DNA of 64,000 bases from Burkholderia plantarii. GTDB taxonomy: Bacteria > Pseudomonadota > Gammaproteobacteria > Burkholderiales > Burkholderiaceae. Shown here one piece after another: positions 1 through 64,000 of the stretch (position 1 is its first letter; each line of letters opens with the position of its first letter). The notes under the pieces were generated by a model, which saw only the letters and a program-made list of their open reading frames with translations, did no database searches and was not told the origin of the DNA. The position numbers and the translations under genes are program-made. The DNA lies in the NCBI RefSeq assembly GCF_001411805.1, contig NZ_CP007212.1, positions 3,596,001-3,660,000 of the forward strand, read 5' to 3'.

Positions 1-129
1 AGGCCAAAATCTAGCGCTCAAAAAATCGTCACCATCCAACACGACAGCGGCGCCTACCCCGCGCGGCGCCACACCGCCGAATAGATCCGCGAAAGCATCT
101 TTGTAATGACCCAGCCAAACCTGCACAGG

Positions 130-191
130 TTAAGCGGCTAAAGCAAACGCCTCGGCCGGGGTCTTCATCTTCAGCGACTGATGCGCTCGCC
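130..191 (-). pseudogene. IS3-family OrfB, C-terminal fragment cut off by IS66
   Basis: The minus strand reads RAHQSLKMKTPAEAFALAA followed by a stop at 130-132. This is the usual IS3 OrfB tail, in which RAHQSL follows FYNHR. It continues exactly from the truncated OrfB at 3252-4019 once the IS66 element and one target-site copy are removed. It is not an independent gene. Confidence 0.9.
184..191. repeat. Target-site duplication of the IS66 insertion, left copy
   Basis: CGCTCGCC lies directly outside the left IS66 terminus and is identical to 3252-3259 outside the right terminus. Eight base pairs is the usual duplication length for the IS66 family. Confidence 0.95.
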
Positions 192-277
192 GTAAGCGCT
201 TCCCCAGCACCGTCTGTTCATGAAGGTTCATAGGCGGCAATCTGATTCCCACCAGAATGTAGTGGGAACCAGAAAAA

Positions 278-640
278 ATGGAAATCAAGGCGCAGGGCCG
301 CCGACGAGGCTCCAAGAATTACACGAATGAGTTTCGCACGCAGGTCGTGGCGGAAACACGAGACCCGACCCGTTCACTGGCGGAAGTTGCACGCGCGCAT
401 GGGTTGAACGCGAATCTCGTGTCGAAGTGGCGTCGGGATCAGGAGCAAGAGGCGACGTCCGCATCCGCGCCAGTTGAATTATTCCTGCCTGTTCAGATGG
501 CATCACCGCCGATACCGGAACCGGTCAGATCATCCGGGCTGGTCATCGAATGTCGTGGCGTGCGCGCGTGTTTCGAAGGCAAGCCGGAGTCTGATGTCCT
601 GCGGCTTGTGCTGACAAGCTTGCTGGATGTGGGTTCGTGA
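278..640 (+). CDS. tnpA: IS66 TnpA accessory protein
   Basis: The 120-residue protein has an N-terminal helix-turn-helix of the IS3/IS911 OrfA type: [12 protein letters not shown] followed by [22 protein letters not shown], roughly residues 17-55. The C-terminal half has the usual IS66 TnpA features ([24 protein letters not shown]). In the family TnpA, TnpB and TnpC are all needed for transposition. The stop overlaps the tnpB start as TGATG, which suggests translational coupling. Confidence 0.93.
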
Positions 641-987
641 TGCTGGGCCTTCCCGCTGGGCCGCGGGTGTGGCTGGCTGCTGGTGTGACCGATATGCGTT
701 CCGGCTTCAATAGCCTGGCCGCGAAGGTGCAGACCGTGCTCGAGCGGGACCCGTTCAGCGGACACGTGTTTGTGTTCCGCGGCCGACGCGGCGATCTGGT
801 CAAGGTGCTGTGGTGGAGCGGTGACGGCATGTGTCTGCTGATGAAACGGCTTGAACGCGGCCGCTTTGTCTGGCCGCGTGCGGATGGGGGCGTCGTCAGC
901 TTGAGCCAGGCGCAGTTGTCCATGTTGCTGGAAGGCATCGACTGGCGGCAGCCGGTGCGCACGGCGGCGCCGACCTCAGCGTTGTAA
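640..987 (+). CDS. tnpB: IS66 TnpB accessory protein
   Basis: The 115-residue protein contains the family signature: [28 protein letters not shown] and [15 protein letters not shown] chose the ATG at 640 inside the TGATG overlap with tnpA. A GTG one codon earlier is the alternative. TnpB has no assigned enzyme activity but is required for transposition in characterised IS66 relatives. Confidence 0.93.
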
Positions 988-1016
988 ACCCGCCCACCGG
1001 CGCGTAGACTGCGGGC

Positions 1017-2579
1017 ATGACGACGGCGAACGCGTACCCGGACGACATCGAAGCGCTCAAGGCTCTACTGCTCGAGCGCGATGCCCGCATCGGGCATCTG
1101 GAAGACGTGGTCGAATCGCACAAGGCGGCGACGGCAACCGACAAGGCGGAGATCGAGCGTCTCAAGCTGCTGATCGCAAAGCTGCGCCGCATGCAGTTCG
1201 GCCGCCGCTCGGAGAAACTGGACCGCCAGATCGAGCAGCTCGAGCTGCGTCTGGAAGAACTCGAGGCCGACGAAGGCGCTGCCCCCATCGAGATTCCCAG
1301 GACGCCACGCACGGCACCGGAACAGGTACAACGCAAGCCGTTGCCGGATCACCTGCCGCGCGAGATCCAGATCCATTGGCCCGAATCACGTGAAACCTGC
1401 ACGGCGTGCGGTGCGCCGATGAAGCAGCTTGGCGAGGACGTCGCCGAACAACTCGAGTATGTGCCGGCGAGCTTCCGGGTCATCCGCCATGTGCGGCCGA
1501 AGCTGGCATGTTCATGCTGCGATCACATCGCCCAGGCTGCTGCGCCGAGCCGTCCCATCGAGCGAGGCATGGCTGGCCCGGGACTGCTGGCTCACGTACT
1601 GGTCGCGAAGTTCGCGGATCACCTGCCGCTCTACCGGCAGTCGGTGATCTATGCGCGGGAAGGTGTCGAGCTGGATCGCTCGCTGCTGGCGAAGTGGGTT
1701 GGTCACACTGCGGCGCTGCTGCAACCGCTCGTCGACGCACTGCGTCGCCACGTCATGGCGGCGACGAAGCTCCATGCCGACGATACGCCAGTGCCGGTGC
1801 TTGCGCCAGGGAACGGCAAGACCAAAACCGGACGCCTGTGGGTGTATGTGCGTGACGATCGGGCGTCCAGCGACGCCGCTCCGCCGGCCGTCTGGTTTGC
1901 CTATACGCCGGACCGCAAGGGCATCCATCCGCAGCAGCATCTCGAATCGTTCAATGGCACGTTGCAGGCCGACGCCTACGGCGGCTACCAAGCGATTTAC
2001 GAAACGGGACACGTTGCCGAAGCAGCATGCTGGGCCCACGCACGGCGGCAGTTCTACGAATTGCATGCGGCTCGCCCAAATGTATTGAACACCGAGGCGC
2101 TGGAACGTATCGGCGCGCTCTACAAGGTCGAAGAGCAGATCCGTGGCAAACCGCCCGATGAGCGGCGAGCGCACCGACAAACTCGCGCCAGGCCCTTGCT
2201 CGATCAACTCCATGCGTGGCTGAGCGCCACACTGGAGACGCTCTCGCGCAAATCCGACACGAGTCGGGCGATCCTCTACGCGTTGAACCGGTGGGAAGCG
2301 CTCACGCGCTACTGCGACGACGGGCATCTCGAAATCGATAACCTGCCGGTCGAGCGCGCGTTGCGCGGAGTGGCTATCGGGCGCCGAAACTACCTGTTCG
2401 CCGGCGCGGACTCAGGTGGGGAGCGTGCTGCCGCGATCTACAGCCTGATCGGGACGGCCAAGCTCAACGGCATCGATCCCGAGGCGTATCTGCGCGTCGT
2501 GCTTGCGCGCATTGCAGACCATCCGATCAACCAGGTCGAAGGCCTGCTGCCCTGGAAAATGACCACCCCAGCATCGTAA
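1017..2579 (+). CDS. tnpC: IS66 family transposase TnpC
   Basis: The 520-residue DDE transposase is of normal family length. An N-terminal coiled-coil and leucine-zipper region (about residues 10-90) comes first. A zinc-finger-like segment with CTACGAPM and CSCCDH follows, then the catalytic core. Visible catalytic segments are KLHADDTPVPVL, QADAYGGYQAIY and the C-terminal VERALRGVAIGRRNYLFAGADSG region. The frame is intact. It starts 29 bp after tnpB, with an ATG preceded by a weak purine-rich site. Confidence 0.95.
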   Translation: MTTANAYPDDIEALKALLLERDARIGHLEDVVESHKAATATDKAEIERLKLLIAKLRRMQFGRRSEKLDRQIEQLELRLEELEADEGAAPIEIPRTPRTAPEQVQRKPLPDHLPREIQIHWPESRETCTACGAPMKQLGEDVAEQLEYVPASFRVIRHVRPKLACSCCDHIAQAAAPSRPIERGMAGPGLLAHVLVAKFADHLPLYRQSVIYAREGVELDRSLLAKWVGHTAALLQPLVDALRRHVMAATKLHADDTPVPVLAPGNGKTKTGRLWVYVRDDRASSDAAPPAVWFAYTPDRKGIHPQQHLESFNGTLQADAYGGYQAIYETGHVAEAACWAHARRQFYELHAARPNVLNTEALERIGALYKVEEQIRGKPPDERRAHRQTRARPLLDQLHAWLSATLETLSRKSDTSRAILYALNRWEALTRYCDDGHLEIDNLPVERALRGVAIGRRNYLFAGADSGGERAAAIYSLIGTAKLNGIDPEAYLRVVLARIADHPINQVEGLLPWKMTTPAS

Positions 2580-2618
2580 GGCGATAATGCCGCTGGCTTC
2601 CCGTTCCCCGGAGATCAG

Positions 2619-3215
2619 ATGGCGAAATCGTTCCAGCGCTTTACCCTGCACGTGCAGCTTCAACACATCGAGCCGCCCATCTGGCGTCGGATCGAGGTCG
2701 AAGGAACCGAGTCACTGCGCAAGCTGCACCATATCCTGCAGGCGGCCTTCGGCTGGGAAGACTCCCACCTGCACGACTTCCTGGTCGACGGCATGACCTA
2801 CGCCATGTTCGAGGTCGATGACGTGCTGGACTTCGCTGATCCGGGCACGACCGCCGATGACCGCAAGGTTCGACTGCAGAAGGTCCTGAAACCTGGCTCA
2901 CGCTTCCTCTACCGGTACGACTTCGGGGACGGGTGGGATCACGCCATCGTCGTTAAGAAAGTGGAAATCGTTGAAAGCGAACCGTGGGGCGCGGCCCAGG
3001 TCATCGATGGTGCTCGCGCGTGCCCGCCAGAAGATGTGGGCGGCCCGCCTGGCTACGACGCGTTCCTGAACACGCTATCTAACGATCCGAATAGCGAAGA
3101 GGCAGAACATTACCGAAACTGGGTTGGCCCCGGCTTCGATGCCGATCGGTTCGATCTGCGTGCTGCCAATGCCACGCTGCTGCGCATGGCATCCAATCGT
3201 TGGGGAAACCGGTAA
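2619..3215 (+). CDS. Plasmid pRiA4b ORF-3 family protein, IS66 passenger
   Basis: The 198-residue protein matches the PRiA4_ORF3 family. It opens with FTLHVQLQHIEPPIWRRIEV, followed by LRKLHHILQAAFGW, SHLHDFLV, FLYRYDFGDGWDHAIVV and the conserved PPEDVGGPPGYDAF. The family recurs next to or inside transposable elements and has no established biochemical role. The gene lies 39 bp after tnpC and ends 36 bp before the right IS66 terminus, so it moves with the element. The start is the ATG at AGATCAG-ATG. An earlier in-frame start would overlap nothing useful. Confidence 0.88.
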   Translation: MAKSFQRFTLHVQLQHIEPPIWRRIEVEGTESLRKLHHILQAAFGWEDSHLHDFLVDGMTYAMFEVDDVLDFADPGTTADDRKVRLQKVLKPGSRFLYRYDFGDGWDHAIVVKKVEIVESEPWGAAQVIDGARACPPEDVGGPPGYDAFLNTLSNDPNSEEAEHYRNWVGPGFDADRFDLRAANATLLRMASNRWGNR

Positions 3216-3251
3216 CTCACGCCGTCAAGACGGTATCGGCCCCACGCTTAC

Positions 3252-3259
3252 CGCTCGCC
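3252..3259. repeat. Target-site duplication of the IS66 insertion, right copy
   Basis: CGCTCGCC is identical to 184-191 and lies directly outside the right IS66 terminus, inside the interrupted IS3 orfB. Confidence 0.95.
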
Positions 3260-4019
3260 GGTGGTTGTAAAACTGAATCCAGTCGGCGATGGCGCGGCTC
3301 GCATGCTGTAGCGATTCGAAGCGCTGCCGGTGTACGCATTGCTCCTTCAGCGTCCTGATCACTCGCTCCACCATGCCGTTTTGTTGCGGGCAATGCGGCG
3401 TGATGAACTCCTGCTTCAGGCCGTAATCGCGCACCAGCTTCGTGTACTTTTGGCTCGTGAAAACCAGGCCGTTGTCGCTCCTCAACAGGAATGGCGTCGA
3501 TACTCGACCCAGCGTGCCGAACCGGGCAATCAACGCGTGCTCCAGCGCGCTGGCCGCGGTCGTCGCCTTTCCGCTTCGGGACAGGTGCCAGCCCAGCAAC
3601 TCGCGCGTGTAGCAATCGATGACCAAGGCCAAGGTTGCCCAGCCGTCTCGCCCCGCCCAGATACGGCACATGTCAGTCGACCAGCGCGAGTTCGGTTTGA
3701 GCGCAACCGATGGCATCGATTGCGCCCGTGGCCGAAAGCCAACCGGCCGCTTGCGCACTTGCCAGCCCATCAACTGGAACACGCGTTGCACCGTGTTCTT
3801 GTTGAAGCCCAGCAGGTGCGCCACCGTCCGATAGCCGAACGATGGTGACTCTTCGATCATCGCCTTGATCGGGTCCGAGAAACGCGCCTGCACAACGGGT
3901 TCTGCCTTGACTGGCCGGTAATACACGGTTCGGCGCGGCACATCGAACCACTTGCAGAGCTTGGAAATCGAAACGACAACGCCTTCTTCTTTCAGTCCCT
4001 GGTGGATCGTTTCGATCAC
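3252..4019 (-). pseudogene. IS3-family transposase OrfB, main part, disrupted by IS66
   Basis: This encodes the integrase-like DDE transposase of the host IS3 element. It starts with GTG at 4019, overlapping the TGA of orfA. The rve-type core is visible: STDMCRIW with the first Asp, LRSDNGLVF with the second, and PQQNGMVERVIRTLKE with the Glu. The C-terminus is cut after FYNHRRA by the IS66 copy at 192-3251. Rejoining across the insertion and counting the 8-bp duplication once gives 822 nt, or 273 residues, with the frame intact. The interruption is therefore recent or at least undecayed. Confidence 0.9.
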
Positions 4020-4054
4020 TTCTCGTCCTCGCCCAGCAGGGACTGCAATTTTTT
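4016..4054 (-). pseudogene. IS3-family OrfA, C-terminal fragment cut off by ISL3
   Basis: The minus strand encodes KKLQSLLGEDEK and a TGA that overlaps the GTG start of orfB. It is the distal end of the orfA interrupted at 5361. The -1 frame is open from the A-run into orfB, as expected for the OrfAB fusion of IS3 elements. Confidence 0.85.
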
Positions 4055-5360
4055 AGGTTCATCGCGGATTACCGGGGAACGCGGCGCGGATTTTGAGGAA
4101 GAAATACTCCTCGTCGCGATACCCATAAGCGCGGCGCTTGAGGACCTTGATCGTGTTGTTGATGCCCTCGACCACGCTGGTATTGAGCGGGTGCCGGCAG
4201 CGCGCGACGATGCCGTGCCAATAGCTTTGCAGGCGCCGGGCGAACAACTCAAGCGCAGCGATCCCGCTTTGCGCCGCCTGCTCTATCCAATGCTCCCAGG
4301 CCTTTTGGGCCCACGCCGGTTTGCGATAGAACCAGAGCCGCTTGAGTTCATCGCGTAGCAGATAGACACATAACAGCGGCTGGTTGGCCTCCAGCAACTC
4401 CTTCAGATGCACCGACTGTTCCGGTTTGAGATTGCGCCGGTTGCGCAGCAGCAGCCAGCGGCTGGACTTCAGAACCTTTCGCGCCGGCCGGTCGTGGCGC
4501 AGTTGATTGGCTTGATCGACACGAACGCGGTCAATGACCTCGCGTCCGTATTTGGCAACGACATGGAACAGGTCGTAGACGATCTCGGCCTGTGGGCAAT
4601 GCGCATTGATCTCCAGCTCGTAGGCCGTCGTCATGTCGATGGCAACCGCTTCGATGCGCTTGGCGACGCCTGGCGGAAGCTGCTCGAAGAAGGCTCGGGC
4701 CGTCTCGCGTGAGCGTCCCTGACCGATCCACAGCACTTGACGGCCAATCGGATCGACGACCACCGTGGCGTAACGGTGACCTTTGTGAAGTGCGAATTCG
4801 TCCATCGCCAAATAGCGGATGGATGACCAGTCCGGATCCCTTACTCGAGCACGCAAACGGGCCTTGTCGATCGATTTGACTGTATGCCAGCCTAAATCGT
4901 AAAAGGCCGCCACTGCCTGCACACTGGCCGCCTGAAGCAGCTTCTCGCAGGCTTTGGCAAACCGCTCCGTGACACGCTGGTAGCGGCCCAACCAGTCCAG
5001 TTTCTCCAGTCTCGGACCGCCACAGTGATCGCACCACACTCGTCGACGCGGCACGTGCAACACGACACGATATTCAAACAGTGGCAGATCGCGCACTCTG
5101 CGAATCGACGTCTCGTGGATCTGCGAGCAACGCGCCCCGCATTGCTCGCAGAGCATCACCTTGCCTACCGGTTTCAGATACAGCGCGAGCGTGCGGCCTT
5201 CGCCTTGTGGCCACTCCACCCGCTCCAGCCGATAGCCCGTCCAGCAGCCCAGCGCTTGCAATGCCTTGCGATCGAGCACTTCATCCTCCAACGCCTTGCT
5301 TGAAAGACGTCAGATTACAAAACTGCTCGCCACGGCTCCACGGAATCCTGCGATGAACCT
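4055..5360 (-). mobile_element. Complete ISL3-family element, about 1.3 kb
   Basis: The inverted ends both begin (A)GGTTCATCGC. The left inward read continues GGATTACCGG and the right inward read AGGATTCCGTGG. The element encodes one intact transposase whose stop codon lies inside the left repeat. It sits in an A-run of the host IS3 orfA. Six identical bases flank the two ends; ISL3 elements usually duplicate eight, and the homopolymer makes the exact length uncertain. Confidence 0.88.
4059..5291 (-). CDS. ISL3 family transposase
   Basis: The 410-residue protein is full length for ISL3. The N-terminal zinc-ribbon region has CEQCGARC near residue 48 and CDHCGGPR near residue 87, followed by a helix-turn-helix. 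The DDE domain shows RYLAMDEFALHKGH (first Asp), VAIDMTTAY (second Asp) and SVVEGINNTIKVLKRRAYGYRD (Glu). No frameshift is seen. It is the only gene of the inserted element. Confidence 0.95.
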   Translation of the reverse strand: MEDEVLDRKALQALGCWTGYRLERVEWPQGEGRTLALYLKPVGKVMLCEQCGARCSQIHETSIRRVRDLPLFEYRVVLHVPRRRVWCDHCGGPRLEKLDWLGRYQRVTERFAKACEKLLQAASVQAVAAFYDLGWHTVKSIDKARLRARVRDPDWSSIRYLAMDEFALHKGHRYATVVVDPIGRQVLWIGQGRSRETARAFFEQLPPGVAKRIEAVAIDMTTAYELEINAHCPQAEIVYDLFHVVAKYGREVIDRVRVDQANQLRHDRPARKVLKSSRWLLLRNRRNLKPEQSVHLKELLEANQPLLCVYLLRDELKRLWFYRKPAWAQKAWEHWIEQAAQSGIAALELFARRLQSYWHGIVARCRHPLNTSVVEGINNTIKVLKRRAYGYRDEEYFFLKIRAAFPGNPR

Positions 5361-5660
5361 TTTTTTTCTGGCGCGCAACTCCAGCATGGCTTCGCCGTAG
5401 GCCTCCTGCAGCTCCTTGATCTGCCGCTCGTACTGCTCCTTGACGTCCAGCGGATTGGCACGAAGCGCGTTCTCCATGCCTCGCTTGCCGTCGTCCACCC
5501 AGTTCTCAACCTCGGAGGGCGACGACAGGTCATAGTTTCGGCTGGCTTCGGCAACCGTCGTCTTGCCCTGAATGATGTCCATCACCAGCGCGCTCTTGCG
5601 CTTGGCCGTCCATCGTTTGATGTCTTCGTCCATCTTCGTGCCCATCGTCTTTTCATCCAT
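5361..5660 (-). pseudogene. IS3-family OrfA, N-terminal part, disrupted by ISL3
   Basis: This is the DNA-binding protein of the host IS3 element. It has an N-terminal helix-turn-helix-like segment (KSALVMDIIQGKTTVAEASR) and a later helical, charged region typical of OrfA leucine zippers. After RARKK the frame runs into the ISL3 inverted repeat. The missing C-terminus, KKLQSLLGEDEK, lies on the other side of ISL3 at 4016-4054. Removing ISL3 and six duplicated bases restores a 333-nt frame of 110 residues. Confidence 0.85.
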
Positions 5661-5694
5661 TATGACGTGAGCAGGTTTTCACTGGGTCGGTACA

Positions 5695-6054
5695 ATGCCA
5701 AGAAGCTTGAACAGGGTGGGGAAGGTACGACGAGCGCTGAATCTAGTGGCGCTGCTGGTGATGGTCGGATGCGGCGGGACTTACGCCCTTGACGTTTGGA
5801 TCAACCGACAGATCGTGGCCGAGCAGGTCCAGGAGCCTATGTTCCAAGACACTCACTTCGGGTCCGGCTTCTGGTCCGGCATGTTCGGCGGAGCCTACTG
5901 TGGCGAAGTCTCAGGAATCAACGGCTTCGGCATGCGGAGTCCTTACTTCCGATTCGTCGTCCTTCGTGGCGAAGTTCAAATCTTTCCCATGACCACTGAC
6001 CGCATAAAGATCAACGATTTCGAGAATTTATGGGTGGCGCAGTGCAACGACTGA
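5695..6054 (+). CDS. Hypothetical membrane or lipoprotein-like protein next to IS end
   Basis: I do not recognise this 119-residue protein. Residues 13-30 are hydrophobic (ALNLVALLVMVGCGGTYAL) and could be a signal anchor. MVGC is a lipobox-like sequence, though not a strong one. The rest is soluble, with two further cysteines (GAYCGEVSG and the C-terminal QCND), so a disulfide is possible outside the cytoplasm. The ATG begins only 6 bp after the IS3 right end, so the original 5' region has probably been replaced. The protein may be truncated or read from an IS-borne promoter. Confidence 0.5.
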   Translation: MPRSLNRVGKVRRALNLVALLVMVGCGGTYALDVWINRQIVAEQVQEPMFQDTHFGSGFWSGMFGGAYCGEVSGINGFGMRSPYFRFVVLRGEVQIFPMTTDRIKINDFENLWVAQCND

Positions 6055-6123
6055 TCCGCAAACGATAAACACCCTGATGCTTCTAAAGTAGATATTGGGG
6101 GACCGAAGAAAACCACTACCTGA

Positions 6124-6292
6124 TCCACAAAGGGAGGTCTGCAACACTAGATTTTGTGTTGCATGTGGAGATAACACTGTATATGCTCACAGGGGTTGGC
6201 ACTCGCAGAATCGGAGTGCCAGCATGAATGGCGGGGGACTCGGTTGCAGCCGAGCCCCGCCTAGCGGAAACCTCTTTGGCAAGCTTCCGCTA
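6124..6292 (+). other. Run of stable stem-loops, possible structured RNA or leader
   Basis: Four hairpins follow one another without an open frame of note. TCCACA/TGTGGA with inner GCAACAC/GTGTTGC spans 6124-6169. TGGCACTC/GAGTGCCA spans 6197-6221. GGCGGGG/CCCCGCC with inner CTCGG/CCGAG spans 6230-6261. TAGCGGAA/TTCCGCTA spans 6262-6292. They end about 110 bp before the small gene at 6404. I match them to no known riboswitch or sRNA family. Strand assignment rests only on the downstream gene. Confidence 0.4.
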
Positions 6293-6403
6293 CCCTGCAG
6301 GACAGGACGCGTGACGATAGGGCAAATAGCAGCTTTTTGCAATAGCAATCGGTCTAGGGACTTCACAGCTTGCCGTTCAATTGCCAACTGAAGGAGCTAT
6401 CCT

Positions 6404-6592
6404 ATGGCAAACGGTAACAAACCGGGTACCAACTCGGGTAATCAGGGCGGTATCTATCAGGAGCGCGGCCCGCGCGGTGGCTTGAAGGACAACTTCACTA
6501 CCGTTCCGGAAAATCGTTCCTTTCCGCCGACGAGCCAACCCGGCAGCACTTGGGTTCCTCGCAACAAGACGCCTCACGGCAATCATAAGTAA
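6404..6592 (+). CDS. YjzC-like small protein
   Basis: The 62-residue hydrophilic, Gly/Asn/Pro-rich protein has the pattern KPGTNSGNQGGIYQERGPRGG followed by TVPENRSFPPTSQPGSTWVP. This resembles the small YjzC family of Bacillus and many Gram-negatives, in which a PG..A.NSG.Y.E.G motif is followed by a FPPT/W segment. Function is unknown. A clear ribosome-binding site (GAAGGAG) lies 8 bp upstream and a good terminator lies 21 bp downstream, so it is probably a single-gene transcript. Confidence 0.7.
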   Translation: MANGNKPGTNSGNQGGIYQERGPRGGLKDNFTTVPENRSFPPTSQPGSTWVPRNKTPHGNHK

Positions 6593-6612
6593 CGCAAAGC
6601 GCCCCTAGGGCC

Positions 6613-6646
6613 AAGGGAGAGGTATCACCTCTCCCTTCTGCTTTTC
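6613..6646 (+). terminator. Rho-independent terminator after the YjzC-like gene
   Basis: An 11-bp perfect stem (AAGGGAGAGGT with ACCTCTCCCTT, loop ATC) is followed by CTGCTTTT. Confidence 0.8.
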
Positions 6647-7191
6647 CTCCTTTCTCCTCCCCTCGCGCTTCACTCCCTAGAGTGTTATTCGCGCTCGCTG
6701 AAATTCCGAATCCGATTAGAAGGTTGAGTCTCCACTCCACCCCGTCTAACTTTAGTCAGGTACGGAATTCACCAAAATTGGGGCGGCCAGCGCCGTGTTC
6801 TTTTCAGCCGAGCCGCGCGGCTCGGGCGCATGGCTTGTGCGCTTTCATGAGCTTGCGAGGGAGGGAAAAATCGGAGCGTTTATCGCGTCGGTCGAAGCGT
6901 GAGCGCCTAGAAGCACGGGCGGATTTGGTGCGATTGCAAATCGCACCGCAGATGCACCTCGGAGGGGTGCGTCGGGTGTATAACCAATAAAAAAACATCG
7001 AAACTACAGGCCAGTCAATAAAACCCGAAATACCAATTCGCTCACTGTCCGTGGCTGTCCGTTGTGTGGTGCGTCGCTGATCACGGACCTTCTCAAATCT
7101 TCGTGCGTCGTTTGGTCATGCACGCGTCCATGTTCATTCGCCGAAAGACAAAACTGCCAAGGTTCGCAACTGCACAGTTAGATCGCATGAG
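6647..7191. other. Gene-free stretch with three palindromic stems
   Basis: No convincing coding frame is present. Three symmetrical stems occur: CGAGCCGC-GCGGCTCG near 6810-6830, GGTGCGATT-GCA-AATCGCACC at 6927-6947, and GCACC/GGTGC around 6954-6970. They lie downstream of the AlkB-fusion gene, which is transcribed leftwards from 9417, so some may terminate that operon. A short direct repeat, CTGTCCG-TGG-CTGTCCG, occurs near 7040. Confidence 0.4.
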
Positions 7192-9417
7192 TCAGGTGGC
7201 GACCTTCCTGAAAGTGATGGACACACGGCGACCGCGCGGCACTCCGTGCTCCTTGAGGCGTGCAGGGATCTCGTGATGCCATGCGCTCCGTGCCTCACCA
7301 TCGAGAACAACCGCACTGCAGCGCGCAAGCGATTGAACGAATTTCGCGGTCTCCCCTGCGATTTTCCGTGTGAAGATCATGTCCCAAGTTTCCAGCAAAC
7401 TGATGGTGACGACCGGGCCGCGGAAGCAATCCTTGCAATCGATGTGCTTCGAGATGCCCTGCTTACCTTCGTAGTTGTTGACGATCACCTGGTCTGGCAA
7501 CTCTGGAACGACACCCGACGCGAGCAGACGTTCCGCTAAGTCCCCGGCCCATTCCGGAAGCGGGCCGAGATAGTTGGCAGGCGCAACCTGCCGTGCTCTG
7601 TAATCATAGCGCCAGCCATAATGCTGGACCCGACGCTTCATCAACTGATCCCATTCAGCAGAGTCGATCGCGGCGATTAATTGGCCCTCTTCGTCTCCAT
7701 CGATGAAGTTTGGCAGCACTTTCAGGCCAAGTGGCTCACCGGCGCTCTTGACGGCCGGCTTGGATGCCGGTTTGATTGCAGGCTTCTTTGGCGTGATGGC
7801 AAATGAGGCCTGCGTGGAAGAGATGCTGGGCGAAAAGGGAGCCTTATCCTGTCGGGGCAAGGTGCTCGATGGACGCGCCAGCCGACGAGAGATGCTAGCA
7901 ATCGCCAGCCATTCTTTGAAGCGAGACTGATTCAGCCTTCGATCGAATGTCACGCCTTGGCTCATCGCGAACTCAACCCGACCAGTGACCGTCAAGGCGG
8001 ATTGCCTCTCCAACTCAAGAACACCGCCTCCGACAAGCTGGATCGTTGTGTTTTCCAACACAACTAGCTGGTCGAGTGAGTAAGGGCATTCTTCGAATGC
8101 GAGGGTTCGGGCTTCCAGTTGAACCGCTTGGTCTTCGAAGTCTGCTCGATACCAGCTGCCACGGGTTCCTAGCTTGTACTCGCCCCATGTCTGCGCGCCC
8201 GCCGTCATCACGACTACGCCATCGTCGACTCGCCATGCCACATTGTCTGGCGTCAGCGCATGCCAAGGCCCTGAGCCGTTCGTGCCAGCCTGCTGCCAAG
8301 TCTTTAAAGCCAAAAGCTTTCTGCATTCCGTGGGTCCACGAAACTGCTTGGGCAAGGCGCTATAGCCCTGCAAATAGCCAGCGAGGGTCATGCCAGTCCA
8401 CCAGACCACTGGGGGGATTGCTGGCCAATCCTCGCGCCAGCTGGAAAACTTATCAGGCGACGGTCGGAGTAGTAGCAATTGAAGCGTCAAGGCGAGGAAG
8501 TCGTCGTGAGCCCCAAGGTCTTGCACGGTTCCCCTATCGTCAAGGAGCGCCCTCGTACCCTCAAAAAGTTTCGCTAGCCGAGTCTCATCCTCGCCAAGAT
8601 CTCGCGCATGCTCACAGATGTCGTTTAGGATGGCCCTCGCCCGCCATTCATCCAATATTCCTGGCTGCGAGAACTTCGCAACCATGGCTCGCCAGAGCTT
8701 GGGAAGCTGGTCCTGCTCCGCACTGTCGACCCAGAGCGCAGTTCGCCACCAGGGCGCATGCAGCCGTTCGACGGACTCAGCGCTTGCAACACCGGAGCAA
8801 AGCAGATCGCAGAACAATTCAACCCATGGATCAATCACAGGGACAGCGAAAGCCGCCATCGCGGCAGCGCCTCGCAATGCGTTCCAGTTCGATGGAGGCT
8901 GCCAAGGACTCTTTTCCTGTGGCATGCTCTTCGGTGGCGCCACTTGCGAGAACGCACCAACTTTGAACGGCTGGGAGGGAACCTCCATGTCCGCGAAGTT
9001 GCGAGCCATTGCCAAGAGCTTAGCCTTTACAGCCGCTGAACTCACGCTGAAATGGTCAACTGCAAACGCCGGCAGCGGGCCATCCCACGATACAACGGTG
9101 TCGCTGGCCCTCAAACCGCGCAAGGTGGATTCGGTCCATGCGCCATCCCTCCACACCTTGACGGTGTTGTCCGGAAGGCTCTGGGCATCGAACCAGATGC
9201 CGACGGATGACGAGTTGCTAGAATCACTGCCACAAGCCTGCTGCGTGCCGAGCAGCAAGTGCCCTGCCGGCGGAATTATCCATTCGCTGCTGAGAAATTG
9301 CAGAAAGGCTTCTTGGTCCAAAATCAGACCAAGAAGACGCACACCGCCAGCAACTTGCTGCTCGGGTGCGGGCGCAGATGCAAGTAGCTCCAACTGGCCG
9401 CCGGGCATAGAGGTCAT
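7192..9417 (-). CDS. AlkB-type Fe(II)/2-oxoglutarate dioxygenase with large unknown N-terminal region
   Basis: The 741-residue protein has a C-terminal AlkB domain of about 190 residues. It contains QVIVNNYEGKQGISKHID (iron ligands His658 and Asp660), W-x-His715 in RSAWHHEIP, and RRVSITFRK with the two arginines that bind 2-oxoglutarate. The family oxidatively demethylates alkylated DNA or RNA bases. A basic, proline-rich linker (about 490-540) joins it to an N-terminal region that I cannot assign; it has several Trp-rich segments and no membrane helix. I chose the ATG at 9417 because it overlaps the helicase stop as ATGA. An ATG ten codons earlier is possible. It is the third gene of the operon. 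Confidence 0.85.
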   Translation of the reverse strand: MTSMPGGQLELLASAPAPEQQVAGGVRLLGLILDQEAFLQFLSSEWIIPPAGHLLLGTQQACGSDSSNSSSVGIWFDAQSLPDNTVKVWRDGAWTESTLRGLRASDTVVSWDGPLPAFAVDHFSVSSAAVKAKLLAMARNFADMEVPSQPFKVGAFSQVAPPKSMPQEKSPWQPPSNWNALRGAAAMAAFAVPVIDPWVELFCDLLCSGVASAESVERLHAPWWRTALWVDSAEQDQLPKLWRAMVAKFSQPGILDEWRARAILNDICEHARDLGEDETRLAKLFEGTRALLDDRGTVQDLGAHDDFLALTLQLLLLRPSPDKFSSWREDWPAIPPVVWWTGMTLAGYLQGYSALPKQFRGPTECRKLLALKTWQQAGTNGSGPWHALTPDNVAWRVDDGVVVMTAGAQTWGEYKLGTRGSWYRADFEDQAVQLEARTLAFEECPYSLDQLVVLENTTIQLVGGGVLELERQSALTVTGRVEFAMSQGVTFDRRLNQSRFKEWLAIASISRRLARPSSTLPRQDKAPFSPSISSTQASFAITPKKPAIKPASKPAVKSAGEPLGLKVLPNFIDGDEEGQLIAAIDSAEWDQLMKRRVQHYGWRYDYRARQVAPANYLGPLPEWAGDLAERLLASGVVPELPDQVIVNNYEGKQGISKHIDCKDCFRGPVVTISLLETWDMIFTRKIAGETAKFVQSLARCSAVVLDGEARSAWHHEIPARLKEHGVPRGRRVSITFRKVAT

Positions 9418-10520
9418 CGTTCTAGGATGGGGGGAGGAGGAAGACAAGCCAATTGTGCCTCCGAAAGTAGGTTAGGCCCATTGACAAGAAGCAAGGCGTC
9501 CCTAGCGCGGGCACAGAGCATGTACAAGCGCCGTTGATGGACCGGGAGAATCATTGGCAACGAGCGGTCCAGGTCTTGAAGGTACACGGTATCGAACTCA
9601 AGCCCTATGGCCGATTCGCCAGAGATGATGGTGATGCCGGCATCGCGCAGGCGAATAGCATCCTCCGCCTTAGCTTCGGCATTGCTAGTGTACATGTCGA
9701 CGCGAGCATCGGGCAATCGGGCCCTGAGCAAAGCATGCAGAACATTGATGTCTTCCTGGCGATAAACGATAACCCCAATAGAGCCACCGCGGTTTCCGAA
9801 TCTGACGGCAACCTGCTGGGCCAACGCTTCCCAAGTAGCTACCGTGATCATCCTGGGTGGCTCGTTGGACCGCCCACGCTGCGCCGGCGCTGGCGGGACA
9901 TAGCGGTCCTGGTGGAAACACTCAATCAGTTCAGCAATCTCAAACGTGTTGCGGTGATTGACCGTCAGAACGTGCATCTCCGTGAAACCGGCGTCCCGCA
10001 AATCCGCAACGTGGCAACCGCCGTCTTCTGTCGACTGATTCTCATCCGCAAAGACTGAGACGGTTACAGCCCCGAAGCGACAAGCCCAGATGAAGAACTC
10101 TTTCGGCAGATTTTGTCCTTCGTCGACGATGAGGTGGTCGATCGAGGGCGTAACATTGGCCTCAGCATAGTCTTGAAGAGCTTGTTGCCAGTTGAATTGA
10201 TACGGCAAGTGCTGGGGAATATTGTGGCCGAAGATATTCCTATAGTGGTTCCAGACTAGCGTGTGCATCGTGGTGCTGGTGACAGGCGCATTCCCCTGAT
10301 CTTGAGAAATCTGTGTCGCCAGAGCTGCAAGCAGCCGGTTCTTGGTGACCACGGTCACCCGGCGTTGATAGTCAGGCCCGGCAAGAATATTGGCCTTCCA
10401 GAGAGCTACGGAGGTCTTCCCGGATCCAGGTGGTCCAACCACCAGAATCGACTGGTCGGGATCGGCCATGAACACCTGACGCTGCTCTTCGATCAGAGCA
10501 CTAAAACTTGGCAATCTCAT
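9414..10520 (-). CDS. Compact UvrD-like superfamily 1 helicase/ATPase
   Basis: The 368-residue protein has SF1 motifs in order: Walker A VVGPPGSGKTS (29-37), Walker B-type LIVDEGQNLP with DEGQ at 133-136, a motif III-like VFADENQSTEDGG, a motif IV-like VNHRNTFE, a motif V-like SGESAIGLEFDTVYL and a motif VI-like RRLYMLCARARD. It is about half the length of UvrD or Rep and seems to lack the 1B/2B insertions. It may therefore be a translocase or a remodeller working with a partner. Both neighbours overlap it by 4 bp (ATGA), so stoichiometric production with the methyltransferase and AlkB protein is likely. Confidence 0.88.
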   Translation of the reverse strand: MRLPSFSALIEEQRQVFMADPDQSILVVGPPGSGKTSVALWKANILAGPDYQRRVTVVTKNRLLAALATQISQDQGNAPVTSTTMHTLVWNHYRNIFGHNIPQHLPYQFNWQQALQDYAEANVTPSIDHLIVDEGQNLPKEFFIWACRFGAVTVSVFADENQSTEDGGCHVADLRDAGFTEMHVLTVNHRNTFEIAELIECFHQDRYVPPAPAQRGRSNEPPRMITVATWEALAQQVAVRFGNRGGSIGVIVYRQEDINVLHALLRARLPDARVDMYTSNAEAKAEDAIRLRDAGITIISGESAIGLEFDTVYLQDLDRSLPMILPVHQRRLYMLCARARDALLLVNGPNLLSEAQLACLPPPPILER

Positions 10521-11368
10521 CGGTTAACCTCGTTTAGCGGAATCGGCATCGGCGCGCGCGTGAATAGTGCGTAGTGGATATTGCGTGGCCTATCTCCGTC
10601 TGTCAGCAATTCGGTTTCGACCACCTCGCACTTGAAGCCAGCAGCTTCCATACGGCTCTGAAACTCGGGGAATGCTAGGCGCCGCTCAGGCAGCGCCGAG
10701 TTCGTGTACAGCACTGCCACCGGACCCGGGCCAATACGGCCGCATGCGTCGACGATCTCACGCACGATCAGCTCAATATTGAGCGACGCGCTAGCCAGCA
10801 GGTAGGACAAGACCACAACGGTCCAGCCCAGCTTGGGCTGCCCGAAATCGATGCTGTTTATTGAGCCAGCGAAAGACACCCTCGTCTGAGGGCTTAACCC
10901 TCCAGCTCCCTGCGCGGCAAGCGCGAGTTCATGTCCGAGGGCGCACATTTGCACCGAAGTGTCGACGCCAAAATATCGGAAGGCAACTTCGTTGCCAGCC
11001 ACGTTGGCGAGTGCCAAACCGGCGGTAAACGGTCCGCACCCAATGTCGAGCATCGTGGCGTTGTTCAGGCGCTGCGGGCTGTCCACGAGTTTTTGGAACG
11101 CGTGGATCAATTCGGGAACGTGCCCCTTTTGGTTGAAGAGGGCGTAAAGAATGACCCGATCTCTTGGGGAGAGGTCTTCAATTGGCTCATCGAAGTTCGC
11201 CTGCCCGCCGCCGATAGCGTGGCTAAAGATCCAGCCGCTCGACTTGCCTAATCGCGTCCCCCGCTGGCCCGTCTCTCTGGGGTCGTTGTTGAGCGGGTCG
11301 ACAATGCATGTGCGGCGCACATGCTCATACCAAGGCCTGACTGTGATCAAGCTGCCCCCTAGCTTCAT
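10517..11368 (-). CDS. SAM-dependent methyltransferase, class I, first gene of helicase-AlkB operon
   Basis: The 283-residue protein shows motif I as MLDIGCGPFTAG (Asp108 to Gly112) and an acidic motif II near YFGVDTSVQM. The Rossmann-type methyltransferase continues to a C-terminal substrate region (EAAGFKCEVVETELL). The (N/D)PP(Y/F) motif of amino-DNA methyltransferases is absent, so an N6-adenine or N4-cytosine restriction-type enzyme is unlikely. The substrate could be RNA, a protein or a small molecule. The residues before about 60 are not recognised. The stop overlaps the helicase start as ATGA. No good ribosome-binding site is visible before the ATG. Confidence 0.8.
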   Translation of the reverse strand: MKLGGSLITVRPWYEHVRRTCIVDPLNNDPRETGQRGTRLGKSSGWIFSHAIGGGQANFDEPIEDLSPRDRVILYALFNQKGHVPELIHAFQKLVDSPQRLNNATMLDIGCGPFTAGLALANVAGNEVAFRYFGVDTSVQMCALGHELALAAQGAGGLSPQTRVSFAGSINSIDFGQPKLGWTVVVLSYLLASASLNIELIVREIVDACGRIGPGPVAVLYTNSALPERRLAFPEFQSRMEAAGFKCEVVETELLTDGDRPRNIHYALFTRAPMPIPLNEVNR

Positions 11369-11391
11369 TTGTTAGCAAATGTAAGAGGCTG

Positions 11392-11420
11392 ATTGTCACC
11401 CACGCTGGTCACGGCAACAA
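11392..11420 (-). promoter_or_regulatory. Candidate sigma-70 promoter of the methyltransferase-helicase-AlkB operon
   Basis: On the minus strand, TTGTTG is followed after 17 bp by GACAAT, 24 bp before the methyltransferase ATG. The match is moderate (3/6 and 4/6), but this is the only suitable site in the short gap between the operon and the IS remnant. Confidence 0.35.
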
Positions 11421-11442
11421 CTGAATATATATGGAGGTGACC

Positions 11443-11562
11443 CTGTAATTCAGGACACGTGGACACCGTTAGGTTGATGACGCAGGAGCCCGCCTTAACT
11501 CGCGAGGCAAGCGGTATTTCAGGGCTTTGCGCGGGCGACGCTCGTTGTAATGCTCAAAGAGC
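11443..11562 (-). pseudogene. IS3-family element remnant, transposase C-terminus and end
   Basis: The minus strand encodes LFEHYNERRPRKALKYRLP, then RELRRAPASST and a stop at 11469-11471. This is the usual tail of an IS3 OrfB and differs from the OrfB at 3252-4019. TGTAATTCAGGACACGTGG at 11443 is probably the element terminus. The rest of the element is missing and the neighbouring truncated gene begins at once, so this is a deletion scar. Confidence 0.75.
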
Positions 11563-11996
11563 ACGATGTGTATCTCGGGCCGCCGCTCATCGACGCCGCA
11601 CGCATGGAGCACTCGCAGAGGATCATCGGCGCGTCGTTCACGAGTTCATTTATGAATCAGATCGTCCCGCCCAAATATCTTGTGTCGTTTGAGAAGCACC
11701 TGAAAAAGGATGGCGGCGATCTGTTCGAAGGGCACGTTCTCGACTGGCCAAGGCATTGGCGGGCCACACGAAAAACCGATCTCCGCGAACTCATTCGAGC
11801 GTTTTCCCCACCTCCGGCGACAGCGGACATTTACGACAACACGCTTTGCCTCATCGACGCCTCGGATGCTCGGGCAAGCATGTTTGACGGTCCGGACGAG
11901 ATGCCGCTCGGCAAAATCTATCCGCAATTTTCGACGAAAGCACTTGCGCTTCGGGCTTGCGCGGTGAGGCGCGTCCCAGCCAACGGCGGGCAATAA
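11550..11996 (+). pseudogene. Truncated hypothetical protein, 5' end lost at IS remnant
   Basis: A 148-codon frame reads VYLGPPLIDAARMEHSQRI, then SSFMNQIVPPKYLVSFEKHL, and further on DNTLCLIDASDA. The GPPLIDA-x4-E pattern recalls the end of class III nucleotide cyclase-like domains (GPGLIxAYxLE), but that is a weak resemblance. The first dozen codons overlap the IS3 remnant on the other strand, so the original N-terminus was removed. There is no ribosome-binding site. I treat it as a broken gene of unknown function. Confidence 0.5.
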
Positions 11997-12123
11997 GACT
12001 TAGCTTGCCCAGGCGTCGAGCATGCTCCGATATCGCCCGCGCAGCCACTCGGCAGGGAATCGATAGCGTCAGGTCAGGTGATGGCCCTGTTTTGGCCCGG
12101 CCAGCGTCTCCCGGGCGCGACGC

Positions 12124-12564
12124 TTAACTCTTCTGCGCGGTGTATCCAAGGAGCACCGTTTCGAGTTCGACCGACTCAACGTTCCCGTTCGGTGCCGAAT
12201 CGTTTCTCATCTCTAAAACCATTTGCGTGAACGCGGCGCGCTGCTCATCCGAGTTCATTGTTGCCCCAAGCCGTTCAAACGTCGCGAATGCCCTCACAAC
12301 AACCGGCGCGCCATATAGACAGATGCGGCATTTGGCGTCTGCCGTTCTAAACCCCAGGTCGCGTCCATCGGCAGACTCGCGCGGTTTTTTCAGATTGGCG
12401 TGCTCGGACACGCATTTCAGGTAATCCGTGTAGGCCAGTGCCCGAAGCTCTCGGTGATGCTTTTGTCTATCGAGGTGGCGAGTGAACCAATATTGAAGAA
12501 GGGCACCTATGACGACGCCAAGAAATGAAAAGACAGCCGCGATCAGGGGGATGGAGTCTTTCAT
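12124..12564 (-). CDS. Small membrane-anchored hypothetical protein
   Basis: The 146-residue protein has one N-terminal transmembrane segment (LIAAVFSFLGVVIGALLQYWF, about 6-27). A basic, helical region follows (TRHLDRQKHHRELRALAYTDYLKCVSEH) and then a soluble tail. Small single-span proteins of this form are common in Proteobacteria and have no known function. The gene is bounded on the left by 127 bp without a clear gene. Confidence 0.65.
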   Translation of the reverse strand: MKDSIPLIAAVFSFLGVVIGALLQYWFTRHLDRQKHHRELRALAYTDYLKCVSEHANLKKPRESADGRDLGFRTADAKCRICLYGAPVVVRAFATFERLGATMNSDEQRAAFTQMVLEMRNDSAPNGNVESVELETVLLGYTAQKS

Positions 12565-12837
12565 AATTCAATTAGATGTGTTTGGCGCCCCGTCTGCCAT
12601 GCGCCATCTGCTCCGACGGCTCTATGCGGTCGGAGAAGTGTCAAGCGACCGCGCGGGTGGGAAATACTGCGGTGCAGGAAAAACCGTTCGTCCACTATCT
12701 CCCTTCGCTGGTTGACAAACCCTTCCAGGGTCGTAGATTGCGGCCGCTCGAAGACAGCACGCCTGCGAAGGCGTGCCCAACTGAGCCTGCACGCCTCCTA
12801 TTCCCGCGAGGCGCGACAACCCATTCCGGAGCCTTTG

Positions 12838-12990
12838 ATGACCAAGTCAGAAAAATTCTGGGCCGCGATAGCATTCAGCGCCATTTTCGCGCTGATCGCG
12901 AACGTTGCGGTTACCTTCTATCTCGACAACCAACAATTCACGGTCTTTGAAAAGGGCTGCCAAGGACCCTCACTCAACCGCGCTCCTTAA
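12838..12990 (+). CDS. Small single-span membrane protein, 50 residues
   Basis: The ATG at 12838 follows a purine-rich CGGAGCC site at suitable distance. Residues 7-28 (FWAAIAFSAIFALIANVAVTFY) form one transmembrane helix, followed by a short tail with one cysteine. It converges on and overlaps the 3' end of the small minus-strand gene at 12970. Not recognised. Confidence 0.5.
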   Translation: MTKSEKFWAAIAFSAIFALIANVAVTFYLDNQQFTVFEKGCQGPSLNRAP

Positions 12991-13158
12991 CGCGCCCATC
13001 CAGCTATTCTTTTTGCAAGCGGCAGCGACCGAATCGTCCGTCTCGTAGGCGTGGGACGGATTCAGGCATTTGTAGTCTGTCCATTTTTGCTGAATAAATA
13101 GGGCAATAGTCACCAACAGCAGGGCAACGGCTAAAACGCCCAAGATTTTTGCGAGCAT
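12970..13158 (-). CDS. Small single-span membrane protein, 62 residues
   Basis: The ATG at 13158 has GTGGAG 7 bp upstream. Residues 4-23 (KILGVLAVALLLVTIALFIQ) form one membrane helix. The outer tail has two cysteines (YKCLNPSHAYETDDSVAAAC), which could form a disulfide. Its 3' end overlaps the facing small membrane gene by 21 bp. Function unknown. Confidence 0.5.
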   Translation of the reverse strand: MLAKILGVLAVALLLVTIALFIQQKWTDYKCLNPSHAYETDDSVAAACKKNSWMGALRSAVE

Positions 13159-13389
13159 GCAGAAACTCCACATTCGACTGTTTACGCATAGCCCTTTGAT
13201 GGGCAACGCTTTCACGGCTTGACACGGCTCCAAACGGCATGTGCGCAATCGCCCGCCAAGCGTCTCGCGTGATACTATCAGTGAGCCGTAGTTCTTCATA
13301 CGAAAATCCGGCTTGCCTCGCGCCAACGCGTTGATTGCGCTGGAGAATCCCCCGGAGCGGTCTCCCCTCCCTGATTCGCCACCATATTC
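13159..13389. other. Intergenic, no clear gene
   Basis: I see no convincing frame. The segment ends with ATTCGCCACCA just before a terminator, which resembles the last bases of a tRNA-like transcript. No T-arm or acceptor partner can be traced, so no RNA gene is called. Confidence 0.3.
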
Positions 13390-13424
13390 AAAGCCCGATA
13401 CGACGAAAGTTGTATCGGGCTTTT
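13390..13424 (+). terminator. Rho-independent terminator
   Basis: AAGCCCGATAC and GTATCGGGCTT form a perfect stem around GACGAAAGTT, followed by TT and a pyrimidine tail. No gene directly upstream on the plus strand explains it. Confidence 0.7.
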
Positions 13425-13742
13425 CTCTTTGGCGCGACGCATCCTCCACCGAGTGCGACTCGCGCTCACCGCCCTGCCACGGCCACCCGCCACTTCCACC
13501 GTCCCCCCTGCCCCGAACACCGTCACGGGTAATTTCGTCTCCATTGATCCGATGAAATCAACAGGCGATTAACTGGAAAAATCTCGATTATTTTCACGCC
13601 ATTGCACCGACACTCGCCATGTCGCGCCGCTTCCATCATCCTCCCGCACATCAAAAACAAATTGATCGACAAAACACTTATAACCAGACACTTAAAATAT
13701 TCATCGATCCAGTTTCTTGCATTTCATATTAAAAACCAATCC

Positions 13743-13771
13743 TTGAAAATCACTGTGCGCCTTCCTAGCAT
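13743..13771 (+). promoter_or_regulatory. Candidate sigma-70 promoter for the gene at 13919
   Basis: TTGAAA and TAGCAT are separated by 17 bp, in an unusually AT-rich 350-bp stretch (13560-13910) that holds no gene. The AT-richness would also suit H-NS binding. Confidence 0.35.
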
Positions 13772-13918
13772 TCATCTGCCGCAGGATGGCAGGGGGGCGC
13801 ACCGGCAATCAACCCGACACGCCGCTCACCTCTTGCGCGCACCGGCATTAGCAATGCCCGCTTCAAATCACACGCAGACGTTGCTTTTCAAACGCATTTA
13901 ATTTTCTCGGAGAGAAAA

Positions 13919-14278
13919 ATGACGCAAGAAAAAGACTCACGTTTCGGGGTGGTGCCGTATGAAGGTCCGGTATATCAAGCCGCCCGGATTCAACCCGACG
14001 ACGCGGTTCTCGGCCTGGACGTCCACGTCACGGCCCGAGGCGCCAACCGGTCCACCGGCTTCCACGTGTTCCTCCGGATCGATCCGGCGCAGATCGCGCC
14101 GCCGGAACTGGACTTCGTTAATCGTCCGCCGACCGGCATCGTGGCCCCGGTCATCGTCCCGTTTTCCGTCAACACCACGCTCAAATATCCGCTGAACGTG
14201 GAATTCGTGACGATCCACGACGCGCGGGGCACCCACCGGGTGCCGATTGACCGGATCCTGGCCACCAACGCGGCCTGA
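13919..14278 (+). CDS. Hypothetical protein, 119 residues
   Basis: I do not recognise this protein. It has no signal peptide or membrane segment. The composition suggests a beta-rich small domain (LGLDVHVTARGANRSTGFHVFLRID, then PVIVPFSVNTTLKYPLNVEFVTIHD). A good ribosome-binding site (CGGAGAG) lies 8 bp before the ATG, and a 12-bp hairpin follows 12 bp after the stop. It is therefore very likely expressed, from the AT-rich upstream region. Confidence 0.7.
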   Translation: MTQEKDSRFGVVPYEGPVYQAARIQPDDAVLGLDVHVTARGANRSTGFHVFLRIDPAQIAPPELDFVNRPPTGIVAPVIVPFSVNTTLKYPLNVEFVTIHDARGTHRVPIDRILATNAA

Positions 14279-14290
14279 CCCCGACGCGAC

Positions 14291-14320
14291 GCGGCGTGCA
14301 GCGATCGTGCTGCACGCCGC
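14291..14320 (+). terminator. Hairpin after the hypothetical gene, terminator-like
   Basis: GCGGCGTGCAGC and GCTGCACGCCGC form a perfect 12-bp stem with a 6-base loop. There is no T-run. It lies between convergent genes and may act in both directions. Confidence 0.55.
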
Positions 14321-14398
14321 CGACGGCAACGGATTGGCCGAGGGGCGGCACCGCGTCATCGCCCGGATAGCCAGGCATGGCGCCGCCGGCTCCTCGAG

Positions 14399-15457
14399 CT
14401 AACGCCCCGCCTCCCCCGCTCCCGCATCGCGCTGACAAATCACCCCATACCACCCGAGCCCGCGATACGTCTCATACCCCGGCGTCGCCGCGAACGACAC
14501 CGTCACCCGGTTCGCCGCATCGCGATAAAACCCGGCCGCCCGCCCGTCGGCACGCAGCCGGAAGCGCTCCGCCAGCACGCCCTGCCCGTCCGAGCTGGCG
14601 ATCACGCGCCCCGCCGCGTCGACGATCAGGCAGCGCGTGCGCGTCCATTCCTCGTCGCTGAGCCGCACGCCCTTGACCACGGCAGCGGCCTGCGGCGCCC
14701 AGTCGAAGAAGATCACGAGCACGCCGAGCACGCGCCCGTTCGTCTCGCCGCCCTCGCGGATCGCGGTGGCGTAGGTGGCCACCTGCGCGTTCCGTAGCAG
14801 CGGCTGCGTCTCGACATCGAACGCCACGTAGTCGGCGCCGCTCGCGGTGCGCAGCGCGGCGTCGAACCAGCCCGCCGTGCCGACGCGCTGCCCGGCCACC
14901 GGGTAGGTCGCGCCGCGCCCGCTCGCCACCACCACGCCCTCGGCATCGACGACCCACAGATCCTTGTAGACGGTGTAACTGTCGAGAATCACCGACAGCC
15001 GCTCGCAGGCATGCCGGCTCAGCTCGTCGCTGTCGCAGGTCACGCAGTCGACCAGCGCGGAATCGGTGGCCCACCAGCGCACGTCGCAGGAGCGTTCGTA
15101 GAGGTTGCGATCGACGATGTCGATCATGTTCAGCGCGAGGTCGGCGCAGCGCTGGCCGTCCAGCACGTGCATCCGGTCGATCATGCTGTCGCCGAGTTCG
15201 GTGAGCCGCGTGAGCGAGCCGGCCAGTTCCTTGTTGAGGATCCCGGTGATCTCGCCGATGCGCGTGGACACCTGCTTGACCTGATTCGCGACGACGGCGA
15301 AGCCCTTGCCCGCTTCGCCGGCTCGCGCGGCCTCGATCAGCGCGTTCAGCGCCAGGAACGTCGTCTCGCGATTGATGTCGTTGATGTCGCTGATCTTGCC
15401 GGTGGCGAGCTTTCTGACTGCATGCGTCAAATCGACGATTTCGCGTGGATTGGCCAT
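14399..15457 (-). CDS. Soluble methyl-accepting chemotaxis-like protein with C-terminal Cache-type sensor
   Basis: The 352-residue protein has no transmembrane segment. Residues about 20-70 hold the signalling-hairpin signature ([20 protein letters not shown], then [11 protein letters not shown]). The sequence C-terminal to about 120 resembles a Cache sensor ([36 protein letters not shown]). The usual order in chemoreceptors, sensor first and signalling last, is inverted, and only a minimal signalling module remains. It could read an internal ligand and report to a CheA array, or be a decayed receptor. The ATG is preceded by GGGGAA. Confidence 0.75.
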
Positions 15458-15848
15458 GTCTATTCCCCGTTGTGTCTGATGGGCAAGAGCGTGCTGCCGT
15501 CGTATCAGAGCAAACTACAGACCAATTTACGCAGGCCATGCACGCGAAAATCTGGCGGCGCCTCCGCGCACGCGACTATTCGGTTGTATTCACAAGGGAT
15601 TTTCATGCGGCCGCAACCTGGTACGAGGCCGCATGCCAAGGCAGGACCGCCATGACCGACCGCGCTGCTGCGCAAAGCCAGCCTCGCGCATGGTGCATGC
15701 GCGCACCATGCGCGAGCCGCCCATCAAGGCGTGCGCATCATCGCGTGGCATCGATTTCGCTGGGTCGCGCCGCGGCCCATGCGATGGAATCGACGATATC
15801 AGGACGAATCGATGATCCCGTCGAATCGTCCCGCGAGGCGCGCCTGGA
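15458..15848. other. Intergenic, 391 bp, nothing recognised
   Basis: This lies between the chemoreceptor-like start and the aminotransferase stop. It should carry the promoter of the chemoreceptor-like gene (minus strand, higher coordinates). No stem-loop or gene stands out. Confidence 0.4.
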
Positions 15849-17003
15849 TCAGATTGCAGCGAGCCGTCGGCCGCCCTCGCGCAGCGTGTCGTCGTCCTTG
15901 CAGAAGCTCAGGCGCAGGATGCCCGTATCGCGCCGATCCTGATAGAAGCTCGCGAGCGGGATCGCCGCCACGCCGTGCCGCTCGAGCACCGCCATCGCGA
16001 ACGCCTCGTCGCCGAGCTCGGAAAAGTGATCGAAGCGCGCGAGCATGAAGAAGCCGCCGGCGCTTGGCATCACCGCGAGCCGCGAGCCGGCCATCGACTC
16101 GACCAGCAGGTCGCGCTTGCGCTGGTAGAACGCGGCGAGCCCGAGATAGCTCTGCGGCTCGGCCAGCGCCTCGGCGAGCGCGGCCTGCAGCGGCGCGGGC
16201 GCGGAGAACACCACGTACTGATGCACCTTGCGGATCTCGGTGGTCAGCTCGGCCGGCGCGAGGCAGTAGCCGACGCGCCAGCCGGTGGCGTGATAGGTCT
16301 TGCCGAGCGACAGCGCGATCACGCTGCGTTCGGCCAGCTCGGGATCGCGCGCGACGCTCAGGTGTTCGCGTCCGTCGTAGACCATGTGCTCGTACACCTC
16401 GTCGGACAGGATCACGATGTCGGTGTCGCGCGTGAGCGCGGCGAGGCGCGCGAGATCGTCGGCGTCGAGCAGCGCACCGGTGGGGTTGTGCGGCGTGTTC
16501 ACGATGATCATCCGCGTGCGCGGCGTGATCGCGGCGGCCACCTCGTCCCAGTCGATGCGCAGCGTGTCGAGGCGGATGCCGAGCGCCACGGGCGTGGCGC
16601 CCTGCAGCCGGATCGACGGCTCGTACACCTCGAACGCGGGCTCGAAGAAGATCACCTCGTCGCCGGCATGCACGAGCGCCGCGATCGCCGCGTAGATCGC
16701 CTCGCTCGCGCCGGCGGTCACGGTGATCTCGCTGTCGGGCCGGTAGCGCGCGCCGTGCAGGCGCTCGGTCTTCTCGGCCAGGATCGCCTTGAGCGGCGCG
16801 TAGCCGGCCATCGGCGCGTACTGGTTCAGGCCCGCGCGCATCGCGCGCTCGGCGCCGGCGATCAGTGCCGGATCGGCAGGAAACGACGGCGCCCCCTGCC
16901 ACAGGTTCACGGCATCGTGCCGCGCGGCCAGCTCCGCGATGCGGGAGAAGACGGAAATGCCGCTTTGCGGCAGCTTGGTCTCGATCCGGCACGAATTGCG
17001 CAT
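15849..17003 (-). CDS. ybdL: Methionine aminotransferase, PLP-dependent class I/II
   Basis: The 384-residue protein matches the YbdL/KAT-like subgroup in length and motifs: VNLWQGAPSFPAD near the start, NTPHNPTGALL, SDEVYEHMVYDG, and SLGKTYHATGWRVGY with the PLP-binding lysine. YbdL transfers the amino group of methionine to 2-oxo acids, as in methionine salvage. I chose ATG 17003 because GAGGAG lies 8 bp upstream and the length then fits YbdL (386). It is divergent from the epimerase-like gene, with 307 bp between them. Confidence 0.88.
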   Translation of the reverse strand: MRNSCRIETKLPQSGISVFSRIAELAARHDAVNLWQGAPSFPADPALIAGAERAMRAGLNQYAPMAGYAPLKAILAEKTERLHGARYRPDSEITVTAGASEAIYAAIAALVHAGDEVIFFEPAFEVYEPSIRLQGATPVALGIRLDTLRIDWDEVAAAITPRTRMIIVNTPHNPTGALLDADDLARLAALTRDTDIVILSDEVYEHMVYDGREHLSVARDPELAERSVIALSLGKTYHATGWRVGYCLAPAELTTEIRKVHQYVVFSAPAPLQAALAEALAEPQSYLGLAAFYQRKRDLLVESMAGSRLAVMPSAGGFFMLARFDHFSELGDEAFAMAVLERHGVAAIPLASFYQDRRDTGILRLSFCKDDDTLREGGRRLAAI

Positions 17004-17310
17004 TCGGTAAACTCCTCGGTCTGGGCGGCGGGCGACAGGTTGGCATATCGCCGCACGCCGCGCAACGCGGCCGGCACGGCGCGGCCCAAGGCGGCGGGCT
17101 TCGCGCCCCACCCCGGTGCCCGTGCATGGCCCGGCTCGCGCGCGCATGTCCCGGTCGTTTTCACCGAATTTGGACCTTACGGCGGGCCATCGATCACGTT
17201 AGGCTTTCCCGTCATGCACCGCCTGCCTGCCCGGCACCGGCCGACGCGAGGCGGCACCGTCGAAGCCACCGAATCCATCGAAGACATCGAAGAACCTGGG
17301 AGCCCATGTC

Positions 17311-18048
17311 ATGAGTGAAAAACTGTTCGTTGCCGGCGCGACCGGCGTGATCGGCCGCGTGCTGGTGCCGCTGCTGGTCGAAGCCGGCTATCAGGTCTAC
17401 GGCGCGACGCGCCATGCCGAGCGCGCGGCGCTGCTCACGCGCCTGGGCGCCGAGCCGGTGGTGGTCGACGTGTTCGACGCCGAACGGCTCACGAGCGAGC
17501 TGCGCCGCATCGCGCCGGCCGCGGTGATCCACCAGCTGACCGACCTGCCGGCCGGCCTCGATCCGTCGCAGATGGCGCAGGCGATCGTCAACAACGCGCG
17601 GATTCGCGGCGAAGGCACGCGCAACCTCGTGCAGGCGGCGTTGGCCGCGGGCTGCCAGCGCCTGATCGCGCAGAGCATCGCCTGGGCGTTCGCGTCGCTG
17701 GGCGAGAAGCCGTATGGCGAGGCGCAGCCGCTCGACCTGGAGGCCGAAGGCACGCGCAAGATTTCGGTGGGCGGGGTGGCCGCGCTCGAGCAGGCCGTGC
17801 TGCACACGCCGGGGCTGCAAGGCACGGCGCTGCGCTACGGCCGCCTCTACGGCCCGGAGACGGGCGCCGACACGCCCCCCGCGGCGCCGGCGCTGCACGT
17901 GAACGACGCGGCGCGCGCGGCGCTGCTGGTGCTGCAGAAGAAGGCCACCGGCGTGTTCAACATCGTCGACGACAACGGCGAGGTGTCGAACGAGAAGGCC
18001 CGCCGCGAACTGGGTTGGGTGCCGGGCGAGGCGCACGCGCAGGTCTGA
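17311..18048 (+). CDS. NAD(P)-dependent epimerase/dehydratase family protein (atypical SDR)
   Basis: The 245-residue protein has an N-terminal Rossmann motif, FVAGATGVIGRVLVPLL (GATGVIG, about 9-15), and the extended-SDR pattern VIHQLTDLP. The family Tyr-x3-Lys is not obvious; the equivalent stretch reads IAQSIAWAFASLGEKPYGE. At 245 residues it is shorter than true sugar epimerases and fits the NAD(P)H-binding atypical SDRs. The substrate is unknown. It is a single gene. Confidence 0.78.
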   Translation: MSEKLFVAGATGVIGRVLVPLLVEAGYQVYGATRHAERAALLTRLGAEPVVVDVFDAERLTSELRRIAPAAVIHQLTDLPAGLDPSQMAQAIVNNARIRGEGTRNLVQAALAAGCQRLIAQSIAWAFASLGEKPYGEAQPLDLEAEGTRKISVGGVAALEQAVLHTPGLQGTALRYGRLYGPETGADTPPAAPALHVNDAARAALLVLQKKATGVFNIVDDNGEVSNEKARRELGWVPGEAHAQV

Positions 18049-18259
18049 GCGCCGGGAGCGGCCGCGCCGGGGTCGGCGCGGCGGCTCCGGCTCGACACGC
18101 TGGCACGAGGCAACCCGTGGCCGAGCCGAGTCCCAGCGCATTCGCGCGCGATGCGATGCCGCCGGATCGCGGCCGATGAGCGCCGGCGGGACGCCGTCAA
18201 ACCGAAGCGGTGCCGGCCAACCGACCACCTGCCCGGCCGAAAACCCGATCAGCCGACCA

Positions 18260-18400
18260 CTCGTCCGACCAGAAACGCCGCCGCAACGAGCAGCCCGCGC
18301 CCGTCCGGCTCGTCGTCAGTCCGCCGCGTCGCGCGATCCCGCGCACGATCGCGAGCCCGAACCCGCTGCCGGGCAGCGCCGACGCGCGGGAGAACGACCC
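18260..18400 (-). repeat. Degenerate second copy of a histidine kinase gene 3' end
   Basis: This stretch aligns with 18408-18558, the end of the kinase gene. The best part, GCGCACGATCGCGAGCCCGA at 18339-18358, recurs at 18499-18518 and is followed by near-identical sequence through GCCGACGCGCG. It would encode the G2-box and C-terminal tail of a histidine kinase but has no stop-free frame attached. It is either a tandem duplication scar or the residue of a second kinase gene. Confidence 0.7.
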
Positions 18401-18407
18401 TCACCGC

Positions 18408-19766
18408 TCACCCGACCGGAAACACCGCCGTCACCAGCAATCCGCGCCCGCCCGCCCCGTCGTCAAGCCGCAGCGTCGCCCGATGCGCGCGCGCGATCTC
18501 GCGCACGATCGCGAGCCCGAGCCCGCTGCCGGGCAGCGCCGACGCGCGAAAGAACGGCTCGAACACCTTCTCGCGCAAGGCCGCCGCGATGCCCGCCCCC
18601 TCGTCGCCAACGGCGAGCCGCACCACCTCGGGCGCGGCGTCGAGCGAGACGGTGACAGTCCCGCCCTCGGGCGAATAGCGGATCGCGTTGTCGACCAGAT
18701 TGAACACCAGCACCGCCAGCAGCTGCTCGTTGCCGTTCACGAACGCGGCCGGCGCGTCGAGCCGCGCGACCAGTTCCACGCGGCGCCGCTGCGCGAGCAG
18801 CGCGAGTTGCTCGATCGTGCCGGTCGCGACCTCGCGCAGGTCCACCTTCACGCCCGCGTATTGCGCGTAGTCGGCCGCCTCGGCCTGCGCGAGCGTGAGC
18901 AGCTGGTTGGTCAGCGCGACCAGCGAGCGGTTGCTGCGGTCCATCGCCTTCAGCGTGTCCTGCACCTGCTGGGGATCGTGCTGGCGGCGCGCGAACTGCA
19001 ACTGCGTGCCGAGCAGCGTGAGCGGCGTGCGCAGCTGGTGCGCGGCGTCGGCGATGAAGCGCCGCTGCATCGCGGTCTGCTTCTCGATGATCTCGAGGCA
19101 CTGGTTGAACGCGCTCACGATCGGCCGCAGCTCGCTGCGCAGCGGCTCCACCTTGACGCGCACCGACGAGGTCAGCACGCGCTCGGGCATGCGCCGCGCG
19201 AGCCGCGCGAGCGGCCTCAGCTCGAGCGTGAGCCCGACGCAGACCAGCACCACGGCGATCGTCAGGATCGCGGAGAAATAGAACATCTGCGGGCGCCACA
19301 GCGCGTGGACCAGCGCATCGCGCTGCCGCAGCGTGCGGCCCACCGAGATCACCACGCGGCGCGTCACGCCCGCGTCGTACATCGGCCGGATCACCGACAC
19401 GGCGCGCACCGGCTCGCCGTTCATCACCGCGTCGTACCACTTCGGCGAAACGTCGGGCACCACCTGCGGGAAGTCGGAGGTGCCGGCGATCATCGGCCCG
19501 CCGATCTCCTGCACGCGGAAGAACACCTGATCCTCGCGCGGCGTGCTGAGGATCTCGATCGCGCTCGGCGAGACGGCCGCGCTCAGGTCCTTGCCGTCCC
19601 AGCCGACGTTGCCGGCCATCACGCGCGCGGCCGACAGCAGCACCTCGTCCTGCAGCAGGTTGGCGGTGCGCCACGCGTTGCTGCGCGTGATCAGGCCGGC
19701 CGCGACGATGAACACCGTCATCGGCAGCGCGAGCCAGATCAGCAGCCGCACGCGCAGGCTATTCAT
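18408..19766 (-). CDS. Sensor histidine kinase, TctE-like
   Basis: The 452-residue protein has two transmembrane segments (about 8-28 and 164-184) enclosing a periplasmic sensor of about 135 residues, as in TctE. The H-box is FIADAAHQLRTPLTLL, with the phosphorylated His near 250. The ATP domain shows NLVDNAIRYSPEGG (N-box), VGDEGAGI (G1) and FFRASALPGSGLGLAI (F/G2). TctE homologues sense tricarboxylates. The start overlaps the response regulator stop by 8 bp, and a citrate-type symporter lies directly upstream, so citrate or a related acid is the likely signal. Confidence 0.88.
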   Translation of the reverse strand: MNSLRVRLLIWLALPMTVFIVAAGLITRSNAWRTANLLQDEVLLSAARVMAGNVGWDGKDLSAAVSPSAIEILSTPREDQVFFRVQEIGGPMIAGTSDFPQVVPDVSPKWYDAVMNGEPVRAVSVIRPMYDAGVTRRVVISVGRTLRQRDALVHALWRPQMFYFSAILTIAVVLVCVGLTLELRPLARLARRMPERVLTSSVRVKVEPLRSELRPIVSAFNQCLEIIEKQTAMQRRFIADAAHQLRTPLTLLGTQLQFARRQHDPQQVQDTLKAMDRSNRSLVALTNQLLTLAQAEAADYAQYAGVKVDLREVATGTIEQLALLAQRRRVELVARLDAPAAFVNGNEQLLAVLVFNLVDNAIRYSPEGGTVTVSLDAAPEVVRLAVGDEGAGIAAALREKVFEPFFRASALPGSGLGLAIVREIARAHRATLRLDDGAGGRGLLVTAVFPVG

Positions 19767-20436
19767 CGGCGGCGCCGTCTTCCAGCAGGTAGCCGAGCCC
19801 GCGCAGCGTGATGATGGTGGCGCTGCTCGCCTCGAGCTTCCTGCGCAGCCGCGACACGTAGATCTCGATCGCGTCCTCGCTGGTGGGCGCGTCGGCGGCG
19901 CTGACCGATTCGGCCAGCGTGGCCTTCGACACCGTCTTCCGCGCGCGCAGCATCAGCGCCTCGAGCACGGCGTGCTCGCGCGGCGTGAGCACGAGCGGCG
20001 CGTCGTCGATCGCGAACTGCAGGCGGTCCATGTCGTAGACGAGGTTGCCGCAGCGGACCCGGTTCGAGCGCGACGGCGCCTGGCGCCGCGCCAGCACCTT
20101 GATGCGCGCCACCAGTTCGCGCGCGTCGAACGGCTTGACGATGTAGTCGTCGGCGCCGGCGCCGAGGCAGACCACCTTCTCGTCCACCGCGCCGGTGGCG
20201 GTCAGGATCAGCACCGGGGTGGCGTCGCCGCGCTCGCGCATGCGGCGCAGCACGGTCTTGCCCGAGATCCCGGGCAGGTTCAGGTCGAGCAGCACCACGT
20301 CGTAGGTCGACGCGCGCAGCGCATCCTCGGCGGCCTCGCCGGCGCCGACGCGATCGAGCATGAAGCCGTCGTGCGTCAGCGTCATCGCCAGCCAGTGCGC
20401 CAGTTCCTCATTGTCCTCGACGAGCAGCAGCCTCAC
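19759..20436 (-). CDS. Response regulator, OmpR/TctD-like
   Basis: The 225-residue protein starts at the GTG at 20436 (VRLLLVEDNEE), after GGGAGGG. The receiver has acidic residues in VEDNEE, the phosphorylated Asp in VVLLDLNLPG (about 51), Thr in LILTATG and Lys in IVKPFDA. The C-terminal winged helix has LTPREHAVLEALM and IEIYVSRLRRKLE. The gene overlaps the kinase gene and lies 23 bp after the symporter gene, so the three are probably co-transcribed. Confidence 0.9.
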   Translation of the reverse strand: MRLLLVEDNEELAHWLAMTLTHDGFMLDRVGAGEAAEDALRASTYDVVLLDLNLPGISGKTVLRRMRERGDATPVLILTATGAVDEKVVCLGAGADDYIVKPFDARELVARIKVLARRQAPSRSNRVRCGNLVYDMDRLQFAIDDAPLVLTPREHAVLEALMLRARKTVSKATLAESVSAADAPTSEDAIEIYVSRLRRKLEASSATIITLRGLGYLLEDGAADE

Positions 20437-20459
20437 GCGCCCTCCCGCAACGGTTCGAA

Positions 20460-21755
20460 TCAGGCGAGCCGGTACTGTTCGCGGGCGGATTTCGTCCGGT
20501 ACAGCAGCAGCGTGGCCACCATGCCGCACACGGCGGCCACGCCCATCCACGCGCCGGGCGCGGCCTTGTCGCCGGTGGCGTGGATCAGCCAGGTGGAGAT
20601 CGCCGGCGTGAAGCCGCCGATCATCGTGGCCAGACTATAGGCCATCGAGAAGCCGGTGGAGCGCACCTTGGCCGGCATCAGCTCGGTCAGCGCCACCACC
20701 ATCGCGCCGTTGTACCACGCGTAGAGCAGCGAGAGCCACAGCTCCACGGCCAGCAGCTTGCCGAACGACGGCGCATGGATCAGCCACTGCATCGCCGGGT
20801 AGGCGGTAACCACGGTCAGGATCGTGAAGGCCAGCATCACCGGGCGCCGGCCCACGCGGTCGGACACCGCGCCCGAGATCGGCAGCCAGATGAAGTTCGA
20901 CACGCCGACGCAGGCCGTGACGAGCAGCGCGTCGAACGACGACATCTTCAGCACCACCTTGCCGAAGGTCGGCGTGTAGGCGGTGATCAGGTAGAACGAG
21001 GTGGTGGTCATGATCACGAGGCCCATGCCGGCCACGACCAGCCCGGCGTTGGCGACGATGGTGCGCAGGATCTCGCCCATGGCGGGATGATGCTTGCGCG
21101 CGACGAACTCGTCGGACTCCTGCAGCGTGCGGCGGATGTAGAACAGGAACGGCACGATCAGGCAGCCGACCAGGAACGGCACGCGCCAGCCCCAGCTCGT
21201 CATCTCCTGCGCCGGCACGAGCGCGTTCAGCAGCACGCCGAGCGAGGCCGCGAACACCACCGCCACCTGCTGGCTGGCCGATTGCCACGAGCAGAAGAAG
21301 CCGCGGTTGCCGGGCGAGGCGATCTCGGCCAGGTAGACCGACACGCCGCCGAGTTCGGCGCCGGCCGAGAAGCCCTGCAGCAGCCGCCCGAACAGCACGA
21401 TGGCGGGCGCCAGCAGGCCGATGCTGTGATAGCCGGGCACGAACGCCACGCACATGGTGCCGATCGCCATCAGCGTCAGCGACAGGATCAGCCCCTTGCG
21501 GCGGCCGTGGCGGTCCATGTAGGCGCCCAGCACGATCGCGCCGATCGGGCGCATCAGGAAGCCGGCGCCGAACACCGAGAACGCCAGCATCAGCGAGACG
21601 AACTCGTTGCCGGCCGGGAAGAACGTCGCCGCGATCGCGGCCGCGTAATAGCCGTAGACCGTGAAGTCGTACATCTCCAGGAAATTGCCGCTGACGGCGC
21701 GAAACACCGAACGCGCGCGCGAATCGCGCCGCTCGACTTGGGTGACTGCTGACAT
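20460..21755 (-). CDS. MFS transporter, citrate/tricarballylate:proton symporter type (MHS family)
   Basis: The 431-residue, 12-helix protein is of CitA/TcuC length. MHS signatures are present: NFLEMYDFTVYGYYAAAIAATF at the first helix, GAYMDRHGRRKGL in loop 2-3, LLQGFSAGAELGG in helix 5 and SDRVGRRPVM in loop 8-9. It would import citrate, tricarballylate or a similar acid with protons. ATG 21755 follows an AAGGAAGG site. Downstream genes encode a TctDE-like two-component system. Four tandem 8-bp repeats lie 66 bp upstream. Confidence 0.87.
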   Translation of the reverse strand: MSAVTQVERRDSRARSVFRAVSGNFLEMYDFTVYGYYAAAIAATFFPAGNEFVSLMLAFSVFGAGFLMRPIGAIVLGAYMDRHGRRKGLILSLTLMAIGTMCVAFVPGYHSIGLLAPAIVLFGRLLQGFSAGAELGGVSVYLAEIASPGNRGFFCSWQSASQQVAVVFAASLGVLLNALVPAQEMTSWGWRVPFLVGCLIVPFLFYIRRTLQESDEFVARKHHPAMGEILRTIVANAGLVVAGMGLVIMTTTSFYLITAYTPTFGKVVLKMSSFDALLVTACVGVSNFIWLPISGAVSDRVGRRPVMLAFTILTVVTAYPAMQWLIHAPSFGKLLAVELWLSLLYAWYNGAMVVALTELMPAKVRSTGFSMAYSLATMIGGFTPAISTWLIHATGDKAAPGAWMGVAAVCGMVATLLLYRTKSAREQYRLA

Positions 21756-21820
21756 GGGGACCTTCCTTGCGCTGGGCGCCTGTTGCCGCGGCGGCCCCGG
21801 CGGGCCGCCCTCGCGGCGAA

Positions 21821-21852
21821 GAAACGATGAAACGATGAAACGATGAAACGAA
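21821..21852 (+). repeat. Tandem octamer GAAACGAT, 3.75 copies
   Basis: GAAACGAT occurs three times in perfect tandem at 21821-21844, followed by GAAACGAA. It lies 66 bp upstream of the symporter start, in the 145-bp gap between that gene and the oxidoreductase gene. The copy number could change by slippage and alter promoter spacing. Confidence 0.85.
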
Positions 21853-21900
21853 GATGAATCCGGGAAGCGCGCGCGACCGTCGTCGCGCGCGGCGCCCCGC

Positions 21901-22890
21901 TCAGGCGATCTGCATGACCGCCTTGCCGACCTGCCGGCGCGACTCCAGCAGCGCATGCGCGGCCTCGACGTCGTCGAACGTGTAGCGACCGTTGATCTCG
22001 ATGCCGAGCGCGCCTTCAGCGATCGCGGTGAAGATCTCGTCGGCGCGGCGCTGCACGGTGTCGCCGTCGGCGAGGTGATCGGCGAGGCGCGGGCGCGTGA
22101 GGAACAGCGAGCCAGCCTCGCCGAGTTCGTAGGGATCGAGATCGTCGAGCGAACCGGCCACCGCGCCGTAGTTGACCACCAGCCCGCGCACGCGCGTGGC
22201 GCGGAAGCTGTCGCGCAGCGTCGGGCGGCCGACCGCGTCGAACACCACGTCCACGCCGCGGCCTGCCGTCAGCTCGCGCACGCGGTCGGCGAAGCGCCCT
22301 TCCTCGTAGCGCATCACGTGGTCGGCGCCGTGCGCCTTCGCCACGGCCGCCTTCTCGTCGGTGCTGGTGGTGGCGAACACGGTCGCGCCGCGCCGCCTGG
22401 CCAGTTGCACCAGCAGCTGGCCGATGCCACCCGAGGCCGCGTGCACGAGGCAGGTGCTGCCGGCACCGACGCGCGCGACGTCGTCGAGCAGGTAGTGCGC
22501 GGTGGAGCCCTGGAAGATCGCGGCGGCCGCGAGGTCGTAGCCGATCGCGTCGGGCAGTTTGGCGAGCCGCGCGGCCGGCACCACCGCGTAGTCGGCGTAG
22601 GCGCCCCAGGCGATGCACCAGGCCACGCGCTCGCCGGGCCGGAAGTGCCCGGCGCCGGGGCCGGCGCTCACCACCTCGCCCGCGCCTTCCATGCCGAGCG
22701 TGCAGGGGATCCGCACCGGGTAGGTCCGCGAATCGCGGTACTTGCCCTGGCGCGTGTGGACGTCCATGAAGTTGATGCCGGCGCAGGCGAGCTTCACCAG
22801 CACCTCGCCCGGGCCCGGCGCGGGCACGGGGATCTCGACGCGGCGCAGGACTTCGGGGCCGCCGTACTGCTCGATTCGAATCGCTCTCAT
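21901..22890 (-). CDS. Quinone oxidoreductase, zinc-independent MDR family
   Basis: The 329-residue protein matches QOR/Qor1: GINFMDVHTRQGKY near the start, a quinone-oxidoreductase signature around VLVHAASGGIGQLLVQLARRRG, and the NADPH-binding GGIGQL motif near 150. The zinc ligands of alcohol dehydrogenases are absent. It would reduce quinones or enones with NADPH. It lies 39 bp from the neighbouring binding-protein gene on the same strand, with no sign of a functional link. Confidence 0.88.
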   Translation of the reverse strand: MRAIRIEQYGGPEVLRRVEIPVPAPGPGEVLVKLACAGINFMDVHTRQGKYRDSRTYPVRIPCTLGMEGAGEVVSAGPGAGHFRPGERVAWCIAWGAYADYAVVPAARLAKLPDAIGYDLAAAAIFQGSTAHYLLDDVARVGAGSTCLVHAASGGIGQLLVQLARRRGATVFATTSTDEKAAVAKAHGADHVMRYEEGRFADRVRELTAGRGVDVVFDAVGRPTLRDSFRATRVRGLVVNYGAVAGSLDDLDPYELGEAGSLFLTRPRLADHLADGDTVQRRADEIFTAIAEGALGIEINGRYTFDDVEAAHALLESRRQVGKAVMQIA

Positions 22891-22929
22891 CGGTTTTCCA
22901 TCACGCGTTCCGGCGCCGCGGCAGGCGGC

Positions 22930-23979
22930 TCAATGAAACGCTTCATGCTGCGTACCGTCGACGAACGCGTTCGTGTAGGTACGGGACAAGTCGACGTGCC
23001 GCGCCATCAGGCCGGTTCCCGTCGACACCAGAACGTGCAGCACGGTGTCCGGGGCATCCCCGGGCATCGTGCCGTCCACCGAAAACGACGGCTTGGCCAG
23101 CGCGAGCGCGGCCACGTAGCCCGCGCGGTCCTTGCCGACCACCTCGGGCGGCAGCACGGCGGCGATCTGCCCGGCGTCGTGGCCGGCGATGAAGCGCAGC
23201 GCGCGCACCAGCGCGTGGACCATCCGCCCGGTCTCGTCGCGGTGCGCGAGCGCCCAGCTGCGGCGCAGGTACAGGCACGAGCCGACGTAGGTGCCGCCCA
23301 GCTGCGCGCGCGTGCCGTCCACGCCGCGCAGGTCCACCAGCACGCGCGCGGCGCCGCTCGACAGCAGGCGCGTGGCGGCCGGCTCCTCGACCATGCCGGC
23401 GTCGATCGTGCCGTGCTCGATCGCCTCGACGAAACGCGTGTCCGAGGCGAGCGGCACCACGGTGTAGTCGCCGGGCGCCACGCCGGCGCGCGTGGTCAGA
23501 TAGCGCGTGAGCAGCCAGGTGGAGGCGCCGAAGCCGGTCACGCCGAGCCGGCGGCCGCGCGCGTCGTCGATCGAGCGCATCGCGGCACCGGCGGCGGGAC
23601 GCGTGGACGCCAGCTCCGCGAGGCCGGCCGCGCGCACGAACACCACCACCGACAGCACGTCCTGGCCGCGGCTCTGCAGGTCGATGGTGTGATCGTAGAA
23701 GCCCACCGCGCCGTGGATCGCACCCGCGATCAGCTCGGTCGAGGTGTCGATGCCGGCCGGCACCGACAGCACGCGCACGTCGAGCCCCTCGTCGCGGAAA
23801 TAGCCGAGCCGGTCGGCCAGCACGGCCGGCAGGTAGATGATCTTGGACATCCCGCCCATCATCAGCTTGATCGGTTCGGCGCCGGCCGGCGCCGCGAACG
23901 CCGCGCCGCCGGCGGCGAACGCGAGCGCCAGCACGCCGGGCCGCAGCAACCGGCCGGGATGACGAAGCAGGGAACGCAT
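22930..23979 (-). CDS. ABC transporter substrate-binding protein, NMT1/SsuA-like
   Basis: The 349-residue protein begins with a Sec signal peptide (RPGVLALAFAAGGAAFAAPAGA, cleavage near 33). The NMT1/THI5 fold follows: KLMMGGMSKIIYLPAVLADRLGYFRDEGLD, GAVGFYDHTIDLQSRGQ and LGVTGFGASTWLLTRYL. Relatives bind sulfonates, nitrate-like anions or pyrimidines. No permease or ATPase gene is adjacent, so its partner is elsewhere or it has been orphaned. ATG 23979 follows GGAGA. Confidence 0.82.
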   Translation of the reverse strand: MRSLLRHPGRLLRPGVLALAFAAGGAAFAAPAGAEPIKLMMGGMSKIIYLPAVLADRLGYFRDEGLDVRVLSVPAGIDTSTELIAGAIHGAVGFYDHTIDLQSRGQDVLSVVVFVRAAGLAELASTRPAAGAAMRSIDDARGRRLGVTGFGASTWLLTRYLTTRAGVAPGDYTVVPLASDTRFVEAIEHGTIDAGMVEEPAATRLLSSGAARVLVDLRGVDGTRAQLGGTYVGSCLYLRRSWALAHRDETGRMVHALVRALRFIAGHDAGQIAAVLPPEVVGKDRAGYVAALALAKPSFSVDGTMPGDAPDTVLHVLVSTGTGLMARHVDLSRTYTNAFVDGTQHEAFH

Positions 23980-24347
23980 CGGGAAACTGTCTCCTTCTCG
24001 CGGTGCCGACGCCGCGCTTGTGTTCGGGAACTCCGGTCGGCCGGCGCGGCGGAAACGGGACAACGCGCCGGCGCCGCGCCAACGGTGCCCAGTATAAAAA
24101 TCGGACGCCTTCTGATTGCCTTCAGCGATTCGCGAGTTTCGTCGGTATTTACCCTCGGCGGCAAGCGGCGCGCGGGCCGCCGCGTTCACGCCGGCCCGCT
24201 GCCGGCCGCTGCCGGCTGCCCTCGTTCGTCACGGGGCCGGATCGACCTTGTCGCATTCCGGCCCGCGTGCCGCGCGCGCCGCCGGCGGCGCGCTAGAATC
24301 GCCCGTACCGCCGCCCCGCCCTCGCCGCGCCTTCGCCCCTTCCGCCG

Positions 24348-25208
24348 ATGTCGTCGATGCCCGCCCCCGCCCGTTCCACCGCGCCCCGCGACGCCGTGCG
24401 CTACGGCCTGCTCGGCGCGGCCGGCATCGAAGTGATGCAGGCGCGCTTCGAACGACATCGTTTCGCGGTACACGCCCACGACACCTGGGCCGTCTGCGCC
24501 GTGCTGCACGGCGCCAAGGACGTCTCGGCGCGCGACGCGCGGCCCGCGATCGTGGGCGCCGGCCAGCTCTACGCGCTGCCGCCCGGCGCCGCGCATGCGG
24601 GCCGCACGGTCGGCGACACGGCCTGCGAATACGCGATGCTCTACATCCCCGACGCCGAATGGCGCGCGCGCTGCGCGATGCAAGGCGTGACGCCGGACCT
24701 GCTCGCCGCGCCGCGCAGCCAGCCGGCGGCGGTGGCGCGTTTCGCGGCGTTCGCCGCGCGCCGGCTGCGGCAGCCCGCGATGGCGGCCGGCGGCGACGGC
24801 GAGTGGTCGCTGTTCTGCGAAAGCCTGCTGGCCGCGCTGAGCCCGGCCGCGGCCGGACCGTCGCTGCCGGCGGCGGCGCCCGATCCGCGCCTGCGCCGCG
24901 CCGCCGACCTGTTGCATGCGCTCGGCCACCGCAACGTGACGCTCGACGAACTCGCGCGCGAGGCGTCGCTGTCGGTGGCCGAGTTCGGCCGCCGCTTCAC
25001 CGCGGCCTACGGGCTGAGCCCGCACCGCTACCAGCTCGCGCTGCGGCTGCTGGCGGCCAAGCGCCTGCTGCTCGGCGGCGGCACGCCACCCGACGTGGCG
25101 GCCGCGACCGGCTTCGCGGACCAGAGCCACCTGGGCCGCCACTTCAAGGCGATGTTCGGCTTCACGCCCGGCGCCGTCGCCCGGCGGCGCGGCGCAGGAA
25201 CGTTCTAG
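24348..25208 (+). CDS. AraC family transcriptional regulator
   Basis: The 286-residue protein has an N-terminal cupin-like AraC-binding domain (HRFAVHAHDTWAVCAVLHGAKDV, then LYALPPGAAHAG). Two helix-turn-helix motifs form the C-terminus: VTLDELAREASLSVAEFGRRFTAAYGLSP and PPDVAAATGFADQSHLGRHFKAMFGFTPG. It is divergent from the orphan binding-protein gene and could control it, or the GNAT gene 58 bp downstream. The effector is unknown. Confidence 0.88.
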   Translation: MSSMPAPARSTAPRDAVRYGLLGAAGIEVMQARFERHRFAVHAHDTWAVCAVLHGAKDVSARDARPAIVGAGQLYALPPGAAHAGRTVGDTACEYAMLYIPDAEWRARCAMQGVTPDLLAAPRSQPAAVARFAAFAARRLRQPAMAAGGDGEWSLFCESLLAALSPAAAGPSLPAAAPDPRLRRAADLLHALGHRNVTLDELAREASLSVAEFGRRFTAAYGLSPHRYQLALRLLAAKRLLLGGGTPPDVAAATGFADQSHLGRHFKAMFGFTPGAVARRRGAGTF

Positions 25209-25266
25209 ATCGCGACGCGGCGGCGGCGGTAAGGTGCGCGGGTCTTCCACGCTCACGCATCCGCCC

Positions 25267-25833
25267 ATGTCCGTCGATCCCGCCCTGCCCGCCGTTTCCG
25301 GCTCCGCCTTCGATCCCGATCCCGTTCCCGATATCGCCGCGCCGCGCATCGTCGCGTTCGAGCCCGGCCACGCCAACGCCGCGATCGCGCTGATCCTGCA
25401 TGTCCAGAACGTCGAGGCCGGCGTCGCCATCCCGCTCGACGCGCAGCCCGAACTGCTCGACATCGCGCGTCACTTCACGGAAACGGGCGGCGGCTTCTGG
25501 GTCGCGCTCGACGCGGCCGGGCAGGTGGTCGGCACGATCGGCCTGCAGCTCAAGGCCCCCGGCGTCGCGGTGATGAAGAAATTCTTCGTCGCGGCGGCCT
25601 GGCGCGGTGCCGGCAAGGGCTGCGCGTCGCGCCTGTTCGCGGTGCTGCTCGCGCGGGCCCGGCAGCAGCGCGTGGCCACGCTGCTGCTCGACACGCCGGC
25701 CGTCGCCACGCGCTCGCATGCGTTTTACCGACGGCACGGCTTCGTCGAGATCGCCGCGCACGAGCTGCCGGTTCGCCACGACTTTCCCGACCGCGACTCG
25801 CTGCTCTTTCGGCTCGACCTGCCGCGCGGCTGA
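25267..25833 (+). CDS. GNAT family N-acetyltransferase
   Basis: The 188-residue protein contains the GNAT core: GGGFWVALDAAGQVVGTIGLQ (strands 2-4), MKKFFVAAAWRGAGKGCASRLF with the acetyl-CoA-binding R-x2-G-x-G-like loop, and ATRSHAFYRRHGFVEI. The substrate cannot be inferred. ATG 25267 was preferred because the earlier in-frame start lacks a ribosome-binding site. Confidence 0.82.
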   Translation: MSVDPALPAVSGSAFDPDPVPDIAAPRIVAFEPGHANAAIALILHVQNVEAGVAIPLDAQPELLDIARHFTETGGGFWVALDAAGQVVGTIGLQLKAPGVAVMKKFFVAAAWRGAGKGCASRLFAVLLARARQQRVATLLLDTPAVATRSHAFYRRHGFVEIAAHELPVRHDFPDRDSLLFRLDLPRG

Positions 25834-26126
25834 TGCCCGTGCCGTCGGTGGCGGCCGGCAGCGCCCGCCCCGCCGGGCCGACGGTCGGCCCGATCCACGG
25901 GCGTCGGGCGTCGACGACCGCACCGCCGGCCAGGGATCGGCCACCATGCACCCATGCGCGCACGAGGCCGGCGTCGACCACCCGATCCGCGGGACGGCAG
26001 CGCGGTGGCGCGGCGTGGTCCGGCGATTCCCGCGTGGGCCATGACCCGACGCGCGACGGCGCCGACGAACCGGGCGCGCCCCCCGGGCACCGCCTGACGT
26101 GAGTCCACGCTGCGCCTCGCGCATTG
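25834..26126. other. Intergenic, nothing recognised before the LysR boxes
   Basis: This GC-rich spacer is between the GNAT gene and the MFS promoter region. I see no gene and no strong stem-loop. Confidence 0.4.
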
Positions 26127-26163
26127 TTGAGCCCATCTCAATTTTTCATTGAGCCCGCTTCAC
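26127..26163 (+). promoter_or_regulatory. Two LysR-type boxes upstream of the MFS gene
   Basis: TTGAGCCCATCTCAA (26127-26141) and TTGAGCCCGCTTCAC (26149-26163) both follow TTGA-N7-TCAA. They start 22 bp apart, about two helical turns. The same motif stands before the LysR gene and the aldo/keto reductase gene. Confidence 0.65.
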
Positions 26164-26248
26164 CGATTTAAACGCTACGATCCGCGCACCGCCTGCGGCC
26201 CTCGCGCGGGGCCGCCATCCCGTCCACCCGCGAATCGATTCGTCTCCC

Positions 26249-27466
26249 ATGACCACCACCTCCGGCACCGTCGAGCACGACGTGGCCCGCCCTTCCGTCG
26301 CCGTCTCGCCCGCCCAGGCGCGCCGTGCCCTGCTTGCCCTCGCCGTCGGCGGCTTCGGCATCGGCACCGGCGAATTCGTGATCATGGGCCTGCTGCCCGA
26401 CGCGGCGCGCGACCTCGCCATCACGATTCCGCAGGCCGGCCACCTGATCAGCATCTACGCGCTCGGCGTGGTGATCGGCGCGCCGCTGCTGGCCGTGCTC
26501 GGCGCGCGCTGGGCGCGGCGCAGCTTCCTGGTCGGGCTGATGCTGGTGTTCGCGCTCGGCAATTTGGTCAGCGCGATCGCGCCCGGCTTCGCGTCGATGG
26601 CGCTCGCGCGCTTCCTGACCGGCTTCCCGCACGGCACCTTCTTCGGCGTCGCGGCGCTGGTGGCGGCGGGCCTCGTGCCGCGCGAGCGGCGCACCCAGGC
26701 GGTGGCGCTGGTGTTCCTCGGCCTGACCGTGGCCACGCTGCTCGGCGTGCCGATCGTGGCCGCGATCGGCCAGTGGTTCGGCTGGCGCATCGCGTTCGCG
26801 ATCGTCGGCGCGATCGGCCTGCTCTCGGCGCTGCTGGTGCGGCTGTGGGTGCCGTTCATGCCCGGCGACGCGCTCGCGAGCCCGCTGCGCGAACTGGGCG
26901 CGCTGCGCAGCAAGCAGGTGGTGCTCACGCTCGGCATCGGCGCGATCGGCTCGGGCGGCGTGTTCTCGGTGTTCAGCTACGTGAAGCCGACCATGACCGA
27001 ACTCGCGCACCTGCCGGTCGCGCTGGTGCCGGTGGTGCTCGCGCTGTTCGGGCTCGGCATGGTGACCGGCAACCTGGCCGGCTCGCGCTTCGCCGATCGC
27101 GCGCTCGAGAAGACCATCCGCTACGTGCTGATCTGGGCCGTGGTGGTGATGGGCGCCTACACGTTCAGCTCGCATAGCGCCGTGTTCGGGCCGCTCAACG
27201 TGCTGCTGGTGGGCACCATCGTCGCGCTGGCCGCCACGCTGCAGACGCGGCTGATGGACGTGGCCGGCGACGCACAGACGCTCGCCGCCGCGCTGAACCA
27301 CGCCGCGTTCAACATCGCCAACGCGCTCGGCGCGTGGCTCGGCGGCATCACGATCGACGCGGGGCTCGGCTGGTCGTCCACCGGCTGGGTCGGCAGCCTG
27401 CTCGCGCTGGCCGGGATCGGCGTCCACGCCTGGGCGCTTGCTGATCAGCGCAAGCGGCATGGGTGA
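26249..27466 (+). CDS. MFS efflux transporter, AraJ/DHA1 type
   Basis: The 405-residue, 12-helix protein is of DHA1 length. GGFGIGTGEFVIMGLLPDAA in helix 1 and LGARWARRSFLVGLM in loop 2-3 are typical of the sugar-efflux/chloramphenicol-resistance group (AraJ, NepI, PbuE). The substrate is not predictable. LysR boxes lie 86-122 bp upstream. The divergently unrelated GNAT gene is 415 bp away. It is likely part of a LysR regulon with the next two genes. Confidence 0.86.
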   Translation: MTTTSGTVEHDVARPSVAVSPAQARRALLALAVGGFGIGTGEFVIMGLLPDAARDLAITIPQAGHLISIYALGVVIGAPLLAVLGARWARRSFLVGLMLVFALGNLVSAIAPGFASMALARFLTGFPHGTFFGVAALVAAGLVPRERRTQAVALVFLGLTVATLLGVPIVAAIGQWFGWRIAFAIVGAIGLLSALLVRLWVPFMPGDALASPLRELGALRSKQVVLTLGIGAIGSGGVFSVFSYVKPTMTELAHLPVALVPVVLALFGLGMVTGNLAGSRFADRALEKTIRYVLIWAVVVMGAYTFSSHSAVFGPLNVLLVGTIVALAATLQTRLMDVAGDAQTLAAALNHAAFNIANALGAWLGGITIDAGLGWSSTGWVGSLLALAGIGVHAWALADQRKRHG

Positions 27467-27777
27467 GGCGCGGTTGCAGTACGACCGAAGCGCTGCCGGG
27501 GTGCGGGGACGTGCAGTCGGCGAGCGTCAGCCGCGCCCGGCGGCATCGACATCGGGCGGCCAGTAACCGGGCGGCTTCGTTCCGCCAGCTTCGTTCGACC
27601 CGCCCGGCGCACGCCACCGAGGTGCCGGGCCGGCCGCGACGCACCCCGCTCCCGCTCGTGATCGACGGCCCACGCACCGTCATCCACAGCCGCGGCTCAC
27701 TATCTGGACAACCGCGACACAAATCCGACCCCTTAACCGTCGGCGCGAAGCGCGGCGCACGTCGTGATTGACTTCGG
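27467..27777. other. Intergenic, 311 bp, nothing recognised
   Basis: This is a spacer between the MFS gene and the LysR box at 27778. No coding frame or clear terminator was seen. Confidence 0.4.
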
Positions 27778-27792
27778 TTGAGCCGCGCTCAA
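27778..27792 (+). promoter_or_regulatory. LysR-type box upstream of the LysR gene
   Basis: TTGAGCCGCGCTCAA is a perfect TTGA-N7-TCAA palindrome 51 bp before the LysR start, consistent with autoregulation. Confidence 0.65.
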
Positions 27793-27842
27793 GAATCTGC
27801 CGGCCGTTCGCGCCGTCCCGCGCGCTCCCGAGGAACCCCACC

Positions 27843-28763
27843 GTGCCGACCTACAGCCGCAACGACCTGGCGACGCTGAGCGCGTTCTCCGTCATCTGCC
27901 GCCGCAAGAGCTTCCGGCTCGCCGCCGCCGAACTCGGCGTGACCGCGTCGGCGCTGAGCCATGCGCTGCGCGGCCTCGAGGAGAAGCTCGGCGTGAAGCT
28001 GCTGAACCGCACCACGCGCGCGATCGCGCCGACCGACGCCGGCGCCGTGCTCGTCAAGGGGCTCGACGTCGGCTTCGAGCACATCGACAGCGCGCTGGCC
28101 GCGCTCTCGCAGTTCCGCAACACGCCGTCGGGCCTGATTCGCATCAACGTGCCGCGCGACGCCTCGCAGTTGCTGGTCAGCCCGGTGCTCGGCCGCTATC
28201 TGAACCGCTTTCCGAAATCGCAGCTCGAGGTGGTGGTGGACGACCATCTGGTCGACATCGTGAAGGGCGGCTTCGACGCCGGCATCCGCTACGGGCGCCG
28301 CGTGCCGCGTGACATGGTGGGGATCCCGCTCACCCCGGAGCTGGACTGGGTGCTGGCCGCCTCGCCCGACTATCTGCGCCGGAACGGCACGCCCGCGCAG
28401 CCGGCCGATTTCGCCGGCCATTCGTGCATCCGGCTGCGCATCGGCGACGAATCGGTCTACCAGTGGGAACTCGGGCGCGGCAAGCAGGCCTGCCGCGTCG
28501 ACGTGCCGGGCCGCGTGATCCTCAACGACACCGACGCGGTGATCAACGCCGCGCTGGCCGCCGTCGGCATCGCCTACTGCCTGAAGCGGCGCATCGAGCC
28601 GCACCTCGCGAGCGGCCGGCTGGTGCTGGTGATGCCCGACTGGGCGCCGCCGACCGAGCCGTTCGTGATGTACTACCCGAGCCGCCGGCAGCTCTCGGCG
28701 AGCCTCGCGCAGCTCGTGCAGATGATCCGCGAGGATCACGGGCTGCCCGAATTCAAACGCTGA
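27843..28763 (+). CDS. LysR family transcriptional regulator
   Basis: The 306-residue protein has the N-terminal winged helix-turn-helix: LATLSAFSVICRRKSFRLAAAELGVTASALSHALRGLEEKLGVKLLNRTTRAIAPTDAG in outline, residues about 8-65. The effector domain shows GLIRINVPRDAS and IKGGFDAGIRYG-type segments of the PBP2_CrgA group. The start is the GTG at 27843 (VPTYSRNDL), 8 bp after GAGGAA. It probably controls the MFS and aldo/keto reductase genes on either side through the shared boxes. Confidence 0.88.
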   Translation: MPTYSRNDLATLSAFSVICRRKSFRLAAAELGVTASALSHALRGLEEKLGVKLLNRTTRAIAPTDAGAVLVKGLDVGFEHIDSALAALSQFRNTPSGLIRINVPRDASQLLVSPVLGRYLNRFPKSQLEVVVDDHLVDIVKGGFDAGIRYGRRVPRDMVGIPLTPELDWVLAASPDYLRRNGTPAQPADFAGHSCIRLRIGDESVYQWELGRGKQACRVDVPGRVILNDTDAVINAALAAVGIAYCLKRRIEPHLASGRLVLVMPDWAPPTEPFVMYYPSRRQLSASLAQLVQMIREDHGLPEFKR

Positions 28764-28801
28764 GCGCCGCCGTCGCGCGACGAATGCCGGTCATGCCGAC
28801 G

Positions 28802-28816
28802 TTGAGCGCAGCTCAT
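28802..28816 (+). promoter_or_regulatory. LysR-type box upstream of the aldo/keto reductase gene
   Basis: TTGAGCGCAGCTCAT matches the TTGA-N7-TCAA motif at all but the last base and lies 52 bp before the ATG at 28868. Confidence 0.6.
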
Positions 28817-28867
28817 CGATCGCCGGTCTAGACTGGCGCTTTCGACCCGCAAAGCGAGATCCTGAGC

Positions 28868-29860
<993 letters not shown>

Positions 29861-29984
29861 GCCGCGCAATCGCCGAGCGGGGGCGCCGGCCGTCGCGCAC
29901 AGCGTTTGCCCACATGGCACGGTGGACAAATCCTGTGCGGCAGTCCGCAAGCTTCGCTGTGGACGTTGCTTGCCGGCGTTCCCG

Positions 29985-30809
29985 TCAGGCCAGCCGCGGA
30001 TAACCGAGCGCCGCCGCCTCGTCCGCCATCCGCGCGATCCGGTCGTAGTCCGCCTCGGCCACCGTCTTGAAGCCGCGCAGGCGCAACGCCCGCGCGCGCG
30101 CCGGATCGGCGCTGCAGGCCACATCGAGCGCGTCGCGCAGCCAGCCGGCCTGCCGGTCGTCGAGCCGGCGCGAGGCGATCAACGGCAGCCCCGGCGCGCC
30201 CGCGCTCGCGCCAATCACGCGGATCTCGCGCAGCCGCTCGGGCAGCGCGTCGCGCAGATAGGCAAACGTCACGCAGTCGATCGCCGCGCAATCGGCATGG
30301 CCCGCCGCCAGCGCGTCGAGCGCGTTGCGATGCGAGCCGAACGCCGTGACCGAGGCAAAGAATCGCTCGCCGCGCGCGAGCGGCGCGACGGCACGGCGAA
30401 ACGCGTTCATGCCGCTGTGCGAATCGTCGCCGTTGCAGGCCGCGCGCAGCCCGCGGCAGCCGGCCAGCGTGGTCGCGCCGCGCGCCTGCGCGGCGGCCGA
30501 CACCACCAGCACGCTCGAATACCAGGCGCCGTCGCAACCATCGGCGTCGAAGCACGGCGTCGCGATCAGCCGCGCGACGTCGGCAATCCCGAGCATCCGG
30601 AACGGATAGCCGCAGGTCTGCGACAGCAACAGATCGGCGCAGCGCCACAGCGGCATCAGTTCGCCGAACGGCTCCTCGAGCACGCTGACCTCGCGCGTGC
30701 CGCCCCGCCGCGCGAACGCCGCGAGCGCGTCGTCGAGCAGCGCGCGCCAGAGCGCGCCATGATGCGGCGTCACGTTGTACATCGGCAGTCCGGCGATCCA
30801 TCGGCTCAT
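29985..30809 (-). CDS. PhnD-like phosphate/phosphonate-binding protein without signal peptide
   Basis: The 274-residue protein has the PhnD/TAXI-type periplasmic-binding fold: LPMYNVTPHHGALWRALL at the start, LLLSQTCGYPFRML, GLRAACNGDDSHSGMNAFR and DCAAIDCVTFAYLRD. Starting at ATG 30809 it lacks a signal peptide. An upstream in-frame extension (to 30938) also does not look like one. No ABC permease or ATPase gene is adjacent. It may be a cytoplasmic ligand-binding relative rather than a transporter component. Confidence 0.75.
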   Translation of the reverse strand: MSRWIAGLPMYNVTPHHGALWRALLDDALAAFARRGGTREVSVLEEPFGELMPLWRCADLLLSQTCGYPFRMLGIADVARLIATPCFDADGCDGAWYSSVLVVSAAAQARGATTLAGCRGLRAACNGDDSHSGMNAFRRAVAPLARGERFFASVTAFGSHRNALDALAAGHADCAAIDCVTFAYLRDALPERLREIRVIGASAGAPGLPLIASRRLDDRQAGWLRDALDVACSADPARARALRLRGFKTVAEADYDRIARMADEAAALGYPRLA

Positions 30810-31086
30810 GCGCGGCGGCTCCTTGCTCGCGGGTTCGGAAAACGCGGCGTGACGAGGTGCCCGCCGGAACGACGGCGTCGGGTCGCGCCCGCAGCCATTC
30901 TGCGCCCGGATCGCGGCGGCCGCGTGCCTGATAAGCAAATGCGAATTCGTTGATTGGTGGCGCGCCGCCGATTCGCTAGAGTGGGCCTGGCGTCACGCCA
31001 ACCGCGAGCGCGCCCGCTGCGATGCATCCGCCGCGACGCCTTCGGGGCTCGACGCGCCCGTGTGTTGCCTCACGGAACGTGCCGCC

Positions 31087-32166
31087 ATGCCGACGGCGCG
31101 GCACCCGCCATCGACTCGCCGCCCGGCTTCCCGCCTTCCCGATATGGCCGAATATTTCGACGTAGACCACGCCAACGAGATTCGCGCGCTCGGCACCTGC
31201 TTCGCCGCGCGCACCGAGTGGCCCACCTGGCTGCTGATCGCGACGATCTACGGCGGCTGGTTCGGCGCCATGCTGCTGGTGCGCGCCGGCGCGCTGCCGT
31301 TCGCGGCGGCCGTGCCGGTCCTGGTCGTGCTGGCGGCCTGGCAGATGTCGCTGCAGCACGAGCTGCTGCACGGCCATCCCACGCGCCTCGACTGGCTGAA
31401 CCGGCTGCTCGCCTATCCGCCGCTCGCGATCTGGTATCCGTACACCTGCTATCGCGACACGCATCTCGCGCACCATCGCGACGACGACCTGACCGTGCCC
31501 GGCGTGGACCCCGAAGGCAATTACCTGCCGCACGGACGATGGGCGACGCTGCCGCGCTGGCGGCGCGCGCTGTGGGTGCTGCGCAAGACCTTCCTCGGGC
31601 GGCTCGTGGTGGGGCCGCCGATGAGCGTGGCCGCCACGTTCGCCGACGCGCTGCGGCGCATCCGGCGCGGCGAACGCGCCGCGCTGCGGATGTGGGCCAC
31701 GCACGGCGCCTGCGTGGCGGCGCTGCTCGCCTGGGTGCAGCTCTCGGTCGGCATCGCCTGGTGGGCCTACCTGCTCGCCGTGAGCTGGCCGGCGCTGTCG
31801 CTCGCGATGGTGCGCTCGCTGCTCGAGCATCGCGCCGCCGTCCATCCGAAGGCGCGCATCGCGATCAACGAGGCCGGCCTCGCGATGCGCCTGCTCTACC
31901 TGAACAACAACTATCACCTCGTGCATCACGATCTGCCCGGCCTGCCGTGGTTCCAGCTGCCGGCCGCGTACCGGATGCGCCGCGACGCCTATCTGGCCAA
32001 GTGCGACGGCTTCGTGATCCGGGGCGGCTATCTGGAGCTGTTGCGCCGCTACGCGTGGCGGCCGACCGATGCGCCCGAGCATCCGTTCCGGCATGCCACG
32101 GCCGCGCTCTCGACCGGCGGCGGCCGGATCGCGGTGATAGAGGGATGCTTGCAGATCAGCAGTTGA
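31087..32166 (+). CDS. Fatty acid desaturase
   Basis: The 359-residue integral membrane di-iron enzyme has three histidine boxes: HELLHGH, HLAHHRDD and HLVHHD, with membrane segments between them (WLLIATIYGGWFGAML, ALLAWVQLSVGIAWWAYLL). It would insert a double bond in acyl chains or hydroxylate a lipid. ATG 31087 was chosen. ATG 31144 (MAEYFDVDH) is a plausible alternative, because the first 19 residues are low-complexity. It is a single gene. Confidence 0.87.
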   Translation: MPTARHPPSTRRPASRLPDMAEYFDVDHANEIRALGTCFAARTEWPTWLLIATIYGGWFGAMLLVRAGALPFAAAVPVLVVLAAWQMSLQHELLHGHPTRLDWLNRLLAYPPLAIWYPYTCYRDTHLAHHRDDDLTVPGVDPEGNYLPHGRWATLPRWRRALWVLRKTFLGRLVVGPPMSVAATFADALRRIRRGERAALRMWATHGACVAALLAWVQLSVGIAWWAYLLAVSWPALSLAMVRSLLEHRAAVHPKARIAINEAGLAMRLLYLNNNYHLVHHDLPGLPWFQLPAAYRMRRDAYLAKCDGFVIRGGYLELLRRYAWRPTDAPEHPFRHATAALSTGGGRIAVIEGCLQISS

Positions 32167-32248
32167 GGCGCGGGCACGAACGCATGGCGTGCCGCCGATG
32201 CTTCGTCCTCCTGAAATCCGGTATCGCGCCGCGCGCGGGCGAACGGTG

Positions 32249-33415
32249 CTACGCCAGTTCGAGCCGGTTGCCGCCGAGCGATTTCGCGCGGTACAGCGCG
32301 CCGTCGGCGTTGGCCAGCATGTCGGCCAGCACCAGCGCCGGCGTGGGGGCCGGCGTGCCGGCCGCGCAGTGGGCCAGGCCGATGCTGACGGTCGCCTGGA
32401 TGCCGAGGCCGTCGCCGCGTTCCGCGATCGTCTCGGCGAAGCGGCGCGCGACGGCCCTGCCCAACTCGGCCGCGCGCCGCGCGTCATCGCCGGCCAGCAG
32501 CGCGGCGAACTCCTCGCCGCCGATGCGTGCGACGACGGTGGCCTCGCCCAGCACGCCGCGCACCTCGTCGGCAAACGTCTTCAGCACGTCGTCGCCGGTC
32601 TTGTGGCCGTGGCGGTCGTTGATGCGCTTGAAGTGATCGAGATCGAAGGCAAGCACGGCGAATGCCTGGCGCCCCGCCCCGGCGGCCACCACGCGCTCGC
32701 CTTCCTCGAAGAACCAGCGGCGGTTGCCGAGCCGCGTCAGGTAGTCGGTGCGCGATTCGCGCAGCAGCTCGCCGTGCGTTTCCTCGCGCACCAGCCGCAG
32801 CATCGTCATCGGCAGCACCACCGAATAGAGCACGCCCTCGTACATCGTGACCTGGCTCGCGGCCAGCACGATCGGCGGCCCGAACTCGCGCGCGAGCCAC
32901 GGCAGCGCGAACGCGCGGGCGACGTAGAGCAGTGCGTGCAGCCCCGTCACCGCGACCGCGATGCGCCATGCCGGGAGCGCGCGCAGCGCCTCGTTGCGCA
33001 GCAGTTCGCGCGTGGTCATGGCACTCGCCAGCGCGATCGGAATCGCGCTCAGATAGAGCCACATGGTTTCCTGCCAGCGCGTGCCGGCCACCGCCCACGC
33101 CAGCGCCAGCGCCGCGACGAGGCCCAGCGAGACGCCGCGCCGGCGCCGGCCGTTCAGCGCCGCCACGCCGTCCAGGATCAGCAGGTAGCCGGAGACGATC
33201 ACCAGGTTGCCGAGCGCCGATCCCCATGCGCCGGGCAGTCGGCCCCGCACCAGCACCACGGCGCAGCCGACCGCGAGCGTCGCGTAGCCCGCCGCGAACG
33301 TGCGCAACGCCTGACTGCGATTGGGATGGGTGCGATGCTCCCAGAACGTCATGCCGGCACTGGCAAAAAGCGTTCCGATCGCGAGGAAATAAAGGGTAAG
33401 AAGGTCGACGTGCAT
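32249..33415 (-). CDS. Membrane diguanylate cyclase, GGDEF domain
   Basis: The 388-residue protein begins with about six hydrophobic helices (residues 5-190: LLTLYFLAIGTLFASAG, LGNLVIVSGYLLIL and others). The GGDEF domain follows, with DYLTRLGNRRWFFEE, FDLDHFKRINDRHGHKTGDD and the active-site loop RIGGEEFAALL, so it should make c-di-GMP. No EAL domain is present. The helical part could sense a membrane or periplasmic cue. Start ATG 33415; a GTG is one codon earlier. Confidence 0.9.
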   Translation of the reverse strand: MHVDLLTLYFLAIGTLFASAGMTFWEHRTHPNRSQALRTFAAGYATLAVGCAVVLVRGRLPGAWGSALGNLVIVSGYLLILDGVAALNGRRRRGVSLGLVAALALAWAVAGTRWQETMWLYLSAIPIALASAMTTRELLRNEALRALPAWRIAVAVTGLHALLYVARAFALPWLAREFGPPIVLAASQVTMYEGVLYSVVLPMTMLRLVREETHGELLRESRTDYLTRLGNRRWFFEEGERVVAAGAGRQAFAVLAFDLDHFKRINDRHGHKTGDDVLKTFADEVRGVLGEATVVARIGGEEFAALLAGDDARRAAELGRAVARRFAETIAERGDGLGIQATVSIGLAHCAAGTPAPTPALVLADMLANADGALYRAKSLGGNRLELA

Positions 33416-33653
33416 CACTGACGAAAAAACTCATGCCGATACCGCGCGGCAGCAGCGGCATTCTACGCCGGACGTCCGACACCGCCGCGATAGTCAAATT
33501 TCAACGCGGGCCGGAAGGCGGCGCGGCGCGCGGCAGGCGATCCCGCGCGTCGCGCGAATCGCGGCAAGTTCGGTCGCCCGGGGGCCCGCGCCGCCGCGAT
33601 CGGCACGCGACCCGGCGCCGTCCCGCCCGGCGCTTCCCTCGACCCCGCCCCGC

Positions 33654-34212
33654 ATGCCGGCCGCCACGCCGCCCGCCTCGCCCCGCCTGTCGCCCGACGA
33701 TCTGACCGAACGGGTCACGCGGCTCGAGATCCGCGTGATCGGCCTGTCCGAATGCATCGTCAGCGAGGGCGTCGTGCTCGAACTCGACGACCACGACGCG
33801 CCCGGCATGCATCACATCCTGTCAGGCAGCGGGCTGCTGCACATCGCCGGCGCCGGCACGGTGCCGCTCGCGCCGCACACGCTGCAGTTCGAGGCGCCGG
33901 CAAACCGGGCCCGCATCGCGCCGCTGCGCGTGACGGGACGCGAGCACCGGCAGGTGGCCGATCCGATCAACCGGTTTCGCGCCGGCGCGAGCGACCCGAT
34001 GACGGTGATGATCCGCGGCGACTTCCATGCGGCGTTCGGCGCCGCGATCGACCTGCTCGACCATCTGTCGGCGCCGATCGTCGAGCACGTCGACGCGTCG
34101 GACCGGCTCGACGTCCGCCTGCGCGCCGCCTTCGACGAACCGGCCGCGCAGGAGATCGGCGCGCGCGACGTCGGGCGCGCTGCTCAAGCAGGTGATCGCC
34201 GCACGCGGCTGA
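33654..34212 (+). pseudogene. AraC-type regulator fragment (cupin domain), frameshifted and truncated
   Basis: Residues encoded from 33654 resemble the Cupin_6/AraC sensor of many Burkholderia regulators (FEAPANRARIAPL, VADPINRFRAGASDPMTVMIRGDF, AAIDLLDHLSAPIVEHVDAS). After AQEIGAR the expected continuation, ATSGALLKQVIAARG, is in the next frame, consistent with one missing base in a CGCGCG run near 34165. A stop follows at once, so the DNA-binding domain is absent. It lies directly before a frameshifted ridA-like gene. Confidence 0.75.
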
Positions 34213-34278
34213 CACGCGACCCGACCGCCCGGCCACGCGCCGGGCCATCCTCTTCACTCCGTCTGCACGCAAACCGTC

Positions 34279-34670
34279 ATGGCTCGCGACATCATCCGCG
34301 TGGAACCGCTGTCCGGCTGGCTGGAACGCTGGAAGGCACCGACCGCGGCCGTCACGCGGCACGGCGATACGCTCTACGGGTCGGGCTTCCCGCCGTTCGA
34401 CCCGGACCCGGGCGAGGTGCTCGGCGCGCCGATCGAAGTCCGGATCCGGCGCGTGCTCGAACAGCTGAAACCGTGCGTGGAGACGGCCGGCTCGTCGCTC
34501 GACCAGGTGCTGACGTGCAACGTCCATTGCACCTCGGCGGCGAGGTTCCGACCGTCGACGCGATCTACGCCGAGTGCTTCGGCGCGCAGCCGCCGGCGCG
34601 GATCTTCGTCAACGTGCCGGCCCGGCCGGGCCGCTTCGACATCGAGATCGACTGCATCGCGGCGGTGTGA
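34279..34670 (+). pseudogene. RidA/YjgF family protein with a single frameshift
   Basis: The first part reads YGSGFPPFDPDPGEVLGAPI and QVLTCNVHCTSAARF, typical of RidA-like enamine/imine deaminases. The rest (PTVDAIYAECFGAQPPARIFVNVPARPGRFDIEIDCIAAV in outline) is in another frame. Adding one C at TTCCGACC near 34548 restores a continuous 131-residue protein. It is a recent pseudogene or a sequencing error. An ATG with an upstream spacer of 66 bp follows the AraC fragment. Confidence 0.82.
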
Positions 34671-34739
34671 GCGGCGCGCCCGGTCGGCGCCGCCACGCGA
34701 AGAGGCAAACGCAAACCACGAGGCCGCCGCACTGCCCGG

Positions 34740-36350
34740 TCAGGCACGCTCGCGCAACGCGTCCGCGCGCGCGACGCGCCGGCCGGCCGCCGCGAGCCGC
34801 CACACCGGCACGGCCACCACGATCGCGAGCCCTCCCGCCACCGACAGCGCCGCCGCGAATCCGCTCGCGAAGCTGCCCGGCGCGACCGCCGCCACGCTCG
34901 CGCGCAGCGCCCCCGGCAGCGCGCCGATCGCATGCGCCGGGTCGCCCGCGAGCAGGTCCGACATGAAGCGCGCGTCGAGCCGCGCCCGCGCCGCCGGCTC
35001 CGTGGCCAGCGCCGCGCCGAGCGCCGCGTGGGTGCGCGAGGCCAGCACCGCGCCGAGCACGCCGATCGATGTGACGATCGCCGTGAAGCGCGTGGTGGTG
35101 CTGATCCCCGAGGCCATGCCGGTGCGCTCGGGCGGCACGCAGGCCATGATCGCCTTCTGCGTGTCGCCGTTCAGCACGCCGGCGCCGAGCCCGGTCACGA
35201 TCATGCCGAGCGCGACCGGCCCGTAGCCGCCGCGCGCAGCCACCAGCGCGGTCAGCAGGTTGCCCGCGCCCACCAGCGCGAGGCCGGCGGACAGCATCGC
35301 CGCGCCCGGCAGCCGGTGCGAGAGTCGCGCGCCCAGATACGGCCCGGCCACCATCGCCACCGCGAACGGCAGCATCCCCACGCCGGCCCGCACCGCCGCC
35401 CAACCGAACGCGTTCTGCAGGTAGAGCGGCAGGAACGTCATCATCACCTGCGCGCAGGCCGCGTAGCCGAACATGCCGAGCACGGCGGCCACGAAGCGCG
35501 GCTGGCCGAACAGCGCGAGGTCGATCATCGCGTGCGGCCGCCGCCGCTCGAGCCGCACGAAGCCGGCCAGCAGCAGCGCGCAGGCCGCGCCGCGCAGCAG
35601 CGTGGCGGCGCCGTGCCAGCCCTCGTCCTGCGCGCCGATCAGCGCCCAGATGCCGCTCGCGAGACCCGTGCCGAACAGCGCGCTGCCGGCCACGTCCACG
35701 CGCCCGGCGCCGGCGTTGCGCGATTCATCCACCGCGCGCCACGCGCAGCCGAGCAGCACCGCGCAGACCGGCAGGTTCAGCAGGAAGATCCAGCGCCAGC
35801 CGACCCACTGCGTGATCACGCCGCCGACGAGCGGCGCCACGGTGGTGGCGATGCCCATCGTCATGCCCCAGATCGCCCAGGCGCGCGCCCGTTCGCGCGC
35901 GTCGGGAAACGCGTGGGCGATCACGGCGAGCGCGGCGGTGAGCAGCATCGCGGCGCCCACGCCCTTGGCCGCGCGCGCGAGATTGAGGAACAGCACGCCC
36001 GGCGCGAGCCCGCAGGCGAGCGAAGCCGCCGCGAACGCGAGCAGGCCGAGCAGCATCATGCGCTTGCGGCCGTAGCGGTCGGCCAGCGCGCCCATCGGCA
36101 GCAGGCACGAGGCGAACGACACCATGTAGGCGCTGACCACCCATTCGGCGTCGGCAAAGCCGGCGTGGAACGCGCGCGCGATCGACGGCAGCGATACCGC
36201 GACGATATTGGTGTCGAGCGTGATCAGCGCGCAGGTGGCCGAGGCCGTGGCCAGCAGGAAGCCCGGCGAGCCGCGCCGGGGCCGGCCGCCGGCGCGGCTC
36301 CGCATGGCCCGCGCCGGTGCGGGATTCGTGTGGTTCGTGCTGCCCGTCAT
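34740..36350 (-). CDS. MFS drug transporter, DHA2 (EmrB/QacA) family
   Basis: The 536-residue, 14-helix protein has DHA2 signatures: LDTNIVAVSLPSIARAF in helix 1, GALADRYGRKRMML in loop 2-3 and GGVITQWVGWRWIFLLNLPV (antiporter motif C region). It would export toxic organic compounds with proton exchange. ATG 36350 follows AGGAG. It is divergent from the LysR gene 100 bp away, its probable regulator. No EmrA-type adaptor is adjacent. Confidence 0.88.
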   Translation of the reverse strand: MTGSTNHTNPAPARAMRSRAGGRPRRGSPGFLLATASATCALITLDTNIVAVSLPSIARAFHAGFADAEWVVSAYMVSFASCLLPMGALADRYGRKRMMLLGLLAFAAASLACGLAPGVLFLNLARAAKGVGAAMLLTAALAVIAHAFPDARERARAWAIWGMTMGIATTVAPLVGGVITQWVGWRWIFLLNLPVCAVLLGCAWRAVDESRNAGAGRVDVAGSALFGTGLASGIWALIGAQDEGWHGAATLLRGAACALLLAGFVRLERRRPHAMIDLALFGQPRFVAAVLGMFGYAACAQVMMTFLPLYLQNAFGWAAVRAGVGMLPFAVAMVAGPYLGARLSHRLPGAAMLSAGLALVGAGNLLTALVAARGGYGPVALGMIVTGLGAGVLNGDTQKAIMACVPPERTGMASGISTTTRFTAIVTSIGVLGAVLASRTHAALGAALATEPAARARLDARFMSDLLAGDPAHAIGALPGALRASVAAVAPGSFASGFAAALSVAGGLAIVVAVPVWRLAAAGRRVARADALRERA

Positions 36351-36450
36351 TGCCTCGCTCCTCGTATCGTGCCGGCGCCGATGGTAGCGAGGCCGCTGTT
36401 GCCGGTCGATAGCATAAGATGGCAACTTCATTCACGAATTCATTAATACC

Positions 36451-37398
36451 GTGAAGCTCGAACTGCGCCATCTGCGCTGCGTGCTGGCCGTCGCCGAGCA
36501 CCTGCATTTCGCCCGTGCCGCCGAGGCACTCGGCATCGCGCCGCCGTCGCTGACCAAGCAGATCCAGGAGGCCGAACGGCTGCTGCAGCTGCGCCTGTTC
36601 CACCGCAGCCGCCGCTCGGTCGAGCTGACGGCGGCCGGCGCCGCCTACGTCCCCGAGGCCGCCACCGCGCTCGCGGCGCTCGCGCGCGCGCACGAACTCG
36701 GCCAGCGCGCCGAGCGCGGCGAGCTGGGCCGGATCCGGATCGGCTATGTCGGCTCGGCCGCGTTCACGGGCGTGATGCAGCAGGCCGTGATCGGCTTTCG
36801 CGCGCGGCGCCCGCAGGTGGACGTGCAGCTGGCCGAGCTGCCGATGGACGCGATCCCGGCGATGCTCGACGACGGCCGCCTCGATCTGGCCTACGTGCGC
36901 CCGCCCGTGAGCTGCCCCGACGGGATCCGGAGCGTGCGCGTCCACGCCGACGAATTCGTCGTCGCGCTGCCGGCCGCCTCGCCGCTCGCGGCGCTGCCGG
37001 CGATCGCGGCACGCCAGCTGCGCGACGCCGCGTTCACGCTGCCCGAGCAGCAGGGCGGCACCTTCGAGGTGGCGCGGCGCGGGCGCTTCACGCCGGCCAT
37101 CGAGTCGCGCCCGGGCACGCTCGCCGCCGTGCTCGCGCGCGTCTCGCTCGGCGACACGGTGGCGGTGGTGCCGGGCGCCGTGTGCGATTGCATCCGGCTG
37201 CCCGGCGTGGTCTACCGGCCGCTCGCCGGCAAGCCGGTGCGCTCGGAGATCGCCTTGCTGTTCCGCCACCACGAGCGTTCGCAGGCGGTGCGCGCGTTCC
37301 TGCGCCATGCCGCTGGCGACGAGGTGCCGGTGCCGGCGGGCAAGGACGCGGCGCGCACCCGAACATCCGCGCCGGCGCCTGGGCGGCGGATCGGCTGA
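36451..37398 (+). CDS. LysR family transcriptional regulator
   Basis: The 315-residue protein has the classic N-terminus: LRCVLAVAEHLHFARAAEALGIAPPSLTKQIQEAERLLQLRLFHRS in outline. The effector domain begins RIRIGYVGSAAFTGVM and is of the PBP2_BenM/CatM-like type. The start is a GTG at 36451. A GAATTC-centred AT-rich segment lies just upstream, in the shared promoter region with the divergent efflux gene. It probably represses or activates that pump. Confidence 0.88.
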   Translation: MKLELRHLRCVLAVAEHLHFARAAEALGIAPPSLTKQIQEAERLLQLRLFHRSRRSVELTAAGAAYVPEAATALAALARAHELGQRAERGELGRIRIGYVGSAAFTGVMQQAVIGFRARRPQVDVQLAELPMDAIPAMLDDGRLDLAYVRPPVSCPDGIRSVRVHADEFVVALPAASPLAALPAIAARQLRDAAFTLPEQQGGTFEVARRGRFTPAIESRPGTLAAVLARVSLGDTVAVVPGAVCDCIRLPGVVYRPLAGKPVRSEIALLFRHHERSQAVRAFLRHAAGDEVPVPAGKDAARTRTSAPAPGRRIG

Positions 37399-37419
37399 AT
37401 GCCGAAGGCACTGGCGATC

Positions 37420-37590
37420 CGGTCGGTGAACCGGCTGACGAACCGGCTGACGAGGACCGACGAACCGGCTGACGAACCGGCCGATGAGCCTGCCGACGAG
37501 CCGGACGATGCGCCGACCGGCGAACGGGACCGGCGAACCAGCCGACGAACCAACCGACAAACCGCCCGATAAACCGCCCGACGCTCCGCA
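37420..37590. repeat. Degenerate 12-bp tandem repeat, CCGACGAACCGG-like
   Basis: Units such as CTGACGAACCGG, CCGACGAACCGG and CCGATGAGCCTG recur about a dozen times between the LysR gene and the next gene, with substitutions and small gaps. No gene uses the array. Read on either strand it gives Pro-Ala-Asp-Glu-like or Gly-Ser-Ser-Ala-like repeats, but there is no start signal. Confidence 0.75.
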
Positions 37591-37765
37591 CCGCCACGGC
37601 AACCGTCGCATCGACCCACGCACGGCCCGCGCCACCCCGATTCCCGCTTGTTCGGCGAGCGCCCGCGCGCTTATCATCGTGCCGTACCGCGGCGCCCGCG
37701 CCTGCCCCGCCGGGCGGCGAACCGGGATGCCGGACCCGCACCGCCCCACCCATGACCGAACGCCG

Positions 37766-38734
37766 ATGCTCGCGCTCCTGTTGTTGATACCGCTTCTGGC
37801 CGGCCTGATCGCCGGCTCCCGGGACGGCGTGTTGGCCGGCCTCGCCGCCGGCGCGGTGGCGACCGTCGCCGAACTGCTGTTGCTGTCGGTGGCGGGCGTG
37901 CTGGCCCGGCGCCGCGATGCGAAGGCGGCCGCCCGCCGCGCCGCCGCCGCCGAAGACGCCGAACGCCTCGCCGCTCCCGACACCGTACCTCCCCCCACCT
38001 CCGCCAACGCGGCGATCGATGCGCACGCACCCACTCCAGCCCCGGTGCCGCCGCCCACGCCGCGCCCGATCGAAAGCCGCGCGCGCCGCCCCGACGACCG
38101 CCCGCGCCCGATCGACCTGCTGCCGAGCCCGCTCGGCAGCCGCTCCGCCTACCTTGGCGCCGACGACAGCCAGCCGCTGCCGGCCTTCCTCGGCGAACAC
38201 GCGAGCTACCAGCGCATCCTGCTCGACGTCGACCTGCGCGCGACCTCGCCCGGCGCCGTCTATCGCCAGCTCTACGCGGGCCTGCGCGCGGCCTGCCTCA
38301 AGCACGTCGACATCGACGAGAACGCCGCCGAACTGCAGCCCGCGATCGCGCCGCTCGACGACCTGCCCGAGCACTTCGAGGCCCACAAGCGCGCCGACGA
38401 CACGCTGTTCGTCGCGTTCCGCAGCCGCGACGCGCGCTGGGCCGGCTTCCGGCTCGGCCGCGACAGCTTCCGCTTCCCGCTCGACCGGCTCGCCGGGCTC
38501 GCGCTGAACGTCGGCATCCCGGCCAAGGGCGCGGGCGGCTACGAGATCGAGGCGGTGTTCGACCGCCCGCGCCGCGACACCGAGGCCGACGCCGACTGGC
38601 AATGGCACGGCAGCGCGTTCCAGCCCTCGCTGCCCTACGCGGACCGCCACTCGTTCGCGCTGCTCTACGCGCTGACCACGATCGCGCAGCTGTTCGACGT
38701 GCGGATCGTCTGCTCGACGTTCTCCGACTGCTGA
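37766..38734 (+). CDS. Membrane-anchored hypothetical protein with proline-rich linker
   Basis: The 322-residue protein has two N-terminal hydrophobic segments (LALLLLIPLLAGLIAG and VATVAELLLLSVAGVLA). A Pro/Ala/Arg-rich linker (about 60-120) and a folded C-terminal domain follow (HASYQRILLDVDLRATSPGAVYRQLYAGL through FALLYALTTIAQLFDVRIVCSTF). I do not recognise the domain. The start at 37766 was chosen because it begins the hydrophobic segment; longer in-frame starts run into the tandem repeat. It is 413 bp upstream of the penicillin-binding protein gene. Confidence 0.65.
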   Translation: MLALLLLIPLLAGLIAGSRDGVLAGLAAGAVATVAELLLLSVAGVLARRRDAKAAARRAAAAEDAERLAAPDTVPPPTSANAAIDAHAPTPAPVPPPTPRPIESRARRPDDRPRPIDLLPSPLGSRSAYLGADDSQPLPAFLGEHASYQRILLDVDLRATSPGAVYRQLYAGLRAACLKHVDIDENAAELQPAIAPLDDLPEHFEAHKRADDTLFVAFRSRDARWAGFRLGRDSFRFPLDRLAGLALNVGIPAKGAGGYEIEAVFDRPRRDTEADADWQWHGSAFQPSLPYADRHSFALLYALTTIAQLFDVRIVCSTFSDC

Positions 38735-39147
38735 GCGGCGCACCGCCGGGGCCGCCACCCCATCGCGTGCTTCGCCGAGCGATGCATGCGGGCGATCCGC
38801 CCACTCGCGACAACGCCATGACGGCGCCCGCTCGCGCCGCCCCCACCGCTCGTCGAATCGCCCGACCCGACCACCGGCGGCGTGCCCCGATGCCTTTGCG
38901 CACCGCACGCAGGGCGCCCCCAAAACGCAGCTCAAAACGCAGCTGAAAGCGCCCCCGCAACCCCGCCCGTCAACCCGGACCAACCGCTCCGCCGCGCCAC
39001 GAAATCCGCCCCCAATTCCCCGTTCCAGCGGCGGTTGCATCCGCGTCACAGTCCACCATTTTCTGTCCCACCGTATCTCGAATTCAGGACTACACTGATC
39101 GCGTTGCGGCGCGAGGGTCTGACGATTTGCGCCGTCTGGGAGATGCC
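38735..39147. other. Intergenic, 413 bp, promoter region of the penicillin-binding protein gene
   Basis: No gene is seen. The last 100 bp are less GC-rich and should contain the promoter of the gene at 39148. I cannot assign boxes with confidence. Confidence 0.4.
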
Positions 39148-42100
39148 ATGAATCGGCCGGTTATCCGAATCCCGCTGCGCGCCACCAGCACCGCCGTCCC
39201 GGTCTGGAAGCGCGTCAAATGGTTGCTCGTCGCGGCCGTGCTGATCGCACTGGTGGTGGTGGTGCGACTTTGTCAGATCGAATTCGCGACATCGCGATGG
39301 CAGGCGCGCTACCTGTCGAGTCTCGCGAGCGACGTCGGCTACACGATGGACGCCGGCCCCAGCGACAGCATCCGCTATCCGGCGAGCGGCCCCTACGACG
39401 TGCGCCTCGGCTATTCCCTACTGCCCGACTTCGAACGACGCCTCGCCGCGCGCGGCTACACGATCGCGGCGCAGGCGCGCGGCTCCGAGCGGCTGCTGTC
39501 GCTGGCCGACGAGGGCCTGTTCCTGCCCTACGACGAAAAGGATCAGGCCGGCCTGACGGTGCGCGACGCGCGCGGCGAGCCGATCTACGACGCCACGTTC
39601 CCGCACCGCGTCTATCAGGACTTCGATGCGATTCCGCCGCTGGTGGTGCGCTCGCTGCTGTTCATCGAGGACCGCTACCTGCTCGATCCCGACGCGCCCA
39701 ACCGCAACCCGGCGATCGACTGGCGCCGCTTCGGCCGCGCGCTGTCGGACCAGGCGCTACGCTACGTGAACCACAACCAGCAGACGCCGGGCGGCAGCAC
39801 GCTCGCCACCCAGATCGAGAAGTTCCGCCATTCGCCCGACGGCCGCACCGCCACGCCGCCCGAGAAGCTCCGGCAGATCGCCTCGGCCTCGGTGCGCGCC
39901 TATCTCGACGGCCCGCAGACGCTGCCGGCGCGCCGCCAGATCGTGGTGCGCTACCTGAACTCGGTGCCGCTCGCGGCGCGCGCGCGCGTGGGCGAGGTGA
40001 CCGGCATCGGCGACGGCCTCGCCGCCTGGTACGGGCGCGACTTCAACGAGGTGAACCGCATCCTCGCCGCGCCGCCCACCGACGCGAACCGCGCCGAGCA
40101 GGCCGCCACCTATCGCGAGGTGCTGTCGCTGCTGATCGCGCAGCGGGCGCCCTCGTTCTTCCTCAATCGCGGCTATGCCGACCTGCAGAAGCTGACCGAC
40201 AGCTACCTGCGGCTGCTGGCCAACGAAGGCGCGATCACGCCGGCGCTGCGCGACGCGGCGCTGGCCGCCAGCATCGAGCGGCACGCGCCGCCCGCGCTGC
40301 CGGCGCAGGCGTCCTACGTGGCGCGCAAGGCGATCACCTCGACGCGCTCGCGGCTGCTCGGCGCGCTCGGCCTGCAAAGCACCTACCAGCTCGACCGGCT
40401 CGATCTCGACGCCACCGTCACGCTCGACAACGCCGTGCAGCAGGCCGTGGCCGACCGGCTCGCGGCCGTGACCACGCGCGACGGCGCCAAGGCGGCCGGC
40501 CTGATCGGCCAGCAGATGCTGCGCCCCGGCGACGATCCGTCGAAGATCTCGTACAGCTTCACGCTCTACGAACGGCAGGGCGACGCGAACCTGCTGCGCG
40601 TGCAGACCGACAGCGTCGATCAGCCGTTCGACGTCAACCGCGGCGCGCGCCTGAACCTCGGCTCGACCGCGAAGCTGCGCACCGTGGTGACCTACCTGCA
40701 GATCGTCTCGCGGCTGCACGACCAGTACGCGCCGCTCTCCACCGACGAGCTGAAGCGCGTGCGGCCCGACCCGCAGGACGCGCTCACGCGCTGGTCGCTC
40801 GACTACCTGATCGCCACGCGCGACCGGTCGCTCGCGCCGATGCTCGACGCCGCGCTCGAACGCAGGTACTCGGCCTCGCCCGGCGAGACGTTCTATACCG
40901 GCGGCGGCGCGCAGACCTTCACCAACTTCGAGAAGAGCGAGAACGGCCAGATCCTGACGATCCGGCTCGCGTTCCGCAACTCGGTCAACCTCGTGTTCGT
41001 GCGGCTGATGCGCGACATCGTGCGCTACGAGATGGTGCAGACCTCGGGCGTGTCGGCGCGGTGGCTCGACGATCCGGACCTGCGCGCGCGCTATCTCGCG
41101 CAGTTCGTCGATCAGGAAAGCCGCGTGTATGTGAAGCGCTTCTACGTGAAGTACGCGGGCAAGCCGCCCGACGACGCGCTCGCGCTGATGCTCAAGACGG
41201 TGCGCAAGTCGCCGCCGAAGGTGGCCACCGTGTTGCGCAGCGTGGCGCCGGACGCGCCGCGCCCGTGGTTCGACACGCAGATGAAGACGGCGCTGAAGGG
41301 CACGCCGGCCGCCGGCCTCGCCGACGACGATCTGGCCGCGCTCTACGCGAAGTACGGCGCCGACCGCTTCAGCCTCAACGATCGCGGCTATATCGCCAGC
41401 GTGCATCCGCTCGCGCTCTGGACGCTCGCCTACCTGCGCGTGCATCCGGACGCGACGCTCGACGCCGTGCAGGGCGCGAGCCACGACGTGCGCTTCGCCT
41501 CCTACGCGTGGCTCTACAAGACCAGATACCACGCCACCCAGGACCGCCGGATCCGCCGCATGGTCGAGCTGAGCGCCTATCAGGAGATCGGCCGGTCGTG
41601 GCAGGCGCTGGGCTATCCGTTCGCGGCGCTCACGCCGTCCTACGCGGCCGCGATCGGCGCCTCGGGCGACCAGCCCGACGCGCTCGCGAAGCTGATCGGC
41701 CTCGTCACCAACGGCGGCGCGCAGGTGCCGACCGAGAGCGTCACGCAGCTCGCGTTCGCGAAGGACACGCCCTACGAAACGCACTTCGTGCATGCGGGCA
41801 CCGCGCCGAAGCAGCTGCTCTCGCCCGAGATCGCGGCGGCCGTGCAGCCGATGCTGCGCGACGTGGTGCAGAACGGCACCGGCAAGCGGCTCGCGCAGGG
41901 CATGACGTTCCCCGACGGCACGACGCTCGAGGTGTTCGGCAAGACCGGTACCGGCGACCAGCGCTTCAACGTCTACGCACCCGGCGCGCGGCTGATCGAA
42001 TCGCGCAAGGTGAATCGCAGCGCGACCTTCGTGTTCGGCATCGGCGACCGCTTCTTCGGCGTGCTGACGGCCAACACGCACGAGCCCTACGCGGCGCGCT

Positions 42101-42300
42101 ACGAATACACGAGCGCGCTGGCCGTACAGCTGCTGAAATCGCTGGCCCCGGCGCTGCAGCCGCTCGTCGAGGCGCCGGCCGCGAAGCCGGCCGTGACGAC
42201 GAAGGCCGCCGGCGACACCGGTGACACTGCCGGCGGCAACGCAGGAAACAGCAACGCGGCGCCGGACGCCGCCGCGACCGCCGCCGTCTCGCACGGCTGA
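39148..42300 (+). CDS. Bifunctional penicillin-binding protein, GT51 transglycosylase plus transpeptidase
   Basis: The 1050-residue class A PBP has one N-terminal membrane anchor (about 22-44). The GT51 domain follows, with FIEDRYLLDPDAPNRNPAIDWRR carrying the catalytic Glu, and GGSTLATQIEKFRHSPDG. The transpeptidase region has the SxxK Ser in LGSTAKLRT and a KTG triad in EVFGKTGTGDQRF. It polymerises and cross-links peptidoglycan in the periplasm. It is longer than PBP1a/1b and has an unusual insertion between the SxxK and KTG motifs, so it is a divergent paralogue. The ATG follows GGGAG. Confidence 0.85.
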   Translation: MNRPVIRIPLRATSTAVPVWKRVKWLLVAAVLIALVVVVRLCQIEFATSRWQARYLSSLASDVGYTMDAGPSDSIRYPASGPYDVRLGYSLLPDFERRLAARGYTIAAQARGSERLLSLADEGLFLPYDEKDQAGLTVRDARGEPIYDATFPHRVYQDFDAIPPLVVRSLLFIEDRYLLDPDAPNRNPAIDWRRFGRALSDQALRYVNHNQQTPGGSTLATQIEKFRHSPDGRTATPPEKLRQIASASVRAYLDGPQTLPARRQIVVRYLNSVPLAARARVGEVTGIGDGLAAWYGRDFNEVNRILAAPPTDANRAEQAATYREVLSLLIAQRAPSFFLNRGYADLQKLTDSYLRLLANEGAITPALRDAALAASIERHAPPALPAQASYVARKAITSTRSRLLGALGLQSTYQLDRLDLDATVTLDNAVQQAVADRLAAVTTRDGAKAAGLIGQQMLRPGDDPSKISYSFTLYERQGDANLLRVQTDSVDQPFDVNRGARLNLGSTAKLRTVVTYLQIVSRLHDQYAPLSTDELKRVRPDPQDALTRWSLDYLIATRDRSLAPMLDAALERRYSASPGETFYTGGGAQTFTNFEKSENGQILTIRLAFRNSVNLVFVRLMRDIVRYEMVQTSGVSARWLDDPDLRARYLAQFVDQESRVYVKRFYVKYAGKPPDDALALMLKTVRKSPPKVATVLRSVAPDAPRPWFDTQMKTALKGTPAAGLADDDLAALYAKYGADRFSLNDRGYIASVHPLALWTLAYLRVHPDATLDAVQGASHDVRFASYAWLYKTRYHATQDRRIRRMVELSAYQEIGRSWQALGYPFAALTPSYAAAIGASGDQPDALAKLIGLVTNGGAQVPTESVTQLAFAKDTPYETHFVHAGTAPKQLLSPEIAAAVQPMLRDVVQNGTGKRLAQGMTFPDGTTLEVFGKTGTGDQRFNVYAPGARLIESRKVNRSATFVFGIGDRFFGVLTANTHEPYAARYEYTSALAVQLLKSLAPALQPLVEAPAAKPAVTTKAAGDTGDTAGGNAGNSNAAPDAAATAAVSHG

Positions 42301-42339
42301 CCGGCACGCGGCACCGCTCGCGGCAGGCCGAAACGACAC

Positions 42340-42370
42340 GCGGGGCGCCGGCTCGTCACCGGCGCCCCGC
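42340..42370 (+). terminator. Hairpin after the penicillin-binding protein gene
   Basis: GCGGGGCGCCGG and CCGGCGCCCCGC form a 12-bp perfect stem with a 7-base loop, 39 bp after the stop and between convergent genes. There is no clear T-run. Confidence 0.6.
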
Positions 42371-42393
42371 GCGCTTTGCTGCCGGTATTGGGT

Positions 42394-42463
42394 TCGCCGC
42401 CCGCGCCGGGCCTCGCCGCCCGCGCCGGGCCTCGCCGCCCGCGCCGGGCCTCGCCGCCCGCGT
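42394..42463. repeat. 19-bp tandem repeat, three copies and a partial
   Basis: TCGCCGCCCGCGCCGGGCC is repeated perfectly at 42394-42412, 42413-42431 and 42432-42450, with a partial fourth copy. It ends just before the stop codon of the phosphatase gene. It is likely to vary in copy number between strains. Confidence 0.9.
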
Positions 42464-42480
42464 CGCTTCGCGCGCCGCGC

Positions 42481-44172
42481 TCAGCCGCGATGCGGCTTGC
42501 TCAGCATGATCGTCTCGAACAGCGAGTAATCGGGGTTCGGCGTCGAGTCGGCGCCGGCCGCGTGGTAGTAGCTGACCGTGATCGTGGTATTGCCGCCCGC
42601 CTCGCCCGGCTCGTAGTCGAACACGGCGATCCCGTAGCCGTTGCCGGCGTCGCGCCGCGCCGACCAGACGGCATCCTCGCGTGCATCGGCGCCGGGCCGC
42701 ACGAAGGTGCCGGCGGTGGCGCCCGGCACCGGCCGGTTCGGTCTGGTGAACACCATCGCCTGCGGCTGCCCGGTGGCCGGATCGTCACCATAGGTGTCGG
42801 TCGGCGCGCTGGTGCCGCCGCCGCCGAGGATCAGGTGGATCGTGCCGTGGCGCGTGTCGAAGGTGCGGTCCTCGGGATCGGCGGTGACCACCGGCTTCGG
42901 CTGCAGCGTGTCGACCACCGAGCCCGTCGTCGCGTCCATGCCCGCATGGTGATGGCAGCCGCGCACCGGGAAGCTGCGCTCGTAATCGTGATCGTGGCCG
43001 CACAGCACGAGATCGACGCCGTAGCGGTCGAAGAGCGGCAGCCACGCCTCGCGGATGCCCTTGTCGGAGCCGTTGCCCGACTTCGACGAGCTGAGCGCGT
43101 CCTGATGCATCTGCACCACGATCCAGTCGATCGACGCGTCGTGCGAGGCGTGCCGCAGCGTCTGTTCGAGCCAGCGCGTCTGCTCGCCCTGGCTGTAGCC
43201 GCGCACGTAGAACGAGGTGCCCGGCGGCACCGGCGCATGGCCGGTGCTGGCGGCCGGTACGAGCGGCGCGGGGCCGGCCACGAAGGCCGCGCCGTCCTGG
43301 TAGACCACGTCGTCGGCGTCGAGCGAGACGAACTGCACGGCGCCCACGCGGAACGTGTACCAGCGGCCCGGGAAACGCGTGCCGTTGCCGGGCAGCACGT
43401 AGCGCGCGAGATACGAATCGAGCCCCTGCGGGCCGTTGTGGAATTCGATCTCGTGATTGCCGGGGCACGGCATCCACGGGCGGTTCGCCGAGGACAGCTG
43501 GTTGTTGTTGCCGAAGTCGCGCCAGACGTCGGGCTGGTGCGCGGGATTCAGGTTCGCGTAGCAGAGGTCGCCGTTGAGCAGGTGGAACAGCGGCTGGAAG
43601 CGCTCCACCGCCTGCACCGCGAAGCGGCTCTGCGGCGACGACAGCACCCAGCCCGTGTTCGGCGTGGCCAGATCGCCGTAGCTGGTCCAGCGAAACGGCG
43701 CGCGTCCGCGCGGCGCGGTGCGGAAGCTCGCGGCGAACGGCTGCGCGGCGTTGGTGTCGTTGTCGGCGGTGACTTCGTAGCCGTACCGCGAGTCGGCCCG
43801 CAACCCGAGCAGGCGCGCGTGATAGGTACACACCACCGCGCCGTTCAGGCCGTCGGTATAGGTACGCTGCACGGCATGCACCGTGAACGGCCGGCCGGCG
43901 TCGCCCGACACGCGCACGCGCGGGTTCGCGGCCGGCGCGAGCGAGGCCCACGAGATCGTCACCTCGGACGACGGATCGTCGCCCCAGGTCAGGTGGATCT
44001 GTTCCGGCGTGCCGTCGGGCACGGTGGCGGCCGCGCGCGCGGCGCCGAGGCCGCTCGCGGTCGCGAGGCCGGACACGCCGGCCAGCTTCAGGAAACCGCG
44101 GCGCGAAACGGCTGCGTGCTGCGACGCATGCGGGCCGGCGGACGGTGCTTCGGGGGGAGTCTGTTTCGACAT
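42481..44172 (-). CDS. Tat-exported purple acid phosphatase-like metallophosphoesterase
   Basis: The 563-residue protein starts with a twin-arginine signal (SRRGFLKLAGVSGLATASGLGAARA, about 23-48). An N-terminal fibronectin-like domain (QIHLTWGDDPSSEVTISWAS, typical of purple acid phosphatases) is followed by the metal site motifs GDLA, LLNGDLCY, PGNHEIEFHN, VQMHQDAL and CGHDHDYERSF. It would hydrolyse phosphomonoesters in the periplasm or outside. It is a single gene, converging with the penicillin-binding protein gene. ATG 44172 is the first codon before the signal. Confidence 0.9.
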   Translation of the reverse strand: MSKQTPPEAPSAGPHASQHAAVSRRGFLKLAGVSGLATASGLGAARAAATVPDGTPEQIHLTWGDDPSSEVTISWASLAPAANPRVRVSGDAGRPFTVHAVQRTYTDGLNGAVVCTYHARLLGLRADSRYGYEVTADNDTNAAQPFAASFRTAPRGRAPFRWTSYGDLATPNTGWVLSSPQSRFAVQAVERFQPLFHLLNGDLCYANLNPAHQPDVWRDFGNNNQLSSANRPWMPCPGNHEIEFHNGPQGLDSYLARYVLPGNGTRFPGRWYTFRVGAVQFVSLDADDVVYQDGAAFVAGPAPLVPAASTGHAPVPPGTSFYVRGYSQGEQTRWLEQTLRHASHDASIDWIVVQMHQDALSSSKSGNGSDKGIREAWLPLFDRYGVDLVLCGHDHDYERSFPVRGCHHHAGMDATTGSVVDTLQPKPVVTADPEDRTFDTRHGTIHLILGGGGTSAPTDTYGDDPATGQPQAMVFTRPNRPVPGATAGTFVRPGADAREDAVWSARRDAGNGYGIAVFDYEPGEAGGNTTITVSYYHAAGADSTPNPDYSLFETIMLSKPHRG

Positions 44173-44428
44173 CGGCTGGCTCCGATCTTCTGTCTTATCG
44201 ATCGCACGGCCCGGCCCCGGCGGCCCGAAGGCGACACGGCGGCGACGGCGGCGACGGCTGGCGATGCACGAGGGCGGCGACGGCCCTCGCCACCGCCCGG
44301 AACCCCGACGATAGACCGGCAATCGTGACGCGCGGATGTCATGCGCGCAGCCATGGGCCGCGAACCGAACTTCATCCGGACGCTGCCCGACCGCCCGCGG
44401 GCCATGCGTGGGGCGGCCGGTTGCACGC

Positions 44429-45352
44429 TCAGCGCGGGCGGGCCTTGGGGTCGAGGCGCAGCGCGCGCCGCCGCGGCGCGGCGGGCTTCTTCGGCTCCGG
44501 CTCGCCGTCGGCCGCCGTCTCGCGCGTGGTGCCGCGTGCGGCCGGGGCACGGCGCGCGGCGGCGCGGCGCGGTGCTGGTGGAGATGCCGGTGAAGCCGCC
44601 GCGTCGTCGCGCGTGGCCGCCATCGCCGCGCCGAGCGCCGCCGGCAGCACGCCGTGCTCGGCATGCCACTGGCGCAGCAGCATGCGCGTCTGGCCGTCGA
44701 TGGTGGCCCGCAGCAGCGCGCCGCGTCCGCCGTCGAACGACTCCCAGCCAAGCAGCGTCAGCGCCGAGCGCTGGGCGATGTGGAACACCGTGAGCTGGCC
44801 GAGCAGGCTGAACGCGCGAATCCGCGTGACCGGGCTCTCGGGATCGAGGCCGGAGATGCGGCCGACCAGTTCCGCGCAGACGTCGTTGAGCGGGCGCCGG
44901 ATCCGCTCCATCAGGATCTCGGTGGCCACGTTCGGCTCGAGTCCCGCCTGTTCGCGCGCGAAGAACATGCGCTGGTGAACCGTCTTCGGCGCCGTGAACA
45001 TCCGTTCCGAGATCGCGTGCATGATGCCGAGGAACGCGTCGATCAGCGTTTCCACGCCGGCCTGCGCGTCGAGCATCGCGCGCGCGTGGTCGAGCGGCTG
45101 GCCGAACGCCCCGCAGGCCGTGTCGGCGATCGCGTCGGCGCAGGCGCGGAACACCCCTTCCTTGTTCTCGAAGTAGTACTGCAGCGCAGGCGCATTGACG
45201 CCCGCGCGCGCGGCGATGTCCCGCGTCGAGGCGCCGGCGAACCCGCGTTCGCCGAACAGCTCGATGGCGGCCTCGATGATGCGCTGGCGGGTTTCGTCAC
45301 CGCGCGCGTAGCCGCTCGACGACACGCGACGCAGCTTCTTCGCTTCCGTCAT
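44429..45352 (-). CDS. TetR family repressor of the EmrAB-type efflux operon
   Basis: The 307-residue protein has the TetR helix-turn-helix RQRIIEAAIELFGERGFAGASTRDIAARAGVNAPALQYYFENKEGVF in outline (about 22-68). The CerR-like C-terminal region continues to about 225. A further 75 residues, rich in Ala, Arg and Pro and very basic, form an unusual tail. It is divergent from emrA, with 92 bp between. It probably represses the pump and itself. Confidence 0.87.
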   Translation of the reverse strand: MTEAKKLRRVSSSGYARGDETRQRIIEAAIELFGERGFAGASTRDIAARAGVNAPALQYYFENKEGVFRACADAIADTACGAFGQPLDHARAMLDAQAGVETLIDAFLGIMHAISERMFTAPKTVHQRMFFAREQAGLEPNVATEILMERIRRPLNDVCAELVGRISGLDPESPVTRIRAFSLLGQLTVFHIAQRSALTLLGWESFDGGRGALLRATIDGQTRMLLRQWHAEHGVLPAALGAAMAATRDDAAASPASPPAPRRAAARRAPAARGTTRETAADGEPEPKKPAAPRRRALRLDPKARPR

Positions 45353-45386
45353 AGACCCCTCACAATTCAGACAAACCACATTCTAC

Positions 45387-45414
45387 TTGACACAAATCTA
45401 CCAACTGGAATAAT
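45387..45414 (+). promoter_or_regulatory. Promoter of the efflux operon
   Basis: TTGACA and AATAAT are separated by 16 bp. The related sequences ACTGGAATAAT and CTTGGAATAAT follow one another nearby and could be part of the TetR operator. Confidence 0.6.
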
Positions 45415-45444
45415 TCTTCCGCTTGGAATAATTTGGATACCCGA

Positions 45445-46587
45445 ATGTCGTCGACGCCTCAAGACCCGCCGAAAGGCAACCGTCAGGAACCTGCCGCCAA
45501 TCCGTCTTCGGGCAATCCGGCCCCCGACGCCCCCGCACGCAAGCCGAACCGGCGCCGCATCCTGATCGCGCTGGCCGTGGTCGCGCTGATCGGCGGCGCG
45601 ATCTGGCTGGTCCACTGGTGGACCGTCGGCCGCTTCATCGAGAACACCGACGACGCCTACCTGCAGGCCGACAGCATGACCGCCGCGCCGAAGGTGTCGG
45701 GCTACGTGACCGACGTCTACGTGCGCGACAACCAGCAGGTGAAGGCCGGCGACCCGCTCGTCAAGCTCGACGTGCGCCAGTACCAGGTCTCGCTGCAGCA
45801 GTCGCGGGCCACCGTGGACGCGCGCCGCGCCGACATCGCGCGCGCCGAGGCCGACATCGCCCAGCAGCGCGCCAACCTCGAACAGGTCGAGGCGCAGGCA
45901 CGCGTGTCGAGCATCAACCTGCGCCATGCCAGCGACGAGTACGCGCGCTACGCGCCGCTCGCCGCGACCGGCGCCGAGACCCACGAGCGTATCGCCGATC
46001 TGAAAAACACGCGCGACCAGGCGCAGGCCACGCTGGCCGCCAACCAGGCGTCGATCGCCGCGGCCCGCACCCAGATCGCCTCCAGCACCGCGCAGCTGCA
46101 GCAGGCGCAGGCGCAGCTCGAGGCCGCGCAGGCGGGCGCCGCGCAGTCTCAGCTCGATCTCGACAACACCATCGTGCGCAGCACGCTGGACGGCCGGGTC
46201 GGCGACCGCACCGTGCGCGTGGGCCAGTACGTGCAGCCCGGCACGCGGCTGCTGACCGTGGTGCCGGTGCAGGATCTCTATCTGGTGGCGAACTTCAAGG
46301 AAACCCAGGTCGACCGCATGCGTCCGGGCCAGCCCGTCACGCTGCGCGTGGACGCGCTGTCGGGCCGCGAGCTGCACGGCCGCATCGAGAGCTTCGCTCC
46401 CGGCACCGGCGCGCAGTTCGCGCTGCTGCCGCCCGAGAACGCCACCGGCAACTTCACGAAGATCGTGCAGCGCGTGCCGGTGCGGATCCACGTCGACACC
46501 GACGACGAGGCGCGTCGCGTGCTGCTGCCGGGCCTGTCGGTGAATGTGGACGTCGACACGCGCGACGACGGGAAACAGCATGGCTGA
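45445..46587 (+). CDS. emrA: EmrA-type membrane fusion protein
   Basis: The 380-residue protein has an N-terminal membrane anchor (RRILIALAVVALIGGAIWLV, about 33-53) and the HlyD/EmrA biotinyl-lipoyl-like motifs ENTDDAYLQADSMTAAPKVSGYV and QQVKAGDPLVKLD. A long alpha-helical hairpin follows (about 90-215) and then a beta-barrel (GRVGDRTVRVGQYVQPG). It links the inner pump to the outer-membrane channel. Its stop overlaps the emrB start by 8 bp. Confidence 0.9.
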   Translation: MSSTPQDPPKGNRQEPAANPSSGNPAPDAPARKPNRRRILIALAVVALIGGAIWLVHWWTVGRFIENTDDAYLQADSMTAAPKVSGYVTDVYVRDNQQVKAGDPLVKLDVRQYQVSLQQSRATVDARRADIARAEADIAQQRANLEQVEAQARVSSINLRHASDEYARYAPLAATGAETHERIADLKNTRDQAQATLAANQASIAAARTQIASSTAQLQQAQAQLEAAQAGAAQSQLDLDNTIVRSTLDGRVGDRTVRVGQYVQPGTRLLTVVPVQDLYLVANFKETQVDRMRPGQPVTLRVDALSGRELHGRIESFAPGTGAQFALLPPENATGNFTKIVQRVPVRIHVDTDDEARRVLLPGLSVNVDVDTRDDGKQHG

Positions 46588-48187
46588 GGCCGCCACGCCG
46601 GCCGGCGCCCCGGCCGCCCCCGCCGCCCCGCACCCCGAGCGCGCCACCGCCTCCGACTGGATCGCGGTGGCCGCCGGCTCGCTCGGCGCGCTGATGGCCA
46701 CACTCGACATCTCGATCACCAACTCGGCGCTGCCGCAGATCCAGGGCGAAATCGGCGCGACCGGCACCGAGGGCACCTGGATTTCGACCGGCTACCTGAT
46801 GTCGGAAATCGTGATGATCCCGCTCGCCGCGTGGCTCACGCGCGTGTTCGGCCTGAAGAACTTCCTGCTCGCCTCGTCGGTGCTGTTCATCGCGTTCTCG
46901 ATGATGTGCGGCTGGTCGAGCACGCTCGCGCTGATGATCGCCGGCCGGATCGGCCAGGGCTTCACCGGCGGCGCGATGATCCCGACCGCGCAGACCATCA
47001 TCCGCACCCGGCTGCCGCCCTCGCAGCTGCCGGTGGGCATGACGCTGTTCGGCCTGATCGTGCTGCTCGGGCCGCTGTTCGGGCCGGTGCTGGGCGGCTG
47101 GCTCGCCGAGAACGTCAACTGGAGCTGGTGCTTCTTCATCAACCTGCCGGTGTGCCTGGTGCTGATCACGCTGCTGGTGGTCGGGCTCACCTCCGACAAG
47201 GCGCAGTGGCAGCAGTTCTTCAACGCCGACTGGGTCGGCATCGCGGGGCTCGCGATCGGGCTGTCGTCGCTGACCGTGGTGCTCGAGGAAGGCCAGCGCG
47301 AGCGCTGGTTCGAGTCGCAGATGATCGTCTCGCTGAGCTGGGTGTCGTTCGTCGGCATGGTGCTGATCGCGGTCTCGCAGTTCACCGCCAGGCGGCCGAT
47401 CCTGCGGCTCTCGCTGATGCGCAACCCGCGCTACGCGAGCGTGATCCTGATCGTCGCGGCGGTCGGCGCGGGCCTGTACGGCGTGTCGTACCTGCTGCCG
47501 CAGTTCCTCGCGATCGTGGCCGGCTACAACGCCGAGCAGGCGGGCGAGATCATGCTGCTGTCGGGCCTGCCCGCGTTCCTGATGATGCCGATCCTGCCGA
47601 GGCTGCTCGGCAAGGTCGATTTCCGGATCCTCGTGATCACCGGGCTGCTGCTGTTCTTCCTGAGCTGCATGCTCGACATCTCGCTGACCGCGCAGAGCGT
47701 CGGCCACGACTTCGCCTGGTCGCAGCTGATCCGCGGCGTGGCGCAGATGCTCGCGATGATGCCGCTGAACCAGGCCTCGATGGCCGCCGTCTCGCGCGAG
47801 GAATCGGGCGACGCGGCCGGGCTCTACAACATGGCGCGCAATCTCGGCGGCTCGATCGGGCTGGCCATCATCGGCACCATCATCGACCGGCGCACCACGT
47901 TCCACACGGCCGCGCTGCGCGAGTCGCTCACCGCCAACTCGCTGATCGGGCAGGACCGCATCGCCACCTACGCGGCGAGCTGGTTCGCGCGCACCGGCGA
48001 CATGGCCTACTCGCAGATGCGCGCGTTGGGTCAGATCGCCCGGCAGATCCAGGTGCAGGCCACCGTGATGACCTACTCCGAAACCTTTTACCTGCTCGGA
48101 CTCGCGCTGATCGCCTGCGTCCCGCTCGCGCTGCTGCTCAGAACGCCGCGCCGCGGTTCGCCGCCGCCCGCCTCGTCCGGCCACTGA
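46580..48187 (+). CDS. emrB: EmrB-type MFS multidrug transporter (DHA2)
   Basis: The 535-residue, 14-helix protein has the EmrB signatures MATLDISITNSALPQIQGEIGATGTEGTWISTGYLMSEIV and GQGFTGGAMIPTAQTII in outline, and VLGGWLAENVNWSWCFFINLPV. It is the proton-driven inner-membrane component. ATG 46580 lies inside the end of emrA, which indicates coupling. The partner outer-membrane factor starts 4 bp after the stop. Confidence 0.92.
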   Translation: MAEAATPAGAPAAPAAPHPERATASDWIAVAAGSLGALMATLDISITNSALPQIQGEIGATGTEGTWISTGYLMSEIVMIPLAAWLTRVFGLKNFLLASSVLFIAFSMMCGWSSTLALMIAGRIGQGFTGGAMIPTAQTIIRTRLPPSQLPVGMTLFGLIVLLGPLFGPVLGGWLAENVNWSWCFFINLPVCLVLITLLVVGLTSDKAQWQQFFNADWVGIAGLAIGLSSLTVVLEEGQRERWFESQMIVSLSWVSFVGMVLIAVSQFTARRPILRLSLMRNPRYASVILIVAAVGAGLYGVSYLLPQFLAIVAGYNAEQAGEIMLLSGLPAFLMMPILPRLLGKVDFRILVITGLLLFFLSCMLDISLTAQSVGHDFAWSQLIRGVAQMLAMMPLNQASMAAVSREESGDAAGLYNMARNLGGSIGLAIIGTIIDRRTTFHTAALRESLTANSLIGQDRIATYAASWFARTGDMAYSQMRALGQIARQIQVQATVMTYSETFYLLGLALIACVPLALLLRTPRRGSPPPASSGH

Positions 48188-48191
48188 CCCG

Positions 48192-49751
48192 ATGCACCTC
48201 ATGACGTTTTCCCCGCCGTCCCGCCGCCGCGCCATGGTCCCCCTCGCGCCCCTCACGCTGCTCGCGCTCGTCGGCCTGCTCGCCGGCTGCACGGTCGGCC
48301 CGAACTACCACGGCGCACCGCCCGCGCCAGACGACGCGGCCTTCGTGCGCACGCCGAAGACGGGCGTGCTGGCCGCCGCGCCGACGCCGAGCGCCTGGTG
48401 GCGCGCGCTCGGCGATGCGCAGTTGAACGAACTGATCGCCGCCGCGCTGGCCCACAACCCCGATCTGCACGCGGCGCAGGCGCGGCTGCGCGAGGCGCGC
48501 GCGCAACTGAGCCAGCAGCGCGCCAACGCGCTGCCGAAGCTCAGCGCCGACGCGGCCGTGCTGCGCACGCGCGAGCCCGATGCGAACGCGTTCTCGGCGC
48601 TGACCGGCTCGAGTGGTTCGAACGGCTCGGGCAGCGGCTCGTCGCAGCCCGGCACCGGCCCGATCCAGCTCTACACGGCCGGCTTTGACGCGACCTGGGA
48701 AATCGACCTGTTCGGCGGCACGCGGCGCGCGATCGAGGCCGCCTCGGCCCAGGCCGAGGCCGTCGACGCCGATCTCGCCGACACCCAGGTCTCGCTCGCG
48801 GCCGAGGTCGCGAACGCCTACGTCGGCCTGCGCGACCAGCAGCAGCGCCTCGCGCTGTCGCAGCGCACCGCCGCGCTGCAGCAGCAGATGCTCGACCTGA
48901 CGCTGCAGCGGCGCGGCCGCGGCGTGGTGGACGACGCCGACATCGAGCGGCTCACCACCCAGGTGGAAAACACGCGCGCCACGCTGATCCCGCTCGACGC
49001 GCAGGTCACCGAGTCGCTCGACCGGCTCGCGATCCTGACGGGCCGCGCGCCGGGCACGCTCGACGCGCAGCTCTCGGCACCCGACGCCGCGCTGCCGGCG
49101 CTGCCCGGGACGGTCGCGATCGGCGACGCCGGCGCGCTCCTCAAGCAGCGCCCCGACATCCGCGCGGCCGAGCGCCGGCTCGCCTCCAGCAACGCGCAGA
49201 TCGGCGAGCACGTGGCCGACTACTTCCCGAAGGTCACGCTGCTCGGCGACATCGGCTTCAGCGCGGCCGATCCGGGCCACCTGTTCCGCAAGCAGAACTA
49301 CTCGTGGATCGGCGCGCCGTACCTGCAATGGAACCTGTTCGACTTCGGCCGCACGCGCGGCGCCGTGCGCGCGGCCGAAGCCTCGCGCGACGAGGCCGAG
49401 GCGAACTACACGAAGGCCGTGCTGGGCGCGCTGCAGGACGCCAACACCGCCCTGTCGCGCTACGGGCACCAGCGCGACCACGTGGTCGCGCTGGCGAAGA
49501 TCGAGACCTCGGCGACGCACTCGGCCGCGCTGATGGACCAGCGCTACCGGGCCGGCGTGTCGTCGCTGATCGACCTGCTCGACACGCAGCGCGAGGCGCT
49601 CTCGGCGCGGCAAAACGTGATCGCCGGGCAGGCCGAGCTGCTCGACGACTACATCTCGCTGCAGAAGAGCCTCGGCCTCGGCTGGCAGACCGATGCGAAC
49701 GCGCGGGATACGCCGGCTACCGCGGCAGCCGATGCGAAGCCGGCCGGCTGA
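48192..49751 (+). CDS. Outer-membrane efflux lipoprotein, NodT/OprM family
   Basis: The 519-residue protein starts with a lipoprotein signal (LTLLALVGLLAGC with acylated Cys near 36, followed by TVGPNYHGAPPAP). The OEP repeats follow: LNELIAAALAHNPDLHAAQARLREARAQLSQQRA and VVDDADIERLTTQVENTRATL in outline. It forms the outer channel for the EmrAB pair, completing a tripartite pump. The start codon is 4 bp after emrB. Confidence 0.92.
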   Translation: MHLMTFSPPSRRRAMVPLAPLTLLALVGLLAGCTVGPNYHGAPPAPDDAAFVRTPKTGVLAAAPTPSAWWRALGDAQLNELIAAALAHNPDLHAAQARLREARAQLSQQRANALPKLSADAAVLRTREPDANAFSALTGSSGSNGSGSGSSQPGTGPIQLYTAGFDATWEIDLFGGTRRAIEAASAQAEAVDADLADTQVSLAAEVANAYVGLRDQQQRLALSQRTAALQQQMLDLTLQRRGRGVVDDADIERLTTQVENTRATLIPLDAQVTESLDRLAILTGRAPGTLDAQLSAPDAALPALPGTVAIGDAGALLKQRPDIRAAERRLASSNAQIGEHVADYFPKVTLLGDIGFSAADPGHLFRKQNYSWIGAPYLQWNLFDFGRTRGAVRAAEASRDEAEANYTKAVLGALQDANTALSRYGHQRDHVVALAKIETSATHSAALMDQRYRAGVSSLIDLLDTQREALSARQNVIAGQAELLDDYISLQKSLGLGWQTDANARDTPATAAADAKPAG

Positions 49752-49933
49752 AGTCAGCGGGCTAGACGGGATGGGGATGTCGATGGAGAGCGCCGGCGGA
49801 TTCCCCGGAACGCGTCGATGTCGGCCCGATGCCGGGTTGATGCGGCCTCGGCACCGGGGCCGCCCCGAAACCCGGCACGCGAGCGGGCCCGATCCCATGC
49901 CGGCCTGCCCCGTGCCTGCACCGCCGCTTCGCG

Positions 49934-50614
49934 TCAGCGCTCGATGCGCGCGCGCGTGGTGGCGAGCAACCCCGCCATCGCGCGGCGCGCCGCGTCGGCG
50001 TCGCGCGCGCGGATCGCCTCGCACACGCGCGTGTGCTCGCCCAGCGACGCGTTGAACACGTCGGCGCGCCGCGCGTTCACACGCAGCTGCGCCTCGAGCG
50101 TGCGCTCGATCAGCGCGCCCAGCGGAATCAGCAGCTCGTTGCCGCCCGCCGCCAGCACGCTCAGGTGAAAGCGCAGGTCGGCGCGCACCCATTCGTCCAC
50201 CTGCTTCGCATCGCACATCGCCTCGTGCGCGGCGTCGATCGCGGCCAGCGTGTCGGGCGCCCACGCGCGGGCGGCCAGCCCCGCCGCGTAAGGTTCCACC
50301 ATCTCGCGCATCTCCTGCAGCTGCATCGCGAACGCGAGCGGCGGCGCCACCTGCGAATACCAGTCGAGCAGCTCCGCGTCGAGCAGGTTCCAGGCATGGC
50401 GCGGACGCACCCGCGTGCCGACCTTCGGCCGCGACTCGATCAAGCCCTTCGAGGTCAGCGTGCGCAGCGCCTCGCGCAGCACCGTGCGGCTCACGCCGAA
50501 CGACGGCATCAGGTCGGCCTCGCGCGGCAGCGTCGTCTCGGGCGCGTAGTCGCCGCGCAGGATCGCGATCGCGAGCCGGAACGCGGTTTGTCCATGCAGA
50601 TCACGTTGAATCAC
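49934..50614 (-). CDS. GntR family regulator, FadR/DgoR subfamily
   Basis: The 226-residue protein has an N-terminal winged helix: AIAILRGDYAPETTLPREADLMPSFGVSRTVLREALRTLTSKGLI in outline (about 17-62). The C-terminal all-helical FCD domain has metal-binding residues of the type R-x2-E and H (EMREMVEPYAAGLAA, DLRFHLSVLAAGGN). It is divergent from the galactonate dehydratase gene, with a palindrome in the gap, and so probably represses that gene until a sugar acid is present. Confidence 0.88.
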   Translation of the reverse strand: MIQRDLHGQTAFRLAIAILRGDYAPETTLPREADLMPSFGVSRTVLREALRTLTSKGLIESRPKVGTRVRPRHAWNLLDAELLDWYSQVAPPLAFAMQLQEMREMVEPYAAGLAARAWAPDTLAAIDAAHEAMCDAKQVDEWVRADLRFHLSVLAAGGNELLIPLGALIERTLEAQLRVNARRADVFNASLGEHTRVCEAIRARDADAARRAMAGLLATTRARIER

Positions 50615-50659
50615 GGTTCTCCTCGTCGGGCGGCGTGCCGCTGACCACTATCTGCACAA

Positions 50660-50679
50660 AAGTGCTATTAATACTACTT
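50660..50679. promoter_or_regulatory. Palindromic operator candidate between GntR and galactonate dehydratase genes
   Basis: AAGTGCTATTAATACTACTT is an imperfect palindrome (8 of 10 pairs), AT-rich in a GC-rich surrounding. It lies 46 bp from the regulator start and 70 bp from the dehydratase start. FadR-subfamily proteins bind sites of this size. Confidence 0.55.
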
Positions 50680-50748
50680 TTTAACGGTTTCGTGTAGGAT
50701 GCCATCATCGACGCCGCCTGATGCGTCCACCTCACGGAGACACCCGCC

Positions 50749-51897
50749 ATGAAGATCACCCGCCTCGAAACCTTCGTCGTCCCGCCGCGCTGGCTGTTCC
50801 TCAAGATCGAGACCGACGAGGGCATCGTCGGCTGGGGCGAGCCGATCGTCGAGGGGCGCGCGCACACGGTGGAAGCCGCCGTGCAGGAGCTGGCCGACTA
50901 TCTGGTCGGCCGCGACCCGCTGCTGATCGAGGACCACTGGCAGGTGATGTACCGCGCCGGATTCTATCGCGGCGGCCCGGTCACGATGAGCGCGATCGCG
51001 GGCGTCGACCAGGCGCTCTGGGACATCAAGGGCAAGCACCACGGCGCGCCCGTCCACGCGCTGCTCGGCGGCCAGGTGCGTGACCGCATCAAGGTCTATT
51101 CGTGGATCGGCGGCGACCGCCCGAGCGACGTCGCCAGCAACGCGCGCGCGGTGGTCGAGCGCGGCTTCAAGGCCGTCAAGATGAACGGCTCCGAGGAACT
51201 GCAGATCGTCGACACCTACGACAAGGTCGAGAAGGTGATCGCGAACGTGGCGGCGGTACGCGAGGCGGTCGGCCCGCACGTGGGGATCGGCGTCGATTTC
51301 CACGGCCGCGTCCACAAGCCGATGGCCAAGGTGCTCGCCAAGGAACTCGATCCGTACCGGCTGATGTTCATCGAGGAGCCGGTGCTGTCGGAGAACGCCG
51401 AGGCGCTGCGCGACATCGTCAACCAGACCGACACGCCGATCGCGCTCGGCGAGCGGCTCTACTCGCGCTGGGACTTCAAGCACATCCTGGCGGGCGGCTA
51501 CGTCGACATCATCCAGCCCGACGCCTCGCACGCGGGCGGCATCACCGAGTGCCGCAAGATCGCCTCGCTGGCCGAGGCCTACGACGTCGCGCTCGCGCTG
51601 CACTGCCCGCTCGGGCCGATCGCGCTGGCCGCGTGCCTGCAGCTCGACGCGGTCAGCTACAACGCGTTCATCCAGGAGCAGAGCCTCGGCATCCATTACA
51701 ACCAGGGCAACGACCTGCTCGATTACATCCGCAATCCGGAAGTGTTCCGCTACGAGGACGGCTTCGTGACGATCCCGCAAGGCCCGGGGCTCGGCATCGA
51801 CGTCAACGAGGAGAAGGTGCGCGAGATGGCGAAGGTCGGCCATCGCTGGCGCAACCCGGTGTGGCGCCACGCGGACGGCAGCGTCGCCGAGTGGTGA
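50749..51897 (+). CDS. dgoD: D-galactonate dehydratase, enolase superfamily
   Basis: The 382-residue protein has DgoD length and motifs: [97 protein letters not shown] and [17 protein letters not shown] in outline. The Asp/Glu metal ligands are in FHGRVH, FIEEP and GERLYS. It dehydrates D-galactonate to 2-keto-3-deoxygalactonate. The rest of the De Ley-Doudoroff-type pathway is not adjacent. The ATG follows CGGAGAC. Confidence 0.92.
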
Positions 51898-51951
51898 TCG
51901 ACATCGCCGGCGCGGCGGTGGATCTCGCTGCCCCGGCCTGAAACGGATTCG

Positions 51952-51992
51952 CGGCCCCGTGGCGCGACGGCTCCCGCCGCGCCACGGGGCCG
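51952..51992. terminator. Bidirectional hairpin between convergent genes
   Basis: CGGCCCCGTGGCGCG and CGCGCCACGGGGCCG form a perfect 15-bp stem with an 11-base loop. It lies 55 bp after dgoD and just after the SUFU gene stop. There is no T-run. Confidence 0.65.
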
Positions 51993-52005
51993 CCGCCGTT
52001 GGGCG

Positions 52006-52593
52006 TCAGAGCGACTTGCGGCGCAGGTCGTAGGTGTCGATGTCGGCCTCGTCGAGCCGGCTCTCGAACCCGTCGGCGCCCAGCTCGCCCGCGAGCCGCG
52101 CCTCGTCGTCGGAGACCGGGAAGCACTGCAGCCAGTTGATGCGCGTGTCGTCCACGCGGCACTCGGGAAATTCGCCGTCGTTCCAGATGAACGGGATCGA
52201 CAGGTACAGATGCGGGACCGTGGTCTTCGGATGGAAACGCGCCACCACGTCGCGCACCACCACGCCGGGCCGCACCGGCGAGGCCGCGGCGGCCAGCTCG
52301 AACGCGGCGGCCGCCAGGATCTCGGGCCAGTGCGCGACGTCGTCCGGCATCGCGCCGCACAGTTCGATGCGCGTGTCGAAACCGCCGGTGTCGAGCGCGA
52401 CCTCACAGAGGCCGGCGGTGCTGTACGACACCACCTCCTCGTCGGGCGCATCGGCCACCGACAGCACCGCCAGCTCGCGCGCGTCGCGCGTGAACGGCCG
52501 CGATTTCGGCATGCCGTCGAACAGTGTCATGACATGGCGCGCGATCGCCTGCCGGGCCGCCTGCCTTGCCGCTTCATTTGCTTCGGGAACCAT
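52006..52593 (-). CDS. Suppressor-of-fused (SUFU) domain protein
   Basis: The 195-residue protein matches the bacterial SUFU family: VVSYSTAGLCEVALDTG, RIELCGAMPDDVAHWPEILAAAAF, FHPKTTVPHLYLSIPFIWND, and a C-terminal INWLQCFPVSDDEA. Family members often serve as immunity or adaptor proteins near toxins, but no toxin gene is seen here. I chose ATG 52593 because GGAGAGG lies 5 bp upstream. The ATG six codons earlier has no such site. Confidence 0.8.
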   Translation of the reverse strand: MVPEANEAARQAARQAIARHVMTLFDGMPKSRPFTRDARELAVLSVADAPDEEVVSYSTAGLCEVALDTGGFDTRIELCGAMPDDVAHWPEILAAAAFELAAAASPVRPGVVVRDVVARFHPKTTVPHLYLSIPFIWNDGEFPECRVDDTRINWLQCFPVSDDEARLAGELGADGFESRLDEADIDTYDLRRKSL

Positions 52594-52788
52594 CTCGTCC
52601 TCTCCATTCATGCCCGGCGGGCCGCCGCCATCAGACGCGCGGGCCGAACCCGGCCGCAGCCGACGCGGCACGTTCCATGGCCGGCGCCGCGCGCGATGCC
52701 GGCCACGGCGCCATGCTACCCGAGCCGGCGCCGCGCGGCCGGCGGCGCGAGCCATCCACCGGTTCCGCGCCGTGTCACACGCGCCCGC

Positions 52789-53721
52789 TCACCCCATCGC
52801 CGCGAAGCCCGGCACGCTGAACGCGAGCACGGCCGCCGCGACGAACACCCCGATCATCGCGATCGCCTCGAGGTAGAGCACGTTGGTGAAGGTGCGCGCG
52901 TCCTCGGTCGCGGCGGTACGGCGCAGCCGCGGCAGCGCCGAGAACCGGTTCAGCCCGCCCAGCACGAGCGCGAGCACCACCAGCGCCAGCTTCAGCAGCA
53001 GCACGCGGCCCCAGGTACTCGCGTCGAGCACGGCCAGCGAGCCGCCGCTGCCCCGGTATGCGTTGAACGCGCCGGTGGCCAGCACCACCAGCACCGCCAC
53101 CATCGACACGCGCGAGACGCGCAGCGCGACGCGGATCAGCGCGCCGCGCGCGATCGAGGCGCCCAGCGCCGGCAGCACGGCCATCCCTCCTGCCAGCACG
53201 ACGCCGCCCCACACCGCTGTCGAAAGCAGGTGCAGCATCTGCACCGCGACCGCCGGCGACCACGGCCCCGCGTCGGACGCGTGGCCGATCGAGGCATGAC
53301 CGGCCGCCACCACCAGCACCGCGAGCCACGGCAGCGCGTCGCCCGCCGCACCGGCGGGCCGCAGCAGCGCCAGCACCAGCAGCATCAGCGCGCCGAGCGC
53401 GAGCAAACTCCATGCGTGCCCGACGTGCGTGTCGGTCAGCACCGTCGACAGCGCGCCGAACGCGCCGCCGAGCCCGGCGCCGCTCATCGCCGCCGCCTCG
53501 TAGACGATCCAGCCGAGTTCGGCGAGCACGAACACCAGTGCGGCCGCGCTCAGCGAGCCGCGCGCGCGGCGCCACGCGGGATGGGCCGGCGAGACCTTGG
53601 CGCGGCCGCCCTCGGCGCCGAGCCAGGCGCCGAACAACAGCGAGCCGACCGCCATCGCGAACGCGATCTGCGCGAGCGCGGCCATCGCGACCTGTCCGGT
53701 CCAGAGGCTGTCGAACTTCAT
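52789..53721 (-). CDS. copD: Copper resistance protein CopD family
   Basis: The 310-residue protein has eight hydrophobic helices. The CopD domain (LLSTAVWGGVVLAGGMAVLPAL, then VALRVSRVSMVAVLVVLATGAFNAYRG and GRVLLLKLALVVLALVLGGLNRFSALPRL in outline) occupies the C-terminal half. HASIGHASD supplies histidines. The family sits in the inner membrane and is linked to copper uptake. A CopC partner is not adjacent. ATG 53721 starts the first helix region, after GGGAGGACGCCCG. Confidence 0.86.
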   Translation of the reverse strand: MKFDSLWTGQVAMAALAQIAFAMAVGSLLFGAWLGAEGGRAKVSPAHPAWRRARGSLSAAALVFVLAELGWIVYEAAAMSGAGLGGAFGALSTVLTDTHVGHAWSLLALGALMLLVLALLRPAGAAGDALPWLAVLVVAAGHASIGHASDAGPWSPAVAVQMLHLLSTAVWGGVVLAGGMAVLPALGASIARGALIRVALRVSRVSMVAVLVVLATGAFNAYRGSGGSLAVLDASTWGRVLLLKLALVVLALVLGGLNRFSALPRLRRTAATEDARTFTNVLYLEAIAMIGVFVAAAVLAFSVPGFAAMG

Positions 53722-54167
53722 CGGGCGTCCTCCCGTGCGGCGCCCCGGCACGACGGGCGCAGCCACGCGGCGGAGGGAATCGGGGAAAACGTGTAAGACG
53801 GGAAATCGGGTACGGGAAGGTTCGCGAACATCGGCACGTGAATCGGTATTTCGGAGTGGGAACGATCGCCCGGTCCGGCTTGATGCTGGCCGGTGGCGCG
53901 TGAGTTGCGAGTGTACGGGCTTCGATTGCCAAGCGGCGCCCGGGTTCATCAAAAAGCCCGGAATTCGTGCGCCGCCCGCCGCCGGCCTGTTGTTATCGCA
54001 TCGATCGCGCGCGCCGCGCCCCGCCCGGCGGTTCGCCTCCGTCGGGCTTCGATGCTAAACTTCGCAGCGCAGCCGACCGGAGATGGGCTGCCGAAACACG
54101 TGTAGTCAAAGCCCGAGCCGGCGCAGCCGGCCAGGTCCCCGACGATATAAAAAAATTGGAGCCTCTC
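53722..54167. other. Intergenic, 446 bp, divergent promoter region
   Basis: This separates copD (minus) from the cytochrome operon (plus). No gene is seen. ATATAAAAAAATTGGAG just before 54168 is AT-rich and includes the ribosome-binding site of the first cytochrome gene. Confidence 0.45.
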
Positions 54168-54944
54168 GTGTCTTCAATGCGTGTCTTCCGTCCCCTGCTC
54201 GCCGCCCTGTGGATCGGCGTGGCCGGCCTGGGCGCTGCCTGCCTGCCGCTCGCGTCGCGGGCCCAGAATCCCCCGTCTCATGCCGCGCCGGCCAGCACCG
54301 TCGGCGCCGCGCCGCTGAAGGCGCCCGACACCATGGCCGAACGCGTGCGCGGCTGCACCGCCTGCCACGGCGCGCAGGGCCAGGGTACCGACAACGACTA
54401 CTTCCCGCGCCTGGCCGGCAAGCCCGTCGAGTACCTGTACAACCAGCTGATGAATTTCCGTGACGGGCGGCGCAAGTATCCGCCGATGAACTACCTGCTC
54501 ACGTATCTCAGCGACGACTACCTGCACGAGATCGCCACCCACTTCTCGAACCTGCGCCCGCCCTATCCGGCACCGGCCAGGCCGACCGTGCCCGACGACG
54601 TGGTGGCGCGCGGCCAGGCGCTCGCCATGCACGGCGACGCCGCGCGCTCGATCCCGGCCTGCGTCGCCTGCCACGGCAGCGCGCTGACCGGCATGCAGCC
54701 GGCCATCCCCGGCCTCGTCGGCCTGCACAGCGACTACCTGAGCGCGCAGATCGGCGCCTGGCGCTCCGGCAACCGGCGCGCCAAGGCGCCCGACTGCATG
54801 CACGAAATCGCCTCGCGCCTCACCGACGACGACGTGACGGCCGTGACCGCGTGGCTCGCCGCGCAGCCCGCGCCGGCCAACCCGGTGCCGGTTGCGGCCG
54901 GCTCGCTGACGCTGCCGCTCGCGTGCGGCAGCGAACCGCAATGA
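54168..54944 (+). CDS. Di-haem cytochrome c, c4-like
   Basis: The 258-residue periplasmic protein has a signal peptide (PLLAALWIGVAGLGAACLPLASRAQ, cleavage near 35). Two haem motifs are present, CTACHGAQGQG (about 65) and CVACHGSALTG (about 166), each in a cytochrome c4/c553-type domain (FPRLAGKPVEYLYNQLMNFRDGRR). I chose GTG 54168 because GGAG is 6 bp upstream; ATG 54177 is the alternative. It donates electrons, probably to or from the tri-haem protein encoded 19 bp downstream. Confidence 0.87.
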   Translation: MSSMRVFRPLLAALWIGVAGLGAACLPLASRAQNPPSHAAPASTVGAAPLKAPDTMAERVRGCTACHGAQGQGTDNDYFPRLAGKPVEYLYNQLMNFRDGRRKYPPMNYLLTYLSDDYLHEIATHFSNLRPPYPAPARPTVPDDVVARGQALAMHGDAARSIPACVACHGSALTGMQPAIPGLVGLHSDYLSAQIGAWRSGNRRAKAPDCMHEIASRLTDDDVTAVTAWLAAQPAPANPVPVAAGSLTLPLACGSEPQ

Positions 54945-54963
54945 GACCCGGGAGACAGACGCC

Positions 54964-56268
54964 ATGAAACGCCAGTCGCTGTATGCCTTCTGCGCCGTGC
55001 TGATTGCGGCGGCCGCGACGCTCGCCCCGGTGTTCTGGCCCGGTGCCGCGAAACTGTTCGGCACCACCGCCCGCGCCGCCACCGACGGCGGCGCCTCGAA
55101 CGCCGCGCTCGTCAAGAAGGGCGAGTATCTGTCGCGGATCGGCGACTGCGTGGCCTGCCACACCGTGCGCGGCGGCCAGCCGTTCGCGGGCGGCCTCGCG
55201 ATGCCGACGCCGTTCGGCACCATGTACACGCCGAACATCACGCCCGACCCGCAGTACGGAATCGGCAAGTGGAGCGCGGACGACTTCTACCGCGCGATGC
55301 ACACCGGCCGCTCGAAGGACGGCAGCCTGCTCTATCCGGGCTTCCCGTTCACGAGCTACACCAAGGTCTCGCGCGCCGATTCGGACGCGATCTACGCCTA
55401 CCTGCGCTCGGTCGAGCCGGTCAACCGGCCGAGCCGCCCGCACGAGCTGAAGTTCCCGTTCAACAACCGCAACCTGCTGATCGGCTGGCGCACGCTGTTC
55501 TTCAAGGAGGGCGAATTCCGGCCCGATCCGACCAAGTCGGTGGAATGGAACCGCGGCGCCTATCTGGTGGAGGGGCTCGGCCACTGCAGCATGTGCCATA
55601 CCTCGATCAATCTGATGGGCGCGCCGGTCAGCTCGTCGGCGTTCGCGGGCGGCCTGATCCCGCTGCAAAACTGGTACGCGCCGTCGCTGACCAACGACAC
55701 CGAGTTCGGCCTCGGCGACTGGCACGTGCAGGAACTCGCTGACCTGCTGCAGGCCGGCGTGTCGAATCGCGGCGCGGTGTTCGGGCCGATGGCCGACGTG
55801 GTCCACAACAGCCTGCAGTACCTGACCGACGACGACACCAAGGCGATGTCGGTCTACCTGAAGTCGATCCCGCAGAAGGGCGAGGCGCCGTCGCACCTGC
55901 AGTACGAGACCTCGCAGCAGTTCGGCAACCAGCTGTTGGAACAGGGCCGCAAGCTCTACGCGGACAACTGCGCGACCTGCCACGGCGCATCCGGCCAGGG
56001 CAAGCCGCCGTCGTATCCGCCGCTCGCGCAGAACCATTCGATTATGATGGAGTCTGCAGTGAACCCGATCCGGATGGTGCTGAACGGCGGATACCCGCCG
56101 AGCACGTTCCGGAATCCGCGTCCGTACGGGATGCCGCCGTTCGCGCAAGCCCTGTCGAATCAAGAGGTTGCAGCCGTCGTGTCGTATATCCGATCGGCCT
56201 GGGGCAACCACGGTTCGCCGATTTCTCCGCAGCAGGTCAGCGATCTGAGATCCGCGCCGCTCGACTGA
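54964..56268 (+). CDS. Tri-haem cytochrome c, alcohol/gluconate dehydrogenase subunit type
   Basis: The 434-residue protein has a signal peptide (about 1-37) and three CxxCH sites: CVACHTVRGG, CSMCHTSINLMG and CATCHGASGQG. The layout, with KKGEYLSRIGDCVACH near the start, AGGLAMPTPFGTMYTPNITPD and a final KPPSYPPLAQN, matches the cytochrome subunits of periplasmic flavin or PQQ dehydrogenases. No dehydrogenase gene is adjacent, so the partner enzyme must be encoded elsewhere. The start follows GGGAGAC. Confidence 0.88.
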   Translation: MKRQSLYAFCAVLIAAAATLAPVFWPGAAKLFGTTARAATDGGASNAALVKKGEYLSRIGDCVACHTVRGGQPFAGGLAMPTPFGTMYTPNITPDPQYGIGKWSADDFYRAMHTGRSKDGSLLYPGFPFTSYTKVSRADSDAIYAYLRSVEPVNRPSRPHELKFPFNNRNLLIGWRTLFFKEGEFRPDPTKSVEWNRGAYLVEGLGHCSMCHTSINLMGAPVSSSAFAGGLIPLQNWYAPSLTNDTEFGLGDWHVQELADLLQAGVSNRGAVFGPMADVVHNSLQYLTDDDTKAMSVYLKSIPQKGEAPSHLQYETSQQFGNQLLEQGRKLYADNCATCHGASGQGKPPSYPPLAQNHSIMMESAVNPIRMVLNGGYPPSTFRNPRPYGMPPFAQALSNQEVAAVVSYIRSAWGNHGSPISPQQVSDLRSAPLD

Positions 56269-56398
56269 CGGACGGTTCACAACCACGGGGCGTGGCCGCG
56301 GGCAACCGCGGGCCGCGCCCTTTTGTTTTTTGTATGTCGGCACGCCGGCCGCTTCGACCGGAGCAGCGGCGGCGCCTTCCTGAACACCTAGAGAGTTT

Positions 56399-57895
56399 AT
56401 GTCTTTTGCTTCCCTCGGCCTCGCCGAACCCCTCGTGCGAGCCGTCAACGAACTCGGCTACAACGAACCGACTCCGATCCAGACCCAGGCAATCCCGGCC
56501 GTGCTCGGCGGCGGCGACCTGCTGGCCGGCGCGCAGACCGGCACCGGCAAGACCGCCGGCTTCACGCTGCCGATCCTGCAGCGCCTGAACGCGGTCCAGG
56601 CCACCAACGCGAACGGCAAGCGCCCCGTGCGCGCGCTGATCCTCACGCCCACCCGTGAACTGGCCGCGCAGGTCGAGGAGAGCGTGCGCGCCTACGGCAA
56701 GTACCTGAAGCTGCGCTCGACCGTGATGTTCGGCGGCGTCAGCATCAATCCGCAGATCGACGCGCTGAAGCGCGGCGTCGACATCGTGGTGGCCACCCCC
56801 GGGCGCCTGCTCGACCACATGCAGCAGAAGACCATCGACGTCTCGCAGCTCGACATCCTGGTGCTCGACGAAGCCGACCGCATGCTCGACATGGGCTTCA
56901 TCCACGACATCAAGCGCGTGCTCGCGAAGCTGCCGCCCAAGCGTCAGAACCTGCTGTTCTCGGCCACCTTCTCCGACGAGATCAAGGCGCTCGCCGACAA
57001 CCTGCTCGATTCGCCGGCGCTGATCGAGGTCGCGCGCCGCAACACCACCGCCGAGACCATCGCGCAGAAGATCCACCCGGTCGACCGCGACCGCAAGCGC
57101 GAGATGCTCACGCACCTGATCCGCGAGCACAACTGGTTCCAGGTGCTGGTGTTCACGCGTACCAAGCACGGCGCGAACCGGCTCGCCGAGCAGCTGACCA
57201 AGGACGGCATCAGCGCGCTCGCGATCCACGGCAACAAGAGCCAGTCGGCCCGCACGCGCGCGCTCAGCGAATTCAAGGCCGGCACGCTGCAGGTGCTGGT
57301 GGCCACCGACATCGCCGCGCGCGGCATCGACATCGACCAGCTGCCGCACGTGGTCAACTACGAGCTGCCGAACGTGCCGGAGGACTACGTCCACCGGATC
57401 GGCCGCACCGGCCGCGCGGGCGCGAACGGCGAGGCCGTGTCGCTCGTCTGCGTCGACGAGAAGCCGCTGTTGCGCGACATCGAGCGGCTCATCAAGCGCG
57501 AGATTCCGCAGCAGGTGATCGCGGGCTTCGAGCCCGACCCGAACGCCAAGCCGGAGCCGATCCAGCGCCGCAGCGGCGGGGGCGGTGGCGGTGGCGGCGG
57601 GCGTCAGCCGCAGGGCGGCGGCCAGGGCAAGCCGCAGGCGGCACGCCGCGACGGCCAGCCGGGCGCGGGGGCTGGCAAGCCGGCCGCGCGCCCGGCCGCC
57701 AAGCCGGTCAAGGCCGCGGGCGGCGGTAACGCCGGTGCCGCGAAGCCGGCCGCCAAAGCGGCCAAGCCGCGCGCACCGCAAGCGGGCGGCGCACGGCCGG
57801 CCGGCGGCGGTGGCGGCAATGGCAATGGCGGGCAGGCGGCGAATCGCGGTCGCTCGGGCCGTGGTGGTAGCGGCGGCGGTCAGCGCGGGCACTGA
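56399..57895 (+). CDS. rhlE: ATP-dependent RNA helicase RhlE, DEAD-box
   Basis: The 498-residue protein has all DEAD-box motifs: Q motif [73 protein letters not shown] and [10 protein letters not shown]. The helicase core ends near residue 375. A C-terminal tail of about 120 residues, rich in Gly, Lys, Ala and Arg, is typical of RhlE and binds RNA. It acts in ribosome assembly and mRNA turnover. The gene is single, with a strong terminator 48 bp downstream. Confidence 0.95.
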
Positions 57896-57942
57896 ACCGC
57901 GGGCGGTTTCTCGCCGCGCAACCGCGTCACCGTGCCATGACA

Positions 57943-57989
57943 AGCGGGGAGCGCGACGCATCGAAGGCGTCGCGCTCCCCGCTTTTTTG
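57943..57989 (+). terminator. Strong Rho-independent terminator of rhlE
   Basis: A perfect 17-bp stem (AGCGGGGAGCGCGACGC with GCGTCGCGCTCCCCGCT, loop ATCGAAG) is followed by TTTTT. Confidence 0.92.
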
Positions 57990-58137
57990 CTTCATGAGGA
58001 TGGGTCGGATGACGGGATTGGCCGTGGGCGGCGGGCCGCACGCGCCGTGACCACGCCGGTCACGCCGGCGATCCACGAAGACCCACGATGAGCGGGCCAG
58101 CCGGCCCCGGAGGTGCCGCCGCCGATCGAGGCACCGC

Positions 58138-58722
58138 TCAGCGCGCCAGCGTCGCCGCGATCAGCCGGATCTGCTCGATCTGCCGCGTCCAGCGCGCGAG
58201 CACCGCCTCGCGGTCGTCCTCCAGCTCGAACGCGATTCCGGAGGTCAACCGCGCATAAGTCACGCGCTGTGCGTCGCCGCCCGCCAGCGCGGCCCGAAAG
58301 CAGGCCAGCCCCGGCAGCGCCGAACCGTCGGCGGCCGGGCCGTCGCCGGTGAAGCCGGCCGGCTCGACGCGCAGCCGCGCCTGATGGAACGCGCCGTCGG
58401 CCACGAAGGTCAGCGTCGCCGCGCGCTCGTCCGCGAGCAGCCGCGCGCCGCGCGAACTCGGCCACAGGGCGATGAACAGCGTGGCCGGATCGCTCGCGTA
58501 CAGTTCACCCGCGCCGAGCAGCGTGGTGCGCGCCTCGGGCGGCTCGACGCCGCGATCGATCACCACCAGCGACGCCGAGAAGCGTGCCTTGTCGGCCAGC
58601 GCCTCGCCGTCGAACAGCGCGAGGCAGGCCGGCGACCAGCGGTCGAACTGCCAGCGCTCGAGCGCGTGGCGGTCGGTGGCGGCCGAGGCCGGCACCGCGT
58701 CGCGATCAGCGGAAGAACACAT
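58138..58722 (-). CDS. Pyridoxamine 5'-phosphate oxidase-like FMN-binding protein
   Basis: The 194-residue protein has a split-barrel flavin-fold pattern: FSASLVVIDRGVEPPEARTTLLGAGELYASDPATLFIALWPSSRGARLL in outline, then ATLTFVADGAFHQARLRVE. The true pdxH residues are not evident, so it is a family member of unknown substrate. Its start overlaps the end of the ferritin-like gene by 17 bp, so the two are translated together. Confidence 0.7.
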   Translation of the reverse strand: MCSSADRDAVPASAATDRHALERWQFDRWSPACLALFDGEALADKARFSASLVVIDRGVEPPEARTTLLGAGELYASDPATLFIALWPSSRGARLLADERAATLTFVADGAFHQARLRVEPAGFTGDGPAADGSALPGLACFRAALAGGDAQRVTYARLTSGIAFELEDDREAVLARWTRQIEQIRLIAATLAR

Positions 58723-59533
58723 GCTGGGTCAGTTTCGTCAGCGGATACTGCACGCCGGGCTGGATCCTCGAAGGCAGGTCGAGTGGTTTCAGCAACATCT
58801 TCACGCACATGTCGGCCGACAGGTTACGGCGCACCAGCGTGTTGACGCGGTGGGTCCGCTCGCGCACGTAGGCGGCATCGCCGACGCGATCCGGATAGCG
58901 CACCGCGAACACATGGCGCAGCGCCACCTCCGAATCCTCGTTGCGCATTTCGAGCACACGGCGCATCAGTGCGCCGAGCACGGCGAGCCGGCCGTTGCCC
59001 TCGATCTCGTTGTACTTCTTGAAATACTTGAAGAAGTGTTTGTAATGACGCACTTCGTCGGTACGGATGTTGTTCGTGATTTCCTTCAGCACCGGCTCTT
59101 CCGAGCACTCGTTGATCGCCCGGTACAGCGTGGCGGTGCCCGTCTCCACGACGCAGCGCGCCACCATCTCGAGCGCGCGCGTCTTCTCGAACGCCTCCAG
59201 CGAGCACATCTTCGAGTATTCGTCGAAGAAATTGCGGAACGCGAGATCCCAGTCGAACTCGGGCCACACGTAGCCGATGTAGGCTTTCAGCGCGCGGCCG
59301 TGCTGCAGTTCCTCGTGCTCCCACTGCTCGTTGAGCCAGGTGGCGACTTCGCGGTCTTCGCCGAAGAACTCGCTGAGGTTGCTCGTGTAGAGATCGGACC
59401 CGCTTTCGATGAACGAGGCCGCGCAGAGCAGCAGCAGCAGATCCTCGTCGGCGGCGGCCTTCGCGCGGTCGATCCGGGTGAGGTCGATATCTTCGATGCG
59501 CCAAGGCATCACATGCTTCGTTTCGGCCAGCAT
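58706..59533 (-). CDS. Ferritin-like di-iron protein
   Basis: The 275-residue, mostly helical protein has metal-ligand motifs in the right order: ASFIESGSDLYTSNL (Glu), EQWEHEELQHGRALKAY (E-x2-H), VVETGTATLYRAI (Glu) and NIRTDEVRHYKHFFKY (E-x2-H). This resembles acyl-ACP desaturase or rubrerythrin-like ferritin-fold oxygenases. It may oxidise a substrate with the FMN protein encoded next, whose gene overlaps it. The ATG follows TGGGAG. Confidence 0.8.
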   Translation of the reverse strand: MLAETKHVMPWRIEDIDLTRIDRAKAAADEDLLLLLCAASFIESGSDLYTSNLSEFFGEDREVATWLNEQWEHEELQHGRALKAYIGYVWPEFDWDLAFRNFFDEYSKMCSLEAFEKTRALEMVARCVVETGTATLYRAINECSEEPVLKEITNNIRTDEVRHYKHFFKYFKKYNEIEGNGRLAVLGALMRRVLEMRNEDSEVALRHVFAVRYPDRVGDAAYVRERTHRVNTLVRRNLSADMCVKMLLKPLDLPSRIQPGVQYPLTKLTQHVFFR

Positions 59534-59922
59534 CGTATGGCTCCCAAACGCCTCATCCCGGCGCGGCGGCCGGCATCCATCCTGCCGGTGTTGCCGCTAG
59601 CCTGCCGAACGAGGCGGGTATGAATTGAATTATTCGATCTGGATCCGCTTATCTTAGCCGGAGTTTCCTGAACGTGCATTCAGCACTGACCGTGCCCGGA
59701 CGACGCAGTTCCGCCCCGCCGGCCACTGACAACCGACAGGTTATTCGAAGGTCGCTTGCAATTTCATTCGAATCTGCGAAGCCGGACGGCTTGCGGGCAC
59801 GAGCCGGTAGATCGGAGTCCCGAACAAGGCAGGGCCGGCCGCGGGCATCACGCGCATCGCGGGCGGCGCCGCGCCCCGCCGCCCGCGCGGCCGGAGGCGG
59901 CCAAAGCGCGGCGCGCCGGTGT
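59534..59922. other. Intergenic, 389 bp, nothing recognised
   Basis: AT-richer sequence at 59620-59660 probably holds the promoter of the ferritin-like gene (minus strand). The rest is GC-rich, with no gene seen. Confidence 0.4.
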
Positions 59923-61563
59923 TCAGAAGCCGGCCGCGAGCCCGTCGCGGCGGCTGTCGCTGGCGGCCACGTAGCCGCGCTCCGGATCGTCGGCGTCGAG
60001 TCGCCAGATGAACTGGCCCGAGCCGAAGTCCATGTAGGGATCGTCGATCGACTGCAGCCGGTGGCCGCGCGCCTCGAGCGCGGCCACCACGTCGCGACCG
60101 AGCGTGTGCTCGACGTCGAGCGTGAAGTCGCGGTTCACCTTCCAGCGCGGCGCATCGCAGGCGGCCTGCGGCTGCTGCCCGTAGCCGAGCATGCGCACGA
60201 GGGTCTGCAGGTGCCCTTGCGGCTGCATGTCGCCGCCCATCACGCCGAAGCTCATCACCGCCTCGCGGCGGCCGGCGCGCTCGCGCGTGACGAAGGCCGG
60301 GATGATGGTGTGGAACGGCCGCTTGCCGCCCGCCACCACGTTCGGCGAGGCCGGGTCCATCGAGAACCCGCGGCCGCGGTTCTGCAGCGAGATCCCGTAG
60401 CCGGGCACCACCAGCCCCGAGCCGAAGCCCATGTAGTTCGACTGGATGAAGCTGACCATCATGCCGCGCTCGTCGGCCGCCGACAGGTACACGGTGCCGC
60501 CCGAGCGCGGCATGCCGTGCTCGAAATGGGTCGCGCGCGCCGGGTCGATGCGCTTCGCGCGCTCGGCCAGGTAGGCGTCGTCGAGCATCGCCCCGGGCGT
60601 CACCTCCATCGCGCGCGGATCGGCCACGTACCGATAGACGTCGGCGAACGCGAGCTTCATGGCCTCGATCTGCACGTGCTGCGCCTCGGCCGAATCGAGC
60701 GGCAGCCCGGCCAGGTCGAAGCGCTCGACGATGCCGAGCGCGATCAGCGCGGCGATGCCCTGCCCGTTCGGCGGGATCTCATGCACGGTGTGGCCGCGAA
60801 ACGATTTGCTGATCGGCTCGACCCACTCGGGGCGATAGCCGCGCAGGTCGTCGGCCGTCAGCGCGCCGCCCGTCTCGCGCGCAAACGCGGCCAGCGCCGC
60901 GCCCGGTTCGCCCTCGTAGAATGCGCGCGCGCCGTCGCGCGCGAGCAGCCGCAGCGTGTTCGCATGGCCCGGCATCACCACGCGCTCGCCCACCTCCGGG
61001 GCGCGTCCGCGCGGCAGGAACGCCGCGCCGAAGCCTGGCTGGTCGTGCAGCGCCGGCACCGCGGCGGCCCATTTCTGGGCCACGATCGAAGCCACCGCGT
61101 GGCCGCGCTCGGCCAGCTCGATGGCGGGCGCGAGCAGGTCGGCGAACGGCAGCGAACCGAAGCGCGCGTGCAGCGCCTCCCAGCCCGCGATCACGCCCGG
61201 CACCGTCACCGTGTCCCAGCCGCGCTCGGGCTGGCGCGCGTGGCCGTGGCCGTCCTCGCCGTGGCGGGCGCGGAAATAGTCGGGGTTCCAGGCCGCCGGC
61301 GCCGTGCCCGAGGCGTTGAGGCCCGAGAGCGCCTCGCCGTCCCAGACCAGCGCGAACGCGTCGCCGCCGAGCCCGCACGAGACCGGCTCGACCACCGTGA
61401 GCGCGGCCGCCGCGGCGAGCGCGGCGTCCACCGCGTTGCCGCCCTGCCAGAGCATGCGCAGGCCGGCCTGCGCGGCGAGCGGGTGCGAGGTCGAGACCAC
61501 GTTGCGGGCGAACACGGGCTGCCGGACGGTCGGATAGGGGTTCTGCCAGTGGAAACGGGTCAT
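59923..61563 (-). CDS. ggt: Gamma-glutamyltransferase
   Basis: The 546-residue proenzyme lacks a clear signal peptide. Family motifs include VVSTSHPLAAQAGLRMLWQGGNAVDAALAAA near the start and GGTVYLSAADERGMMVSFIQSNY, which carries the catalytic Thr where self-cleavage yields the small subunit (about residue 365). Glycine-rich GVMGGDMQPQGHLQ follows. It would hydrolyse or transfer gamma-glutamyl groups, but the non-secreted type may act on other amides (cf. YwrD). Its start is 224 bp from the divergent glpR gene. Confidence 0.87.
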   Translation of the reverse strand: MTRFHWQNPYPTVRQPVFARNVVSTSHPLAAQAGLRMLWQGGNAVDAALAAAAALTVVEPVSCGLGGDAFALVWDGEALSGLNASGTAPAAWNPDYFRARHGEDGHGHARQPERGWDTVTVPGVIAGWEALHARFGSLPFADLLAPAIELAERGHAVASIVAQKWAAAVPALHDQPGFGAAFLPRGRAPEVGERVVMPGHANTLRLLARDGARAFYEGEPGAALAAFARETGGALTADDLRGYRPEWVEPISKSFRGHTVHEIPPNGQGIAALIALGIVERFDLAGLPLDSAEAQHVQIEAMKLAFADVYRYVADPRAMEVTPGAMLDDAYLAERAKRIDPARATHFEHGMPRSGGTVYLSAADERGMMVSFIQSNYMGFGSGLVVPGYGISLQNRGRGFSMDPASPNVVAGGKRPFHTIIPAFVTRERAGRREAVMSFGVMGGDMQPQGHLQTLVRMLGYGQQPQAACDAPRWKVNRDFTLDVEHTLGRDVVAALEARGHRLQSIDDPYMDFGSGQFIWRLDADDPERGYVAASDSRRDGLAAGF

Positions 61564-61786
61564 GCGGCGGCTCCGGAGGAATGGGCGTGCGAACACGGCG
61601 CGACGACAAAAAGAGGCGAGCGGCAAGGCAACCGATCGTCGCGGGCGACAAGGCGCCATTGCAGCGCGAATGCGCGCGCGGAGCAAGCCGCGCATCCGCA
61701 TCCCGCGAGGAGCGCGCGAAAACGGAATGTTCGTTCGCGCACATTGCTTACAATACGGAACCCGCCTCCCGAGCCTTCGAACGAAC

Positions 61787-62566
61787 ATGACACGAGACCC
61801 CCGCCTGTCGCTGAACGCCCGTCAGCAGGAACTGCTCGAATGGGTGCAGCGCGACGGCTTCGTCACCGTCGACGATCTCGCGACGCACTTCGACGTGACG
61901 CCGCAGACGATCCGCCGCGACGTGAACTGGCTCGCCGACCTGAACCTGCTGCGCCGCTACCACGGCGGCGCGAGCCTGCCGACCAGCTCGGAGAACGTGT
62001 CGTACAGCGCCCGCCAGCGCATGTTCCACGACGAGAAGCGCCGCATCGCCGCGCTGGCGGCCTCGCACATTCCCGATCAGGCGTCGCTGTTCATCAACCT
62101 CGGCACCACCACCGAGGAGGTCGCGCGCGCGCTGAACCGCCACCGCGGCCTGCGCGTGATCACGAACAACCTGAACGTGGCGAGCATGATGAGCGGCTAC
62201 CCCGAGTGCGAGGTGCTGATCACGGGCGGCATCGTGCGGCCCTGGGACAAGGGCATCGTCGGCGAACTCGCGATCGACTTCATCCGCCAGTTCAAGGTGG
62301 ACTACGCGATCGTCGGCACCTCGGCGATCGAGACCGACGGCACGATGCGCGACTTCGACACGCGCGAGGTGCGCGTCGCCGAGGCGATCATGCAGCACGC
62401 GCGCACCGTCTACCTCGTCACCGACCACTCGAAGTTCGGGCGCCCCGCGCTGGTGCGCCAGGGCCACCTGTCGCAGGTCCACGCGCTGTTCACCGACAAG
62501 GCGCTGCCGGCCGAGATGGCCGACACGATCACCGCGGCCGGCACGCAGGTCTATATCGCCGACTGA
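61787..62566 (+). CDS. glpR: DeoR family regulator GlpR, glycerol-3-phosphate regulon repressor
   Basis: The 259-residue protein has a DeoR helix-turn-helix (RQQELLEWVQRDGFVTVDDLATHFDVTPQTIRRDVNWL in outline, 12-50). The sugar-phosphate isomerase-like domain shows FINLGTTTEEVARAL, VITNNLNVASMM, ITGGIVRPWDKGIVGELA and GTSAIETDGTMRDFDTREVRVAEAI. These match GlpR. The effector is glycerol 3-phosphate. glpD lies 1.3 kb downstream, beyond two small genes. Confidence 0.92.
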   Translation: MTRDPRLSLNARQQELLEWVQRDGFVTVDDLATHFDVTPQTIRRDVNWLADLNLLRRYHGGASLPTSSENVSYSARQRMFHDEKRRIAALAASHIPDQASLFINLGTTTEEVARALNRHRGLRVITNNLNVASMMSGYPECEVLITGGIVRPWDKGIVGELAIDFIRQFKVDYAIVGTSAIETDGTMRDFDTREVRVAEAIMQHARTVYLVTDHSKFGRPALVRQGHLSQVHALFTDKALPAEMADTITAAGTQVYIAD

Positions 62567-62894
62567 GCCAGTCGCCTCTTCCGCGAGCGGGTGCCGCAGG
62601 CGTCGATCCATCCCCGCCGGGACCGCCCGCGCATGTGCTGCATCGCAGCGTGAACTTCAAGTGAAATCAAGATGTTGGCGCGTCGCACCGACCGCTTTAA
62701 TTGTGACGAATTGTCAATCGGAAAATTTTCAGGGTCGTATTTGGCGTTCAGCGCCCGCTTGACTACACTCCGAATCCCCGCCGCCCGTGTGCCACGCGTG
62801 CCGGCGTGCAGCATGTCCCGCCACGCCTCCCCTGCTGGGTAACGCGTCCCGGAATCGTCCGGCCGTGAGAAGTACGGTTTGTCTGGAGAGAACG
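62567..62894. other. Intergenic, 328 bp, likely promoter of the small gene at 62895
   Basis: An AT-rich segment (62650-62740) contains TTGTGACGAATTGTCAATCG. TTGACT lies near 62759. No gene is seen. Confidence 0.4.
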
Positions 62895-63092
62895 ATGCTA
62901 AGTCCGCATGAATTCGCCACCCTGCTGCTCGTCAAGGACGCGCCCGACCAGGCCGAAATGGAACGCGACGAGCTGGATGCGCTGCTGGAGCAGCAACTGG
63001 TTCGGCTGGAGGCGCTGGGCTCCGGTCGCAAATACTGCGTCACCGAGAGCGGTGACGCCGCGCTGCGCTCGATCAAGGTCCGTTATTCCTGA
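62895..63092 (+). CDS. Small hypothetical protein, 65 residues
   Basis: The small acidic, helical protein (EFATLLLVKDAPDQAEMERDELDALLEQQLV, then SGRKYCVTESGDAALRSI) resembles a short winged-helix end, in which a hinge is followed by Y.VT..G. It may be a small DNA-binding or preprotein-like regulator, which is an inference. GGAGAGAACG lies before the ATG, and a good terminator follows. I do not recognise a named family. Confidence 0.7.
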   Translation: MLSPHEFATLLLVKDAPDQAEMERDELDALLEQQLVRLEALGSGRKYCVTESGDAALRSIKVRYS

Positions 63093-63117
63093 ACCGCCGG
63101 CCGGCCCCGCCGGCCTG

Positions 63118-63152
63118 ACGGCCGCCGTTTCCGGACGGCGGCCGTTTGGTTT
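63118..63152 (+). terminator. Terminator of the small gene
   Basis: ACGGCCGCCGT and ACGGCGGCCGT form an 11-bp perfect stem with loop TTCCGG, followed by TTGGTTT. Confidence 0.75.
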
Positions 63153-63356
63153 GCGGCGCAGCCGCTTTCATCGCCACGCCGGCGGTGCGAGCGGAGCCGG
63201 CCGCGGGCGCTCGAGCGGCTGCGTGGGCCGCTCCGCGCGTCGTCCTTGAAGCCGCATCGGCCCGCCATGACGGGCCAGCCACCGACGCGCCATCGCCCAC
63301 CCCACCGCCTCGCTCGTCACCCCTGGCGCCTCCCGCCAGCCGGCGCGTCCGGCAGT

Positions 63357-63719
63357 TCAACCGCCGCGCAGCGTCGAGTCCACCCGTGAGCGCCAGCTGA
63401 TCGCCTGCGCGCGCTGCTCGTTCAGATAGGTCGTCCACTGCTCCCGCGCAGCGGCGTCGGGTTGCGCGCCGAGCGCCGCATGATGCGTCGCGAGCGCGTC
63501 GGCGAACCCGCAATACTGCGGCTGCGTGAGCGCGCGGTGCCGCCGGGCCACCCAGGCGTCGTGCAGCGCGACCTGGACGGCCGGGCCGTCGCGGCCGTAG
63601 TCGTGCGGCTCGCCGCAGGCGCGTTGCAGCGTGTCGAGCGACGGGCCGGGGCCGAAGCCTGGCATCCCCGCGCATCCCGCCAGCAGCGCGAACGCCCCCG
63701 CCACCATGATCTGACGCAT
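63357..63719 (-). CDS. Small lipoprotein
   Basis: The 120-residue protein begins with a lipoprotein signal (MVAGAFALLAGC, acylated Cys at 16). A mature helical domain of about 104 residues has two further cysteines (RACGEPHDYG and PQYCGFADAL). The function is unknown. It sits between glpR and glpD on the opposite strand. Confidence 0.75.
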   Translation of the reverse strand: MRQIMVAGAFALLAGCAGMPGFGPGPSLDTLQRACGEPHDYGRDGPAVQVALHDAWVARRHRALTQPQYCGFADALATHHAALGAQPDAAAREQWTTYLNEQRAQAISWRSRVDSTLRGG

Positions 63720-63847
63720 GTTCCCTCCTCGGTTTCGACAATTCCGCCAGTATCGTTCGGGATCGCGGCGCGCGCCATGACGTGCTGCGCCCGCCCCGGT
63801 TCCCGCCCGCTTGAACGAACTTTACTTTTTCGCTTTTGTTCATTAAA

Positions 63848-63861
63848 TTTCGAATACGAAA
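63848..63861. promoter_or_regulatory. GlpR operator candidate upstream of glpD
   Basis: TTTCGAATACGAAA is a near-perfect palindrome (TTTCG-N4-CGAAA) in an AT-rich promoter region, 38 bp before the glpD start. GlpR operators in other Proteobacteria carry TTCG/CGAA half-sites. ACTTTTTCGCTTTTGTTC just upstream may hold a second, weaker site. Confidence 0.5.
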
Positions 63862-63898
63862 AATTTGCGTTCGGACAATGGAGAGAGGCCCGCAGGTG

Positions 63899-64000
63899 AT
63901 GGAACAGACTCGATACGACCTACTCGTGATCGGCGGCGGCATCAACGGTGCGGGCATCGCACGCGATGCCGCCGGGCGCGGGCTGTCCGTGCTCCTTTGC
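63899..64000 (+). CDS. glpD: Aerobic glycerol-3-phosphate dehydrogenase, 5' part only
   Basis: The first 34 codons are in the window: MEQTRYDLLVIGGGINGAG and on to the ARDAAGRGLS segment, with the FAD-binding GGGINGAG dinucleotide motif near residue 12. This is the GlpD N-terminus. It oxidises sn-glycerol 3-phosphate to dihydroxyacetone phosphate at the inner membrane, feeding electrons to quinone. GGAGAG lies 14 bp before the ATG; a GTG is one codon earlier. The gene continues past the window. Confidence 0.9.
   Translation, partial: MEQTRYDLLVIGGGINGAGIARDAAGRGLSVLLC

Follow-up and report, generated by a model that had tools for sequence, protein, structure and literature searches.

Within the window, the 64,000-nucleotide stretch of Burkholderia plantarii DNA analysed here, three genes follow one another on the reverse strand: a class I SAM methyltransferase (MTase) with a predicted METTL17/Rsm22-like fold (10517..11368, an ORF of 283 aa), a compact SF1 (UvrD/HelD-like) helicase or translocase (9414..10520, 368 aa, assigned from its ORF, Pfam and a PDB profile match), and an AlkB fusion protein (7192..9417). 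As originally predicted, both junctions are ATGA stop/start overlaps in the sequence, at 10517..10520 between MTase and helicase and at 9414..9417 between helicase and AlkB fusion. Relatives with E <= 1e-3 number at least 102 for the AlkB fusion, at least 757 for the helicase (for these two, only the roughly 8000 candidates with the most common words were scored, 7991 for AlkB) and 219 for the MTase; because relatives exist for all three, the ORFs are not chance. A promoter/terminator scan yielded no more than shuffled sequence. The operon lies in an IS-rich stretch (positions 1..14000) of 53-65% GC, against 71% from position 15000 onward, which starts upstream of the window close to a tRNA-Met gene. 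The insertion sequences expected around the operon were identified as IS66, IS3 and ISL3.

The motifs by which the original prediction recognised the two partner enzymes have proved to be conserved. In the MTase, D108, G110, C111 and G112 of LDIGCG, together with D136, are invariant among 104 aligned MTases (103 of the 120 listed matches were used, of 219 found). Structure modelling places its fold nearest to METTL17/Rsm22, with METTL17 ranking fourth in Foldseek, level with many MTases. By sequence profile, trans-aconitate methyltransferase leads the PDB matches (6.6e-4) and METTL17 reaches an E value of 0.12; the Pfam Rsm22 family (PF09243) misses its cut-off (12.6 versus 23 bits). Passages of the literature describe METTL17/Rsm22 as factors that help to assemble the small subunit of the mitochondrial ribosome (PMC9892005), in vitro methylation of mt-tRNA by yeast Rsm22 (PMC8171064), and an A-P-C-H-x-x-C-P cysteine cluster that holds a metal or Fe-S center (PMC8171064; Fe4S4 in PMC9892005). 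This cluster is absent from the 283-aa protein, and its alignment contains no such invariant columns. The operon MTase shares a predicted fold with these mitoribosome assembly factors but differs from them in its cysteines, its Pfam score and its profile match.

In the helicase, K35 and T36 of Walker A and D133 and E134 of DEGQ are invariant among 107 aligned helicases (106 of 120 listed matches, of 757 found). The protein matches Pfam AAA_19 (2.8e-6) and AAA_22 (4.2e-6) and, over residues 121-344, the PDB profile of HelD/helicase IV (3e-21); it resembles HelD, helicase IV and UvrD. Judging from its length, it would lack the large insertions of the bigger SF1 helicases. A single-sequence scan of genome contigs found no relative of the helicase, and an alignment-based scan found 244, of which the best 80 were kept. 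In PADLOC, matches to GajB of Gabija extend no further than about residue 106, and the trio has no match to GajA.

The third gene is listed from a TTG at 9447, which gives a protein of 751 aa. Its true start is probably not this TTG but the ATG at 9417, since that ATG, at residue 11 (M11), is near-invariant (at least 90% of 87 aligned relatives); the resulting 741 aa is the length of cluster P0001. The alignment used 86 of the 102 matches, dropping the self match, 14 partial or low-coverage sequences and P0033. Residues 565-751 (7195..7755, reverse strand) form an Fe(II)/2-oxoglutarate dioxygenase domain of the ALKBH8 type, its nearest AlkB proteins being ALKBH8, and the predicted HxD...H...R...R motif is present as H668, D670, H725, R741 and R747, invariant in the 87 aligned fusions. 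A HMMER Pfam search of 48 fusions found the AlkB domain in all 48 and, beyond it, nothing better than E 0.03. No PADLOC-DB 2023 family matches the fusion at E <= 1.

The N-terminal portion of the fusion, about 500 aa and termed here region X (residues 34-530; 7858..9348, reverse strand), was delimited from a structure model and a remote profile match. It is rich in Trp and Arg. The model, mostly with pLDDT >90, predicts a beta domain (38-163), a helical domain (188-400) and a second beta domain (404-516); by position, the first would be ART-like and the helical domain ARG-like. A PDB fold search was run with the whole AlkB-fusion model, and its matches were all taken up by the AlkB domain. Against a profile of eight 2CompART-type sequences, region X gives a collinear match over 311 columns with a score of 28.5, at an hhalign probability of only 2.7% (P 0.017). 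This score exceeds those of 200 column shuffles (maximum 22.6), which remove helix periodicity, and of 26 decoy alignments (maximum 23.0), several of which resample the same families. Compared by hhalign with single 2CompART-type proteins or with two of them, region X gave no significant match; plain hmmsearch against four such proteins did no better than shuffles, and matches to PF22546 or PF22545 are absent from the window's fusion and 48 relatives. No Asp, Glu or His is kept in at least 93% of 112 region X sequences. With support from the eight-sequence profile only, region X is putatively a remote, degenerate relative of the Pfam 2CompART-type proteins.

Four-gene relatives of the operon, consisting of a helicase, a 2CompART-type protein, an MTase and an AlkB protein, are present in five loci: L064 (Hymenobacter), L077 (Pedobacter) and L134-L136 (three genomes of the Pedobacter genome's family). 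In these five loci the 2CompART-type gene, like the fusion gene here, directly follows a small SF1 helicase gene, and the helicase, MTase and AlkB proteins are related to those of the operon. Unlike the 2CompART and 2CompARG proteins (PF22546, PF22545), region X is fused to AlkB and has neither a Pfam match nor conserved Asp, Glu or His. A 2CompARG match occurs only in L077, whose 2CompART/ARG protein is encoded at 6675-8486, with none in L064 or in the genome of L104. Because PF22545 is absent from that genome, the 2CompART protein of L104 is without a recognised ARG domain; a search for PF22545 across 299 genomes of the phylum, that of L104 included, gave no match, the control genomes being silent as well. 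PF22546 likewise gave no match in the window's own genome, with a silent control.

The three genes form a conserved unit that is sporadic in its distribution. Of the 36 full-length fusion loci retrieved (two of which, L008 and L035, are contigs of one MAG), 34 have the MTase and helicase next to the fusion, so the trio is not rarely adjacent, which would have counted against the dedicated system originally proposed. The order is MTase-helicase-AlkB in 32 loci and helicase-AlkB-MTase in 2; at L009 and L034 neither partner accompanies the fusion. A helicase/AlkB overlap of 4 nt recurs in 16 of the 27 loci with a measurable gap. The three proteins have also diverged together, with mirror-tree r values of 0.892, 0.925 and 0.894 (0 of 2000 permutations) over the 24 of 36 loci with clean calls of all three genes, L011, L019, L025 and L031 having been excluded by hand. 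When lists of relatives were paired by equal size of the carrying contig, using the best 120 of 757 helicases and 120 of 219 MTases, at least 56 of 90 AlkB entries on contigs of at least 4.5 kb had a counterpart in one or other of these lists, and at least 33 had one in both; at least 20 MTases paired with the helicase but not the AlkB list among the matches listed. Record titles place the loci in Pseudomonadota groups, Myxococcota, Acidobacteria, Gemmatimonadetes, Bdellovibrionales, Entotheonella and a Synechococcus MAG; the Enhygromyxa locus we take to be from Myxococcota. Only 1 of 398 sampled genomes of the family carries a full-length fusion. Phage records gave no match to the fusion, and of 37 plasmid records with matches none covers 80% of the query; among viral contigs, 20 loci match, one of them (L110) along the whole length. 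Apart from the operon's own genes, the most widely shared neighbour family, an ABC ATPase family, occurs in no more than 4 fusion loci. This lack of common neighbours, and a helicase with no evident role in such a pathway, make it highly improbable that the genes are a tailoring cluster for a secondary metabolite.

MTases also accompany ALKBH8-type AlkB proteins elsewhere. Among 44 other such loci (L038-L081), which do not have the full fusion and whose best segment is 39-55% identical, 25 carry an MTase either immediately upstream or in fusion: in 10 of the 44, this is a relative of the operon MTase, upstream or, in L070, fused, and in 15 of the 44 a BMT5-like MTase, one of them a weak match (PF10354 was confirmed in 5 of 5 genomes tested). 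Eukaryotic ALKBH8, which modifies tRNA in humans and is marked by its hydroxylation of mcm5U there, has the domain order RRM-AlkB-MTase. The comparison with ALKBH8 made in the original prediction is apt for the AlkB domain, which is closest to ALKBH8 among AlkB proteins, but does not extend to the architecture: Pfam scans of the window's fusion and 48 relatives reveal no RRM, the MTase has a gene of its own (a fusion is seen only at L070, a distant locus), and the operon adds a helicase and region X. The bacterial ALKBH8 group covered in passages of PMC4051686 is of the same AlkB type; loci L038-L081 are without region X and mostly without the helicase, many of them adjoining BMT5-like or METTL17-like MTases.

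The METTL17-like fold of the MTase, the ALKBH8-type AlkB domain and the BMT5-like partners would suit an ordinary accessory modification of translation RNA (tRNA or rRNA), spread by islands and unrelated to phage. Such a role does not readily account for the patchiness, the low-GC, IS-rich location or the defence neighbours of some relatives, and we regard it as unlikely. RNA as the substrate is not firm, because passages of PMC4051686 report in vitro repair of DNA etheno adducts by bacterial ALKBH8 proteins, and an A. tumefaciens mutant in which tRNA-Gly(UCC), the tRNA expected to be affected, stayed normal. That repair activity, and the likeness of the helicase to HelD, helicase IV and UvrD, would fit a system for DNA alkylation or etheno-adduct repair, in which AlkB removes adducts, the helicase opens duplex DNA and the MTase leaves a mark or has a side role. 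Repair would not need an MTase, although 34 of 36 loci retain it, and the patchy distribution is unlike that of housekeeping repair; this explanation is quite unlikely.

Some copies of the operon or its relatives lie beside defence genes. Neighbours include Dsr2 (1.5e-147) and HerA at L064, QatA (7e-132) at L077, LmuB (4e-128) at L005 of Rugamonas aquatica, a type I MTase (1.7e-278) at L017, and DrmA (5e-197) and DrmB (5e-67) at L139. Neighbour scans matched 165 families with 102 proteins and 140 with 106, versus 95 with 113 in a control that itself contains AbiE and R-M. The set of 106 includes genes of L064 and L077, the source of the Dsr2, QatA and some HerA matches. The 208 proteins comprise 200 of 248 listed, trimmed by hand (L015 and L032 were dropped wholly and L035 is absent), and 8 added (one from L009, four from L064, three from L077), the 2CompART proteins themselves making up two of the 8. 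For the control, 113 of 141 listed proteins were scanned, from 20 of 44 loci. Thus, defence-gene neighbourhoods do occur, but their enrichment over the control is only modest. PADLOC identifies no trio protein as a clear component of a known system: DISARM, Lamassu, Qat and DSR2 are neighbours of some relatives, whereas the trio proteins have no convincing match to their components. Of the papers listed by searches of open-licence PMC, none describes such an operon or AlkB in defence in its title or the beginning of its abstract.

At L009, the fusion adjoins DarT and an ADP-ribosylglycohydrolase. This pair, defence neighbours elsewhere, the presence of opposite chemistries within one operon, and relatives with 2CompART and, in L077, 2CompARG, an add/remove pair by name, might suggest abortive infection by writer and eraser. 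AlkB would keep removing a harmful mark made by the MTase until phage interference with AlkB, or activation through the helicase, let the mark accumulate and growth stop. The harm of the mark is an assumption here, ALKBH8 hydroxylates rather than erases, and MTase-AlkB pairs occur without helicase or region X, so this possibility appears distinctly unlikely.

The reading we tentatively prefer, at a little under an even chance, is that the trio is a horizontally moving, self-contained module for nucleic-acid (most likely RNA) modification. In such a module, the METTL17-like MTase would methylate a base of some structured RNA, probably one that serves in translation, and the SF1 motor would open or remodel the substrate or sense abnormal nucleic acid. 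The Trp/Arg-rich region X, as a degenerate 2CompART-type relative that may have kept the scaffold and lost the conserved acidic residues, would place the ALKBH8-type domain on the substrate; this domain would then oxidise the methylated or alkylated base, by hydroxylation as in ALKBH8 or by demethylation. Carried in islands, with some copies beside defence genes, the unit would probably alter or protect translation under phage attack or stress. The original suggestion of a modification, repair or anti-phage function is partly supported. The gene content, the catalytic motifs, the linkage and co-divergence of the genes, their patchiness and some defence neighbours are observed, and the folds are predicted; the anti-phage purpose, like RNA as the substrate, the order of reactions and the role of the motor, is something we infer.

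New here are the ALKBH8-type oxygenase, the predicted MTase fold nearest METTL17, the probable link between region X and 2CompART, and the MTase pairing at other ALKBH8-type loci. A bolder interpretation, possible but doubtful, is that the operon represents a so far unnamed class of bacterial immune system, in which a METTL17-like MTase together with an ALKBH8-type oxygenase would produce, or hold in readiness, a methyl/hydroxymethyl mark on translation RNA under control of a helicase and 2CompART-type module, intact in Bacteroidota and a scaffold here. If true, bacterial ALKBH8 enzymes would have their missing set of partners, and the MTase-plus-AlkB logic of eukaryotic ALKBH8 would have a bacterial source. 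The pairing also ties methyl/oxidation chemistry to the class of 2CompART helicases, which has copies beside DSR2, Qat and DISARM genes. The candidate partners of bacterial ALKBH8-type oxygenases can now be named as a METTL17-like MTase, a BMT5-like MTase, or an MTase with helicase and region X, the first concrete partner set for these enzymes, in many unrelated bacteria though rare.

The operon consists of three genes on the minus strand: an ORF for a 283-residue methyltransferase (MTase; 10517 to 11368), a second for a compact SF1 helicase (9414 to 10520), and a third for the AlkB fusion, which extends from 7192 to 9447 when begun at a TTG or to 9417 when begun at the conserved ATG. As the original prediction had held, both junctions, MTase/helicase and helicase/AlkB fusion, are ATGA overlaps. 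The enzyme motifs that it had named also hold up, as the catalytic residues are invariant in aligned relatives: D108, G110, C111, G112, and D136 of the MTase (104 rows); K35, T36, D133, and E134 of the helicase (107 rows); and H668, D670, H725, R741, and R747 of AlkB (87 rows).

When GTDB genomes were scanned with an alignment of the fusion, 244 relatives were confirmed. Among the best 80 of these 244, which were kept, 36 loci (L002 to L037, with L008 and L035 being two contigs of a single MAG) match along the AlkB fusion. In HMM searches of stop-to-stop ORFs, an MTase and a helicase whose best pieces each score more than 150 bits adjoin the fusion at 34 of the 36 loci, the other two being L009 and L034; the three genes travel together when linkage is viewed starting from the AlkB fusion as query. 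The gene order is MTase-helicase-AlkB in 32 loci and helicase-AlkB-MTase in 2 (L022, L023). The exact 4-nt helicase/AlkB overlap recurs in 16 of the 27 loci with a measurable gap, several larger negative gap values being a product of longest-ORF start choice. Across 24 loci, the pairwise distances of the MTase, helicase, and AlkB fusion correlate with one another (0.892, 0.925, and 0.894), and 0 of 2000 permutations were as high. Among the listed clusters of at least 3 loci, no non-operon family occurs at more than 4 fusion loci, the one with 4 encoding ABC ATPases (L007, L008, L032, and L034). The helicase family is wider than the trio, with 757 matches and other partners, as at L139. Both the unity of the operon and the types of enzyme that it encodes are firmly supported.

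The N-terminal region of the fusion (region X, residues 34 to 530) is well modelled in the predicted structure as two beta domains with a helical domain between them, and has no match in Pfam. In a Pedobacter locus (L077), a helicase of the same family precedes a protein that has the Pfam domains 2CompART (2.8e-29) and 2CompARG (2.7e-25); the protein at that position in a Hymenobacter locus (L064) contains 2CompART only (2.3e-6). Sampling found 2CompART in 5 of 301 genomes from the Pedobacter genome's family and 2 of 369 from the window's class, where one of the two (L105) falls below the cut-off. Relatives of the MTase and AlkB accompany the 2CompART-type protein in L064, L077, L134, L135, and L136; L138 stops at a contig edge. 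L137 (1937 to 9794) contains a helicase, a 2CompART-type protein, a 487-residue protein, and an AlkB-like protein that is more distant (33 bits), and adjoins a putative IS21 gene pair. In L139 (1423 to 10673), from the same genome as L105, the DISARM genes drmA and drmB precede a small SF1 helicase and the 2CompART-type gene (below the Pfam cut-off), after which a putative NERD-like protein is encoded.

A profile of 8 2CompART-type proteins aligns collinearly with region X over 311 columns with a score of 28.5 (25.5 to 29.7 upon dropping any one protein), against a mean of 13.0 (sd 2.06, maximum 22.6) for 200 column shuffles and 13.3 for the reversed profile. Decoy alignments, 26 in all and in part repeated samples of the same families, score at most 23.0, over 18 columns. 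Features common to region X and the profile include an LP motif (first domain) and GxxxG (helical domain). These sequence comparisons make homology likely but, because the hhalign probability is low (2.7%, P 0.017), not proven. The only charged residues kept in at least 93% of 112 region X sequences are R328, R370, and R429; no Asp, Glu, or His reaches that level. In the 2CompART-type proteins, several acidic positions are conserved under a looser criterion of 75% of 8 sequences. On this pattern, any ADP-ribose chemistry has probably been lost, and region X may be a scaffold or sensor.

MTase partners also occur at 25 of the other 44 ALKBH8-type loci among the best 80 of 244 (L038 to L081, including L046, a fragment of the fusion type). 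A relative of the window MTase is directly upstream or fused in 10, and a BMT5-like MTase is directly upstream in 15 (L040, L043, L044, L045, L048, L049, L052, L055, L059, L061, L063, L067, L068, L079, and L081, the last with a weak match of 21 bits). Of the rest, 16 show neither kind and 3 end at contig edges; in L077 the MTase is on the opposite strand. PF10354, the BMT5-like family, was confirmed in 5 of 5 genomes tested, with coordinates agreeing with the neighbour gene. In yeast, BMT5 methylates uridine in ribosomal RNA. Many records with BMT5-like loci are titled as alphaproteobacteria. In L070 (4544 to 6139), a Poribacteria MAG, the MTase relative and AlkB share a single ORF, with a domain order opposite to that of ALKBH8. 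This pairing of ALKBH8-type AlkBs with MTases suggests that the AlkB substrate is made by the partner MTase. Bacterial ALKBH8s have been recognised as a group, with their role yet to be settled; tRNA-Gly(UCC) stayed normal in an A. tumefaciens mutant, and etheno-adducted DNA is a substrate of the proteins in vitro (PMC4051686).

A full-length fusion is confined to the window's genome (1051.6 bits; next 34.6) among 398 genomes sampled from its family, of which 22 show a match of some kind. Likewise, only the window's genome has the full MTase among 300 sampled from the order (432 bits; next 25.4). Searches for the fusion gave no match in phage records and no full-length match in plasmid records; the whole trio is present in an IMG/VR contig (L110, 8038 to 19789), where a putative integrase-like ORF lies about 6 kb away. 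The operon sits in a stretch of 53 to 65% GC (71% from 15000 onward) together with IS66, IS3, and ISL3 transposases, bearing out its placement among insertion sequences. The ISL3 transposase (4059 to 5291) is flanked by IS3-type orfA (5310 to 5660) and orfB (3225 to 4019), a span of 3225 to 5660 that suggests an ISL3 insertion between the two. A tRNA-Met gene lies 3.3 kb before the window start, in a 2-kb bin of 62.8% GC that is followed by one of 53.2%. Near it, in the same low-GC stretch just before the window (L140, G000 C1, 18369 to 20000), is a TIGR04141 'sporadically distributed' protein (5e-153). The low GC, the transposases, the TIGR04141 gene, and the GC shift at tRNA-Met together point to a genomic island.

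Defence genes adjoin some loci: Dsr2 and HerA at L064, QatA at L077, DrmA/DrmB at L139, LmuB at L005, and type I R-M at L017, several of these matched neighbours having been picked on prior suspicion. At L009 (3065 to 12250), the fusion, without its usual MTase and helicase, is beside DarT, ADP-ribosylglycohydrolase, UvrD, and an Eco57I-type MTase. In two neighbour sets checked for defence matches, 6 of 10 and 7 of 10 proteins had none. At 1e-10, 102 neighbours match 165 PADLOC families and 106 match 140, against 95 matched by a control of 113 proteins that neighbour other AlkB loci. Because a single protein can hit many families, and genes of L064 and L077 are among the 106, these counts are crude and the enrichment is modest. 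The defence neighbourhood raised by the original prediction is seen at individual loci, with a modest excess over the control.

The operon is best placed with two known kinds, the 2CompART/helicase class and the bacterial ALKBH8s; no description of it was found in searches of open-licence PMC papers. RNA would be the substrate on the strength of two resemblances and the MTase-partner rule, and a defence role rests on patchiness, location, and neighbours. That the operon represents an unnamed class of bacterial immune system, built on a translation-RNA mark by a METTL17-like MTase and an ALKBH8-type oxygenase, seems rather unlikely, and slightly more so because 2CompARG is shown only in L077 and Foldseek by itself does not set METTL17 apart as the match of the MTase. 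The best explanation, which we favour tentatively and at somewhat less than an even chance, is a mobile module that would methylate and then oxidise RNA, perhaps in defence.
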